A DNA stretch of 64,000 bases. It comes from Ecdyonurus torrentis (Eukaryota; Arthropoda; Insecta; Ephemeroptera; Heptageniidae). The stretch's first letter is position 1; each line of letters starts with the position of its first letter. Positions 1 to 64,000 of this stretch are shown piece after piece. The notes beneath the pieces were generated by a model. The model was not told the DNA's origin. It worked only from the letters and a program-made list of their open reading frames with translations, and searched no databases. The position numbers and the translations under genes were made by a program. The stretch lies in contig OX439137.1 in NCBI GenBank assembly GCA_949318235.1, positions 3,502,456-3,566,455 on the forward strand. Direction: 5' to 3'.

Positions 1-363
1 CATTTAGAATACTAGACTGATAATTACCATGCCTTAATATCCATGAATTAGTCACCATAACGTTGATTTTGTATTTATTTTCATGTTTGCGGTTATATCA
101 CGTATCTGACGTCACAATGTACCGTCGCCAATCACAGTCACCGCTCACGTGATAAATTTAAACCCCTCCCTCAAGTTCTTTACCTCTATATATCACGGCC
201 CCATCGGTACATTGTGACGTCAGATACGTGATATAACTGTAAAAAGGAAAATAAACAAATATAAATACAAAATCAATGTGGTGGTGTCTAATTCATGGAT
301 AATAAGGTATGGTAATTATTAATCTAGTATTCTACATGATAAAAAAGTAAGTTGATAAGGGCT
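1..363. mobile_element. TTAA fold-back element, family A copy 1
   Basis: Near-palindromic, about 360 bp, cut by the window edge. Arms carry TTTAGAATACTAG and its complement, and TGACGTCA sits in both. The right end abuts TTAA (364-367). Other copies: 13578, 24693, 54588 (truncated), 60957. TTAA flanks suggest piggyBac-type mobilisation. Confidence 0.75.
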
Positions 364-559
364 TTAAGACATACATTGCCATATATCAATAACAGTACGT
401 TCCAGGTTGATATTGTTTACCTGTTGTTATTTACAGAACACGCTGGTATCTAATGTACCGAATTGAAATCTAAATCTTTGCAATATAACATTCGGCTAAT
501 GGAAAAATTGTAAATATGGCAACATTGCGATATTTCACAGGTCAAGATATTGCAAAGAA

Positions 560-745
560 TAATTATATCTAAAGTAGGTTATAGCTGCTTCATTGCGCCC
601 CATAAGAAAGCATATAAATTATATGTGAATATACGAAACAGAATTAAGCACAAAGACGTTTGCTAGCACCACTTTTTAGTATTGTTATTGGCGCTGTGAG
701 TTTCTTTACTTTCCCACTAAACCCAACTTTGCAAAAAAAGTCTTC
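560..745 (+). repeat. Partial copy of the 57 kb palindrome family
   Basis: GCTGCTTCATTG, AAGAAAGCAT, TGCTAGCAC and TTAGTATTG with GCTGTGAGTTT occur in the same order as in the right arm of the palindrome at 56938-57415 and in the copy at 26190-26475. Confidence 0.55.
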
Positions 746-813
746 TATTGAAATTTAAATATTAAAAGAGATCGAGTTTATATCAAGATGTATATATAGA
801 ATGTGGTGTAGTT

Positions 814-1305
814 TGCCTATAGGCAGAATCAGGTATGAAACTTCACAGAGGTGAATCAAAACAAGAGGGGAAATTTAAAGTGACCGAAAGAGAGTAAATT
901 TTGTGTCCCTCCTCCTCTTCCAGGTACATAATGTATTGTACCTCAACGAAGCTAAAGGTAACGTAAGGCATCGACTGCGCATTTTGTGCGTCTGCTGCAA
1001 GATTTAAATCTTTATTTCCGGTATTTTTCACGTTTTGATGGCGGGAAAATATTATCGTGTGTATTTTTTTTTGAAAAAATGAAATTTTACCCGAAATGGA
1101 TCTCGTCGATCGGGCAAATTCGGAAAAGACGAACGAAATTCGCAGTCGTTGCCTTACGTTACCTTCTGCAGCTTCGTTGTTGTACCTGAGAGACCACGTG
1201 GCTCTGTTGACAGTCATCTTCTATGACGTATGATGTCAAAATTGGAAGTTTTACGAAGGGAACCGAGTTTTTGACGACAGTAAAAGGGCGAATTATACCA
1301 CCTCC
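814..1305. mobile_element. Repeat with a nested hairpin insertion
   Basis: The outer parts match 11029-11290 in reverse complement (TTTGATTCACCT, CTCCTCTTCCAGGTAC, CGACAGTAAAAGG). About 254 bp at 928-1181 are extra: a fold-back with AACGAAGCTAAAGGTAACGT at one end and its approximate complement at the other, bordered by a repeated GTAC. Confidence 0.6.
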
Positions 1306-1326
1306 TATACTAAGATCCCTAGAAAA

Positions 1327-1455
1327 TACCAGGTACTCTCACCAAAACCGTTAAAAACCTCACTCAAATAACATGCAGTTCAATGGCAAACTGACCTCTC
1401 AACAATGAAAAAAAATTGTTAATAATTCTTATGGAGTGAGAGTACCTGGTATATT
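1327..1455. repeat. Short terminal-inverted-repeat element
   Basis: ATACCAGGTACTCTCAC at the left matches GTGAGAGTACCTGGTAT at the right as an exact inverted repeat around about 95 bp of unrelated sequence. Confidence 0.6.
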
Positions 1456-1906
1456 ATAGGGACGTTATCCTATACACCTTGGTTCATATATTATATTTAA
1501 TACAATATTGGTGACTAATGACCCTTGCAGGTGAGCTGTGTTAGACTGTATGAGAGGCGGTAGCATGACCAAGGTTCAACGTCCCATAATGCGTCAGTAT
1601 TAATGCGCAGGATGAAATCCGGTTGCCTGGGTAACAACCAATTGAAATGGACCAGGTGCTTGTAAAATTAACTATAGGTATTTTACATTTACTTCAAAGA
1701 GATTCATGAGATATTTATCTTCGATATTATGGACATCGCAATAAAAAGCAAATTTTAAGCTTCTTTGTCACGAACATGAGTCAGCAGGAACAGTTAGGCA
1801 CTTAACAAAACAGACTTGCCCCAGTTTAGGCGGTTCAACCTATCTCATATCTGACGTAACAATTTTTTCATTAGATTTCCATTTGGAATATAATAAATTC
1901 TTAAAG

Positions 1907-2085
1907 GAATAGACCAGAAGAAAACACATGCATTTATATCATAAAACACTTGATTGGACTTGCATAAATAACTTTAGTTTGTCCGTAGCTAACTGTAGCT
2001 CCGTAGCAGTGTTCAGAAAATTTCAATTTATGCAACGCGCACAACATTTTTTTTACTAGTATATGCTCTCGGAAAAAAGGTCTCT
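1907..2085 (+). repeat. Dispersed repeat H, copy 1 (partial)
   Basis: AATAGACCAGAAGAAAACA, GTAGCTCCGTAGCAGTG and TTCAATTTATGCAAC recur in the same order at 21189-21505 and 56345-56695. Confidence 0.65.
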
Positions 2086-2094
2086 AGTACGATT

Positions 2095-2270
2095 TTTCTA
2101 AGTATAGTATCGTTTTAAAGACGTAGAACACCTTAAAACACATGTCTAATATCCTAACATAGCTATATATCAACGTTGATTTGGCCTAAGTCATTGATTT
2201 TTAATTTATATTCCATTCACGAAATGACAGCTCCCGGTTAGTGACGTCACAGCTTACCATCTTAAATTGC
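2095..2270. repeat. Half copy of the 6.0-6.35 kb palindrome
   Basis: GTCTAATATCCTAACA, TCAACGTTGATTT, AAGTCATTGATTT and GTGACGTCACAGCTT match one arm of the palindrome at 6040-6345; the second arm is missing. Confidence 0.55.
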
Positions 2271-2436
2271 CAGTGATCACAATTAAATCAGTGATTAAAT
2301 TACAGTGACCTTTGCCAGTGACAAGTGCTGATTATGTAAAGTTGCCTATTGGAACAACGGAATGATTTATGCTGTGTACAACAAGGAGAAATATACTAAT
2401 ATAAATTTTATTAAATCTGTTATCTCTGTACATATA

Positions 2437-2668
2437 GGCCAGCATAGGAAAAATGTCATTTTTATTTTTTAATAGCAAATCAATGCTCAATCAATAAACT
2501 TTATTTCTAGCTCCTAAAGCTCGAAGAATATGAGAAAAATTCGTTTAGTTGAAATGAACTCTTTTTATGTAAAAATTAGGAGACATTAATGATGTTTCTC
2601 CTATGCTGAACAATGCATTAAGCACCACAAACATGGCGACCAAGTGCCAAGATGTGCAAGGGGTATAG
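2437..2668. repeat. Dispersed repeat E, copy 1
   Basis: About 230 bp shared with 5323-5561: GGCCAGCATAGGAAAAA, TTTCTAGCTCCTAA, CCTATGCTG and CACCACAAACATGGCGAC in the same order. It directly abuts a family B element. Confidence 0.65.
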
Positions 2669-2978
2669 GGTGTGAACGCATGACGTCATTTTGAGTGCTT
2701 TTCGATGCTCTTCTTGAGAAATGAAAAACATTGCTCAGCATAGGACAAACGTAGTTTTTGGCTATTTTCTGTGGAAAATTAGCTATTTTTTGATCATTAT
2801 TATATTTTTCTTGCATACTTGAGGTACTAATTCAACCTGTTAACAGCATCAATGCTCTCAAAAAAATTGCTAAGTAAGTATTTTTAAACTGGCAAAATGT
2901 GCCATTTTCCTATACCAGCCAATGTTATTTAGTACTCAATTATGACGTCGACTTTAACATGAATGAAACCACCCTATA
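2665..2978 (-). mobile_element. Family B non-autonomous element, copy 1
   Basis: About 310 bp with TATAGGGTG ends. Markers: GTTAAAGTCGACGTCATAA, GGCACATTTTGCCAGT, ACTACGTTTGTCCTATGCTG. Other copies: 9641, 22684, 29053, 59283 (diverged). Confidence 0.7.
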
Positions 2979-2983
2979 TGACA

Positions 2984-2986
<3 letters not shown>

Positions 2987-3061
<75 letters not shown>
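2987..3061. repeat. (AT)n microsatellite
   Basis: Uninterrupted AT dinucleotide, about 35 units. Confidence 0.95.
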
Positions 3062-3063
<2 letters not shown>

Positions 3064-3421
3064 ATATTAGAATATTAATATTAGTTATTAGAAAAATATA
3101 TATGATAAGAAAACTTCTTGGTGAAATAAATTACTGTCTTACCTTCTGTGAAGACACTGGGCTTTACACTCGCTGATATCACTATTTTAAATAACAATAA
3201 TAAAATAATAGTCACTTTGTACATAATAATTAAAAACACTCAATTCGCAGTCTTTTTAAAAATTGCATAGCTATGTTATTTATACACACAATGTTTAACG
3301 TTTTCGGAGACTATATATCAAAAATGATACATACTGACTGTCCCCTTCTTCAGAACTGAAGAAGTTTTCACCAAGAAGTTTTTTTTATCATCATGAAACC
3401 TCGCTCGAAATTCAACATTCG

Positions 3422-3422
<1 letters not shown>

Positions 3423-3497
<75 letters not shown>
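3423..3497. repeat. (AT)n microsatellite
   Basis: Second uninterrupted AT dinucleotide tract. Between the two tracts, AACTTCTTGGTGAA (near 3113) and TTCACCAAGAAGTT (near 3368) form an inverted pair. Confidence 0.95.
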
Positions 3498-3500
<3 letters not shown>

Positions 3501-4656
3501 AGTTTGTATGTAGATTAATTAGTATTAAGATTATATATGTGATTATAATGATCATTGGAATAATTGAATATATAACTAATATCTAAATTTTTTAAGTAAG
3601 CACCTACATGTTATGCAACTTTTGCTACATATATGTTCAACTGGTTGCATAAGAACAAATTACTGCAGGCGTTTTTTCTTGTACTGTACATAACCTTTTT
3701 AGCAATTATAATTATTATACTGATATATGATTATATGCATCTATTTTATTATTCTTATGAATATTTATAAATCAATTATTAATATATGATGCCTTTTTTT
3801 TTAGTAAAATGTATTTCAAATTTAATTTTCATATGTAAGGGAAAAAATAATAAATAAAAAAATAGACACTCGCCGGCAGGAAATTAATAAGAATAAAAAA
3901 TTCTGTTAAAAGAATTATTTATAATAACATATAGCATAGAATTGCTTTTGAAAATCTGATTATTTTTTTTTTTTTTTTTTTTTTTTGTCTTAAAATTAAA
4001 TTTTAAGCAATAATTGAAGTATATGAAGTACATGTGCAAAGGGACTTATATGAATTAAAATTTATTGCATTGTTGGGCCTGAAGGTAATGCTCGGGTAAT
4101 GCAGGTCCGTGCAGGGACAAGAAGATAACTTTTTCTTAGGCTCAAAATTAATTTAATAAACAATTACTTTTAGCATAATTATTAAAAATATGTATAAAAA
4201 TACAAATGGAAAAATAGCCTTTTTTGTCCGTATTTTTAATCTAATATGCATTTCAGCATTTCAGTACGTGTCAATAAAAGTCACAGAGCAAATTAGTTTA
4301 TACTTGATTTGTAGCATATATGATCCAGGGAAAAAAATGCTTTTAAGAATAAGATTAATCGATGGAGGAGGCATAATATGGCTTTTTATTAATTTTTTTT
4401 TAGCGTACCGCAGCGCAGTTAAAATGAATTACGTGTTTTATGCTATATTCATGTTATTTAGCGTTAATGTTGCTATTTTAGAAATTGTTTACATTAATTA
4501 TACAACATATTTATTGCATAATATATTTTTGTATTCAATATTGCAGAAATTAGGTTTAATTGTTATATTTTATATTATTATGTAGATATATAACTTTCAA
4601 ACACTTTAGTTTCCCTCTTAAAAAAATATAAATTGAAAGTCGAAATGCGCAATAAA

Positions 4657-4665
4657 GGGGCGTGG
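4657..4665 (+). promoter_or_regulatory. GC/CACC box upstream of nurim
   Basis: GGGGCGTGG lies 85 bp before the chosen nurim ATG in otherwise AT-rich DNA. It matches the Sp/KLF-type GC box. Promoter function is inferred from position only. Confidence 0.3.
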
Positions 4666-4749
4666 TTGTTTTATTTATTTTTAGTCAAACAAAAGGTTTT
4701 GTCTGATCTGTGTATTGTGGATCTTAATTTCAACATAAATCAACCAAAT

Positions 4750-7700
4750 ATGAATTACTTTGTCAATATTTTATTTTTAATTGTTTCTTTAGCTTTTGCT
4801 TCACATTTAATTGTATTTGGAGCCAGAAGTTTTGTTAAATTTGTATTGGAATATAAATTTAATCCCGACACCGGTAAGTTATGCATGCATTTGCTGCGTT
4901 TAGTATTAAGCACAGTACTCAAGTACAATGGAATGCTATACACTATGCTATTTTTTCATTTCATTTGAAGATTTTGAAATGCTACTCATATATGTATATA
5001 GTACGGTTGTTTTTAAAATTTAAACTTATTTAATTGCTTTGAAGAATAGGAAATAATTTATCCATATTTATACAAAATGAATAAATGAACAAAAAACATC
5101 CCAATCAGCCAATAACGCATATGTACGTGTCGTGTATATATATGTATATATACATATACATACTGTAACACAACTACTACGTACAATATACATACATACA
5201 TACATATGCATGCCGCATGCCATACATATAGACACACGGGCTTGGGATCCCCCCTGCTAGGTAGTTCTATATAGACCGCTTGCACTCATATTTAAAAGCC
5301 GCCATTTTGTTGGTCAGGAATACATAGGCCAGCATAGGAAAAACATCATTTTTATTTTTTTAATAGCAAAAGAAGCTTCAAACCTCAATCAAAGTCTTAT
5401 TTCTAGCTCCTAATAAGCTCGAAGGATATGAGAAAATTTTGTTGAGTTGAAATAAACTATTTTTTATGTGAAAAATTAGGAAAAACGAAGTTTCCCCTAT
5501 GCTGGACAATGCATTAGGCACCACAAACATGGCGACAAAGCGCAAGGATGTGCAAGGGGTCTATATGTATATGTATGTACAAATGTATACAGCATAGCTG
5601 ATTTTCATTTTAGTAACATAGCAGAAAACATGCAGGGTGTTATAATAAACATCATTATTATGTTTTGCAGAACTGGATGAGCCATTGAATGCAGCTTTGA
5701 CAGATTTTGGACTTATTTTGATGTTTATGGTCCAACATAAGCTGATGAGAATCTTGGAACAAATTTTGAGTGGAACATTTGTTGAACCTCTTTATAGATC
5801 TATCTACATACTTGGTACTAGTCTTGCATTACAGGTATGTAAAGGCCTATTTTTTTTTTTTAATTTGAATCTGTGGGGGATAATAGTAATAATAAAGTCC
5901 AGGACAGCAGTTGTTTCTTATCACACTTTAGGCTCCGCCCCTGGGATAGTGTCCATAAAGTTTGCACAGTCCAAACTCTTATCACTGCGACAAGAAAAAG
6001 GATAAGAAGGAGCGCTGTCTTCAGCTTAAAGGTGTAGGGTATAGATCACCTTGAACAAAAAAGTTGTGTAGTATCCTAACAAACCTGAAAATCAATGTTG
6101 ATTTTGCTGAAGTCATTGATTTCTAATTTATTTGCCATTCACAAAATGACACTGGCGGTCACTGACGTCACAGCTTGCCTGGTTTATGCGCGAGTAAAAC
6201 AAGCAAGCTGTGATGTCGGTGACTGCCAGTGGCATTTTGTGAATGGAAAATAAATTAGAAATCAATGACTTTAGCCAAATCAACGTTGATTTTCAGGTTT
6301 GTTAGGATATTAGACAACTTTTTTGTTCAAGGTGTTCTACGCATAAGGGGAGAATGTGGAGATGCTATATCATTAGTATTGGTATAGATCAGTAAATACG
6401 AATCATTGTAATCTTTCTGCTGGTCTCCCTCTCCCTCTCCCTCTCCCTCTCCCTCTCCCTCTCCCTCTCCCTCTCCCTCTCCCTCTCCCTCTCCCTCTCC
6501 CTCTCCCTCTCCCTCTCCCTCTCCCTCTCCCTCTCCCTCTCCCTCTCCCTCTCCCTCTCCCTCTCCCTCTCCCTCTCCCTCTCCCTCTCCCTCTCCCTCT
6601 CCCTCTCCCTCTCCCTCTCCCTCTCCCTCTCCCTCTCCCTCTCCCTCTCCCTCTCCCTCTCCCTCTCCCTCTCCCTCTCCCTCTCCCTCTCCTTATCCTT
6701 ATCCTCTCTGTAGATAAGATTTTTAGCTGTGCATATTCTCTGCCATCCAGTAAACCCCATTAATAATAGGCTAATAATAATAAGGAAAGGTTAAAACCAT
6801 TTTGGTTTGAACATATAATCAAAAAATAGGATAGGAGAGACCAACAAGCGCCTTACCACGATGAGGCCCGTAGCAATTTAGGTGAAAATTATTGATGGCA
6901 CAAGTTACACAAATATTTACAAGTTGACTTAAAAATTTGGAGGGCAAAAGGCCTCTTCTTCAGTTGCTTAGAATTGTTACACTCTAAGCAACTGAAGAAT
7001 AGGGCTGTTGCCCTCAAAACATCTTAGTTAATTTGAAAATATTTGTGCAGGGATAGATCCAAGGGTGGGCGGTGGGGGCAACCGCCCCCTCCAAAATGGT
7101 CAAAATACATTACAGGTATTACCACCCACCACCTGCTATCCCCAAAATTAACATTGCAGTATAGGAAATCGCCCCCTCCAAAATTTTGGGCTGGATCCGC
7201 CCCTGTATTTGTGTAACCTGTGCCATCAAGAATTTCCCCAAGTTATGGACCTCATCGTGGTAAGGTGCTTGTTGGTCTCTTCTATCCTATTCTTTGATTA
7301 TATAAACTCTACAGCGAAAATTTCAATATCAAAGAAAAATCCAAACTTGAGTTACAGTACATACTTACAGTCCACACCACGAAAGGATGCGACCAATAAG
7401 AGAACGCCTAAAAACTCAATTTAGTTAACATTACCCCACCTCCCAGTGACCTTGATCGCTTAAGTGTCTATTGGCTCGTAGCTCAATTTCAATTAATCAG
7501 GAACATCCTTAGGTGGCACGGACTGTATAGTATATGACATATTCAGATTTTACTTAATGCGTTATTTATTTATAGATGTCTATGTACTTAATGTTTTATG
7601 TTATATGCTTACAGTTTCTCGTAACATATTGGTCACCTGTCCACTACACAGTCTGGGATATCTCCCAGTTTACCAGTGACTTGGCTACTCAATACTCTAC

Positions 7701-10546
7701 AATCTACTGGCTGCAGAAGTCTGTACCGTTTATATTGCTGGGTATTTTGTTTGTACAACTATTGTTCATAGATCTGCCTCTTCTGCTTGGAGTTAAACAA
7801 GTATGTATACAATGTGTGAGAATTTCCAAGACAACTTTGCATTGGATCATATGATCATATGATCACCATGGTATGATTTTGACAGTGACTGGTGACATGG
7901 TGTGATTTTGTCCAGCAAATAATAATAATAAATAACACATTATCCCCCCCCCCCCCTCCTCCTCCAAAGAAAAGACACTTGGACATTTTTTTTTAAAGAA
8001 ATTACTACCTTTTGTTAGCTAAATCTTTGTAGATAAATCGTCATTGTAAATTAATTGCAAAGAAAATAATAATTGGCCTAATAATAAAAGACTCATCAAG
8101 TAAGTACTGTAACAAGAAATATTATTTAAATTTCATTGCAATTAATTTTTATTAATATTAGGCTATTATTACTATTTTTTCCACTCTATCTTTCTCTTCA
8201 GTATTTTCATATTTCATATTATAGCATTTTTTTTTTTTTTTTTTAATTATTATACACCATGATTTTATGGTATTTGTCTTCCAGCGTTTGCAGGAATAAA
8301 TTTTGCTCCAGAAGTATTTAATAGCACTAAAGTATGCATGCATTTTTCTACATTTAAATTAAAAAGAAGAAGGAGAAAAGGAAAATATTTTTTATACAAT
8401 CTGTAAAAAAAAAAATATAGGTAGCCTATATAAAAAAAAAAGGTTGTTAAAACTCCCAGTTGTCATTGGAGGTCATTGCTAATTAAAAGATTTTATAGAA
8501 AAACACATAGATTAGGAAAAATTGGGGAATGGGAGAAGTATGAGCATTTACACGGATGCTGTGGTAGAAAAAATATTCTAACCCCAGACAAAAAGAAATA
8601 TAGAAAGCTTTTTTTTTTTTTTTTTGGTTGAATTTTTTATTACAGACCATTTTTCCTAGTATTATCCAGTAATCATTGCAATGTTTTTTTTCTTATTATT
8701 TTTTTTAAATTACAGTATTTAATTATAAACTAATCTGTATTTCAGACTTACTATCAACTCAAAGGATTTCGTCACCCTCTCAGTTACGTCTCCCCCTCTT
8801 TGAGACGTTACCTTGGAAACATACATCACCCAATCCTGGCTTTGCTGTTTGTGCTGTGGCTTAGACCTTACATGAGGTAACATTATACTATAATAAATGT
8901 CAAAGAAATAGATAGGAGAAACCAGCAAGGGCCTTACCATAGTGAAGAAAGTCCCATAGCTTGGTGAAAATCTTGCTAGCATAGCAAGATTTTCACTAAA
9001 CTATGGAACTCACTATGGTAAGGCCCTTGCTAGTTTCTCCTATCTATTTCTTTGACATTTATCATACCTAACCACGATAGTTTATTGTCCTTAATATATA
9101 GCATTATACTCTGATAATTTTAATCAAAATAAAACATAGCAAGGGCCTTACCATAGTGAAGATAGTCCCATAGTTCAGTGAAAATCTTGCTAGCACAGAT
9201 ATATATAACTAGCACATCGATCTTTTCACATCAAGATGAAGCTACTGCACTTTACAAATTGGCAATGAATAAACGATCTACACTTTACAAAGTCGCGGCT
9301 ACCTGGAGCTTCTGCTATATAAAACAGGTAGGTGAAGCTCCAGGTATCCGCAAATTTGTAAAGTGTAGATCGGTCATTCTTCGGAATTTTGTAAAGTGTA
9401 GTAGCTTCATCTTGACGCGAGAAGATCGACATATTGTTTAGCTTTTGGCACTAAACTCTAACAAGTAAGAAAAATACGTAAAGTTTGTTTGCCTTTGTCA
9501 TTCCTTATACAGACTTCGAGAGAAACTACGAATAAGTCTGTGAGAACTGTACTGCTATAGAAACATAACACACTCCATTTCTCTTGGAGTTTTAGTTCTG
9601 AAAGCTATCAAATTCTTATTACTATGGTAAAACCCTATAGGGTAGTTTCATTCATGTTAAAGTCGACGTCATAAGTGAGTTCTAAATAACATTGACCGGT
9701 ATAGGAAAATGGCACATTTTGCCAGTACCTCAAGTATACAAGAAATATAATAATGACCAAAAAATAGCTAATTTTCCAAAGAAAATAGACAAAAACTACG
9801 TTTGTCTATGCTGAGCAATGCTATTCATTGCTCAAAAAGAGCATCAAAAAGCACTCAGAATGATGTCATGCCTACACGCCATATAAGAGCCTATAATTTT
9901 CTTTAAAATATATCATATCTAACTGTCAATTTAAGGAAAAAACCATCGCGGTTAGGATCAATATTAAAGAAAAGGATAGAATAACCAGCAAGGGCCTTAC
10001 CACAGTAGAAGTTCTATGGAGAGGTCGAAGTCTCGCATGGCACAGAGTTTTGTTATAAAAAAGTTCATTTTATAACTGAGAGCTTTTGTCATATATTAAT
10101 GACATTATCAATAAAGAAGAAAATTACTTGAGCACATCACTAAGCAGTGTCTTGTCTTGTACTTGTGCTCAAGTAATTTTCTTCTTTGATTGATAATGTC
10201 ATTAATATATGACGAAAGCTCTCAGTTATAAAATGAACTTTTTTATAACAAAACACTGTGCCATGCGAGACTTCGACCTCTCCATAGAACTTCTACTGTG
10301 GTAAGGCCCTTGCTGGTTATTCTATCCTTTTCTTTCATATCTAACTGTGATGGTTTATTTATCTCAACTATAATTTCTGATGTTTTTCTGTGTATGCAAA
10401 CTATAATATGTGTTTATTTCAGTGTTGATCGTTTCATCTTGGCTTGTGGCTTTACTTCTTTTGCTACACAATCCCATGTTGATGACAGAGATGCAACCTA
10501 CGCCAAGATCCAAGCAAGAATACGGATGTTTGATTGGGTATACTAA
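4750..10546 (+). CDS. NRM: Nurim homologue, five coding exons
   Basis: Nurim is a multi-pass inner nuclear membrane protein related to isoprenylcysteine methyltransferases; its biochemical role is unsettled. Exons: 4750-4873, 5671-5834, 7615-7800, 8746-8876, 10423-10546, all bounded by GT/AG. Phases join cleanly (1,0,0,2) and give 729 nt, 242 residues (human 262). Recognisable segments: LTDFGLILMFMVQHKLM and LYRSIYILGTSLALQ in exon 2, TYWSPVHYTVWD and LLLGVKQ in exon 3, RRYLGNIHHPILALLFVLW in exon 4, DRFILACGF in exon 5. They follow vertebrate nurim in order and spacing, with hydrophobic membrane segments throughout. The family's RHP is HHP here. I chose ATG 4750 because the first membrane segment follows at once, as in nurim. 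An in-frame ATG at 4645 would add 35 residues. Introns 2 and 4 are filled with repeats. Confidence 0.93.
5323..5561. repeat. Dispersed repeat E, copy 2 (nurim intron 1)
   Basis: Matches 2437-2668 over its length and lies between nurim exons 1 and 2. Confidence 0.65.
6040..6345. mobile_element. 300 bp palindromic element in nurim intron 2
   Basis: Arms run from ACCTTGAACAAAAAAGTTG to its near-complement CAACTTTTTTGTTCAAGGT. Both contain CATTGATTTCTAATTTAT and a TGACGTCA-like core, around a loop of about 25 bp. Confidence 0.75.
6423..6692. repeat. (CTCCCT)n hexanucleotide array
   Basis: About 45 nearly perfect copies of a pyrimidine hexamer. The minus strand would encode an (RE)n peptide, which I treat as spurious. 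Homopurine/homopyrimidine mirror character favours triplex (H-DNA) structure. Confidence 0.95.
6780..7310. mobile_element. Family D fold-back element split by a hAT-like insertion
   Basis: Outer arms: GAGACCAACAAGCGCCTTACC on the left and GGTAAGGTGCTTGTTGGTC on the right, with GGTTAAAACCATTT beyond the left arm. The element is interrupted at 7048-7205. It lies in nurim intron 2. Confidence 0.75.
7048..7205. mobile_element. hAT-like MITE with 8 bp target duplication
   Basis: Begins CAGGGATAGATCC and ends GGATCCGCCCCTG, flanked on both sides by TATTTGTG. An 8 bp duplication with CAGGG ends is the hAT signature. Inserted into a family D element. Confidence 0.85.
8484..8610 (+). repeat. Family F repeat, partial
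   Basis: AGATTAGGAAAAATTGGGGA and AATATTCTAACCCCAG are shared with 17354-17515, 49085-49335 and 52963-53185. It lies in nurim intron 3. Confidence 0.6.
8893..9064. mobile_element. Family D perfect hairpin (nurim intron 4)
   Basis: About 85 bp arms with almost no loop: AATGTCAAAGAAATAGATAG on the left, with its complement at the right end. The arms meet at AATCTTGCTAGCATAGCAAGATT. Confidence 0.85.
9138..9480. mobile_element. Composite element: D-type left half, inner palindrome, CATATTG right half
   Basis: Left half AGCAAGGGCCTTACCATAG to CTTGCTAGCACAGATATA. The inner palindrome (about 9224-9432) has arms GATGAAGCTACTGCACTTTA and the complement. The right half is CATATTGTTTAGCTTTTGGC. The same outer halves surround other cores at 15853, 49432 and 52207. 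Confidence 0.65.
9641..9894 (+). mobile_element. Family B element, internally deleted (nurim intron 4)
   Basis: Starts TATAGGGTAGTTTCATTCATG and ends near CGCCATATA. Compared with 22684-22995 it lacks the segment between TTTTGCCAGT and ACCTCAAGTAT. Confidence 0.7.
9966..10335. mobile_element. 370 bp near-perfect palindrome (nurim intron 4)
   Basis: Arms of about 165 bp: AAAGAAAAGGATAGAATAAC with its complement at the right. Both contain GAAGTTCTATGGAGAGGTCG and AATTACTTGAGCAC, around a loop of about 30 bp near 10150. Confidence 0.88.
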
Positions 10547-10571
10547 AATGAGAAAACAAAGCAGTAGAGGC

Positions 10572-10762
10572 TATTTTACAGTAAAAACTCAATTTTATAA
10601 AGTTTGATTGTATGAATTTCTCGATATTATGAAGTCATTTGTTAAGTCCCAGTCATAGGCATTTTAATGTTAATAAACTCAATTTTATGAAATTCGATTT
10701 TATGAAGTGGTCATTTTTTGGGTCCCTTGCGACTTTATAATATTGAGTTTTTAGGTATACAG
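10572..10762. mobile_element. pogo/Tigger-like MITE downstream of nurim
   Basis: ACAGTAAAAACTCAATTTTAT at the left and TTGAGTTTTTAGGTATACAGT at the right. It shares TTTCTCGATATTATGAA and GTCATTTTTTGGGTCCCTTG with 51571-51738. It begins about 26 bp after the nurim stop, so it probably lies in the 3' UTR. Confidence 0.6.
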
Positions 10763-11028
10763 TACCCATATATATCACTAGTTCTTGCTAGACATTTTCT
10801 GTGCTGTCTCATGTTTCTCTCAACCTATATATCCACATTACAAATAATAGGCAAGTTATTATCTCAAAATGAAACAATGACAATATGATATTTATGTGTT
10901 AAACCCCAATGCAAAGAGAGTATCTACAATGATCTAAAATTCACTACAGTATACAAGAGATTAAATATTTTAGTGTTTATTCACCACCATGGTGTATGCA
11001 GGTACTATAGTGAAATAGCTACAGAGCA

Positions 11029-11290
11029 AGGTGTATATATAGAAGGTGGTATAATTTGCCCTTTTACTGTCGTCAAAACTCGGTTTCCTTCGTAAAACTT
11101 CACATTTTTGACATATGTCATACAAGGTGACTGTAAACAGAGCCACATGGTCTCTTATAGGTACCTGGAAGAGGAGGAGGGACCAAAAATTTCCCCTCTC
11201 TTGGTGCTTTAAATTTCCCCTCTTGTTTTGATTCACCTTCTGTGACGTTTCATACCTGATGCTACCTAGGCAAACGGCACCACTTTCTTG
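11029..11290 (-). repeat. Copy of the 814-1305 repeat without insertion
   Basis: Reverse-complement match to 814-1305 with GGTACCTATAAGAGACC intact where the other copy is interrupted, so it acts as the empty site. Confidence 0.65.
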
Positions 11291-11374
11291 CTCTAGCCTC
11301 TACTAGTTTGAAAGTTAGATGAAAATACACTAATATAAATCAAAGTATTTTGAAGACACTCTAAACATTTTGAT

Positions 11375-11592
11375 CTTGTTTCGAAAAAAAGGCCTATCTT
11401 GTATTTTGTCAGTGGAAGCAAAAAGGCCTATCTCGTTTTTTGTCAGTGGAAGCAAAAGGCCTATCTCGTTCCCGAACGTTATGGAGATAACGACAAATAA
11501 TAATAGATAATAACGACAAAAAACGAGATAGGCCTTTTGCTTCCACTGACAAAATACAAGATAGGCCTTTTTTTCGCAACAAGATCGATTTG
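11375..11592. mobile_element. Palindrome with internal direct repeats
   Basis: The unit AAAAGGCCTATCTYGT with GTCAGTGGAAGC occurs three times on the left arm and in inverted form on the right. Center near 11490. Confidence 0.75.
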
Positions 11593-11729
11593 TTACTTGA
11601 TATTTTCAAAATGTCAACAAAAGCTTTTATTAGTCACCCCCAGATTCTACCTTATTACTACAATATACTTGCTTTAAATATTATTGTTTAAAGTTTTTAT
11701 GTGGTTACGACTCCAAATTTCATGCTTAA

Positions 11730-13542
11730 AGCAACTGACCAGACTTCATAGGAATTGATTTTATATCACTTTTAAGATATTAGCAAAGTCAAATCTGCAA
11801 TATTTTTATAAGAAAAATTTGTAACTAAATTAAAAATAATTATCAAAATTATCTTCTTTTCATACCTTATTTTGACTTGGCAAACGCGCTCAGGTGAGCG
11901 GAGGGGAAGTGAGGGAGTAGTAGGTGAGGGGAGGAACAGAGAGATAGATCGAGAGAGAGAAAAGAAAGAGCACATTATGTTTTTTTGGAAGTTCGAATTG
12001 TTATAATTCATAAATTAAATGTCAGAAAAAATTGAACTGACTTTTGCCGTGCTGCATGTATAATATCTGAAAAATACATTTTATCAATTTCAAATTTTTA
12101 TCGCAATCTGTTTGCTCGTAATCCATTTATTAGTACTGTAAACTGTAGTATCCGATTTGGTACTTTGTTGAAAAGCAGGGGATTTACATATTACTTTTTC
12201 TTTCCAAATCATACCACCAGACTAGCAATAAAAATTTCAAAATAAAATCATAGTCAAGAAATGTTGTTTATTCTTAACGTATATTTAATTTAATTTGCAA
12301 GCATCCGCTTTGCAAACATTTAAAAATTAAATGAAACCCCGCGTTCTTTGAATGTTTTGAAGCTGAAAATTGTTTTAGGGGTGTAATGTTGTACTTTTAA
12401 AAGATTTCTTTAAGATAAAAAAAACTACAAAGTTAACAAAAATTATGAATAAATTAACTTATGAGCACTGTATTTACGCAACCCGCAGTACATCAACATT
12501 AAAAAAATATATAATATTAATATTTAAACAGCAATAGTAATAATGTCACTGAAGTAATTAGAATACTATCTTTTTATTAAATATAGTCTTTTAAAATTGC
12601 AAATTTGCACCCCTAAAATAATTTTTAGCTTCAAAACATTGAAAGCAGCAATTTCTGGACTTTAATTTTATTTTGAAATTTCTATTGCTGGCGGTATGGT
12701 TGCAAAGAAGAAAAAAAAATTTAATTTCATGTTTTTCAACAAATAGAGTTTACTAATAAATTAATTTTGAGCTAACAAATTGCGATACAAATTTCGAGTT
12801 GATAAAATGTATTGTCAGATATATATGCCGCATGGCAAAAAGTAATTTCATTAATTTTTTCCTTGCCTTTTATATTCGAACTATAACAATTATTCAACTT
12901 CGTAAATACAGAAATTTCTAATATGAGCTTTATTTCACTATTCAGAAAGTTCTTTTCAGAGTACTTTTGGCTAAACTTAGATTAATGAACAAATAAAAAA
13001 TACCTTTTGATGTGATTTGCATTATATCATATATATGTTATAATTGTATCTGACGAGTAACTTTACTATTTTATAACTAAATATTTCATATAAATATAAC
13101 ATATACATGTAGGTACAGTGTGAAATTATTGTGTGCAAAGTTCGTTTAAAAACTATTTTTTCATTATTGCACCTTGCGATTGAAAATTCATTTCAATCCT
13201 TTTGCATTTTTCGCGCTTATTGTTCCTTCACCAAGGTCAACAATCCTGACGTCAGAAAAAAGCGCTGTTCTGATTGGTCAACAATCCTGACGTCAGAAAT
13301 GAGCACTGCTCTTATTGGTCTTATTCTCCCACCTTCGTACTGCAGCATATTCAGCTGGAGCAGAGGTAGAGCCAGGTTGCCGCGACAACAATCCTGACAT
13401 CAGAAATGTTCATTTAAGGGATGGGCTTAATTTTTTTTTTGACCTTAGGGTGCGTCGCTTGCCCGCGGCTAATGTATTTTAGTAAATGAAATATTAGTTA
13501 GAAAACTTTAAAAAATACTTGTCTCTAGCCTGGTCAGTTGCT
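11730..13542. mobile_element. 1.8 kb TTAA-flanked degenerate inverted-repeat element
   Basis: Ends AAGCAACTGACCAG and CTGGTCAGTTGCTT, with TTAA at 11726-11729 and 13543-13546. Inner arms about 12030-12450 and 12600-12850 are imperfect complements (AAAATTTCAAAATAAAAT with its complement; TTTTAGGGGTG with CACCCCTAAAA). The right part has three copies of CAATCCTGACRTCAGAAA. Confidence 0.65.
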
Positions 13543-13577
13543 TTAATGGAAAATCTTCTAAAAACTTTTATACTTAA

Positions 13578-13939
13578 AGTCCTTGTCAAATGACTTTTTT
13601 ATCATTTAGAATACTAGATTGATAATTATCATACCTTATGAATTAGACACCAACACGTTGATTTTGTATCTATTTTCATTTTGACTGTTATGTCACGTAT
13701 CTGACATCACAATGTACAGATGGGCCGTGATAGGGGTAAAGAACTTGAGGGAGGGGTTTAAATTTATCACGTGACCAGAACGGTGACTGTGATTGGCGGC
13801 GGTACATTGTGACGTCAGATATGTGATATAACAGTTAATATGAAAATAAATTCAAAGTCAACGTGTTGGTGTCTAATTCATGGTTAATAAGATATGATAA
13901 TTATTAACTAAATGATAAAAAAGTAAGTTGACAAGGGAT
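13578..13939. mobile_element. TTAA fold-back element, family A copy 2
   Basis: TTAA at 13574-13577 and 13940-13943 border arms AGTCCTTGTCAA and TTGACAAGGGAT. CACGTG, TGACRTCA and CCCCTCCCTCAAG (inverted) lie in the core. Only about 31 bp separate it from the previous TTAA element. Confidence 0.8.
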
Positions 13940-13999
13940 TTAACAGGATGGAGCTGTATACATATAGAAATAAAATATTGAGCAAAGTAACAGTAAGTT

Positions 14000-14920
14000 G
14001 TGGTGCAGCTAAAATACTTACAAATTTTTTTTTCTGCCTAAAAATCTCATCTGTAGTAATTTTTAACTTTTACATAAGAATTCCAGCATAATCATATGGC
14101 CACTGCGCACAAATTTATCTATAATTGTTGATAATGAAGTTTTTCATGCAAAAATTTTATATATAAATATTTCAATTTACAAAAACTGGCATGGTTATGA
14201 AAAAGAGTCTTATAAAGTTGACCTGTACACAAAATAAACTGATAAATCATGAAATATAGGTCTGCAGTATATCATGCATACATATAGTGTCTCTTAACTT
14301 GCCTCTAGCCTCATAAACTGAGGTTTAAAAATGTTAGTTTAAACATTTTCTGGTGTTCATGAAAACCAGAACACGATAGAATCTGTATGGTTCAGACCAA
14401 GTCGTAATGGCTTTTTACAGGTTACTGTATTTGTATTTAAAAGGAAAAAAATAAACTCCCAATTGTTGTCATTAAAAAAAAAATACTAAAGTGAGAGCAT
14501 TTTTGACATCACCATTGAGTTCAATCCAAAATTTCAAGTTTCAAATCTCTAGCTTTATTAGTTAAGGAGATAATAACTTTTATAAACTTTTCATAAACAC
14601 ATCTAATAACTGGGTCTGAACCATAATAGTAGTTTACCTACTTTATAGCTAAGTACGCAGGGGTTCTTAAATAGTTTACTCTACTAAACACAATGATTTT
14701 GGACATAAAAATTGCAATAAAATATACCTATTATATAGGCCTATATATATAGGGATATATATTTTTTTTTTTCAATGCTGTTTTGATATAATATAATTGA
14801 TGAGTGTAGCCTTTAAGAGTTAGAAAGGCTTATTATTTCTGGTATTATAAAATGCTGAACCCCTACATTGCATTTAAGAAGTCAATGCTAATTATGTTAA
14901 TAAGTGTGACCATAAGAAAC
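14000..14920. other. Intergenic AT-rich stretch, nothing recognised
   Basis: No coding frame, RNA gene or clear inverted repeat seen. Confidence 0.4.
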
Positions 14921-14931
14921 ACAGGGGTGGA

Positions 14932-15053
14932 TCCAGAGGGGGGAGGGGGGACCGTAAATACATTACAGGTATTACCCCCCTCTTCCCCTTCGGGATTAAC
15001 ATTGCAGTAAATGAAATCACCCCCTCCAAAATTTTAAGCTGGATCTATTGCTG
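14932..15053. mobile_element. Short hAT-like MITE
   Basis: Begins CAGGGGTGGATCCAG and ends CTGGATCTATTGCTG. Flanks AAGAAACA and CAGAAACA agree at 7 of 8 positions. Shares ATACATTACAGGTATTACC with 7048-7205. Confidence 0.7.
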
Positions 15054-15852
15054 CAGAAACAAGGGAGAGAATAACTAGTGAAATTAATATGGGGCCTTAT
15101 GGAAGCAAAAATTACAAAAATTATAGTGCTTTACAAAATTATATATAATTTGTTAACATTTTTAGAGTTGTCTCATTCTTTTTCTTTTTCTTTTTTTTTA
15201 ATGATTAGTTTTTTTTTTTTTTTTTTTTTTTAATTTTCATGATGTAAAAATAATTTTCAAATTAAAAGTTTTAAGATTAAAACCTATAAACTAAAAGACT
15301 TTTCAGAGTGAAATTAATATTAAGCGATTATTTGTGTGTGTTTTGTGTGCTATTATTAGTATTAGTACTAATATCCTAACCAATATTTTGTAAGTATTTA
15401 ACAAAACTAATTGAATTATTTTGATAATAATATGATAATGATAATAATAGAGGGTATTTTTAATTTTAAAAAAAAGTTACTAATTTGAATAATATTTGCT
15501 GCTAAAATTTTAATTTCCACATTTACATGTAATCTTTAAAGTGTAATAACTTAAATATTTGATCATGTTTTCACACGTTTGACATAACTAAACTTTTAAG
15601 TAACATTTCTTCTTTACTTTGTGTTAATATTATAATTCACAACCGTCTAGTTGGCGAGATATCAGTCAGTCACCTACTCCCTTAAATTAAATATAAAAAC
15701 TATATTAATCAGATGAATTAACAATAACTAAAACAAATATAAATAACCTAATTAATAATTTAATTTGCTAATTATAGTACATAGAAAATTTTAATAAAAT
15801 ATATCACCACAGTTGGATGTAATAAATATAAAAGAAAAATAATATTAGAAAC

Positions 15853-15945
15853 CAGCAAGAACCTTACCATAGTGAAGAGAGTCCCACAGTCAATTGAACA
15901 ATCTTGCTAGCACAGATATAATAAACATATTGTATAACTTTGTGT
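15853..15945 (+). repeat. D-type half pair with minimal core
   Basis: AACCAGCAAGAACCTTACC to CTTGCTAGCACAGATATAA, then directly AACATATTGTATAACTTT. The same two halves enclose palindromes at 9138 and 52207. Upstream 15070-15850 is AT-rich with no feature seen, except a CACCTACTCCCTTAAA end fragment near 15677. Confidence 0.55.
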
Positions 15946-15954
15946 AATTAATTA

Positions 15955-16290
15955 GGAAAGGTTAAAACCATTTCGGTTTGAATTGATAATCAAAGAAAAG
16001 GATAAGAGAAACCAACAAGTGCCTTACCACGATGAGGTCTGTAGCTTGGTGAAATCTTGATGGCACAGGTTACACAAATATATTTACAAGTTAATTAAGA
16101 TGTTTCGAAGGCAACAGCCTGACTACACTCTAAGCAACTGGAGAAGAGGGCTGTTGCCCTCAAAACGTCTTAATTAACTTGTAAATATTTGTGGAAGCTG
16201 TGCCATCAAGATTTTCACCAAGCTACGGACCTCATTGTGGTAAGGCACTGCTTGTTGGTTTCTCCTATCCGTTTCTTTGATTATTAATGT
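15955..16290. mobile_element. Family D fold-back element
   Basis: Arms: AGGAAAGGTTAAAACCATTT, GAGAAACCAACAAGTGCCTT with the complement GGCACTGCTTGTTGGTTTC at the right. The core carries GAGGGCTGTTGCCCTCAAAA. Confidence 0.75.
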
Positions 16291-16852
16291 TTAATATATA
16301 AATAAAATGAAAAATTTCACCTAACTTTGGGATAGCTCTTCAATTTGGTAAATACCATAGCTGGTCTTCAATCTTTTCCTTTTAAATATCATATCATATT
16401 TATAATAATTAAGGAAAGAAATTGACTTTGCATTTTAGTTGATTGATAAAAAGCTGAAAGAATAAAATATTGATTCAAAAAAAAATTGCAATAATTTCTC
16501 CAATCTTTTTATCAATCAATATTTATTTAATAATGAATTTAAATTTGACCAACAGTAGGCACTTGCCAACAATGTTTTCAGAAATCAGCAAATTCTGCTT
16601 TAGAACTAAAAAAAATTAGTGAAAGATTTATATTCCTTATTATAACTTTTTATTTTTTTTTTAATCAAAGAGGCATCTTTAACATACCTAATATTGCACA
16701 ATTAAAAATAAAAATTATTATTATTATTTACCATTGTGAGAATTTGATGATGCTAGGTTTTGTAAATCATCTAAATTAAAAGTATCACACAATATAAAAT
16801 TTATTTCTGCACAAATATATATTTTGATCTGTATTTTCACAAAATAAAAATA

Positions 16853-16994
16853 TATATCAGTTCTTCCGGATAGAAATGTCGTTGTAGAGTTTTTTTGCCA
16901 TGCGACTATGAGCTCTATGAAAAGAACAGGTAAGATTCAAGGTCGCATCACAAAAAAACCTCTACAACGACATTTCTATCTGGAAGACTTGATA
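16853..16994. mobile_element. 140 bp palindrome
   Basis: ATAGAAATGTCGTTGTAGAG and CTCTACAACGACATTTCTAT form exact arms; ATATCAGTTCTTCC and GGAAGACTTGATAT extend them. Confidence 0.8.
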
Positions 16995-17244
16995 TGTAAT
17001 TAAAATAAGACTGGTAATTTTGAATAAATAAATAACAAAGAAAATATATAGTCAGAATAAAAATATTGTACAAAATTTAGAATAATATAATAAACTTAAC
17101 TATGTACTGTGCATCTTTATTTACACTAAAAATAAAATAAGTTTTGACACTTAATATAAATTTTGTATTTTATTGTTTTCCATTTTCAGTGCTATTAAAT
17201 CCTTGGTTGGCTGGTAAGCACAGGCTTATTGTGTTGTCTGAACC

Positions 17245-17325
17245 AAAGGAGCAATGCCGAGCGTGGTCAGTACTTGGATGGGTAAAACTGTACAAAGACT
17301 GGTGGCATACAGGGCTGTGCTTAAT
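17245..17325 (+). pseudogene. 5S rRNA-like fragment (possible 5S-derived SINE head)
   Basis: GCGTGGTCAGTACTTGGATG and the following GGT match the 3' half of 5S rRNA (box C region; AGTACTTGGATGGG is identical to the usual 5S), with weaker similarity on to GGCATACAGGGCTGTGC. The 5' half of 5S is not seen. It may be a 5S pseudogene or part of a 5S-derived SINE. Confidence 0.65.
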
Positions 17326-17353
17326 TAATACCAACCTTCACCCAATGTTTTGA

Positions 17354-17515
17354 TAATTAAAAAGATTTGACAGAAAAACACTTAGATTAGGAAAAATTGG
17401 GGAATGGGAGATAATATTTGCTTTGAGTTGCCCTGTTCATACTATCTCCCATTCTCCATTTTTTTCTAATCTATCTATGTCTTTTTCTATCAAATATTTT
17501 TAATTATCAACTATT
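17354..17515. mobile_element. Family F fold-back copy
   Basis: TTAGATTAGGAAAAATTGGG on the left faces its near-complement CTCCATTTTTTTCTAATCTA on the right. The element begins just after the 5S-like fragment. Confidence 0.65.
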
Positions 17516-17549
17516 GCAAAGACGATTTTTTCCTACATATTTATTAATC

Positions 17550-17551
17550 TT

Positions 17552-17592
<41 letters not shown>
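17550..17592. repeat. Poly-T tract
   Basis: About 40 uninterrupted T. Confidence 0.9.
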
Positions 17593-17598
<6 letters not shown>

Positions 17599-17980
17599 TT
17601 ATTGTGTAGAGGATTAAGGAACTAAAATCAATAAAAAATCACGTAAATTTTTTGTACACACCAATAAGGTTTATTTATTGTATAGTACGTGCTGCAAATA
17701 CACACAATTATTGAAAATTGCATCAGTTTTGGAAAAGCACAAAGAAGTCATACATATGGATTACATAGGCTTCATTTCTATATATTCTCATTTTTTATTA
17801 TATAAAGGAGAATTAACATGATGTATTATTCTCTTTAACTTAGCCACTTCTATAATACAGTCTTAAAAATTAATAATGATTCTTTTTTAAAATTGTAGAC
17901 TTAATATAAATTAAATAAATTTTAATATATGTAAGAATTTAATCTAATTATTAGGTAATATATTATTATACACACCAGTG

Positions 17981-18259
17981 TAGGAGAAACCAACAAGCGC
18001 CTTACCACGATGAGGTCCGCAGCTCGGTGAAAATCTTGATGGCACAGGTTACACAAATATGTTTACAATTTTACTAAGATGTTTCTTTATTTATACTAAG
18101 TAAAATAGTAAAATTGTAAATATTTGTGTAACCTGTGCCATCAAGATTTTCTCCGAGCTGCGGACCTCATTGTGGTAAGGTACTTGTTGGTTTCTCCTAT
18201 CCTTTTCTTTGATTATCAATTCAAACCGAAATGGTTTTAACCTTTCCTAACTAATTACA
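17981..18259. mobile_element. Family D fold-back element between 14 bp direct repeats
   Basis: TAGGAGAAACCAACAAGCGC faces GTACTTGTTGGTTTCTCCTA. TATACACACCAGTG is present at 17967-17980 and 18260-18273. Confidence 0.75.
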
Positions 18260-18279
18260 TATACACACCAGTGTGTTTA

Positions 18280-19490
18280 ATAAATAAAAAAAGTTTTCTA
18301 TAGTTACTTGAAACTCAAAATCTAAAACAATATAGTGCACTTCAGCCACGGACTACAGCAAACAGCTAAAAAAAAAAAAAAAAAAAAAAAGTTTGTTTTC
18401 CATGACTTTAATAAACTTAAATAATATCTATGAAATATCTGGATTAAGTCCATTTTTAGATTTTTTTTATTTTTTTATTTATTTATTATTATTATTATTA
18501 TTTTTTTTTTTTTGCGTACTACATATGCCATGATGGTGCTATAGAAATTCTGTAGCTCGGGCTAGTGAATAGGAAAAAAAATGTAGGACAGTTTGATAAT
18601 TTTTGAGGTAATGAATAAAGAGCCTGCAATTTTCAAAAAGAAATATAAATTGTTTTTTTAAGACTAAAATTTGAATCTTCAACCAATAAGTCTGAAAAAA
18701 AAAAATGCAATAAAATGCAGTTCCATTCGACAAAATGTTCACATTATGGAAATAACATCACAATAACAAAATTTTGCCAAAAAAAAAAAAAAAAACATCA
18801 TGTGAACTCACCTTTATACTGAGCAAAAATTTGTTCTTTAGTAAAAAAAGCTATAATAAGTAAAAATTGATACATAAAAAAGAGCTTACAAAAAATACAT
18901 AATAACAATTACATTATAGAGCATATTAATAAATTTTCAAATTTAAATATCACAAATATATAATTCTTGGGTCATTTTGGTTTATTAAGAACATTTTTAT
19001 TATTTATTTATTTATTTATTTTTCTAGTAAGAAATTGCCAAAATATTTATTATTGAATTATTTTAAGACACGGTTTAATAATTTTTAATGTAAGTATCTA
19101 TTAATAGATCCTTTTTAAAACTCAGTTTTTTAATATGTAAAAAAGTGCATTTTAAACACTAAAAAAAATGTATTTTTAAAAATCTGTATCATAAAATTAA
19201 AACTTTTTAAAAATTATAAAATTTTTAAAAGTTGTTTGATGACAAATTTTAAACCATATAAAATCAATAATTACTTATTTTTATTTTTTTAGATTGATTG
19301 TATAAATGTGTTCATGTTCATATACATATAAAAAAAATACAGCCATCTAGAAATAAGTTTTTATGTTATTTTGAATGGTAAAAAGAAGTCCAGTTTACGT
19401 ACAGTATCCAAACGTTTCATTAGAGGCTGCTACAAAATATTTAAAAATTTCCCACGCTTTAAATTTACTTCCCCCCCCCCCCCCCCCCGC
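18280..19490. other. AT-rich intergenic DNA with homopolymers
   Basis: A-tract 18370-18390, T-tracts, and a C-tract of about 18 at 19471-19488. No gene or element recognised. Confidence 0.4.
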
Positions 19491-19499
19491 CCCCTAGGA

Positions 19500-19700
19500 A
19501 TCTCTATTGACCACTTATGTTTACTCAAAATGCGGAAAAGGAAGTGCCGGAAGAGGAAACCATATGACAGTAAAAGTGGGAGAAAAGTTGGTGCCAGCAG
19601 CAAGCTAGGCCTGAGCTACCTCCCACTTTTACTGCCACGTGGTTTCCTCTTCCAGCCATTTCCTTTTCCGTATTTTGAGTAAACATAAACAGTCAGGGTT
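19500..19700. mobile_element. Palindrome family J, copy 1
   Basis: Arms TTTACTCAAAATGCGGAAAA and the complement TTCCGTATTTTGAGTAAA. The center is GCCAGCAGCAAGCTAGGC. A second copy is at 48575-48752. Confidence 0.75.
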
Positions 19701-20404
19701 TACGAACAGAATTAATATTTAAAAAATTTTGAGTTTTAAAAGGATCTAAATTTGAAAATAAATATATTAAGAAGGTGAAATTTCTAGTTTTTTGTGATAG
19801 AAAAATCAGCCTTATTTACATTAAACACCAGAGTTTAAAAAGTGATTTATCAATGAATTTGTCATTTTTCTGTGTTTTTAATAGCAATGTATCTATAATT
19901 TTGTACACTCAAAACAGTAAAAAATTAACCAGTCTTCCTTAACAAATGTTATGAAAGTGGTTTCCTCTATAGAAAGACTGGACATTTTTTACCAATCCAA
20001 GTGTACACAAACAAATTATGTTTTTAGAAATATTTTAACAGTGATTTTTGTATTTTATATTATATGTTCAATGTTATTTAGAATTTGCCTTTTACTAAAT
20101 GTAATTAAATTATTTAATTTGAAAATGAATGAAATGCGTTAAAACAATATTTTAAAACAATTTTTTTTTGTCCATATATAAAATAAAGGTAATTTTTTCA
20201 TTTCTACATTAAATATCTTATTTGAAAAGTGGAATTCTAGTGGGCAATTATGCATTTTTTAGTGATTTAAAAAAAAAACAACTTTTTATTTACTTATTAT
20301 TATTATTATTATTGCTTTCATAGCGTTGTGAGAATTCATAATACATGTTACTAGTTTTTAAATTCTTAGAGGCAGAATGGGGAGAAAAATAAATAAAAAT
20401 AAGT

Positions 20405-20636
20405 ATGGTAAAGGAGCCAGTTTTCAGCACCCTAACTAGTTTTTGGCAGCCTCTACTTTAACATTTTTTTTTTACCCCAGAAAAATGTAATTCCGAGAGC
20501 TGATGATTTTTTGTATCATACATATGAACCTCCCCTACCTCCATGATTTCTCTCAAAGCTCAGCTGTAGGTGGTTTTCCCACAAAAAATAAAGTGCCGAA
20601 AACTGGGGGTCTGCCGAAAACTGGTCCCTTTACCAT
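20405..20636. mobile_element. Terminal-inverted-repeat MITE
   Basis: ATGGTAAAGGAGCCAGTTTT at the left and AAAACTGGTCCCTTTACCAT at the right, 232 bp overall; most of the interior is not palindromic. Confidence 0.65.
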
Positions 20637-20831
20637 TAAGCTTACTTTACCTGATAGAAAAACTTACAAAAAAGTAGCTACGCTATATTGAATAGTAGTT
20701 CCTTCTGTGCTACAAAACAAATAGATTGTACACCATAATTAGTTAGCAATATTTATGCTATATGATATTGATGTAGCATAAAGTCAAGTTATTTCTTTTA
20801 TAAAAGTGATGGTACTTTTTTTTGGTCACTA

Positions 20832-20836
<5 letters not shown>

Positions 20837-20865
<29 letters not shown>

Positions 20866-20872
20866 AAACAAA

Positions 20873-20907
<35 letters not shown>
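20837..20907. repeat. Poly-A tracts
   Basis: Two A runs separated by ACAAACAAAC. Confidence 0.9.
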
Positions 20908-20908
<1 letters not shown>

Positions 20909-21188
20909 ATGAATCCACTTTTCGCTATACCCTTATTATAAATAGACCTGCATGTTTTTAATTGTGATATTTTTTTCATTTCTTTTTTTTAGGTATGCTA
21001 TAAAATATGGCTGGATAATGGACATAGATATATATTTGTACATATAAGAAAAAGGCAAGAAGTGAGGGGTTATACACAGTTTAAGCTACACATTTATGTA
21101 TATGATTTTTTCTTATCAAGTCACAGTTGTATGAAATAGGTTTCAAGTTTGTGGCTTAACATAAATTATTGTTATAAATTTATTTAAA

Positions 21189-21505
21189 GGAATAGACCAG
21201 AAGAAAACATAAGCATTTATATCACAAAACACTTGATGGGACTTACATAAATAACTATAGTTTGTCTCAAAACCTAACTGTAGCTCCGTAGCAGTGATCA
21301 GAAAATTTCAATTTATGCAACCTGCACAACATTTTTTACTAATTATTGCTTGTTTCTGATACATGGATAGTCAAGCAAATTGCATACTTTACAGTATTTT
21401 CATGCTCTCTCGTGGGTACAAATTGTCATCAGTTTTGAAGATCCCAATTTTGTGTTTACTATTACAAAGCACATGTTGTTTTATGTGATCTTTGGCTTTA
21501 ATATA
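21189..21505 (+). repeat. Dispersed repeat H, copy 2
   Basis: Closest to 56345-56695, sharing TTATATCACAAAACACTTGA, GCAACCTGCACAACATTTT and TCAGTTTTGAAGATCCCA. Confidence 0.7.
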
Positions 21506-21607
21506 AAAAAAAATGAATTAAAATGCTCTCTATTCTTATACTCTACTCACTTGTATACTTTCCTTTAAATATTAAGTCATTTTTATTGTATATAATTTTG
21601 AAAATAA

Positions 21608-21860
21608 TAATAAAGAATTACCAGCAAGGGTCTTACCACAGTAGAAGTTATATATGGAGAGGTTGAGATCTCACAGTTTTAGTTATAAAAACGTTCATAA
21701 CTGAGAGCTTTCGTCAGAGAACTTCAACCATGGTAATGATAATAATTAACGGCTTTTATTGGGCTAAATCAGGCTACAGAACCTCTTAATTTAACCCAAC
21801 TGTTTAACAGTACAGTCAGGCACAATTTTAAATTAGTATACACACAAAATTCATGATTTT

Positions 21861-21903
<43 letters not shown>

Positions 21904-21985
21904 ATTAAATAAATGTTTTTTAAATAATCCATATATATAATTTCTATGGTAAGGTCCTTGCTGGTAATTATATCCTTTGCTTTTT
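21608..21985. mobile_element. Degenerate family D element with T-tract
   Basis: ATTACCAGCAAGGGTCTTACC on the left and GGTAAGGTCCTTGCTGGTAAT on the right. The middle includes GAGAGCTTTCGTCA, as in 9966-10335, and about 40 T at 21858-21899. Confidence 0.65.
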
Positions 21986-22683
21986 ACTATTAATCCTAAC
22001 CATGATGTGTTTTTTTTTTCCTTGAATGAATATTGAAAATAACAGATTTTTATTACCCCATAATAGAGGGATTATGACACGAAAAAATGTGCTCGTTGGT
22101 AAATGTTATACCGACATTTTTTTCCCCATCAAAATTTTTTGTTTTATTCTTACATTAATTAATATTTGTGTAAAAAAAGCAATAACACTAAATATTTAAA
22201 GGAACAACAACTCTACATTACAAATTTAGAAGGGGGGGGGGGGGGAAAGGACAAAAAGGACACAAAAAAACAAAGAAAAAAAATTAAACTAAATGTTTTT
22301 TTTTTTCCTAATATAAAATGCCATCCAATAATAATATCATTATTTATTCCCCCACTTTATTCCTGTATATTCAGCCTTTTTTAAGAGAGCATTATAATAT
22401 AGTAAAAAGAAACAAAATTCTTAGGTACAAAAATGTCCATTAAATGTCTGCAAGTTTCATAGTTATAATCTCCACAATTTACTTTGTATTGTAATATTAA
22501 AATAATAAAAATGGCAATAATTACTTGTATCTAGCAATTTTAGATATTTTGTTTCTTGTAAATTGAGTGGAAAAAAATCCTTATCTGCCAATTACTTGTA
22601 GTACAATTATCATACTTTTCAAGTTATTACTTGAAATAGATATAAAATATAAAGCAAGCTCACAATAAGTTATGATGTATGTA

Positions 22684-22995
22684 TAGGGTGGTTTCATTCA
22701 TGTTAAAGTCGACGTCATAAGTGAGTACTAAATAACATTGGCCGGTATAGGAAAATATGGCACATTTTGCCAGTTTAAAAATACTTCTCAATTTTTTTGA
22801 GAGCATTGATGCTGTTAACAGGTTGAATTAGTACCTCAAGTATGTAAGAAAAATTATAATGACCAAAAAATAGCTAATTTTTCAAAGAAAATAGCCAAAA
22901 ACTACGTTTGTCCTATGCTGAGCAATGTTTTTTATTGCTCAAGAAGAGCATCAAAAAGCATTCAGAATGATGTCATGCGTACACACCCTATATGT
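22684..22995 (+). mobile_element. Family B element, most complete copy
   Basis: From TATAGGGTGGTTTCATTCATG to CACACCCTATA, about 310 bp, with GTTAAAGTCGACGTCATAA near the start. The stretch 22000-22680 before it shows only AT-rich DNA and a G-tract at 22232. Confidence 0.75.
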
Positions 22996-23261
22996 ATATG
23001 ATTATATACAGTAAAAATAAAAAAAGGCAGACATTTTTACCTAAAAAAATACAAACAAAATTGAATTGAAAAACTACGTATAAACTGTGACTTGTTTTAC
23101 AGTATAATATATAGTAAGCCAAAAGGTTACACACATTTATATAGGAAGCTGATACACATATAATTCTATATAATATATTTTAATATAGAAAATTACACCC
23201 ATATATTTATAACAACGATATATATTATAATATATTTTATTATATATAGATAGACATCAAT

Positions 23262-23527
23262 CACATTTAGTTCTAAAGAGAGAACTTTACCAGAGAAGTG
23301 ACATCCCAATGTGTTAGGCAGACACACAACACTCATTACGTTATACTTGGCAACACTGCAGAAATTACTATAGCGCACCCTCTGATTGGTTCCTCAAATC
23401 AGCCACTTCTGGCCTCTGATTGGTGCTGCAAAAAGCAATGTTGCCAAGTTAAAACTCTTGAGTGTTGCGGTCGGCTTAAAACATGGGGATGTCGCTTCTC
23501 TGTTAAAGTTCTCTAGTTCTAAGCTGC
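23262..23527. mobile_element. 266 bp imperfect palindrome
   Basis: AGTTCTAAAGAGAGAACTTTA faces AAAGTTCTCTAGTTCTAAGC; ACTTGGCAACA faces TGTTGCCAAGT. CTCTGATTGG occurs twice in the core. Confidence 0.7.
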
Positions 23528-23539
23528 TACGTAACATCA

Positions 23540-24680
23540 AATATTTTAATTTTTTTTTTTTTTTTACAAGAATCTTCTATTTAATTAGTAATTTTAATTG
23601 ATATTTTAACTTGTAACCCAGTACTATTAGGGTCACACTTTGGCTTTACGACTTGGTGATGAGAACTACATATAGACTCAAAACATGTCCTAACATTGGG
23701 TCACAAGTTAATAGTCACAAGTACATAATATAGAAAGTATATTTAGAGCCCTTGTAAGGTGCTTGATGGTTTTACTATTCTTTCCTCTTGAAAAATTACA
23801 ATACTTAGGTATACATATAATTTTTGTTCAATTTAAGGAAAAAAACCATTGCAGTTAGAATTAATATAGATTTTTTTTTTTACAATTTTTTCATGAATTC
23901 AAAAATAACATTATTTTGACTGATTAATTAGAAGATTCTCCAACTACTTATTACACATATTATATTCATTTCAAATTTTTTTTTTTACATAAATATTAAG
24001 TACATTACATTACTGTGCCACAAAAAATAAATCAAAATTTAGAAAAAATATTTTCATACATACGTATATTAATTTTTTTTTTTTTTGTATACATAGAAAA
24101 ATTGATACAAAAAAATTGACACAGAATACTTTTTTTTTTATCAAGACAAAAATTAACAAAAGTTTTTTAGGACTTTATATCATAGGAAAAAAAAAATGCT
24201 ACTAAAAAAATGGTTGTTTATGCGTTTTGTATATATATTATGATTATGCAGTGATAGCTATAAATATTTGTTGTTGTTTTGGAAGCATTTTAAAGCAATA
24301 AGCTTAATGATATATAGAGGGTTCAAAAGCATATATAGGTATATATTTTTAAATATATTTGGTGTATAATTAAGTTTTTTGAACTTCACAAACGTGACTT
24401 TTTATAGTTGAGCAAAAAAATAAATAAAATCAAGAATATCCTATCATAAATTTAAAATAATAACAATATGCAATCCTGAGTTTTTATTTAGAATATTTAG
24501 CAAGTATCAATTTTCCATTAGTCTCTACTACTTTGTTTTTTCAATGCATAACAAGAATGTAACTTTGCTTGACTCCTTTAGGCCAAAGTGACACTTAAAA
24601 CCAATCATTTGCTGTCTGCTAATTGGTTTATTATCATCACATGACCTCTAACTCTAGTGCTGATTGGCTTAGAGTTAGTA
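23540..24680. other. AT-rich intergenic DNA
   Basis: No supported gene. A degraded D-type end (AAGGTGCTTGATGGTTT) is near 23756. Confidence 0.35.
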
Positions 24681-24692
24681 ATCAAGCTTTAA

Positions 24693-25140
24693 AGCTCTTA
24701 TGCACTTATTTTTTTATAATTTAGAATACTAGGTTGATAATTACCATACCTTATTATCCATGAATTAGACACCAACATGTTGATTTTGTATTTATTTTGT
24801 ATTTATTTTCATTTTGACAGTTGAAATAAAACTTATCTGACGTCACAATGTACCGGTGACTGTGATTGGCTGACTTATCACGTGACCAGACCCAGTGGCT
24901 GTGATTCGCTGATGAGTCAGCCAATCACAGTCACCCGTCAAGTCACGTGATAAAGTGAGCCAATCACAGTCACGGGTACATTGTGACGTCACATAAGTTT
25001 TATTTCAACTGTCAAAATGAAAATAAATACAAAATAAATACAAAATCAACATGTTGGTGTCTAATTCATTGATAATAAGGTAGGGTACATAATTATCAAT
25101 CTAGTATTCTAAATTATAAACAAATAAGTGCATAAGAGCT
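24693..25140. mobile_element. TTAA fold-back element, family A copy 3
   Basis: TTAA at 24689-24692 and 25141-25144. Ends AGCTCTTATGCACTTAT and ATAAGTGCATAAGAGCT. Core with CCAATCACAGTCAC repeats, two CACGTG-containing sites and TGACGTCA in each arm. Confidence 0.85.
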
Positions 25141-25596
25141 TTAATGTTGGAGCAAGTTTGCGACACTATTTGGTAATAAAGAATTTTAAAAGATTACAAT
25201 TTTTTACTGCTCATTTTTCACTCTATTTAATTTGATGATTTTAGTGTCAAAAATACATTATTATTAAAAATTATGCTAGGATAAACATAAATAAATATTT
25301 ATAAATGTGTACACACGACACTAATCCAACACACACGCAAACATGTGCAATTTGAAGATTTCAACATATTATTATAAAAATTAGCTCAAAAAAATTTCAC
25401 AATTACAAAAAGAAGTGCAAAATATAAATTGAAAAAAAAAGTACACAATTGATTCACTTTTAAATTAATAAACTAAATCTATAAAAAAATAAAAACTAAG
25501 TTTTAAACACCATAGAAATTATATGAGCACAATACAGTTTGGTCAACTTTGAACATCCTTTTATCTCTATTTTATAAATCTAACAACATGCCCAGT

Positions 25597-25933
25597 TTAA
25601 GGGAGTAGGGTTCCAATGTCGGCCATTAGATTAGACTCAAACTTTTATCATCAAAAAAATCTGAAATTTTGCACAATGATACTTTAGCTTCAATTTCAAA
25701 TACCAGTATATAAAATTTTTGGGGGGGTCACCGTGCAAATTTATTTTATATGATTTTTTTGACATTTTAAGCCCATAAGGCTAATTTAAATTTTTTTTTT
25801 TTGGGGACGGTCAAATATCTTGAAATTTTTATCACGGCTAGGTGTGACCCTTAGCTACACAATGACACCAAATTTAGACCCAAAACACATTCTAGTTTTT
25901 GAGATATAAGGTCGGTACCCTACTTCCTTAAAT
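25597..25933. mobile_element. Terminal-inverted-repeat element with ACCCTACT ends
   Basis: TTTAAGGGAGTAGGGT at the left and ACCCTACTTCCTTAAA at the right; about 335 bp, interior not palindromic. Confidence 0.65.
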
Positions 25934-26189
25934 TATTAAAACACAACAGAAGCTCAGAAGCTGGTGTTTATTTTATTTTCACCAAGATCACAATGCAGCT
26001 GTACAAGCAAGAGAATTAACTCTAAAGCACACAGTCTGACATGAGGGATTTTTGTGCCACCATGGGGAGACAAAGACAACAACAACAACAACAAAAAGAA
26101 AAAAAAAAGAAAGAAAGTATTTTATATTCTAAAAGATAGATTTCATAGGGCAAAGAAGTAGCCTAAATGAATTCAAATTTGGCTCCATT

Positions 26190-26475
26190 CTGAAATTTTA
26201 TTCTATAGCTTACCGAGTTTAGATACTTTATTTTCCTGAATATCAAGCAATAATCAAAATTATTAATCAATTTTCTATAATCAAAATTACTTAAAATTCA
26301 GGAAAACAAAAGCTCAAGTAAAAATTTCAGGAAGAGAAAAATTGTAATTTGCATTAAAGCCGCTTCATTTCCCCACAAGAAAGCACGTGAAATCAAATCT
26401 GAAATACAAAGTCATCTGCTAGCACTTTGTTAGTATTGCGGAGCTCTGAGTTTGCTTGTTTTAACACTCCCTCTT
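26190..26475 (+). repeat. Diverged copy of the 56.9-57.4 kb palindrome
   Basis: AATTCAGGAAAACAAAAGCTC, GCTTCATT, AAGAAAGCA and CTGCTAGCACTTTGTTAGT match its right arm. Confidence 0.55.
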
Positions 26476-26479
26476 TTTA

Positions 26480-27870
26480 CAAGCCTTCTATTACATAATT
26501 GGGCATAGAGATAAATGAACTTTCAAAGTTGCTCCAATTAGCCACTAAATAAATCCAAAATAGCCTCCCATAACAAATATATTATAAAATAAGGAACATA
26601 TTCAAAATTAATCTCCATTTTTTTTTATACACTGAAAAAAGTTTTCAAAAATCAATCAAGTTCACACAATGAACTAAAATTATACTGGCATAAAAATTTA
26701 ATTACAATAATATTTAATAAATTACCCTTTTTTTTTTTTAGCAGTGACAGAGAATTTAGGAAAGTGTGAGCTCTAATTTCTTAATTTTAATCTGAAGGGG
26801 TAACACTTGGAACATATTTTGACTGGGAGTTATATATACCACCCCTATTTTGCATTGAAAACCAGGGGGTGGTCAATGAAGATACAGATATTTCACTGTG
26901 TAAGCTGCACTGGCATTATGAATACCTTTTTTTTTCAGTGTAAATTTAATAATAATAAATGAACGATATGGCAATAATAATCATGACTAGTTATGCGTTG
27001 GATACAATAACAAACTTATATAAGAAAATTAATAATTATTTCAATTTATAGTTTCAAATAATAATATTAAATCACATAAATCAAAATCTCAAACATGATT
27101 CTAAAATAAAAAATAAATAAATAAATAAATGTGGCTTTATTATTATTTTTTTTTTTAATTAAAAAAATTTCCCCATCAAGTATTGTATTTTTATAATAAA
27201 TTTAAAAGTTGATATTTTACAGGGCAACTTATTTGTAGTACTGCTGTCAATTGGGGTGACTATGGTTAAAATTCAAAATGTATTTACTCAGTAGCTCAAG
27301 CTCTTAGAAACGTAAAACAAAAACTTTAATTTGATTTTTGCGCTATATTTTAGTTTTTGTGCCCAGTTTCTATAAGCTTTCGTAGTAAACAATTTTTGAA
27401 AATTTGGACAAAGTCACTCCATTTAACAGCAATACTTTCAATAAAATTCATTGACTTGTAAATTTAAATCACCATAACTTTAAAAAAAAAAAAAAAAAAA
27501 AAATGAAAAAAAAAAAAAAAAAAAAAAAAGGAAGAAAGTGAAAATTATTTCTACTGCTTTATGTCACAAAGAACGACTTCTAAAATTATAATTGTTGCAA
27601 ATATTGGTCATAAAGGTGCATTCACATAATTCAATTTTTTTACATACCTATTTCCATAGCAAAATTACTATATCTGTATCTTTAAAAAAAAAAAAAATCA
27701 TTCTATTTAGAACCATAGTCAATGATTTACTACACAAAATTATGGATAAAAATTGAGTATATGAATGCATGTTAACAGTTTTCTTATATAAAAAAATAAA
27801 ATAAATAAAACATTACAATTTGCAACAATTAAAAAAAAAATCAACAAAACCCATTTTCTCTTTCTTTTTT
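26480..27870. other. AT-rich DNA 3' of DIPK1
   Basis: Long A and T runs (27480-27530) and no coding signal. The part next to 27877 may be DIPK1 3' UTR. Confidence 0.35.
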
Positions 27871-27875
27871 TAAAT

Positions 27876-27881
27876 TTTATT
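27876..27881 (-). terminator. AATAAA overlapping the DIPK1 stop codon
   Basis: Read on the minus strand, GGAATAAAATTT runs through the stop codon (27879-27877), so an AATAAA hexamer overlaps TAA. It may be the polyadenylation signal, but the sequence is so AT-rich that chance is likely and other sites lie downstream. Confidence 0.25.
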
Positions 27882-29380
27882 CCATCATGAGATCCAATTC
27901 ATTAACCATTTCCTCAATAGTAGCTACCAATCTATCCCTAACATCATCAGGTGTTCCATATTTAATACCTTCTTCTCCATGAGGATAAGCACAAAGTCTA
28001 AGTAACGTTGTTAATGCTGGAGAAGCATGAGGTGACGATAATAATCCAGGTATTAATAACGCACCACCCCAACGTTCACCCAGAAACACCTTCTCACAAA
28101 TAGATTGTAAATTATTATTAGTACTTGGTGGTACACATTTGCCATCTTCACAAGCTGCAAAACAATCTAAATATTTACAATCTTGATGTTTCATACATTT
28201 CTGACCATCCCCTGATAACGTATTAGCAACGTCATTAGTAACAACAGAATCACCGTCTAAAATAACAATTTTAGTACCGTCAAATGATTTACCAAAATGA
28301 TTAATACGTACATCACATATTCTTAATTGTAACATAAAAGTAGATTCTAATCTTTCAAGTAATTCTAATATCAATACAGAATTTCTTAATCTATCTGACC
28401 ATATTTCATTTTCATGTTCCCATAATGCACCACCAGTAATAGGTTCAGCGTATTCAACAGCAAAATAATCACCACATGAACCAATTAATGTTGGAAATAT
28501 TTCTTGTTCTGCAAATAATCTTATAGCTAAATATTCATGATCTTGTAATAAGGACCATAGATTACTCATTTCTGCATGTCTCATTTCTGAACGAGTAGGT
28601 ACAGGACCTAATTGTGTTAATTTTTGTATTTGATCGTTAGTTACAGATATATTCATTTCTGTTATTACTAAATTAGTTATCATATCAAAAAAGTCATTTT
28701 CTGATGGATAATGTTGATAACCTTTATTATCTATCCAATAAACTGATGTTCTTGTATCAGGGAATGATGTTCTCTTTGATGATTTAAATACTAGAGGCAT
28801 GCCATCTAGTACTGCAGAAAATACAACTTCTTTACCTGCATGTAGTGGTTGGCAGTTCATGTTATGTATACGTCCATGCTCACACAGTGGGGAGCATAGG
28901 TTGCCTACTGCTTCACCATCATGGTATTGATGACACTGCAAAATATTAATACTTATATTAAAATGTTCTTTGTCATATTTAAAGGACTAGTAAACAATGG
29001 CCTTTTTAAAAGTGATCATTGTGTTAGATAACAAAAATGTAAATCAATATATAGGGTGGTTTCATTCATGTTAAAGTCAACGTCATAAGTAAGTACTAAT
29101 AACATTGGCTGGTATAGGAAAATGGCACATTTTGCCAGTTTAAAAATACTTCGCAATTTTGTTGGGAGCATTGATGCTGTTAACAGGTTGAATTAGTACT
29201 GTACTTCAAGTATGCAAGAAAAATAATAATGACCAAAAAATAGCTAATTTTCCAAAGAAAATAGCCAAAAACTACGTTTGTCCTATGCTGAGCAATGTTA
29301 TTCATTGCTAAAGAAGAGCATTGAAAAGCATTCAGAATGACGTCATGTGTACACACCCTATATAACAAAATTAAAATAGG

Positions 29381-29416
<36 letters not shown>

Positions 29417-30497
29417 GAGTTGCTTTCCAGAGGGCAAGCATCATAAATCGCTTGGATCTTGTTCAGATTTTCTCACATATCCCAATTTTAAATCAGATTT
29501 CTTTGATCCGAAACTAAAATGGAGAATTTCATATCACTGTTAAAAAATGTTTAAAATGAGGGTGAGACAATAGTGTTGTTCTTAAACCCTGTTTTCTTAC
29601 TACAAAAAAGTGTGCATTACATTTGAAGAACCATAGTTGATTATCATTTTAGTACAGCAGAAAACAGCTAGGGTTTATGAACAGCGTTATTGTCATACAA
29701 AAGTGTCTAATATAGGCTAACATAGGCTTGTTTGTAAACCTGTTACCTTGCTCCTAATAAAATGATTTTTTTTAAAAGCATGATATAATCTTCACTTTTT
29801 TGTGTTCTGGAGCATAATGGGGGGGGGGGGGGGGGCGGTTACGAACAAGCCTATTCGCGACTTGCTCTTACAGCGCCACCATGGTCCGTGGCGAAAAATA
29901 GGCCCACAAATTAACATGTAAGGTATAGGCCAATACGGCTAGTTCTGCTATAATTCTTGCCGCTAGGAAAAAATTTTCTTAATAAAAAAGATGCACAAAG
30001 CCCTCAAACTGACTATTCAGTAAAAAAATTTACAGGATTTAACCATTGAGGCAGGAAAAATAGCGAAAATAGCTGGATTGGCCTATACCTTACATGTTAA
30101 CTTGTGGCCCTATTTTTTGCCACGGACCATGGTGGCGCTGTATGAGCAAGTCGAGAATTATATATGTTAGCATCAAAACCCCTTGTGTCGACTTTAACAT
30201 GAACACATACACACTATACACAATGCTAACTTAAATTTAAATATACAAAAAAATACTTACAACATTATGAACATGCTGCCAAACTTCTACGTTACTGCAT
30301 ACTATCCCCCAACTTAATAATGCATAAAATATTGCACCAATTAAAAATAATAACGAAATAAAACTTGCTAAGAATCTTTTTCTATAAACTATACTTGAAA
30401 TATGTTTTAAATAAACTATAACGATCGATGTATCATTTATTATAAACTGACAACAGTGTTTTAAAAATATGAATTTATTTCTTATTGTAGTCATCAT
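27877..30497 (-). CDS. DIPK1: DIPK1 (FAM69) family divergent protein kinase, two exons
   Basis: DIPK1/FAM69 proteins are type II membrane proteins of the ER with a divergent kinase fold; substrates are poorly known. Exon 1 is 30497-30261 (donor GTAAGT) and exon 2 is 28935-27877 (acceptor TTGCAG), phase 0. The product is 431 residues; human DIPK1A/B are 428/431. Residues 1-41 are cytosolic, with an RKR at about 39-41 like the family's arginine ER signal. A membrane anchor follows (about 42-65), then a Cys-rich lumenal start (CHQYHDGEAVGNLCSPLCE). Further family marks are IGSCGDYFAVEYAEP and the C-terminal CKYLDCFAACEDGKC. ATG 30497 is the first in-frame ATG; a second follows directly. Paralogue identity (1A, 1B or 1C) cannot be assigned. 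The large second exon is uninterrupted. The gene is head to head with the OCIAD1-like gene. Confidence 0.9.
29053..29365 (+). mobile_element. Family B element in the DIPK1 intron
   Basis: TATAGGGTGGTTTCATTCATG to CACACCCTATA. An A-run of about 35 follows at 29381. Confidence 0.75.
29853..30160. mobile_element. 308 bp palindrome in the DIPK1 intron
   Basis: CGACTTGCTCTTACAGCGCC on the left, its near-complement at the right. The arms share GGTATAGGCCAAT and CCATGGTCCGTGGC. A G-tract of 17 lies just left, at 29819. Confidence 0.75.
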
Positions 30498-31249
30498 TAT
30501 GCATTTATTATATATTATATAAAAATTTGTATTCAAAACTATATAAAGTTATTGTATTTTGGGGTTCGTTGAACTTTATCAAGATTTTTTCATCGGAGAC
30601 CTAATTGCTGCCTTTTCAAATCTGAAATCAGACAAAAATAAATCAATAAATTTTACAGAATTAGATAAATAATCCATTAATGTACAAAATCAAGGGGCAA
30701 ATGCAAATACATAATGTGCTGCAAAAAAAGGGGGCGTGTCATGAAAGAGAATAGGGTTAATTTTAAATAATAATATCTAGGTATTTTAAACAGAAAATGC
30801 AGTAATTATTTATATACATAGAAGAATGTCTTATTACGCATGAAACTGATAAGAAGTTTTTAAATTATCTTTTAAATAGCAGCATTATTTTGATTAAAAC
30901 TGAGTTATTCAAAAATACTACAAAAATTATTCCTCTGACTTTGAAATGATTTTTAAACAACTTCAACTTAATTTAATGTTGATTTTTCTATAAATAAATA
31001 GTTTGAAGTTATTGAAAACTAATATATTCACTTATTTACCTTAATTTAATCTATGATTATCTTGAAATTTACATTTTTTCCACCTTGAAACTAATTTTAC
31101 ATTTGTTTATTTACAAGTAGCGCCCCATCGCCATCTTGAATGTTTACATTTTTAATTCACAATTTTGCCACCAGGCTAAAAAAATTAGACAAAAACAACA
31201 AAGTCGCTTATAAATTTTTAATTGTGTCATTTAATAAATAATTTTTTCA
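30498..31249. promoter_or_regulatory. Shared head-to-head promoter region of DIPK1 and OCIAD1-like genes
   Basis: Only 752 bp separate the two divergent start codons. The stretch has no hairpin element that I can see, unlike the flanks. CGCCATCTTG at 31129-31138 matches the YY1-type AAGATGGCG motif, 112 bp before the OCIAD1-like ATG, where such motifs often sit near the transcription start. A GGGGGCGTG box is near 30731. Bidirectional promoter activity is inferred. Confidence 0.5.
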
Positions 31250-31802
31250 ATGAGTAATTCAGAAATTTTACAACAAAATCCTACTTGGGAAGGACCTAAA
31301 AAACCTGCACAGCTTAATGCTAGTGAGGTATAGTATTTCTATTATCTCTAGAATATAATATTTTCATTACAAATCAAGCCTTGTTTTTTGAAGGTTAAAT
31401 CACCGGTATGATGTGATGCCTTTTTTTACTATTTTTATTTATTTGTTTCATATGTATTTTATTTAGATGCTTTGAATTAAAATATGTCATAACTTTTGAC
31501 ATTTAAATATGTAATACTAAATAATTTAGTATATAAACGACAACAGAAAACGAACAAATTTTGCTTCGTAAAGAAATCGACTTGATTTTTCTCGAACATT
31601 TTATGTAAAAATATCAAAATATAAGTTATATAATCAAGTTTTTTCGACTGAAATAAAAATATGGTTTGAATTAATAAGAACTATATATAATTATGGTGGT
31701 TGCAAATGAAGAATTAATTTTAATTGTGTGTTGCTGACATTTCCGTGAACAGAAAATGTGTACATACTGGTACATACATACTGGTACCATAGCCCTTAAA
31801 CG

Positions 31803-31836
<34 letters not shown>

Positions 31837-33249
31837 TTCTTATCACCATACATAATTTCTTTAAAGCTCAGTATTATTTCCTGCAATTTTGGTAAAAGAG
31901 TTCCATTTTTAAAAGCATTAGTACGTAAGGAGTTAGTGTCAAAAGTTGAAATGTAAACATATGCCACATACACTAATTAATTTAACGATATGTATATGTA
32001 TGTACATATACAGTACAGTTAACCGGAGTGACTTTTAACACCCATTTATATCTACTTTGGGCACTCATTTCAAAAATTTAAAACATATATGTCATTTTGA
32101 TCAAAATCAAATTTGAACAATAGCAAGAATCTTCAAATTTCTAAAATTAGGCCCAAAGAGAGAGATAATTGGGTGTTCAAAGTCACCCCAGTTGACTGTA
32201 CTTCTTCAACCCATGGACCCATCATCAATTTGTTTACGAGTCACGAAGTTGCATTTTCAAACATGGCTACTACGCGCAATTTCATATGCAACCACCTCGT
32301 GCCTTACAAAATCGAATAAAAACTATTGTAGATTATCAGTGATGCGTTCAGGAAGGGTTTCTAAACCTTTTATTATTATTATTTAACTACTGTACCGAGA
32401 CCAGAATTATTCAAATAAGGGATACTATAGACACACTTTTATTATGTTTTAAGCTTAAATAGAATAATTAGATAATTTTTTATTTACTTATTATACTGTA
32501 CTGCATTGATACGTCTTTCTCCTTGTTTCAGCCATACCATTTTACATCAGAAGAAGCTAGAGTTTTACGAGAATGTAATCGTGAAAGTTTTTATCAACGA
32601 TCTCTTCCTATTGGAACATTTCTAGGACTTGGTACTTATTATGCTGTCAAATCAGGTGAGAATATTAAAAGAAATACTAACACGCTATTTTTTAAAAATA
32701 AATAAAAAGATATTAGCGTCGAAAAAAAAAAAAGAAAAGAAAGAAGAAGAAGAAGAAGAAGGGAAAAAAAAAAAAAAAAAAGCGACCACAACAACAACAA
32801 TAATTAATTATTAGATGGCACTTTAAAACATACACATATCGTCCTGGTCATGGCAAAAAGCCTCATCTCCAGTGATCAGCATTTCATTCAAGGCCCTATC
32901 TCCAGTGCAAACACTATGACATGATCAATGGAGATAGGGCCTTTGTTAAATTGCTGATCACTGGAGATGAGGACTTTTGCCATGACCAGAACGATATTAT
33001 ATATCTTAAAACTCATAAACTGGGGAGGAAACTTGTAAAGTAGGCAACCCACACTGCAATTTCTATTGTAGAAGAAGAATTCATGACATCATGAATTCCT
33101 AGTAAAAAAATTTGTCTTTCATTAGGCTTATCAAAATAAAAGGATAGAAACTGTAGAAGTAGAACAATAATTTTTTGCTTTGCTTGCCATATTGTGTTAT
33201 CGTGTTACACAAAACCCAGTCAAGGGGATTGCTTTCGCTTTCGCTTTCG

Positions 33250-33304
<55 letters not shown>

Positions 33305-36300
33305 CGCTTTTTTTTTTTTTTTTTTTTCCATAGGCCTATATTTAATATTACATTAGGCTTATGAGACTATCATAAAAATTGGCAACATTGCATTAAATCA
33401 GTAAAGCAAGAAACATATTTTATTTTATAGGGTACAATACTTAAATGAAGGTATGAAGGTCATACAGTGTTGAAATGCATGTCTGTTGTAGAACAGATTT
33501 CTCATATTAGAATTGATACGTCATTATGTATTGTTTTTTGCTTGAAGGTTACTTGAAAAGTAATGCAAGATGGGGAGCAAGTCCCAAGATATTTGCTGCT
33601 GTGGTAGCAGGATACTTTCTTGGTAAATTCTCTTACCAATCTCGCTGTGCTGATAAAATGATGCAGTTACCAAACAGTCCTCTAGGAGAAATGTTACGTA
33701 GACGAAGGCAACAAGCAGGAGGGGCATCCTTCTCAGAGAAGTGAGTCAATATTGTGAACTATTGTTTCATGTTAGATTTCAACTAAAAGAATCAATTTAA
33801 GGAAGAAAACCATCGCGATTAGGATCAATAATGAAGAAAAGGATAGAATTACCAGCAAGGGCCTTACTTACCACAGTAGAAGTTCTATGGAGAGGTCGAG
33901 GTCGTGCATGGCACAGTGTTTTGTTTAAAAAAAAAAGTTCATTTTATAACTGATTATAAAATAAAATAATACCTACAAGTTATAAAAAAAAAATTTATGA
34001 CAAAATACTGTGCCACGCGTTATAAAAAGTTATAAAATAAACTTTTTCATAACAAAATACTGTGCCACATGAGACCACGACCTCTCCATAGAACTTCTAC
34101 TGTTCTACTGCTGCTAATTCTATCCTTTTCTTTATTAATTTTCTTATATTTATATTATAAATATATGAAAAAACCATCGCGGTTAATGCTACTAATCAAT
34201 AGGATAGAAATAGTACGAGAGAAACTAGAGCACTTTGTATTGAAAAGTAATGCAGAGCGAAATTCTCTAATTTTGATAGAATAATGGGAATGGGATTCAA
34301 ATTAATTCACTAGTATTGTTACTAGGACGTTTTTTAATGAAAGAAATTAAAAGGATGGGTTATTCTGTGCGAAAACTAGCCATACATACCAAATATCGTC
34401 ACGTAAACTATCTCTCAATCTGGCTGGACGCGTTTCGACCTATCCGTTCCGAATATTGTATATTAATAAAATTAATATACAATAAAACATCGCGGGTCTC
34501 AGGTTCTCTTCAGCAGCCCATGGTAGTACAATATGCTCACCTATACCGAGCATCACCGCTTGGTACGTGTGGTTCATATCGCACGCCATGTGAAAATGAG
34601 ATTTAGTCAGAGCGCTTGCTGAGCAGTGTCCGCCGCACCCCCCTCCCCACATTCCCCAATGCAGAGAAGGAAGCAGCCGCGACCACTACCCCGCAAGACG
34701 ACACCTGTTTCGTGATACATACTTGTATGTTTGGCGAGTCTTTGCACAGAGAGGAGAGGAAAAAGTAAAAGATGATAGAGGTTAGAGATAGAAATAAAAT
34801 GCAACCAAATGTTGCATTTTTTGTATGCACTTACGTAGCTTTCGCTCTGGCATATAACTCGAATAGAATGTGAAAAATATTATTTACAAAGGAAAAAAAT
34901 CGACATTGCGATAAATATAAATATATGAAAAAACCATCGCGGTTAATGCTACTAATCAATAGGATAGAAATAGTACGAGAGAAACTAGAGCACTTTGTAT
35001 TGAAAAGTAATGCAGAGCGAAATTCTCTAATTTTGATAGAATAATGGGAATGGGATTCAAATTAATTCACTAGTATTGTTACTAGGACGTTTTTTAATGA
35101 AAGAAATTAAAAGGATGGGTTATTCTGTGCGAAAACTAGCCATACATACCAAATATCGTCACGTAAACTATCTCTCAATCTGGCTGGACGCGTTTCGACC
35201 TATCCGTTCCGAATATTGTATATTAATAAAATTAATATACAATAAAACATCGCGGGTCTCAGGTTCTCTTCAGCAGCCCATGGTAGTACAATATGCTCAC
35301 CTATACCGAGCATCACCGCTTGGTACGTGTGGTTCATATCGCACGCCATGTGAAAATGAGATTTAGTCAGAGCGCTTGCTGAGCAGTGTCCGCCGCACCC
35401 CCCTCCCCACATTCCCCAATGCAGAGAAGGAAGCAGCCGCGACCACTACCCCGCAAGACGACACCTGTTTCGTGATACATACTTGTATGTTTGGCGAGTC
35501 TTTGCACAGAGAGGAGAGGAAAAAGTAAAAGATGATAGAGGTTAGAGATAGAAATAAAATGCAACCAAATGTTGCATTTTTTGTATGCACTTACGTAGCT
35601 TTCGCTCTGGCATATAACTCGAATAGAATGTGAAAAATATTATTTACAAAGGAAAAAAATCGACATTGCGATAAATATAAATATATGAAAAAACCATCGC
35701 GGTTAATGCTACTAATCAATAGGATAGAAATAGTACGAGAGAAACTAGAGCACTTTGTATTGAAAAGTAATGCAGAGCGAAATTCTCTAATTTTGATAGA
35801 ATAATGGGAATGGGATTCAAATTAATTCACTAGTATTGTTACTAGGACGTTTTTTAATGAAAGAAATTAAAAGGATGGGTTATTCTGTGCGAAAACTAGC
35901 CATACATACCAAATATCGTCACGTAAACTATCTCTCAATCTGGCTGGACGCGTTTCGACCTATCCGTTCCGAATATTGTATATTAATAAAATTAATATAC
36001 AATAAAACATCGCGGGTCTCAGGTTCTCTTCAGCAGCCCATGGTAGTACAATATGCTCACCTATACCGAGCATCACCGCTTGGTACGTGTGGTTCATATC
36101 GCACGCCATGTGAAAATGAGATTTAGTCAGAGCGCTTGCTGAGCAGTGTCCGCCGCACCCCCCTCCCCACATTCCCCAATGCAGAGAAGGAAGCAGCCGC
36201 GACCACTACCCCGCAAGACGACACCTGTTTCGTGATACATACTTGTATGTTTGGCGAGTCTTTGCACAGAGAGGAGAGGAAAAAGTAAAAGATGATAGAG

Positions 36301-39300
36301 GTTAGAGATAGAAATAAAATGCAACCAAATGTTGCATTTTTTGTATGCACTTACGTAGCTTTCGCTCTGGCATATAACTCGAATAGAATGTGAAAAATAT
36401 TATTTACAAAGGAAAAAAATCGACATTGCGATAAATATAAATATATGAAAAAACCATCGCGGTTAATGCTACTAATCAATAGGATAGAAATAGTACGAGA
36501 GAAACTAGAGCACTTTGTATTGAAAAGTAATGCAGAGCGAAATTCTCTAATTTTGATAGAATAATGGGAATGGGATTCAAATTAATTCACTAGTATTGTT
36601 ACTAGGACGTTTTTTAATGAAAGAAATTAAAAGGATGGGTTATTCTGTGCGAAAACTAGCCATACATACCAAATATCGTCACGTAAACTATCTCTCAATC
36701 TGGCTGGACGCGTTTCGACCTATCCGTTCCGAATATTGTATATTAATAAAATTAATATACAATAAAACATCGCGGGTCTCAGGTTCTCTTCAGCAGCCCA
36801 TGGTAGTACAATATGCTCACCTATACCGAGCATCACCGCTTGGTACGTGTGGTTCATATCGCACGCCATGTGAAAATGAGATTTAGTCAGAGCGCTTGCT
36901 GAGCAGTGTCCGCCGCACCCCCCTCCCCACATTCCCCAATGCAGAGAAGGAAGCAGCCGCGACCACTACCCCGCAAGACGACACCTGTTTCGTGATACAT
37001 ACTTGTATGTTTGGCGAGTCTTTGCACAGAGAGGAGAGGAAAAAGTAAAAGATGATAGAGGTTAGAGATAGAAATAAAATGCAACCAAATGTTGCATTTT
37101 TTGTATGCACTTACGTAGCTTTCGCTCTGGCATATAACTCGAATAGAATGTGAAAAATATTATTTACAAAGGAAAAAAATCGACATTGCGATAAATATAA
37201 ATATATGAAAAAACCATCGCGGTTAATGCTACTAATCAATAGGATAGAAATAGTACGAGAGAAACTAGAGCACTTTGTATTGAAAAGTAATGCAGAGCGA
37301 AATTCTCTAATTTTGATAGAATAATGGGAATGGGATTCAAATTAATTCACTAGTATTGTTACTAGGACGTTTTTTAATGAAAGAAATTAAAAGGATGGGT
37401 TATTCTGTGCGAAAACTAGCCATACATACCAAATATCGTCACGTAAACTATCTCTCAATCTGGCTGGACGCGTTTCGACCTATCCGTTCCGAATATTGTA
37501 TATTAATAAAATTAATATACAATAAAACATCGCGGGTCTCAGGTTCTCTTCAGCAGCCCATGGTAGTACAATATGCTCACCTATACCGAGCATCACCGCT
37601 TGGTACGTGTGGTTCATATCGCACGCCATGTGAAAATGAGATTTAGTCAGAGCGCTTGCTGAGCAGTGTCCGCCGCACCCCCCTCCCCACATTCCCCAAT
37701 GCAGAGAAGGAAGCAGCCGCGACCACTACCCCGCAAGACGACACCTGTTTCGTGATACATACTTGTATGTTTGGCGAGTCTTTGCACAGAGAGGAGAGGA
37801 AAAAGTAAAAGATGATAGAGGTTAGAGATAGAAATAAAATGCAACCAAATGTTGCATTTTTTGTATGCACTTACGTAGCTTTCGCTCTGGCATATAACTC
37901 GAATAGAATGTGAAAAATATTATTTACAAAGGAAAAAAATCGACATTGCGATAAATATAAATATATGAAAAAACCATCGCGGTTAATGCTACTAATCAAT
38001 AGGATAGAAATAGTACGAGAGAAACTAGAGCACTTTGTATTGAAAAGTAATGCAGAGCGAAATTCTCTAATTTTGATAGAATAATGGGAATGGGATTCAA
38101 ATTAATTCACTAGTATTGTTACTAGGACGTTTTTTAATGAAAGAAATTAAAAGGATGGGTTATTCTGTGCGAAAACTAGCCATACATACCAAATATCGTC
38201 ACGTAAACTATCTCTCAATCTGGCTGGACGCGTTTCGACCTATCCGTTCCGAATATTGTATATTAATAAAATTAATATACAATAAAACATCGCGGGTCTC
38301 AGGTTCTCTTCAGCAGCCCATGGTAGTACAATATGCTCACCTATACCGAGCATCACCGCTTGGTACGTGTGGTTCATATCGCACGCCATGTGAAAATGAG
38401 ATTTAGTCAGAGCGCTTGCTGAGCAGTGTCCGCCGCACCCCCCTCCCCACATTCCCCAATGCAGAGAAGGAAGCAGCCGCGACCACTACCCCGCAAGACG
38501 ACACCTGTTTCGTGATACATACTTGTATGTTTGGCGAGTCTTTGCACAGAGAGGAGAGGAAAAAGTAAAAGATGATAGAGGTTAGAGATAGAAATAAAAT
38601 GCAACCAAATGTTGCATTTTTTGTATGCACTTACGTAGCTTTCGCTCTGGCATATAACTCGAATAGAATGTGAAAAATATTATTTACAAAGGAAAAAAAT
38701 CGACATTGCGATAAATATAAATATATGAAAAAACCATCGCGGTTAATGCTACTAATCAATAGGATAGAAATAGTACGAGAGAAACTAGAGCACTTTGTAT
38801 TGAAAAGTAATGCAGAGCGAAATTCTCTAATTTTGATAGAATAATGGGAATGGGATTCAAATTAATTCACTAGTATTGTTACTAGGACGTTTTTTAATGA
38901 AAGAAATTAAAAGGATGGGTTATTCTGTGCGAAAACTAGCCATACATACCAAATATCGTCACGTAAACTATCTCTCAATCTGGCTGGACGCGTTTCGACC
39001 TATCCGTTCCGAATATTGTATATTAATAAAATTAATATACAATAAAACATCGCGGGTCTCAGGTTCTCTTCAGCAGCCCATGGTAGTACAATATGCTCAC
39101 CTATACCGAGCATCACCGCTTGGTACGTGTGGTTCATATCGCACGCCATGTGAAAATGAGATTTAGTCAGAGCGCTTGCTGAGCAGTGTCCGCCGCACCC
39201 CCCTCCCCACATTCCCCAATGCAGAGAAGGAAGCAGCCGCGACCACTACCCCGCAAGACGACACCTGTTTCGTGATACATACTTGTATGTTTGGCGAGTC

Positions 39301-42300
39301 TTTGCACAGAGAGGAGAGGAAAAAGTAAAAGATGATAGAGGTTAGAGATAGAAATAAAATGCAACCAAATGTTGCATTTTTTGTATGCACTTACGTAGCT
39401 TTCGCTCTGGCATATAACTCGAATAGAATGTGAAAAATATTATTTACAAAGGAAAAAAATCGACATTGCGATAAATATAAATATATGAAAAAACCATCGC
39501 GGTTAATGCTACTAATCAATAGGATAGAAATAGTACGAGAGAAACTAGAGCACTTTGTATTGAAAAGTAATGCAGAGCGAAATTCTCTAATTTTGATAGA
39601 ATAATGGGAATGGGATTCAAATTAATTCACTAGTATTGTTACTAGGACGTTTTTTAATGAAAGAAATTAAAAGGATGGGTTATTCTGTGCGAAAACTAGC
39701 CATACATACCAAATATCGTCACGTAAACTATCTCTCAATCTGGCTGGACGCGTTTCGACCTATCCGTTCCGAATATTGTATATTAATAAAATTAATATAC
39801 AATAAAACATCGCGGGTCTCAGGTTCTCTTCAGCAGCCCATGGTAGTACAATATGCTCACCTATACCGAGCATCACCGCTTGGTACGTGTGGTTCATATC
39901 GCACGCCATGTGAAAATGAGATTTAGTCAGAGCGCTTGCTGAGCAGTGTCCGCCGCACCCCCCTCCCCACATTCCCCAATGCAGAGAAGGAAGCAGCCGC
40001 GACCACTACCCCGCAAGACGACACCTGTTTCGTGATACATACTTGTATGTTTGGCGAGTCTTTGCACAGAGAGGAGAGGAAAAAGTAAAAGATGATAGAG
40101 GTTAGAGATAGAAATAAAATGCAACCAAATGTTGCATTTTTTGTATGCACTTACGTAGCTTTCGCTCTGGCATATAACTCGAATAGAATGTGAAAAATAT
40201 TATTTACAAAGGAAAAAAATCGACATTGCGATAAATATAAATATATGAAAAAACCATCGCGGTTAATGCTACTAATCAATAGGATAGAAATAGTACGAGA
40301 GAAACTAGAGCACTTTGTATTGAAAAGTAATGCAGAGCGAAATTCTCTAATTTTGATAGAATAATGGGAATGGGATTCAAATTAATTCACTAGTATTGTT
40401 ACTAGGACGTTTTTTAATGAAAGAAATTAAAAGGATGGGTTATTCTGTGCGAAAACTAGCCATACATACCAAATATCGTCACGTAAACTATCTCTCAATC
40501 TGGCTGGACGCGTTTCGACCTATCCGTTCCGAATATTGTATATTAATAAAATTAATATACAATAAAACATCGCGGGTCTCAGGTTCTCTTCAGCAGCCCA
40601 TGGTAGTACAATATGCTCACCTATACCGAGCATCACCGCTTGGTACGTGTGGTTCATATCGCACGCCATGTGAAAATGAGATTTAGTCAGAGCGCTTGCT
40701 GAGCAGTGTCCGCCGCACCCCCCTCCCCACATTCCCCAATGCAGAGAAGGAAGCAGCCGCGACCACTACCCCGCAAGACGACACCTGTTTCGTGATACAT
40801 ACTTGTATGTTTGGCGAGTCTTTGCACAGAGAGGAGAGGAAAAAGTAAAAGATGATAGAGGTTAGAGATAGAAATAAAATGCAACCAAATGTTGCATTTT
40901 TTGTATGCACTTACGTAGCTTTCGCTCTGGCATATAACTCGAATAGAATGTGAAAAATATTATTTACAAAGGAAAAAAATCGACATTGCGATAAATATAA
41001 ATATATGAAAAAACCATCGCGGTTAATGCTACTAATCAATAGGATAGAAATAGTACGAGAGAAACTAGAGCACTTTGTATTGAAAAGTAATGCAGAGCGA
41101 AATTCTCTAATTTTGATAGAATAATGGGAATGGGATTCAAATTAATTCACTAGTATTGTTACTAGGACGTTTTTTAATGAAAGAAATTAAAAGGATGGGT
41201 TATTCTGTGCGAAAACTAGCCATACATACCAAATATCGTCACGTAAACTATCTCTCAATCTGGCTGGACGCGTTTCGACCTATCCGTTCCGAATATTGTA
41301 TATTAATAAAATTAATATACAATAAAACATCGCGGGTCTCAGGTTCTCTTCAGCAGCCCATGGTAGTACAATATGCTCACCTATACCGAGCATCACCGCT
41401 TGGTACGTGTGGTTCATATCGCACGCCATGTGAAAATGAGATTTAGTCAGAGCGCTTGCTGAGCAGTGTCCGCCGCACCCCCCTCCCCACATTCCCCAAT
41501 GCAGAGAAGGAAGCAGCCGCGACCACTACCCCGCAAGACGACACCTGTTTCGTGATACATACTTGTATGTTTGGCGAGTCTTTGCACAGAGAGGAGAGGA
41601 AAAAGTAAAAGATGATAGAGGTTAGAGATAGAAATAAAATGCAACCAAATGTTGCATTTTTTGTATGCACTTACGTAGCTTTCGCTCTGGCATATAACTC
41701 GAATAGAATGTGAAAAATATTATTTACAAAGGAAAAAAATCGACATTGCGATAAATATAAATATATGAAAAAACCATCGCGGTTAATGCTACTAATCAAT
41801 AGGATAGAAATAGTACGAGAGAAACTAGAGCACTTTGTATTGAAAAGTAATGCAGAGCGAAATTCTCTAATTTTGATAGAATAATGGGAATGGGATTCAA
41901 ATTAATTCACTAGTATTGTTACTAGGACGTTTTTTAATGAAAGAAATTAAAAGGATGGGTTATTCTGTGCGAAAACTAGCCATACATACCAAATATCGTC
42001 ACGTAAACTATCTCTCAATCTGGCTGGACGCGTTTCGACCTATCCGTTCCGAATATTGTATATTAATAAAATTAATATACAATAAAACATCGCGGGTCTC
42101 AGGTTCTCTTCAGCAGCCCATGGTAGTACAATATGCTCACCTATACCGCCAAACATACAAGTATGTATCACGAAACAGGTGTCGTCTTGCGGGGTAGTGG
42201 TCGCGGCTGCTTCCTTCTCTGCATTGGGGAATGTGGGGAGGGGGGTGCGGCGGACACTGCTCAGCAAGCGCTCTGACTAAATCTCATTTTCACATGGCGT

Positions 42301-45300
42301 GCGATATGAACCACACGTACCAAGCGGTGATGCTCGGTATAGGTGAGCATATTGTACTACCATGGGCTGCTGAAGAGAACCTGAGACCCGCGATGTTTTA
42401 TTGTATATTAATTTTATTAATATACAATATTCGGAACGGATAGGTCGAAACGCGTCCAGCCAGATTGAGAGATAGTTTACGTGACGATATTTGGTATGTA
42501 TGGCTAGTTTTCGCACAGAATAACCCATCCTTTTAATTTCTTTCATTAAAAAACGTCCTAGTAACAATACTAGTGAATTAATTTGAATCCCATTCCCATT
42601 ATTCTATCAAAATTAGAGAATTTCGCTCTGCATTACTTTTCAATACAAAGTGCTCTAGTTTCTCTCGTACTATTTCTATCCTATTGATTAGTAGCATTAA
42701 CCGCGATGGTTTTTTCATATATTTATATTTATCGCAATGTCGATTTTTTTCCTTTGTAAATAATATTTTTCACATTCTATTCGAGTTATATGCCAGAGCG
42801 AAAGCTACGTAAGTGCATACAAAAAATGCAACATTTGGTTGCATTTTATTTCTATCTCTAACCTCTATCATCTTTTACTTTTTCCTCTCCTCTCTGTGCA
42901 AAGACTCGCCAAACATACAAGTATGTATCACGAAACAGGTGTCGTCTTGCGGGGTAGTGGTCGCGGCTGCTTCCTTCTCTGCATTGGGGAATGTGGGGAG
43001 GGGGGTGCGGCGGACACTGCTCAGCAAGCGCTCTGACTAAATCTCATTTTCACATGGCGTGCGATATGAACCACACGTACCAAGCGGTGATGCTCGGTAT
43101 AGGTGAGCATATTGTACTACCATGGGCTGCTGAAGAGAACCTGAGACCCGCGATGTTTTATTGTATATTAATTTTATTAATATACAATATTCGGAACGGA
43201 TAGGTCGAAACGCGTCCAGCCAGATTGAGAGATAGTTTACGTGACGATATTTGGTATGTATGGCTAGTTTTCGCACAGAATAACCCATCCTTTTAATTTC
43301 TTTCATTAAAAAACGTCCTAGTAACAATACTAGTGAATTAATTTGAATCCCATTCCCATTATTCTATCAAAATTAGAGAATTTCGCTCTGCATTACTTTT
43401 CAATACAAAGTGCTCTAGTTTCTCTCGTACTATTTCTATCCTATTGATTAGTAGCATTAACCGCGATGGTTTTTTCATATATTTATATTTATCGCAATGT
43501 CGATTTTTTTCCTTTGTAAATAATATTTTTCACATTCTATTCGAGTTATATGCCAGAGCGAAAGCTACGTAAGTGCATACAAAAAATGCAACATTTGGTT
43601 GCATTTTATTTCTATCTCTAACCTCTATCATCTTTTACTTTTTCCTCTCCTCTCTGTGCAAAGACTCGCCAAACATACAAGTATGTATCACGAAACAGGT
43701 GTCGTCTTGCGGGGTAGTGGTCGCGGCTGCTTCCTTCTCTGCATTGGGGAATGTGGGGAGGGGGGTGCGGCGGACACTGCTCAGCAAGCGCTCTGACTAA
43801 ATCTCATTTTCACATGGCGTGCGATATGAACCACACGTACCAAGCGGTGATGCTCGGTATAGGTGAGCATATTGTACTACCATGGGCTGCTGAAGAGAAC
43901 CTGAGACCCGCGATGTTTTATTGTATATTAATTTTATTAATATACAATATTCGGAACGGATAGGTCGAAACGCGTCCAGCCAGATTGAGAGATAGTTTAC
44001 GTGACGATATTTGGTATGTATGGCTAGTTTTCGCACAGAATAACCCATCCTTTTAATTTCTTTCATTAAAAAACGTCCTAGTAACAATACTAGTGAATTA
44101 ATTTGAATCCCATTCCCATTATTCTATCAAAATTAGAGAATTTCGCTCTGCATTACTTTTCAATACAAAGTGCTCTAGTTTCTCTCGTACTATTTCTATC
44201 CTATTGATTAGTAGCATTAACCGCGATGGTTTTTTCATATATTTATATTTATCGCAATGTCGATTTTTTTCCTTTGTAAATAATATTTTTCACATTCTAT
44301 TCGAGTTATATGCCAGAGCGAAAGCTACGTAAGTGCATACAAAAAATGCAACATTTGGTTGCATTTTATTTCTATCTCTAACCTCTATCATCTTTTACTT
44401 TTTCCTCTCCTCTCTGTGCAAAGACTCGCCAAACATACAAGTATGTATCACGAAACAGGTGTCGTCTTGCGGGGTAGTGGTCGCGGCTGCTTCCTTCTCT
44501 GCATTGGGGAATGTGGGGAGGGGGGTGCGGCGGACACTGCTCAGCAAGCGCTCTGACTAAATCTCATTTTCACATGGCGTGCGATATGAACCACACGTAC
44601 CAAGCGGTGATGCTCGGTATAGGTGAGCATATTGTACTACCATGGGCTGCTGAAGAGAACCTGAGACCCGCGATGTTTTATTGTATATTAATTTTATTAA
44701 TATACAATATTCGGAACGGATAGGTCGAAACGCGTCCAGCCAGATTGAGAGATAGTTTACGTGACGATATTTGGTATGTATGGCTAGTTTTCGCACAGAA
44801 TAACCCATCCTTTTAATTTCTTTCATTAAAAAACGTCCTAGTAACAATACTAGTGAATTAATTTGAATCCCATTCCCATTATTCTATCAAAATTAGAGAA
44901 TTTCGCTCTGCATTACTTTTCAATACAAAGTGCTCTAGTTTCTCTCGTACTATTTCTATCCTATTGATTAGTAGCATTAACCGCGATGGTTTTTTCATAT
45001 ATTTATATTTATCGCAATGTCGATTTTTTTCCTTTGTAAATAATATTTTTCACATTCTATTCGAGTTATATGCCAGAGCGAAAGCTACGTAAGTGCATAC
45101 AAAAAATGCAACATTTGGTTGCATTTTATTTCTATCTCTAACCTCTATCATCTTTTACTTTTTCCTCTCCTCTCTGTGCAAAGACTCGCCAAACATACAA
45201 GTATGTATCACGAAACAGGTGTCGTCTTGCGGGGTAGTGGTCGCGGCTGCTTCCTTCTCTGCATTGGGGAATGTGGGGAGGGGGGTGCGGCGGACACTGC

Positions 45301-48300
45301 TCAGCAAGCGCTCTGACTAAATCTCATTTTCACATGGCGTGCGATATGAACCACACGTACCAAGCGGTGATGCTCGGTATAGGTGAGCATATTGTACTAC
45401 CATGGGCTGCTGAAGAGAACCTGAGACCCGCGATGTTTTATTGTATATTAATTTTATTAATATACAATATTCGGAACGGATAGGTCGAAACGCGTCCAGC
45501 CAGATTGAGAGATAGTTTACGTGACGATATTTGGTATGTATGGCTAGTTTTCGCACAGAATAACCCATCCTTTTAATTTCTTTCATTAAAAAACGTCCTA
45601 GTAACAATACTAGTGAATTAATTTGAATCCCATTCCCATTATTCTATCAAAATTAGAGAATTTCGCTCTGCATTACTTTTCAATACAAAGTGCTCTAGTT
45701 TCTCTCGTACTATTTCTATCCTATTGATTAGTAGCATTAACCGCGATGGTTTTTTCATATATTTATATTTATCGCAATGTCGATTTTTTTCCTTTGTAAA
45801 TAATATTTTTCACATTCTATTCGAGTTATATGCCAGAGCGAAAGCTACGTAAGTGCATACAAAAAATGCAACATTTGGTTGCATTTTATTTCTATCTCTA
45901 ACCTCTATCATCTTTTACTTTTTCCTCTCCTCTCTGTGCAAAGACTCGCCAAACATACAAGTATGTATCACGAAACAGGTGTCGTCTTGCGGGGTAGTGG
46001 TCGCGGCTGCTTCCTTCTCTGCATTGGGGAATGTGGGGAGGGGGGTGCGGCGGACACTGCTCAGCAAGCGCTCTGACTAAATCTCATTTTCACATGGCGT
46101 GCGATATGAACCACACGTACCAAGCGGTGATGCTCGGTATAGGTGAGCATATTGTACTACCATGGGCTGCTGAAGAGAACCTGAGACCCGCGATGTTTTA
46201 TTGTATATTAATTTTATTAATATACAATATTCGGAACGGATAGGTCGAAACGCGTCCAGCCAGATTGAGAGATAGTTTACGTGACGATATTTGGTATGTA
46301 TGGCTAGTTTTCGCACAGAATAACCCATCCTTTTAATTTCTTTCATTAAAAAACGTCCTAGTAACAATACTAGTGAATTAATTTGAATCCCATTCCCATT
46401 ATTCTATCAAAATTAGAGAATTTCGCTCTGCATTACTTTTCAATACAAAGTGCTCTAGTTTCTCTCGTACTATTTCTATCCTATTGATTAGTAGCATTAA
46501 CCGCGATGGTTTTTTCATATATTTATATTTATCGCAATGTCGATTTTTTTCCTTTGTAAATAATATTTTTCACATTCTATTCGAGTTATATGCCAGAGCG
46601 AAAGCTACGTAAGTGCATACAAAAAATGCAACATTTGGTTGCATTTTATTTCTATCTCTAACCTCTATCATCTTTTACTTTTTCCTCTCCTCTCTGTGCA
46701 AAGACTCGCCAAACATACAAGTATGTATCACGAAACAGGTGTCGTCTTGCGGGGTAGTGGTCGCGGCTGCTTCCTTCTCTGCATTGGGGAATGTGGGGAG
46801 GGGGGTGCGGCGGACACTGCTCAGCAAGCGCTCTGACTAAATCTCATTTTCACATGGCGTGCGATATGAACCACACGTACCAAGCGGTGATGCTCGGTAT
46901 AGGTGAGCATATTGTACTACCATGGGCTGCTGAAGAGAACCTGAGACCCGCGATGTTTTATTGTATATTAATTTTATTAATATACAATATTCGGAACGGA
47001 TAGGTCGAAACGCGTCCAGCCAGATTGAGAGATAGTTTACGTGACGATATTTGGTATGTATGGCTAGTTTTCGCACAGAATAACCCATCCTTTTAATTTC
47101 TTTCATTAAAAAACGTCCTAGTAACAATACTAGTGAATTAATTTGAATCCCATTCCCATTATTCTATCAAAATTAGAGAATTTCGCTCTGCATTACTTTT
47201 CAATACAAAGTGCTCTAGTTTCTCTCGTACTATTTCTATCCTATTGATTATATTTATATTATTAATTCTAATACAATTACGTATTTTGATTGACAGTTTC
47301 AGCTTAGAGCCCAGCATGCTGCCCTCTCTACCTTCGTCAACTACTGAATCATTTCAAGTATACTCTGACCACGGACCTCGCAGCATGGACTTAGATACCA
47401 CTAGACCCATGCAGGATACAACTATTGATACCACTCAACATAGTAATGATGGTACGTATGTTATTTCAAGTCAATCTCCTCTCTATATTTACAGCCCAAA
47501 GTAGTTTCATAAGTTTTGACACCACTGCACTAAATACAAGCCAAAACCAACCCCATAAGCTCAACCTCTATAAAATTTCAAGCATAGTTAAAAATGAGCT
47601 TGTTAATGTGCGCTCTGATGGCCAAAAGTTAAAGAACGGGTCTGCAGTGATAACATATTTATTAGATAACATAAAGTGGTTGCGGGTTGCCTATACAAAT
47701 CATTCTTAAACTTTTGGGCAGAGCTGTACATAACCCCTTGCTAGGCTGACCATATTATTGAGATGCAAAATCGGGACACTTTGACCGTAGAAGAGAGGCA
47801 ACTTGGAACGTGGGGGCGCAGGCCCCGCCGGAGGTGAAAAATTTTCTTAAAAGGGGGCGTGGTCCCCGAATTTTAAGTGTATTTTGATCGATTTTTAAAT
47901 AGCCATTATTGAAAAAAAAAATCTAAAAATTAATTTTTCTATAGAAAACAATTAAAGAGCTACGTTCACTTTTTTTTCTTTTGTCACCATAAATTTAAAA
48001 AAAAATCTTTTTTTTTTTTGCTTCAAAAACGATTTTTTTTTTTTTTTTTTTTTTTTTTTACGCACTGTCATTAAAATTTGCTCCAAAAATTGTAATTTCA
48101 ATAAATATAATATAATAGCATTAATTTTTTTATTGTATTACCAACTATATTTACCAAGCAAATGGTTTAGCAAAGAAAAAATAAAAATAAAATAAACGGA
48201 AATGTTCTTTAATTAAGAGAAGAAAAACGATTACATAATGGCAACTTCTGCTATTAATTAAATAATTATTAATAAATCACGACATTTTTATATTAAAATA

Positions 48301-50072
48301 AATCATATGTGTGTGTGCGTTTTATAGATTTTTTAATTTTATTTTTTCTCTTTTTGTATTTTTTCCCTTCATGAGAAATCGGGACATTTCAATTTTTAGC
48401 CGGGACAAGGGGTCAAAATCGTGATTGTCCCAGGAAAATCGTGACGTCTGGTCAGCCTACCCCTTGCATATAATTTTGAACCATGTTAGAATACCTTTTC
48501 TCTCATGCAAGGCGTCCCTGTCAATTAAAAGCGCAATTTCCTATCCCCCATTTTTTTTAACTCCATGAGTGCATCTGTTTACACTATAAAACAGAAAAAG
48601 GAAGTGCCGGAAAAGGAAACCATGGGACGGTAAAAGTGTGAGGAAAGTTGGTGCCAGCAGCAAGCTAGGCCTGAGCTACCTCCCACTTTAACCATCACGT
48701 GGTTTCTTCTTCTGGCACTTCCTTTTCCTGTTTTTGAGTAAACATAAGCGGTCTGTATGTTATTCTATCATCTTTTTACCCTGCATTTTTATTTTTTTTT
48801 ATCTATGTATATGTTATTCTATCACATTTTCATCTATCATTTATTACAAAGTCAATTTCTTCCCGTTATTTAAAAATCATTTTAGTTACCCTTTTTACAA
48901 AACTAAGCATTTAGCACTATATCGAAATTTTCTAATATTTCAGCATTTCTTGAGGAGGAACCTCTACCTGAGTCCAAGCACAATACCACGTATGAGGAAC
49001 TGCGACGTCAAAATAGAGAAGACTACGACAAGAAACGTAGTACAAGGTACGTGGCATCTTAAGAAACACCAGCACCTGTGACAGTGCAATGTGCAATGCT
49101 CATGCAGTCTAAACCAATATGCAAGCCAAAATTACCCTTTTTAATGAAGCTCGCTTTCTACAGAGCAATATGAGCCACTTACATACACTTGTTATTTCTT
49201 TTTGTCCTGAGTTAGAATATTTTCTCTACCTTGCATCCCTGTAAGTGTAAACTCATACCGTACTATTTTCTATTCCCCAATTTTTCCTAATCTACGTGTT
49301 TTTCTATCAAATATTTTTAATTATCAACTATCTCGTTGACAATTTTTACTAACATTTATTTATTTCACATCTCATTTTATTGGAACCTGTATGATAACAT
49401 TTGTTTACCTTCAGATAAGGGTCAGGCAAGGGTCTTGTCATAGTGATGAGAGTCCCATAGTTTGGTGAATATCTTGCTAGCACAGAAATGGGAAAAAAAA
49501 ATATATACCGGTATAGGCCTATACATATTGGATAGCTTTTTACACTAAATTAGTTTAAAATAATAATAATAATAATAACAATAAAAAAAGGATATAAAAG
49601 GATGCAGTAATATATCGACAGCCTCACAGCTATTTGCAAATCTCGCCTGGTCACACAAAATAGGTATCTACAAATCTCGCCGTGCCACGTATCTCTTGTA
49701 TTACCTGTATTACCTGTACCTATTTTGTGTGGCACGGCGAGATTTGTAGATACCTATTTTGTGTGACCAGGCGAGATTTGCAGAGGCTGTCAATATGAAA
49801 GAAAAGGATAGAGGAAACCAGCAATGGTTATATAACTTTTTTCTTTTATATCATCAACCTAGCTGCAATGGTTTAATATTTTCCTTTATTTTGCAAACTA
49901 ATAGAAAAATAATAATTAAAAAAAAAATTATTAAAATTGCGTATAATTTTCTAATTTCAGGAGTCTGCCAGGGATGGAAGATCCTCCGAATGTAATCAGA
50001 GCCAGAACTCCTACCCCCTCTTCTTCCTATGGGGGTGAGAAAAACCAATATGGTGACTCAGTGGAGCGCTAG
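31250..50072 (+). CDS. OCIAD1: OCIA domain protein (OCIAD1/Asrij-like), six coding exons
   Basis: OCIAD1 is a small membrane protein of mitochondria and endosomes, linked to respiratory complex III assembly in mammals and, as Asrij, to blood-cell signalling in flies. Exons: 31250-31327, 32532-32655, 33548-33740, 47297-47451, 48944-49046, 49961-50072; phases 0,1,2,1,2 all agree. The total is 765 nt, 254 residues (human 245). The OCIA domain runs from about residue 27: TSEEARVLRECNRESFYQRS, two hydrophobic segments, then KFSYQSRCADKM and NSPLGEMLR. The C-terminal family block TTYEELRRQNREDY is in exon 5, and the end NQYGDSVER resembles human NKYGDTWDE. The exon 4 acceptor could instead be 47303, also in frame. 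Intron 3 (13.6 kb) holds the 760 bp inverted array and ends only 46 bp after it. An extra exon hidden in the array is not needed to keep the frame. Confidence 0.93.
32016..32198. mobile_element. Tc1/mariner-like MITE (OCIAD1 intron 1)
   Basis: CAGTTAACCGGAGTGACTTT and its near-complement AAAGTCACCCCAGTTGACTG, 183 bp, flanked by TA on both sides. Confidence 0.75.
32834..32998. mobile_element. 165 bp palindrome (OCIAD1 intron 2)
   Basis: CTGGTCATGGCAAAAAGCCTC faces its near-complement; CATCTCCAGTGATCAGCA, GGCCCTATCTCCA and their complements follow. Confidence 0.8.
33229..33327. repeat. (GCTTTC)n and long poly-T
   Basis: Four GCTTTC units, about 53 T, CGC, then about 20 T. It lies in OCIAD1 intron 2. 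Confidence 0.9.
33781..34157. mobile_element. Family D element next to the 760 bp array
   Basis: Left GAAAAGGATAGAATTACCAGC and GAAGTTCTATGGAGAGGTCG; right the complements to TAATTCTATCCTTTTCTTT. The core is degraded with repeated ATAAAA(C)TTTTT segments. Confidence 0.65.
34455..34483. other. Hairpin inside the 760 bp unit (first copy)
   Basis: ATTGTATATTAAT, loop AAA, ATTAATATACAAT: perfect 13 bp stem. Repeated in each unit. Confidence 0.9.
34796..34820. other. Second hairpin inside the 760 bp unit (first copy)
   Basis: AAAATGCAAC, loop CAAAT, GTTGCATTTT: perfect 10 bp stem, repeated in each unit. Confidence 0.85.
42149..47250 (-). repeat. 760 bp tandem array, inverted half (about 6.7 units)
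   Basis: The same unit in reverse complement with the same 760 bp spacing. 42149-42334 is the single-copy loop; from 42335 the sequence mirrors that ending at 42148. The last unit stops at 47250 (CTATTGATTA), 46 bp before the OCIAD1 exon 4. Confidence 0.97.
47742..48459. mobile_element. 718 bp hAT-like element (OCIAD1 intron 4)
   Basis: Ends TAGGCTGACCA and TGGTCAGCCTA, flanked by CCCCTTGC at 47734-47741 and 48460-48467. AATCGGGACA at one end and AATCGTGAC inverted at the other extend the ends. No transposase frame. Confidence 0.88.
48575..48752. mobile_element. Palindrome family J, copy 2 (OCIAD1 intron 4)
   Basis: Shares GGAAGTGCCGGAA, GTTGGTGCCAGCAGCAAGC and TGAGTAAACATAA with 19500-19700. 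Confidence 0.75.
49085..49335 (-). repeat. Family F repeat (OCIAD1 intron 5)
   Basis: Reverse-complement match to 52963-53185: CAATATGCAAGCCAAAATT, AGAGCAATATGAGCCACT, TTAGAATATTTTCTCTACC. Confidence 0.7.
49432..49560 (+). repeat. D-type half pair with short core
   Basis: CAAGGGTCTTGTCATAGTGA to TCTTGCTAGCACAG, then ACATATTGGATAGCTTTTTAC. Confidence 0.55.
49617..49793. mobile_element. 177 bp palindrome (OCIAD1 intron 5)
   Basis: GACAGCCTCACAGCTATTTG faces CAGAGGCTGTC. ATCTCGCCTGGTCACACAAA and its complement are exact. ATTACCTGT repeats at the center. Confidence 0.82.
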
Positions 50073-50177
50073 TAACTATAGTCTAGACATCTGTAGCAAA
50101 GTAAATAGTTGACATTTTTTTTTCTTTCTTTTGCATTTTTGTCATTTAATAATTAATAACCTTATGCTACTAAAGTC

Positions 50178-51415
50178 CAGGGGCGGCCCTAGCATGTTTT
50201 TGAATTTCAAATTAAATTTGTAGCAAAAGTTATCAGCCGATTTTTATGATATTTTAGGATATGATGGTCAGAAAGTCAAATTTATCGCTAATATATTTTT
50301 TTTGTAGAAATTTGGAAATAAAAGGCCCTTAAAGGACCCTTAAACTGAAAAAATGGGTCCATTTTTTACTTTGCACTCCAAAAGTGCAACTCGGAAATAA
50401 AATTTCTCAACAAAACTTTGTTTGGGTATTGGTGAGATATGGTGGACGCTAATTACAGACACGGCGTTGCTTTTTTCTTATTTTGGTCCCATTGGGACCC
50501 AATCAAAATTGACCAAAATTAAAATTTAGCAAAAAAATTAAAATTGGAATAGAAATTTGAAATTTTCCAGTTTAATATTTTTTGAGTCTGCAATTTCAAA
50601 AATCATATTTTCAAAATCCTAGAAGGGCCCAAAAGGGCCCTTTGGGGCCCTAACTTTGTTGCAAATAAAGATATTGCAAAAAAATTTGCACCATTGAATT
50701 TCTAATGCTCAAGAACATAGGAATCGACTATTTACTTGCCTTCGTAGCTTTAAACCGAATTAATGGTTTTGGGCCCCTTTGCTAGTGCATGCCTTAGTGC
50801 ATGCCTTAGTAACTGGGCCCTAAAAACCATTAATTCGGTTTAAAGCTACGAAGGCAAGTAAATAGTCGATTCCTATGTTCTTGAGCATTAGAAATTCAAT
50901 GGTGCAAATTTTTTTGCAATATCTTTATTTGCAACAAAGTTAGGGCCCCAAAGGGCCCTTTTGGGCCCTTCTAGGATTTTGAAAATATGATTTTTGAAAT
51001 TGCAGACTCAAAAAATATTAAACTGGAAAATTTCAAATTTCTATTCCAATTTTAATTTTTTTGCTAAATTTTAATTTTGGTCAATTTTGATTGGGTCCCA
51101 ATGGGACCAAAATAAGAAAAAAGCAACGCCGTGTCTGTAATTAGCGTCCACCATATCTCACCAATACCCAAACAAAGTTTTGTTGAGAAATTTTATTTCC
51201 GAGTTGCACTTTTGGAGTGCAAAGTAAAAAATGGACCCATTTTTTCAGTTTAAGGGTCCTTTAAGGGCCTTTTATTTCCAAATTTCTACAAAAAAAATAT
51301 ATTAGCGATAAATTTGACTTTCTGACCATCATATCCTAAAATATCATAAAAATCGGCTGATAACTTTTGCTACAATTTTAATTTGAAATTTAAAAACATG
51401 CTAGGGCCGCCCCTG
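50178..51415. mobile_element. 1.24 kb hAT-like palindrome with 8 bp target duplication
   Basis: CAGGGGCGGCCCTAGCATG and its complement form the ends. CTAAAGTC flanks both sides (50170-50177, 51416-51423). The arms, about 600 bp each, look almost perfect. The loop near 50784-50810 repeats GTGCATGCCTTA. Confidence 0.92.
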
Positions 51416-51570
51416 CTAAAGTCCTATGTAACATGAAATCCTACTTAAACCTTTTTTTTTTTTAACACTATAGTGTCCCTTCACCACTGATGCCAATGCA
51501 CAATTACTTTTAAAAGCAATACCCTTATTGAAAATCTACATTGATTTTTTGATTTTTTTTTTTAACTATT

Positions 51571-51738
51571 GTTAACAGTAAAAACTTGATTTTATGAATT
51601 TCTCGATATTATGAAATCATTTGTTAAGTCCCAGCCATTGAGTCACATAGGCATTTCAATGCTAATAAAATCAATTTTATGAAGTGGTCATTTTTTGGGT
51701 CCCTTGCAACTTCATAAAATTGAGTTTTCACTGTATTT
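51571..51738. mobile_element. pogo/Tigger-like MITE, copy 2
   Basis: ACAGTAAAAACTTGATTTTAT and ATAAAATTGAGTTTTCACTGT ends; interior as in 10572-10762. Confidence 0.65.
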
Positions 51739-52206
51739 GAAAAACAATTATATTTTTTAAAATCAATTATAATTTTTGGAAAATGTACATTTTACTAATT
51801 AATTTTTAATGTCATTTTCCAAAAAAGTTACTTGATTTTATTGCCAAATAACTATTGAAAAATTCTATTGTAGATTTTAAATAGACTTAAAAGAATAATA
51901 TCCATGTTTAGTGTTTTTTTTTTTTTTTGTATTTTTGGTGTAAATTTTATTTTATTAAATATAAATTACAAGCAATATTTGCATCATACAGATGGTCTTA
52001 AATTTTTACAGCTTCAGAGAGCATGGCTCATGTCGAAGAATATACATAAGTAAAATATATATCAAAGGAAATTAAAATAGATTAAATAGATTTTTAAATG
52101 TATGCTTTTGATATGAATAGAGATATTAAGTAAAATAAACTATCATGCTTAGATTTGGTAATAAAAGAAAATGCTAAGGAGAAAACCAGCATAATATGTA
52201 AAAGAA

Positions 52207-52930
52207 AATGATTGAGAAAATCAGCAAGAGCAAGGGTCTTGCCATAGTGAAGAGAGTCGTATAGTTTGCTGAAAATCTTGCTAGCACAGATAAAAAGAAA
52301 AAGAAGAAAAAAAAATATAATAATACCACAAAAATAACTAAAATATACACACAAAAATAACACATCCAGAGCTACGCGGCATTTCGGTACTTGTGCAATC
52401 TCCGCGGGTGCAATTTTGGCACTTGTCATAGTAAAACCATAAGGTATCCAAACTAGCCCTTCAAAACCAAGCACTAAAGGAGATCATGGTGTTAACCACT
52501 TTCACTAGCAAACCTGGCGGTCAAAGGGGAGAACCAATTTGTTCTGTGTGTTATTCTTATGGAGCGCAGAACATATTGGTTCCACTTTTGGCCGCAACTT
52601 GTTAACAGCGTAGTATACCTTGCCAGCAAAGGCATTTTGGATACCTTATCCCTATACTGTGGCACATGTGCAATCTACACCACGCCTACTAATGGCACAT
52701 CTGTACAAGCTAAGTGTATAAAGATGTTTCAAAAAAGGTGAGCGCGGAGAATGCACATGTGCCAAAAATGCACCCGCGGAGATTGCACTAGTACCAAAAT
52801 GCCGGGTAACCCTCAACATATTGCATAGCTTTTAACACTAAACTGTAAGAGTCTATTTGACAGTCCTAACGGACTCCGAGATATTTTCTCTCTGAGTCTA
52901 GTGCCAAAAGCTATCAAACAAATATTAATA
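52207..52930. mobile_element. Composite D-type element with inner palindrome
   Basis: Left half CAGCAAGAGCAAGGGTCTTG to TTGCTAGCACAGAT. Inner palindrome 52372-52806 (CGGCATTTCGGTACTTGTGC with near-complement GCACTAGTACCAAAATGCCG). Right half ACATATTGCATAGCTTTTAAC. Confidence 0.65.
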
Positions 52931-52962
52931 ATGAAAAATCAAGTATGCAACATGTATGATAA

Positions 52963-53185
52963 TAAAAAGATTTGAAATTAATACACATGGATTAGTGAAA
53001 ATTTGGGATTGGGGAGCTTACACTAACAGGGGTGTTGTAGAGAAAATATTCTAACCCAGGCTTAAAAGAAATTTAAAAGTGTATGTTAGTGGCTCATATT
53101 GCTCTGTAGAAAGCAAGCTTCATAAAAAAAGGGCAATTTTAGCTTGCATATTGGTTGAGATGGCGTGAGCATTGCAAGTAGCACA
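52963..53185 (+). repeat. Family F repeat
   Basis: TGGATTAGTGAAAATTTGGG, GTAGAGAAAATATTCTAACCC and GCTCATATTGCTCTGTAGAAA match 49085-49335 inverted. Confidence 0.65.
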
Positions 53186-53189
53186 CTAT

Positions 53190-53498
53190 CATTTTCAGCA
53201 CTTTATCTGTAGCCATGGACAGCTGTTTTGTCCTTATTGGTAAGGTATTTTGATGGATTAGGTAATCCAAAGAGAATATCGTTATTCAATTTTCTGTTGC
53301 TTTTTAATTTATTTTATCCTGCAAGTTATATTTTGTTGTCCATTTGATCAATGTAATTTTGAACCCGCGATACACGTCTCCAGCTGACCAGTACTTTTTA
53401 GCGGGAATCCTCTTTGGAATACATAATTATCTACTTACATTACTTACTGGGACTCTAATCAGTATGGCGACAAGATTAGCTTTTTTTTTTTTTTTTTT

Positions 53499-53540
<42 letters not shown>

Positions 53541-54580
53541 TTTTTAAATTACCAAACAACATGACTCTCTTCACACATCTGTTTTCAGGTCATAATTATG
53601 TCATGAACTTTTGTTGATATATTGTTGTAAACAAGTGTTGCTGAAAAAAATGGAAGCATCAAAGCATATTGTCAAATAGCTTAACTTTCTTTCTATAGTA
53701 CCTCTAAGGTTATGTGTAATGAAGAATTGGGTCCTATATCTTAATTTTTAATTGTTAATTTAGATGAAGCTGTATTTATTGATGTTCTTTTCATTAACAA
53801 TCAAATTTTGCATTATTTCCATTGATTTTGATTTAATTTTAAAGTATAAGATGTTTTGCATGCCTTGGCAACTTATGACAAAATACCCATGTTGTTCCAT
53901 GTCCCTTACATGTCTTCCAACTCCCTGTATAAATTTGTAGACAAAAGCATGATTCAAGCTTTTACTCTAGCGCCACGATTGGCAGCCAAAACTACTACAT
54001 TACAAATACTGCTTTACAAAGGTTTGAGGTCTTGTTGTCACCTGAGCGCAAGAATTCCGAGTAGTCATCTCTGTTTACGTCATACATTATATCGTTTCTG
54101 ACCTTTAGTCAGCCTTATCAATCCTTATCATATAGTAGTTCAAATTGCCCCCATGCATATCGCAGTGTTCCCTAGAGAGGGAAATTTAAAACAGCGTGAC
54201 TAAAAAATCAGCCAAGAGTTGGAAGACATGTAAGGGACATTGCATGTTGCTAACATTTGCTTGCAATTTAAAATACCACCCAAAAAAAAAAAAAAAAAAA
54301 AAAAATGACATTTGAAATCTAAAAATAGTTAAGTAAAAGTGATTTTTTTTTCCAGAAAATGAAAGGATGAAATTATAATAGGATCCAAATTTATATATCT
54401 TAAAATGCAGAATTTTTGTTGTATACATTTTTTTAAAATCTCTAATGTACTGCATGCTGAAAAACAGACTGAAAATAAATACTTAATTGTTGAACTAGAA
54501 TGTGAATTTTTGATGTTTAACTTTAAAAAACAAACAAACAAAGAAGAAGAAGAAAAACTATTTCTTCCCCACACAGATTA
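53190..54580. other. Intergenic stretch, no gene supported
   Basis: Contains T-runs at 53480-53540 and a short inverted pair (CTTACATGTCTTCCAACTC near 53906 and GAGTTGGAAGACATGTAAG near 54217). The open frames here resemble no known protein. Confidence 0.35.
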
Positions 54581-54587
54581 ATGTTAA

Positions 54588-54688
54588 AGCCCTTGACAAC
54601 TTACTTTTTTATCATTTAGAATACTAGATTGATAATTAAAACCATACCTTATTATCCATGAATTAGACACCAACATGTTGATTTTGTA
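54588..54688 (+). mobile_element. TTAA fold-back element, family A copy 4, truncated
   Basis: TTAA at 54584-54587, then AGCCCTTGACAACTTAC and the usual left arm up to GTTGATTTTGTA, where a LINE-like fragment begins. Confidence 0.75.
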
Positions 54689-54815
54689 GGTATGAGACTG
54701 GAGGAAGCAAGTGAAGTATGTCAGGATAGGAAGTTGTGGAGGTCTATCACTGGGTCAGGATAAAACATCTGTGTTGTTGGCTTACCCTGAAAGGGATTAT
54801 AGCGTCATGATATGT
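54689..54815 (+). mobile_element. 3' end of a non-LTR retrotransposon
   Basis: The frame 54692-54763 ends EEASEVCQDRKLWRSITGSG then stop, which resembles the C-terminus of LINE ORF2 proteins (DRxxWR near the end). About 50 bp of 3' tail and a short ATGT repeat follow. Strongly 5' truncated. Confidence 0.6.
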
Positions 54816-55199
54816 ATGTATGTAATATAAATTATATTACTATGGCTGGATGGGTAAAGAGGAAATCTCCGACGTGGTAGATTTTCTATACTGTGTGAGT
54901 GAAAAAATGTACACCTTCGCAGGTAGAGCAAGGGGTACATATTTTTTACTCTCATAGTAGTCATAGTAGAGGGGCGTGTACTCTATATAGTTACCCTTGT
55001 GGGGCTTGCTTATCTCGCGGACTTGAAAAGTCAAATAAATAACTGGTTCATATTGATTGTTTTTTTTTTTTTTTTTTTTTTTAGAAAAAACAACAACTTA
55101 TTTTTAGGGTTAATTATCACTTTAAGGGTTGTATTCAGATGGCTTGTATCTCAAAAACCTAAAAAGAAAATTTCGAAACTTTAAGATGCCATTTAAAAG

Positions 55200-55607
55200 T
55201 TAATAGTAACAGCTACCTATGATAAATTTTCAGAACCCGTGACCATCAGATAAGAGAGAAAATAATTATTAAAATTAACATGGGCTCTTATGGGACTAAA
55301 GCTTCAAAAAATCATAATTTAAAATCTAGTATGGTGACCCCCTAATTTTTTTTTACATTTTTGAAGATACCTTATCCTAATGTATCACTGGGGGAAATTT
55401 CACATTTTTCTTTCTTTACAAATTTTTAGTCAAATCCTGTAGTGCCTGATTTCACGCCTTAATTGGGACTATAGTTTAATAAATTAAAAAAAAAAAAAAA
55501 AAATGATAAAAATTAAAAATACTGCACCAAGGCCAGAAATATTTATATTATGGATATACCATTGGCAGTCAAGAGGCTAACAGAATTTTTTAAAGAAATT
55601 TTCAACC

Positions 55608-55642
<35 letters not shown>

Positions 55643-56161
55643 GAAACAATTCAGTTAACAAATTAAACCATTTATTTATACCTATATACACATATAATTC
55701 TTGAATTTCTTTTTAAAAACGATCATATTATTATAATATATTATTTACAATATTATTTTCTTTATTATATAGTATTTATATTTATACATAATTAAAACAT
55801 AATGTATAATAAAAATAGTTCATATTTTTGTTAAAAAACTAAAAACACAGAAACTTTTTCATCACAACAACTTTATATATTTTTAAACATCAATTTTTTT
55901 GTCAAGTTTGTTCACTTTCAACTCAAATAGATCAATTTTAAATAATTGTCACTTCATTTATATCACACGTAACAAAAATAATAATATATCTCAAGCACTT
56001 TTTAATTTGAACTTCATGGGTTTTATGTTGTGGTAAGGGTTAGAGGTCGAGTATCATCATCTATTTTCAGCAAACTTAATATAATTTCAATGTTTTTTTA
56101 CCAGTGATTACGTGTGGCACCAATCGGAGACGCACTAGAAAATCGGGACACCTAATTACGC

Positions 56162-56195
<34 letters not shown>

Positions 56196-56340
56196 GATTT
56201 TTGAGAAAACTACTGCATTGATTCTTGAAAAATTTAATTGAGGGGTACTAGACATACTTATACATATTTTAAACTAATAAACAAAATCAAACTTTTTTTT
56301 TCTTTTTTACGCTTGGTAAGATGCATTGTGTCATCTATGG
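55200..56340. other. AT-rich intergenic DNA with A and T runs
   Basis: A-runs at 55486 and 55613, T-run at 56166. No gene recognised. Confidence 0.4.
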
Positions 56341-56344
56341 GGGT

Positions 56345-56695
56345 AGACCAGAGAAAAACATAAGCATTTATATCACAAAACACTTGATGGGATTTACATA
56401 AATAACATTAGTTTGTCTCAAAACACAACAGTAGGGTCCGTAGCAGTGATCAGAATATTCGATTTATGCAACCTGCACAACATTTTAGTACTAATTTTTG
56501 CATGTTTCTGACGTCATAAACATGAATTTTCACGTAAATTGCATACTTTATAGTTTTTTCACGCTCATCTCTTGTGGGGCTACATTAACATTCTAGTAAA
56601 AATTGTTAACAGTTTTGAAGATCCCATTTCGGGTTTATTCATTTAAAAAGCACATGATGTTTTATGTGGTCTATGGCTTAAATGATAAAGCCTTA
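56345..56695 (+). repeat. Dispersed repeat H, copy 3
   Basis: Matches 21189-21505 throughout, with an extra TGACGTCATAAACATG-type segment near 56508. Confidence 0.7.
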
Positions 56696-56937
56696 TTTAC
56701 ATGCTGCAATATTTTCTACGTTTTTTCATAACTAAAATTGTAAAGGTAATAATCTCTATATTAACTATATTTAATCTTATTCTGATCGCTTCATTTTTTA
56801 ATTATAAAAAGCTTTAAATTAACTTATTTTTGTATTTTTTGTTTTATGTTTTGTTTGCATGTTGTGACTATAGGTATTATTCAGAACTTGTGGACTTGCT
56901 GAATAAATAAATAATTTAAATTATAAATAATAGAAGA

Positions 56938-57415
56938 CATTGCAAAAGTGTGTTTAGTGAGAAAATAGAATCTCAGCTCAACAATACTAACAAAGTGCTA
57001 GCAGACGACTTTGTATTCCTGTCTACATTTAATATGCTTTCTTATAGAGCAATGAAGCAGCTATAACTTGAGTTAAAATCATTTCTCGTAGCCGAAATTT
57101 TTACTGTAGCTTACTGAGCCTCAAAGCTTTTATTCTCCTGAATTTCAATTCATTTTGGTTACAAATAATTATTTTCAACCAATTGACTTTAAATTCAGAA
57201 AAACAAAAGCTTTGAGGCTCAGTAAGTAAACATTTCAGCTCTGAGAAATAATTCTAACTTGAGTTATAGCTGCTTCATTGCCCCATAAGAAAGCATGTTA
57301 AATGTAGACAGGAACACAAAGTCGTCTGCTAGCACTTTGTTAGTATTGTTGGGCTGTGAGTTTGTTTATTTTATCACTAAACCTACTTTTGCAACGTCTT
57401 CAATTGAAATCTATT
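56938..57415. mobile_element. 480 bp palindrome
   Basis: Arms include AACAATACTAACAAAGTGCT and AGCACTTTGTTAGTATTGTT, and TGAGCCTCAAAGCTTTT and its complement, around a loop near 57165. Partial copies at 560 and 26190. Confidence 0.8.
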
Positions 57416-57419
57416 TTAC

Positions 57420-58310
57420 TTTAAAAATATTGCAACATGTAAAAAGGCCCTATATATTTTTTCCCCGTAAAAAATTATATTTTCAGTGTAAAAATTTATT
57501 ATTAGCATATCAAAAAAGCATTAATTTGTAACCATTTTTTCAGAATTCACACTCTATTATTTTTTAAATTACTTAATTTTGTCGTAACCACATTAATTGT
57601 TTAAGCTTTGAAATTAAATATTATACAGTTTTTTTCGAGTTTTAAAACAGTAGTTCAATATAATAAGATCATATATTATTTTCAAAAGTTTATTTTTAAA
57701 GAACACATACACTATCTTATTCACATGTAAAAAAACAGTTGTTGATTTTTACATTTTAAAGTTGTAAAATATAGTCTAAATTTCTATACGGCCATAATAT
57801 AAAACTTAAAGATAAAAAATCAGGTAAAACCCTGAAATATTATTTCCACTTATTCACAGATTCACTATAAAATATTAGTTAACAAAAAAAAATCACTGTA
57901 ATAAAAACTTTGATGTCTATAAGTAGTATAGTTTTTTCATTATATAAAATATAATGATGTAGTCTTTATAAAAATTCACAGGTCCCTTAGCTTATAATAT
58001 TAACAAAACAAAAATAGAGGCCCAAAAAATAATTTAAAAATCACAGGTCCATTTAAGGTACTGATAGAGACTATTTTTATTTTAGTTATTTTTATTTATT
58101 ATTATTATTATTTTTTACGCCATATAAATTGTTCTGTGTCTTAATATCCAAAATTTAATTTTCAGGATAAACAAAATCTCTATAGCTAGCAAATAACGTA
58201 CTAATAACGTAATAGCGTTGAGTTTTTTTTTTCTTTTTTCTTTTTTTTTTCTTTTTGAGAAAGAAAATTATGTTGTATAAAAGTAATAAATGGTATTTTA
58301 AGTGGTGACT
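57420..58310. other. AT-rich DNA, nothing recognised
   Basis: No gene or repeat structure supported. The right part may belong to BMAL1 3' UTR or downstream DNA. Confidence 0.35.
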
Positions 58311-58320
58311 CGTTTAGGCG

Positions 58321-58497
58321 CAGGCTCGGACTGGCCATAAGAGCAAGTCCGCAATTGCGGACGTGGCCCCTCCTGGTTGGAGGCCCCTAAGGCCCAAAAA
58401 GGGGCGTAACTAGGGTGTTACACCCCCTTTGTGGCCCCTAAAGAGGGTGTTACACCCCTTTTGCGGACGAGGCCCCTTGATTGCCAGTCCGACCCTG
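58321..58497. mobile_element. hAT-like MITE downstream of BMAL1
   Basis: CAGGCTCGGACTGGCCAT and ATTGCCAGTCCGACCCTG ends. The flanks show no clean 8 bp duplication, so the copy is old or ends were altered. It may lie in the BMAL1 3' UTR (178 bp past the stop). Confidence 0.75.
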
Positions 58498-58674
58498 CTA
58501 GGTTAAGATCTGGACCAAATTCTTAACGTTTAGTCATATAGGGACATGGGCTAATTAGTGACCCAAAACGTGTTCCATACACTATTAGTAAATATACCCC
58601 CTAAAACTTAAAAAAAAAAAAAAAAAAAGACTGTACCAGCACCTTAAAAACTAAAACCACTTTAATGACGTCAC

Positions 58675-61600
58675 TCAAGGTAAGGGCCAAGGTAAGTTAG
58701 AAAAATCTACAGGACCTCCTAACCCAGCATCTGCTTCTAATAAAGACATAATAACTGCCATAGCTGCTTCATCATTTCCATCATTAGACGCTGTACTATG
58801 TTGTTGTGATGGAGAAGGTCCATTAGGAGGTGAAGTAGAAGGACGTGGTACTACAGTAGCTGAAGGTGCGTTCATCATATCTCGTAATAATAATTCTTCT
58901 TCGTCTTTCTCACCACTACCTTCACCACATAGTGAAACGTTGTGACTACTGTGACGTGTTAGAGCGGAGTTACTTCTACTTGGTGCTTGGTAACTACTGC
59001 AGTTACTTAAACTTTCACCACCGTTACCTATAAGCTGTAACATATCAAGGGAAACTTATTATAAATGGAGGTTATCGGTTTAAAAAATTATTTAAAAAAA
59101 ATTCTATAGCTTAAAACACGTAAAAAATATGCGTAGTATTTCTCATTTAAATTTCTCTGAAATTGTTAGAGTAGTTTTCTCAAATATAGCAGAAAATGTG
59201 TTTTTCCCCATAAGCGTAATGTTAAATTAGGGGACACTATTATGGCGCTAAACCGATAAGCTCCATTAGATTCTGTTATAGGGTTGTATTCATATAAAAG
59301 TCAACACCATATACGTGAGCACTAAAATAGGCCACTATGGGAAAATCAAACATTTTGCCAGTTTAAAAATAATTATCAAATGTTTTGAGAGTATTGATGT
59401 AGTAATCAGTTTGAATTAGTTTTTCAAGTATGTGGGGAAAAAAAACTAAAAAATGAAGTAATTTTCCAAAGAAATTATTAAAAAATCTCGTTTATTCTAC
59501 GCCCAGCAATGTTATTCATTGATCCAGTATGGCATCGAAACGCATTCATTATGACATCATGCACTGTACTGTATATTCGATGCCTCCGAGTCAAAAGCGA
59601 GCATCTACAATTTCCAGATTTCTGACAAAACGACTATCTACACTTTCCGCCGCCGAGCATCTGCAATGTTAAGTTTATGGCCGCTAGTCGAGTTACAGCG
59701 CTGCTCAGAAAGTGTAGATAGTCGTTTGGTCGGAAATCTGGTGTAGATGCTCGCTTTTGACGCGGATGCTACTATTTATTTTTCTTTGATTCTATTTTAC
59801 TGATTATTTTATATTTTTTAAAAATATATTCCATTTTAAAGGTACATTTTTTTGTATCTACTTACGTTCATGGAGCTCTGACTAAGTTCTAGTCCAGGTG
59901 AAGGAGAACTACTGACAGAAGAAGAGTCCCCAGCACCTAAACATGCCACACCTCCACCTCCTACTTTCTTGCGAGTGTCCAAGGCTTCTTCCGCGATCTG
60001 ACGTCCAATTTTACTGGCCTCTACGTGGGAACTAATTAACCTCGTCATCTCTCTACCCGCTGGACTGCCATTTGCTGTAACATCAATCAATCAATCAAGC
60101 GATCAATCAATCAATCAATCAATCAAATAATCAATCAACAATCAATCAATAAAACGATCTTTACACGTAATAAGTATGCTAGTCAATTCAGCAAAATTTA
60201 TGCATCAAATCATAGACTATATTGTATAGTAATTATACTACACATAGCATATAATGATTAAGATATTCAGCATAATTACTTATGTCAATCATTACAAAGC
60301 AGTAACATCTTGTGCTCTACTACAATTCTTTGCAGCATAAATTATATAACTTTTTTTTTCTATGCATGTAACAAAAAACACTTTATAATATTTTTCAATT
60401 ATATAAATAATTATATGTTGAAAAAAAAATGCATTGACAAAATTACTATGAAATGCAAATTCTTATAGTCAATTTTGAAAGCTATATACTTTTTGTCCAC
60501 ACGTAAAAAATAAATTACGTAATTTATGCTACATTATGAACAATTGCTATATTATGGAGAACAAATGTTGATATTTTATATGTAATAACTAGAGTACTCT
60601 AGAAGGGGTCATTTTCAGAACAAAAAAAAAAAAAAACTTTTAATTAACATTGACTGACAACAATGAAATTTTTGGGCATACCAGCCAATCAGATTTGAAT
60701 TTTCGATTTCAACAACCAATGAAAGGGCTTTAAATATTCTGCTGGATCGCGTATACTCCCCCCTTCTAGAGTACTCTAGTAATAACATTAGATGCTGAAC
60801 ATCTCAACTATTATAATGATGTAGTATAAGCACTATAAAATATTACATAAAGTATGTTGTCATTTACAAATGTTGCTGCATTGAGCTAGCATAATTATTA
60901 CGTATTTATTTTTCAAGTGCATAATGGTCTGTTCACAATGACGCGTAAATTCACATAAAGGCCTTATCAACTTACTTTTTTATAATTTAGAATACTAAAT
61001 AATTACCATACCTTAATATCCATGAATTAGACACCAACACGTTGATTTTGTATTTATTTTCCTTTTTGCGGTTATATCACGTATCTGACGTCACAATGTA
61101 CCACCGCCAATCACAGTCACCGCTCTGGTCACGTGATAAATTTAAGCCCCTCCCTCAAGTTCTTTACCCCTATCACGGTCCCATCGGTACATTGTGACGT
61201 CAGATACGTGATATAAACGCAAAAAGGAAAATAAACGAAAATAAATACAAAATCAATGCGTTGGTGTCATTCATGGATAATAAGGTATGGTAATTATCAG
61301 TCTAGTATTCTAAATGATAAAAAAGTAAGTTGACAAGGGATTTAACTCCTACGTGAAGATACGACAATCAATGTTATTTGGATTGTTACGCGAAAGTTAC
61401 GTAAATTTACGCGTCATTGATGTAAACAGAAGTTAAAGAATACACGTAAATAAAGTCAAACTCACTATGAGAGAAGAAGGAGTCAAAGTTGGTGGGTGGT
61501 GTGGGGGTGTTAGTTTGTTCTCCCTGCATACTTGAAGATCTGACCAACCAATTTTTAGCAACCAAATATTCCACATCTCTTGTCCAAGGATTGCAGAAAG

Positions 61601-61869
61601 CTCGCCATTCACTTGCAACTCGGACGTAAGTGCCGTCTTTACCACGAAACCTATACGTCTGAAATCATATAAAAAGCAGAAAGAAATTAGAGAGGATAAT
61701 ATTAAAAAAACAAAATATTTTTTTATAATTAATCTAAACACACACAAAATTGGAGAGTGCGTACATAGTGCACTCACAGGGTATGAGAGTAATTTAACTA
61801 TTATATAAAAAGACAAACTGGTAGAGGCTAGTATTAATGAAATAATTTCTAATGCAACAATTTTTTACG

Positions 61870-61917
<48 letters not shown>

Positions 61918-62720
61918 TTACTAATGGCACTGTTTTAACCGCATTATTAAGTTGTAAGCTTAAAATTTAAAATTTAGTATTGTTGATTAATCAACTTTTT
62001 TTATAAAGACTTTCTTAGCTTGCGTCTACTCATTTAAATATATTTTTTCATGCCTTATGCAATGAAAATAGTAAATAAATAGATAAACAAACAAACAATA
62101 TACGCAAGAATGCTAAATATGATTAAAATTCTATACGGTGTTAGCCCCTGTAAAGTAGGCTAATTTTCTGTCAGATATGCGCAACTGGTTGCCTATGTAC
62201 GCAGGATACGTTTATATTTGACTGCCGTCATTTTTTTTTTATTCTTATTTTTATTTTACTTAAGTTCTTTGCTGGTTCTTTGTCTTTACATATTTATTAT
62301 ATTTTTACTACAAACACATTTTTAACTATTAAATACCTGCTTAATTAGAAAAATAATGACTTAGCAGCTTTTATACGTAAATAATAATAACAATAACTAT
62401 TATTATAATAAAACTATTGCACTGTACTGATTAATTGGTTTCTTATTTAATTACATTTAAATATACAGACTAATTTCTTGTACTTATTATTAAAGTTTTG
62501 TATTTTATATAATAGGCCAAATAATAAAATATTTTGCTAAGTATCGTCTATCATTGAGGTTCGTTCTACTTTATTATTCATAATAAATTGATTATTTTAT
62601 GTTATGTTTTAATAACTACAAAGTCAATTGAATAAATATGTTATTAACCAAAATGATAAAATGAGTTCATGGCTATTTATATGTTCATTTATATAAATAT
62701 TATTATAAAATTGTTTGTAA

Positions 62721-62770
<50 letters not shown>

Positions 62771-63324
62771 TGTTGAAAGTGTCTTGACTTTTGCATTGTG
62801 CGAGATAATTAGCCTTGAAGGATACAGTATAATATAATATAGGTTAGGTGTGGCATTTTCACCTTTTTAGATTTTTTTTCCGTCTAGTTTATATTTTTAA
62901 ATAAAAATGAATGAAAAGTTTATTTATTTAATATACAAGAATGAATGAAATATATGTTTTATGATTTTCTTATATTGTTACTTTTATTTCTTCATCTCTT
63001 CATTCATTCATTCATTCATTCATTCATTCATTCATTCATTCATTCATTCATTCATTCATTCATTCATTCATTCATTCATTCATTCATTCATTCATTCATT
63101 CATTCATTCATTCATTCATTCATTCATTCATTCATACATTCACTCACTCACTCACTTTCTCACTACTTGACGTTACTCTGCTCACCTGCGTGGTAACTCT
63201 CTCCGACGACTGTAACGCTGCTTTGTGCGACTCTGCAAGGTGCGGGATATCTTCATGTTGGTAATACTCGTACATACTTGTACCCAGTAGTTCTTGTGGC
63301 AGGAAACCAAGGACCAGAGTAGCT
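58675..63324 (-). CDS. BMAL1: BMAL1/CYCLE clock transcription factor, 3' part (four exons)
   Basis: BMAL1 (ARNTL, Cycle) is the bHLH-PAS partner of CLOCK and binds E-boxes to drive the circadian loop. Exons in transcript order: 63324-63186, 61658-61466, 60074-59866, 59034-58675; phases 0,1,0 agree. The first begins with the last base of a codon, so the gene continues upstream of the window; bHLH and PAS-A are not here. Exons 1-2 carry PAS-B ([36 protein letters not shown]). Exon 3 has the linker block [11 protein letters not shown]. Exon 4 is a Ser/Pro-rich stretch ending in the conserved transactivation tail: [18 protein letters not shown], then [15 protein letters not shown] and stop. This is the region where CRY and CBP/p300 bind in mammals; Drosophila Cycle lacks it. 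Its presence means an ancestral-type BMAL1. The intron before exon 3 ends in a (TTGA)n repeat. Confidence 0.95.
59283..59575 (+). mobile_element. Diverged family B element (BMAL1 intron)
   Basis: TATAGGGTTGTATTCAT, AAAGTCAACACC, TTTTGCCAGTTTAAAAAT and GACATCATGCAC follow the family order with many changes. Confidence 0.6.
59583..59768. mobile_element. 186 bp palindrome (BMAL1 intron)
   Basis: CAAAAGCGAGCATCTAC faces GTAGATGCTCGCTTTTG. ACGACTATCTACACTTTC faces GAAAGTGTAGATAGTCGT. Confidence 0.8.
60078..60150. repeat. (TCAA)n microsatellite at a BMAL1 splice acceptor
   Basis: Tetranucleotide repeat starting 4 bp outside exon 60074-59866. On the coding strand it reads (TTGA)n directly before TGTTACAG. 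Confidence 0.9.
60588..60779. mobile_element. MITE with CTAGAGTACTCTAG ends
   Basis: CTAGAGTACTCTAGAAGGGG at the left and CCCCTTCTAGAGTACTCTAG at the right, about 190 bp. Each end is itself palindromic. It lies in a BMAL1 intron. Confidence 0.75.
60957..61341. mobile_element. TTAA fold-back element, family A copy 5 (BMAL1 intron)
   Basis: GGCCTTATCAACTTACTTTT and the complement AAAAGTAAGTTGACAAGG form the ends. TTAA is intact on the right (61342-61345) and altered to ATAA on the left. Core holds CRE, CCAAT and CACGTG. Confidence 0.85.
61086..61202. promoter_or_regulatory. CRE pair and E-box carried by a hairpin element in a BMAL1 intron
   Basis: TGACGTCA palindromes (CRE) at 61086-61093 and 61195-61202 flank CCAAT-containing sequence and a perfect E-box CACGTG at 61130-61135. 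All lie in the TTAA-type fold-back element at 60957-61341, within a BMAL1 intron. The sequence matches are exact; binding is inferred. Confidence 0.35.
61871..61915. repeat. (GTT)n microsatellite
   Basis: About 15 GTT units in a BMAL1 intron. Confidence 0.95.
62724..62767. repeat. Poly-T tract
   Basis: About 43 uninterrupted T. The surrounding intron (61920-62990) is AT-rich with no other feature seen. Confidence 0.9.
63000..63136. repeat. (CATT)n microsatellite
   Basis: About 33 CATT units followed by CACTCACTCACT, starting 50 bp downstream (coding sense) of the BMAL1 exon 63324-63186. The open frames through it encode only (FIHS)n-type repeats. Confidence 0.95.
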
Positions 63325-63896
63325 CTGTACGATAAATATAAAAATTAGATATCTTTGCCATATATATCATAACTTTTTATTATTAAATGATAACGGGTGG
63401 AAAGTGTGAGAAAATGATCATTGATATAAATGTAGAACAAATACCATTAAAAAAATATTAAACAATTAATAAACAATTATTAACAAATTAGCCTTTTTTA
63501 TCACGCAAAGGGTTTTACGTGTTTATTATTATTATTGTTTTTTCTTTTTGAATTGAATATTTTTATCTTAAAAAAAATTCACGTCCTTTTGTTGCTATAC
63601 TGCACCCCCTAAATTCTTGATACCAGGAGCAAAGCTCTTATCCCCCTCCCACACATTATAAGCTTGCTATCACTTATATGCGATTTGAATATATGAAATA
63701 GGGACACATAAATAATTCACAATTTAAAAGAACTCTAAATAAACAAAAAGTATTTCAGGCCTAAGTTAAATTTTATTATAAGACATAATTAACAAAAAAT
63801 AAATAAATAAAAGTCAAAGTAAGATATGTAGCTCAATTGAATACTTAACAAAAATGTTAACATAATAATGTCATAATAATAACAACTGTTATAACT

Positions 63897-64000
63897 GATA
63901 ACTAACATGAAGATAGCTTCCAGCCTGCCTATATAGAGTTTCCATGGTTTCTTATATCTTATAACTAACATGAAGATAGCTTCCAGCCTGCCTATAGAGT
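63897..64000 (+). repeat. Direct repeat at the window edge
   Basis: ATAACTAACATGAAGATAGC with CTTCCAGCCTGCCTATA occurs twice, about 62 bp apart, and may continue beyond the window. Confidence 0.8.

Follow-up and report, generated by a model that had tools for sequence, protein, structure and literature searches.

An inverted 760-bp repeat array in a mayfly intron suggests a Penelope-like mode of insertion with one RNA as the template on both sides of a chromosome cut

Introduction

Among described mobile elements, Penelope-like elements (PLEs) offer a close comparison to the array considered here. The protein of a PLE has been shown in vitro to cut and to extend both target strands, starting at two adjacent sites on the RNA which enclose a tail of 30–40 bp, while further steps in the insertion of this Anolis element are yet to be validated (PMC11167929). 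For the PLEs of Adineta, self-priming is the account proposed in the accessible part of the report (PMC3846280). The window, i.e. the whole stretch of 64,000 nucleotides of Ecdyonurus torrentis DNA that was analysed, contains an inverted array whose layout suggests a mode of PLE insertion in which one RNA serves as the template on both sides of a cut in the chromosome.

Results

As assembled, the array consists of a 760-bp unit repeated with exact period in 10.52 direct and subsequently 6.72 inverted copies, which are identical throughout both arms, while the arms overlap by 2 bp at the joint. These exact periods bear out the first-pass annotation, which had described a single reversal between about 10.5 and about 6.7 copies and had placed the outer limits of the array to within 0–2 bp of those found here. 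The location in an intron (33741–47296) of an OCIA-domain gene was likewise recognized correctly, as the upstream exon encodes an OCIA domain (Pfam PF07051, E=7e-16); read by eye, the intron borders are GT at 33741 and AG at 47295–47296, and the exons join in open frame. A 15-bp direct repeat is found on both sides of the array.

33548..33740, plus strand: OCIA-domain exon immediately 5' of the intron (splice signal by eye)
34144..34158, no strand: target duplication, left copy, 15 bp, TTATATTTATATTAT
34156..34192, plus strand: A-end tail, unit phases 724–760, present at one end only; its first 3 bases overlap the duplication
34156..42148, plus strand: direct arm (A arm), 10.52 identical copies of the 760-bp unit
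34422..34518, minus strand: first of 11 minus-strand hammerhead motifs, one per unit, predicted cut between 34426 and 34427
42147..42148, no strand: joint, unit phase 356 against inverted-arm phase 544, 2-bp overlap CG
42147..47250, minus strand: inverted arm (B arm), 6.72 identical copies with 7 plus-strand hammerhead motifs; outer end without tail
47248..47262, no strand: target duplication, right copy, 15 bp
47297..47451, plus strand: putative next exon, 3' limit by eye

With 13.1 kb, the window array is the longest among the 40 best-scoring loci, followed by one of 5.8 kb, and this length together with the full identity of the copies is what an assembly artefact, with the inversion or the copy number in error, could have left behind. 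That such an error created the array is hardly credible, as the flanks are unique and different, the target duplication is intact and 33 other loci share the layout, each with its own variants.

The assembly-wide search for the 760-bp unit that had been proposed from the window was run in the same genome and uncovered many dispersed relatives, the 40 best-scoring loci of which form the sample described below. Two head-to-head arms are present in 34 of these 40 loci and one arm in six, while the opposite order is found in none; the single switch in orientation, which the first-pass annotation had considered unusual, is thus the rule in this family. One A end is combined with one B end in 33 of the 34 two-arm loci, with a tail of approximately 37 nt at one end and the other end without. 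A direct repeat of at least 13 bp, with a mode of 14, equally flanks 33 of the 34 two-arm loci, versus 3/544 mismatched flank pairs as the control. The target duplications are mostly 14–16 bp long and the target sites AT-rich, with two loci situated within (TA)n, while exact matches to the tail motif occur in the genome by the hundreds (334 and 768). The window array is one member of a dispersed mobile family with a hammerhead motif, and what had been taken for a gene split around a giant palindrome is one intronic copy of this family.

A sister family is represented in the window as well:

9927..10334, no strand: short two-arm element of the sister family, tail core AAACCATCGCG as in the array family
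33804..34143, no strand: older sister-family copy, adjoining the array on the left, limits approximate

The element at 9927..10334 is flanked by the 14-bp target duplication TCATATCTAACTGT at 9913–9926 and 10335–10348 (by eye), while none was seen around the older copy.

Each insertion of the array family drew on one template, with 21 non-majority variants at 13 loci recurring in every copy throughout the two arms of the locus concerned. At L038, the substitution 742C>T is located in the second unit from the outside in both arms, and only there. The template might have been a retrozyme-like circular RNA with the target-primed reverse transcriptase going round and round, a reading suggested by the tandem units with a hammerhead motif, which resemble those of animal retrozymes in the accessible parts of the work on these (PMC7229834, PMC7761336). 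A monomer circle would account for variants common to every copy at a locus and the 10.5 and 6.7 units in the window need a long or endless template, yet the L038 substitution is unexpected from a monomer circle, and overall we consider a circular template quite unlikely (see also the joints below).

One predicted ribozyme motif per 760-bp unit has the features of a minimal hammerhead, with helix I GGCUG/CAGCC and a core of CUGAAGA and GAAA, and the motif with its pairing is kept in relatives of around 80% identity. A motif finder with criteria written post hoc, after the motif had been spotted by eye, matched 0/4,000 shuffles, and the same finder reported no motif on two PLE 3' sides. The motif, stem II of which encloses around 70 nt, escaped a regular expression limited to 60 nt, and an Rfam search of the unit with gathering and relaxed thresholds gave no ribozyme. 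A hammerhead-like motif was also seen by eye in L072. None of the arms ends at the predicted cut, which is approximately 234–271 nt away from the start sites, a distance greater than the approximately 85–92 nt derived from the numbers for the Anolis element (PMC11167929). With a hammerhead-type motif and the insertion marks described for PLEs, the unit does resemble something known; the first-pass annotation had seen in it no likeness to a known gene, rRNA or snRNA.

Matches to the PLE endonuclease are abundant in the genome and, among the 150 matches listed, reach E=3.6e-12 in open frames of up to 873 aa, while 37 of 38 close neighbour pairs in the same set face outward in the same layout. 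An RVT_1 domain was recognized in one such open frame with E=6.6e-6, below the cut-off. The Pfam GIY-YIG profile had two matches in the whole genome, neither of which was read as PLE. A sister-family tail lies around 1 kb past one PLE match on C1, a single coincidence. As a comparison of the 760-bp unit with seven PLE pieces out of the 150 matches listed yielded nothing beyond 17-nt AT-rich matches, the kinship of the unit to PLEs rests on anatomy. The longest open frame in the unit comprises 108 aa and, as neither a reverse transcriptase nor a GIY-YIG endonuclease is encoded, the unit is filed only as a non-autonomous PLE member.

Tandem units occur in known fold-back elements, and inverted arms with target duplications could equally belong to a fold-back DNA transposon moved by a transposase, or to a satellite built by recombination. 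This origin is very unlikely given the unequal ends in 33/34 loci and a joint that varies in position from locus to locus with no shared core; the shortness of the longest open frame, the hammerhead motif and the PLE genes of the same genome with their shared layout equally argue against it.

In 18 of the 34 two-arm loci, both arms end within 45 nt of one unit phase, compared with a uniform expectation of 4.1 and a count reached by 0/20,000 permutations, while the joints of the other 16, including the window joint, are asymmetric. Arm-length differences in the 18 symmetric loci amount to -4 to -81 (10 loci), +684 to +726 (six loci) and -809 (two loci), as if two cDNAs had ended at one RNA 5' end having started in one unit or one unit apart. 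A circle is without a common end, yet the joints are symmetric to this extent. Near-symmetric joints would, on the other hand, be delivered by self-priming, already proposed for the Adineta PLEs, in which the target-primed cDNA folds back at its 3' end and serves as the template of the second arm. Arm overlaps of 1–31 bp at 19/34 joints, the longest at short self-complementary stretches, point in the same direction; in the symmetric loci L028, L044 and L046 the overlaps measure 16–31 bp and the one in L046 coincides with an internal palindrome, as fold-back would prefer, and these overlaps count against priming on both strands. However, were the tailed arm synthesized first, its tailless copy could not exceed it, yet the tailless arm is longer in 12/33 loci, with an excess of over 100 nt in 10 of these; were the tailless arm first, a tail reaching past it would not arise in its copy, yet in 21/33 the tailed arm has the greater length. 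Nor does self-priming predict a second fixed start located approximately 37 nt inward of the first, and it appears unlikely. Neither simple self-priming nor a template of circular RNA alone agrees well with the symmetry of the joints and the lengths of the arms, and snap-back and circular template were each rejected as the sole explanation.

Discussion

The array is probably one non-autonomous PLE insertion, for which both cut target strands were primed on one multimeric linear RNA and the resulting cDNAs joined. An autonomous PLE protein would bind a linear RNA of several tandem 760-bp units, and the PLE endonuclease would cut AT-rich DNA with a stagger of approximately 14 bp, whereupon both target 3' ends would be extended along one and the same RNA. 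One cDNA would start at site A, at a unit phase of approximately 724–728, which gives the tail, and the other at site B, mostly at phase 756–760, else at 4–78. Both cDNAs would head for the RNA 5' end, often reach it, and then be joined, with head-to-head arms, a locus-specific joint, a tail at one end only and a duplication of 14 bp as the outcome. The six one-arm loci count against this account, as do the 16 asymmetric joints, the lack of similarity to the seven PLE pieces, the empty Rfam search, the two PLE 3' sides without a finder match, and a predicted cut at which no arm ends and which is farther from the start sites than in the Anolis element.

Whether PLEs possess a double-strand priming routine of this kind, consisting of one multimeric linear RNA, two start sites, run-off at the RNA 5' end and subsequent joining, is evenly balanced in our judgement. 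If true, double priming would explain inverted Penelope repeats with their one-sided tail and would supplant self-priming as the account of them. An element built of repeat units acts as a natural recorder, as phase and variants indicate where a cDNA started, where it stopped and whether the template was shared, and the hundreds of exact tail-motif matches in the genome are readable as such records. Giant exact palindromes within introns would also have a simple origin in PLE-type insertion.

With respect to known systems, animal (non-LTR) retrozymes, in the accessible parts of their descriptions, resemble the array family in that their tandem units are non-coding and contain a hammerhead-type motif; the reported units measure approximately 150–450 bp, the hammerheads are of the canonical type I and the RNAs are circular (PMC7229834, PMC7761336). 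In contrast, the array family has a unit of 760 bp with a minimal helix III, and its arms are inverted, while the accessible main text of one of these reports (PMC7229834) nowhere uses the word 'inverted'.

PLEs, namely the Pen families of Adineta vaga, as far as the accessible part of the source describes them (PMC3846280), and Poseidon PAc of Anolis (PMC11167929), share with the array family inverted terminal copies, target duplications, a 30–40-bp tail at one end, AT-rich targets and a hammerhead motif. The duplications are mostly 14–16 bp here versus 8–10 bp in Adineta, according to the same part of that source (PMC3846280). Copying from both target strands with two adjacent RNA start sites, as seen in vitro for a PLE protein, is likened to the course proposed here. 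Unlike in PLEs, the unit of 760 bp encodes nothing evident, the arms extend to 10.5 units and stem II encloses a further hairpin.

In twin-primed (5'-inverted) LINE-1 insertions, two target strands act as primers on a single RNA and a joint of variable position connects the cDNAs, as in the proposed course. While 5'-inversion is a minority outcome for LINE-1, inversion is the rule in the array family, with two preferred start sites.

The array in the window and its dispersed relatives

A 760-bp unit recurs with an exact period in two arms of opposite orientation, 34156-42148 and 42147-47250 of the window; the arms meet with a 2-bp overlap, and all unit copies in both are identical. The intron around them is 13,556 bases long, of which the array fills 13,095, and the exon upstream codes for an OCIA domain (E=7e-16). 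A 15-bp direct repeat lies on either side of the array. The array is an unusually long non-autonomous insertion of the Penelope-like element (PLE) type within the intron, and apparently a young one. Other features of the window are:

6424-6692: TCTCCC hexamer array, perfect, 44.8 copies
9927-10334 and about 33804-34143: two short inverted members of a sister family, with the common tail core AAACCATCGCG
27877-28986, minus strand: FAM69-type kinase exon (PF12260, E=1.6e-39; PF14875)
50178-51415: inverted repeat of 593 nt, 100% complementary, with 52 nt between the arms
61407-61664, minus strand: PAS-domain exon (PF14598, E=1.2e-5, just over the cut-off)

The inverted repeat at 50178-51415 has the ends CAGGGGCGG and, by eye, an 8-bp flanking repeat CTAAAGTC, and by its end motif we take it to be a palindromic hAT-like element. 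One of the two sister-family elements has a 14-bp target duplication; the tail pattern of this family has 768 matches across the genome and none in the backward reading.

A search of the 760-bp unit against the whole assembly, as proposed in the first-pass annotation, uncovered dispersed relatives in the same genome. With one unit as query against 503 Mb in 117 contigs, 805 candidate places came up, of which 39 were scored and gave 184 matches. The best 150 or so of these matches, among which the window's own copies were not listed, fell into 39 loci, which were all fetched and with the window make 40; since only best-scoring matches were listed, the sample is skewed to near-identical copies. 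In this sample 34 loci have two arms head to head, six have one arm (L022, L036, L049, L052, L056 and L059) and none is reversed. Exact matches to a 22-base tail pattern number 334 genome-wide; read backwards, the pattern has none. Four further loci (L068-L071; C8:31204400, C4:10905100, C8:13423600 and C4:14966400) have 82% identity to the unit, and tail matches around C8:31204559 follow in 770-bp steps as three plus and then three minus copies.

Ends, joints and template

In 33 of the 34 two-arm loci one arm carries a tailed A end, where the match begins at phase 713-726 of the unit and leaves a tail of about 37 nt, and the other a tailless B end at phase 1-70; the exception, L043, combines an A end with a start at phase 569, and two A or two B ends occur in 0 of 34. 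A direct repeat of at least 13 bp surrounds 33 of the 34 loci versus 3 of 544 flank pairs from different loci, with lengths of 13 bp (n=2), 14 (14), 15 (8), 16 (6), 17 (1) and 20 bp (2), which say little for L027 and L038 with their (TA)n flanks; L055 is flanked by a 14-bp repeat. Read from the duplications at 32 of the 34 loci (without L043 and L055), A starts lie mostly at phase 724-728. B starts, counted by eye, lie at phase 756-760 in 16 loci, at 4 in three, 8 in two, 10 and 11 in one each, 12 in two, 21 in four, and 27, 56 and 78 in one each.

At the joints the arms overlap by 1-31 bp in 19 of 34 loci and leave 0-50 bp between them in 15. In 18 of the 34 loci the two arms end at the same unit phase to within 45 nt, versus 4.1 expected if stops were uniform, and 0 of 20,000 permutations gave as many as 18. 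Of these symmetric loci, ten differ in arm length (B minus A) by -4 to -81, six by +684 to +726 and two by -809. Such steps would result if two cDNAs ended at a common point on a tandem RNA after starting either within one unit or in adjacent units. The other 16 joints, the window's included, follow no such rule of stop and length; at least one of the two cDNAs may have halted prematurely in these cases.

Variants were compared in 32 loci, with eight older or diverged loci excluded. Twenty-one non-majority variants, spread over 13 loci, are present in every copy of both arms, 102 are confined to a single copy, and 12 occur in several copies, though not all. Of these 12, four are restricted to one arm, where every copy read has them, and several concern single-base runs or copies at a joint; the telling case is 742C>T of L038, in the second unit from the outside in both arms.

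Alternatively, one arm could be a fold-back copy of the other, self-priming having been proposed for PLEs (PMC3846280). Three symmetric joints (L028, L044 and L046) have overlaps of 16-31 bp, and that of L046 lies at the unit's internal palindrome, as suits fold-back. However, the tailless arm is the longer one in 12 of 33 loci, and a fold-back copy of the tailed arm could not exceed it, nor could a copy of the tailless arm gain a tail. The record of starts, stops and template favours double priming, with both cut target strands extended on one linear RNA.

The hammerhead motif

Each unit contains a candidate hammerhead, on the strand reading outward in both arms, with helix I GGCUG/CAGCC, the core CUGAAGA, a stem II that has another hairpin inside it, GAAA, and then a minimal helix III preceding GUC; the window holds 18 copies (11 minus, 7 plus). 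The motif, by a definition set after it had been seen, appeared in 0 of 4,000 dinucleotide shuffles. It is retained in relatives of about 80% identity, part of them with a period of 770 bp, where it has CUGAUGA and helix III is longer. Across seven variants 96.9% of cells pair, versus 29-40% when partners are slid, and seven cells together with the covariation score lie above all but 1 of 500 shuffles; the number of pairs changed on both sides (three, two of them in the inner hairpin) is ordinary (278 of 500 shuffles). Several results speak against the motif: an Rfam search gave no ribozyme match, free folding predicts helix I and not the expected stem II, and when the core is kept open 4 of the 7 variants are predicted to form helix I and 2 of the 7 stem II. 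Among the 40 loci no arm ends at the predicted ribozyme cut; in the Anolis element, insertion in vitro persists in hammerhead mutants (PMC11167929).

Autonomous PLEs and known systems

A search of the genome with a PLE endonuclease peptide yielded 150 scored hits out of 917 candidates, with a top E of 3.6e-12 and a longest open frame of 873 residues. Neighbours within 6 kb among these 150 form 38 pairs, 37 of them minus then plus and one plus-plus, so the PLE 3' ends face outward and the head-to-head order of the arms matches that of the 760-bp arrays. Four of the shortest pairs were read: L074, L075 and L077 form end-to-end palindromes at 98-99% identity, and L076 is palindromic over 215 nt per side only. 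The GIY-YIG match of the L074 endonuclease piece is slightly below the cut-off (E=2.1e-4), the L076 piece has none, and RVT_1 is matched, again below the cut-off (E=6.6e-6), by one part of the 873-residue frame. At L072, the 3' side of this frame, a hammerhead-like motif lies by eye over a start MRPTQVAKRREQ, and the locus seems to terminate about 105 nt into the frame; in the Anolis element the ribozyme cuts 26 nt, and reverse transcription starts 111-118 nt, into the ORF (PMC11167929). Another locus, L061 (G000 C10:48233988), has a GIY-YIG match within a 1496-aa open frame of PLE-unlike appearance. The unit shares with the seven PLE pieces read only AT-rich stretches of 15-17 nt, and the placement of the array in the PLE family rests on anatomy and context rather than on kinship in sequence to a known PLE.

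Among the listed titles and abstract starts of open-licence PMC papers, none on inverted multi-copy hammerhead arrays was found; animal retrozymes are the subject of PMC7229834 and PMC7761336. The novelty lies in the record itself, as the repeat unit reveals start, stop and template of both cDNAs. For comparison, PMC3846280 describes inverted pLTRs with an optional 31-bp tail and 8-10-bp duplications, and in vitro a PLE protein cleaves the two strands and extends both of them, using two adjacent internal RNA sites between which the tail lies (PMC11167929).
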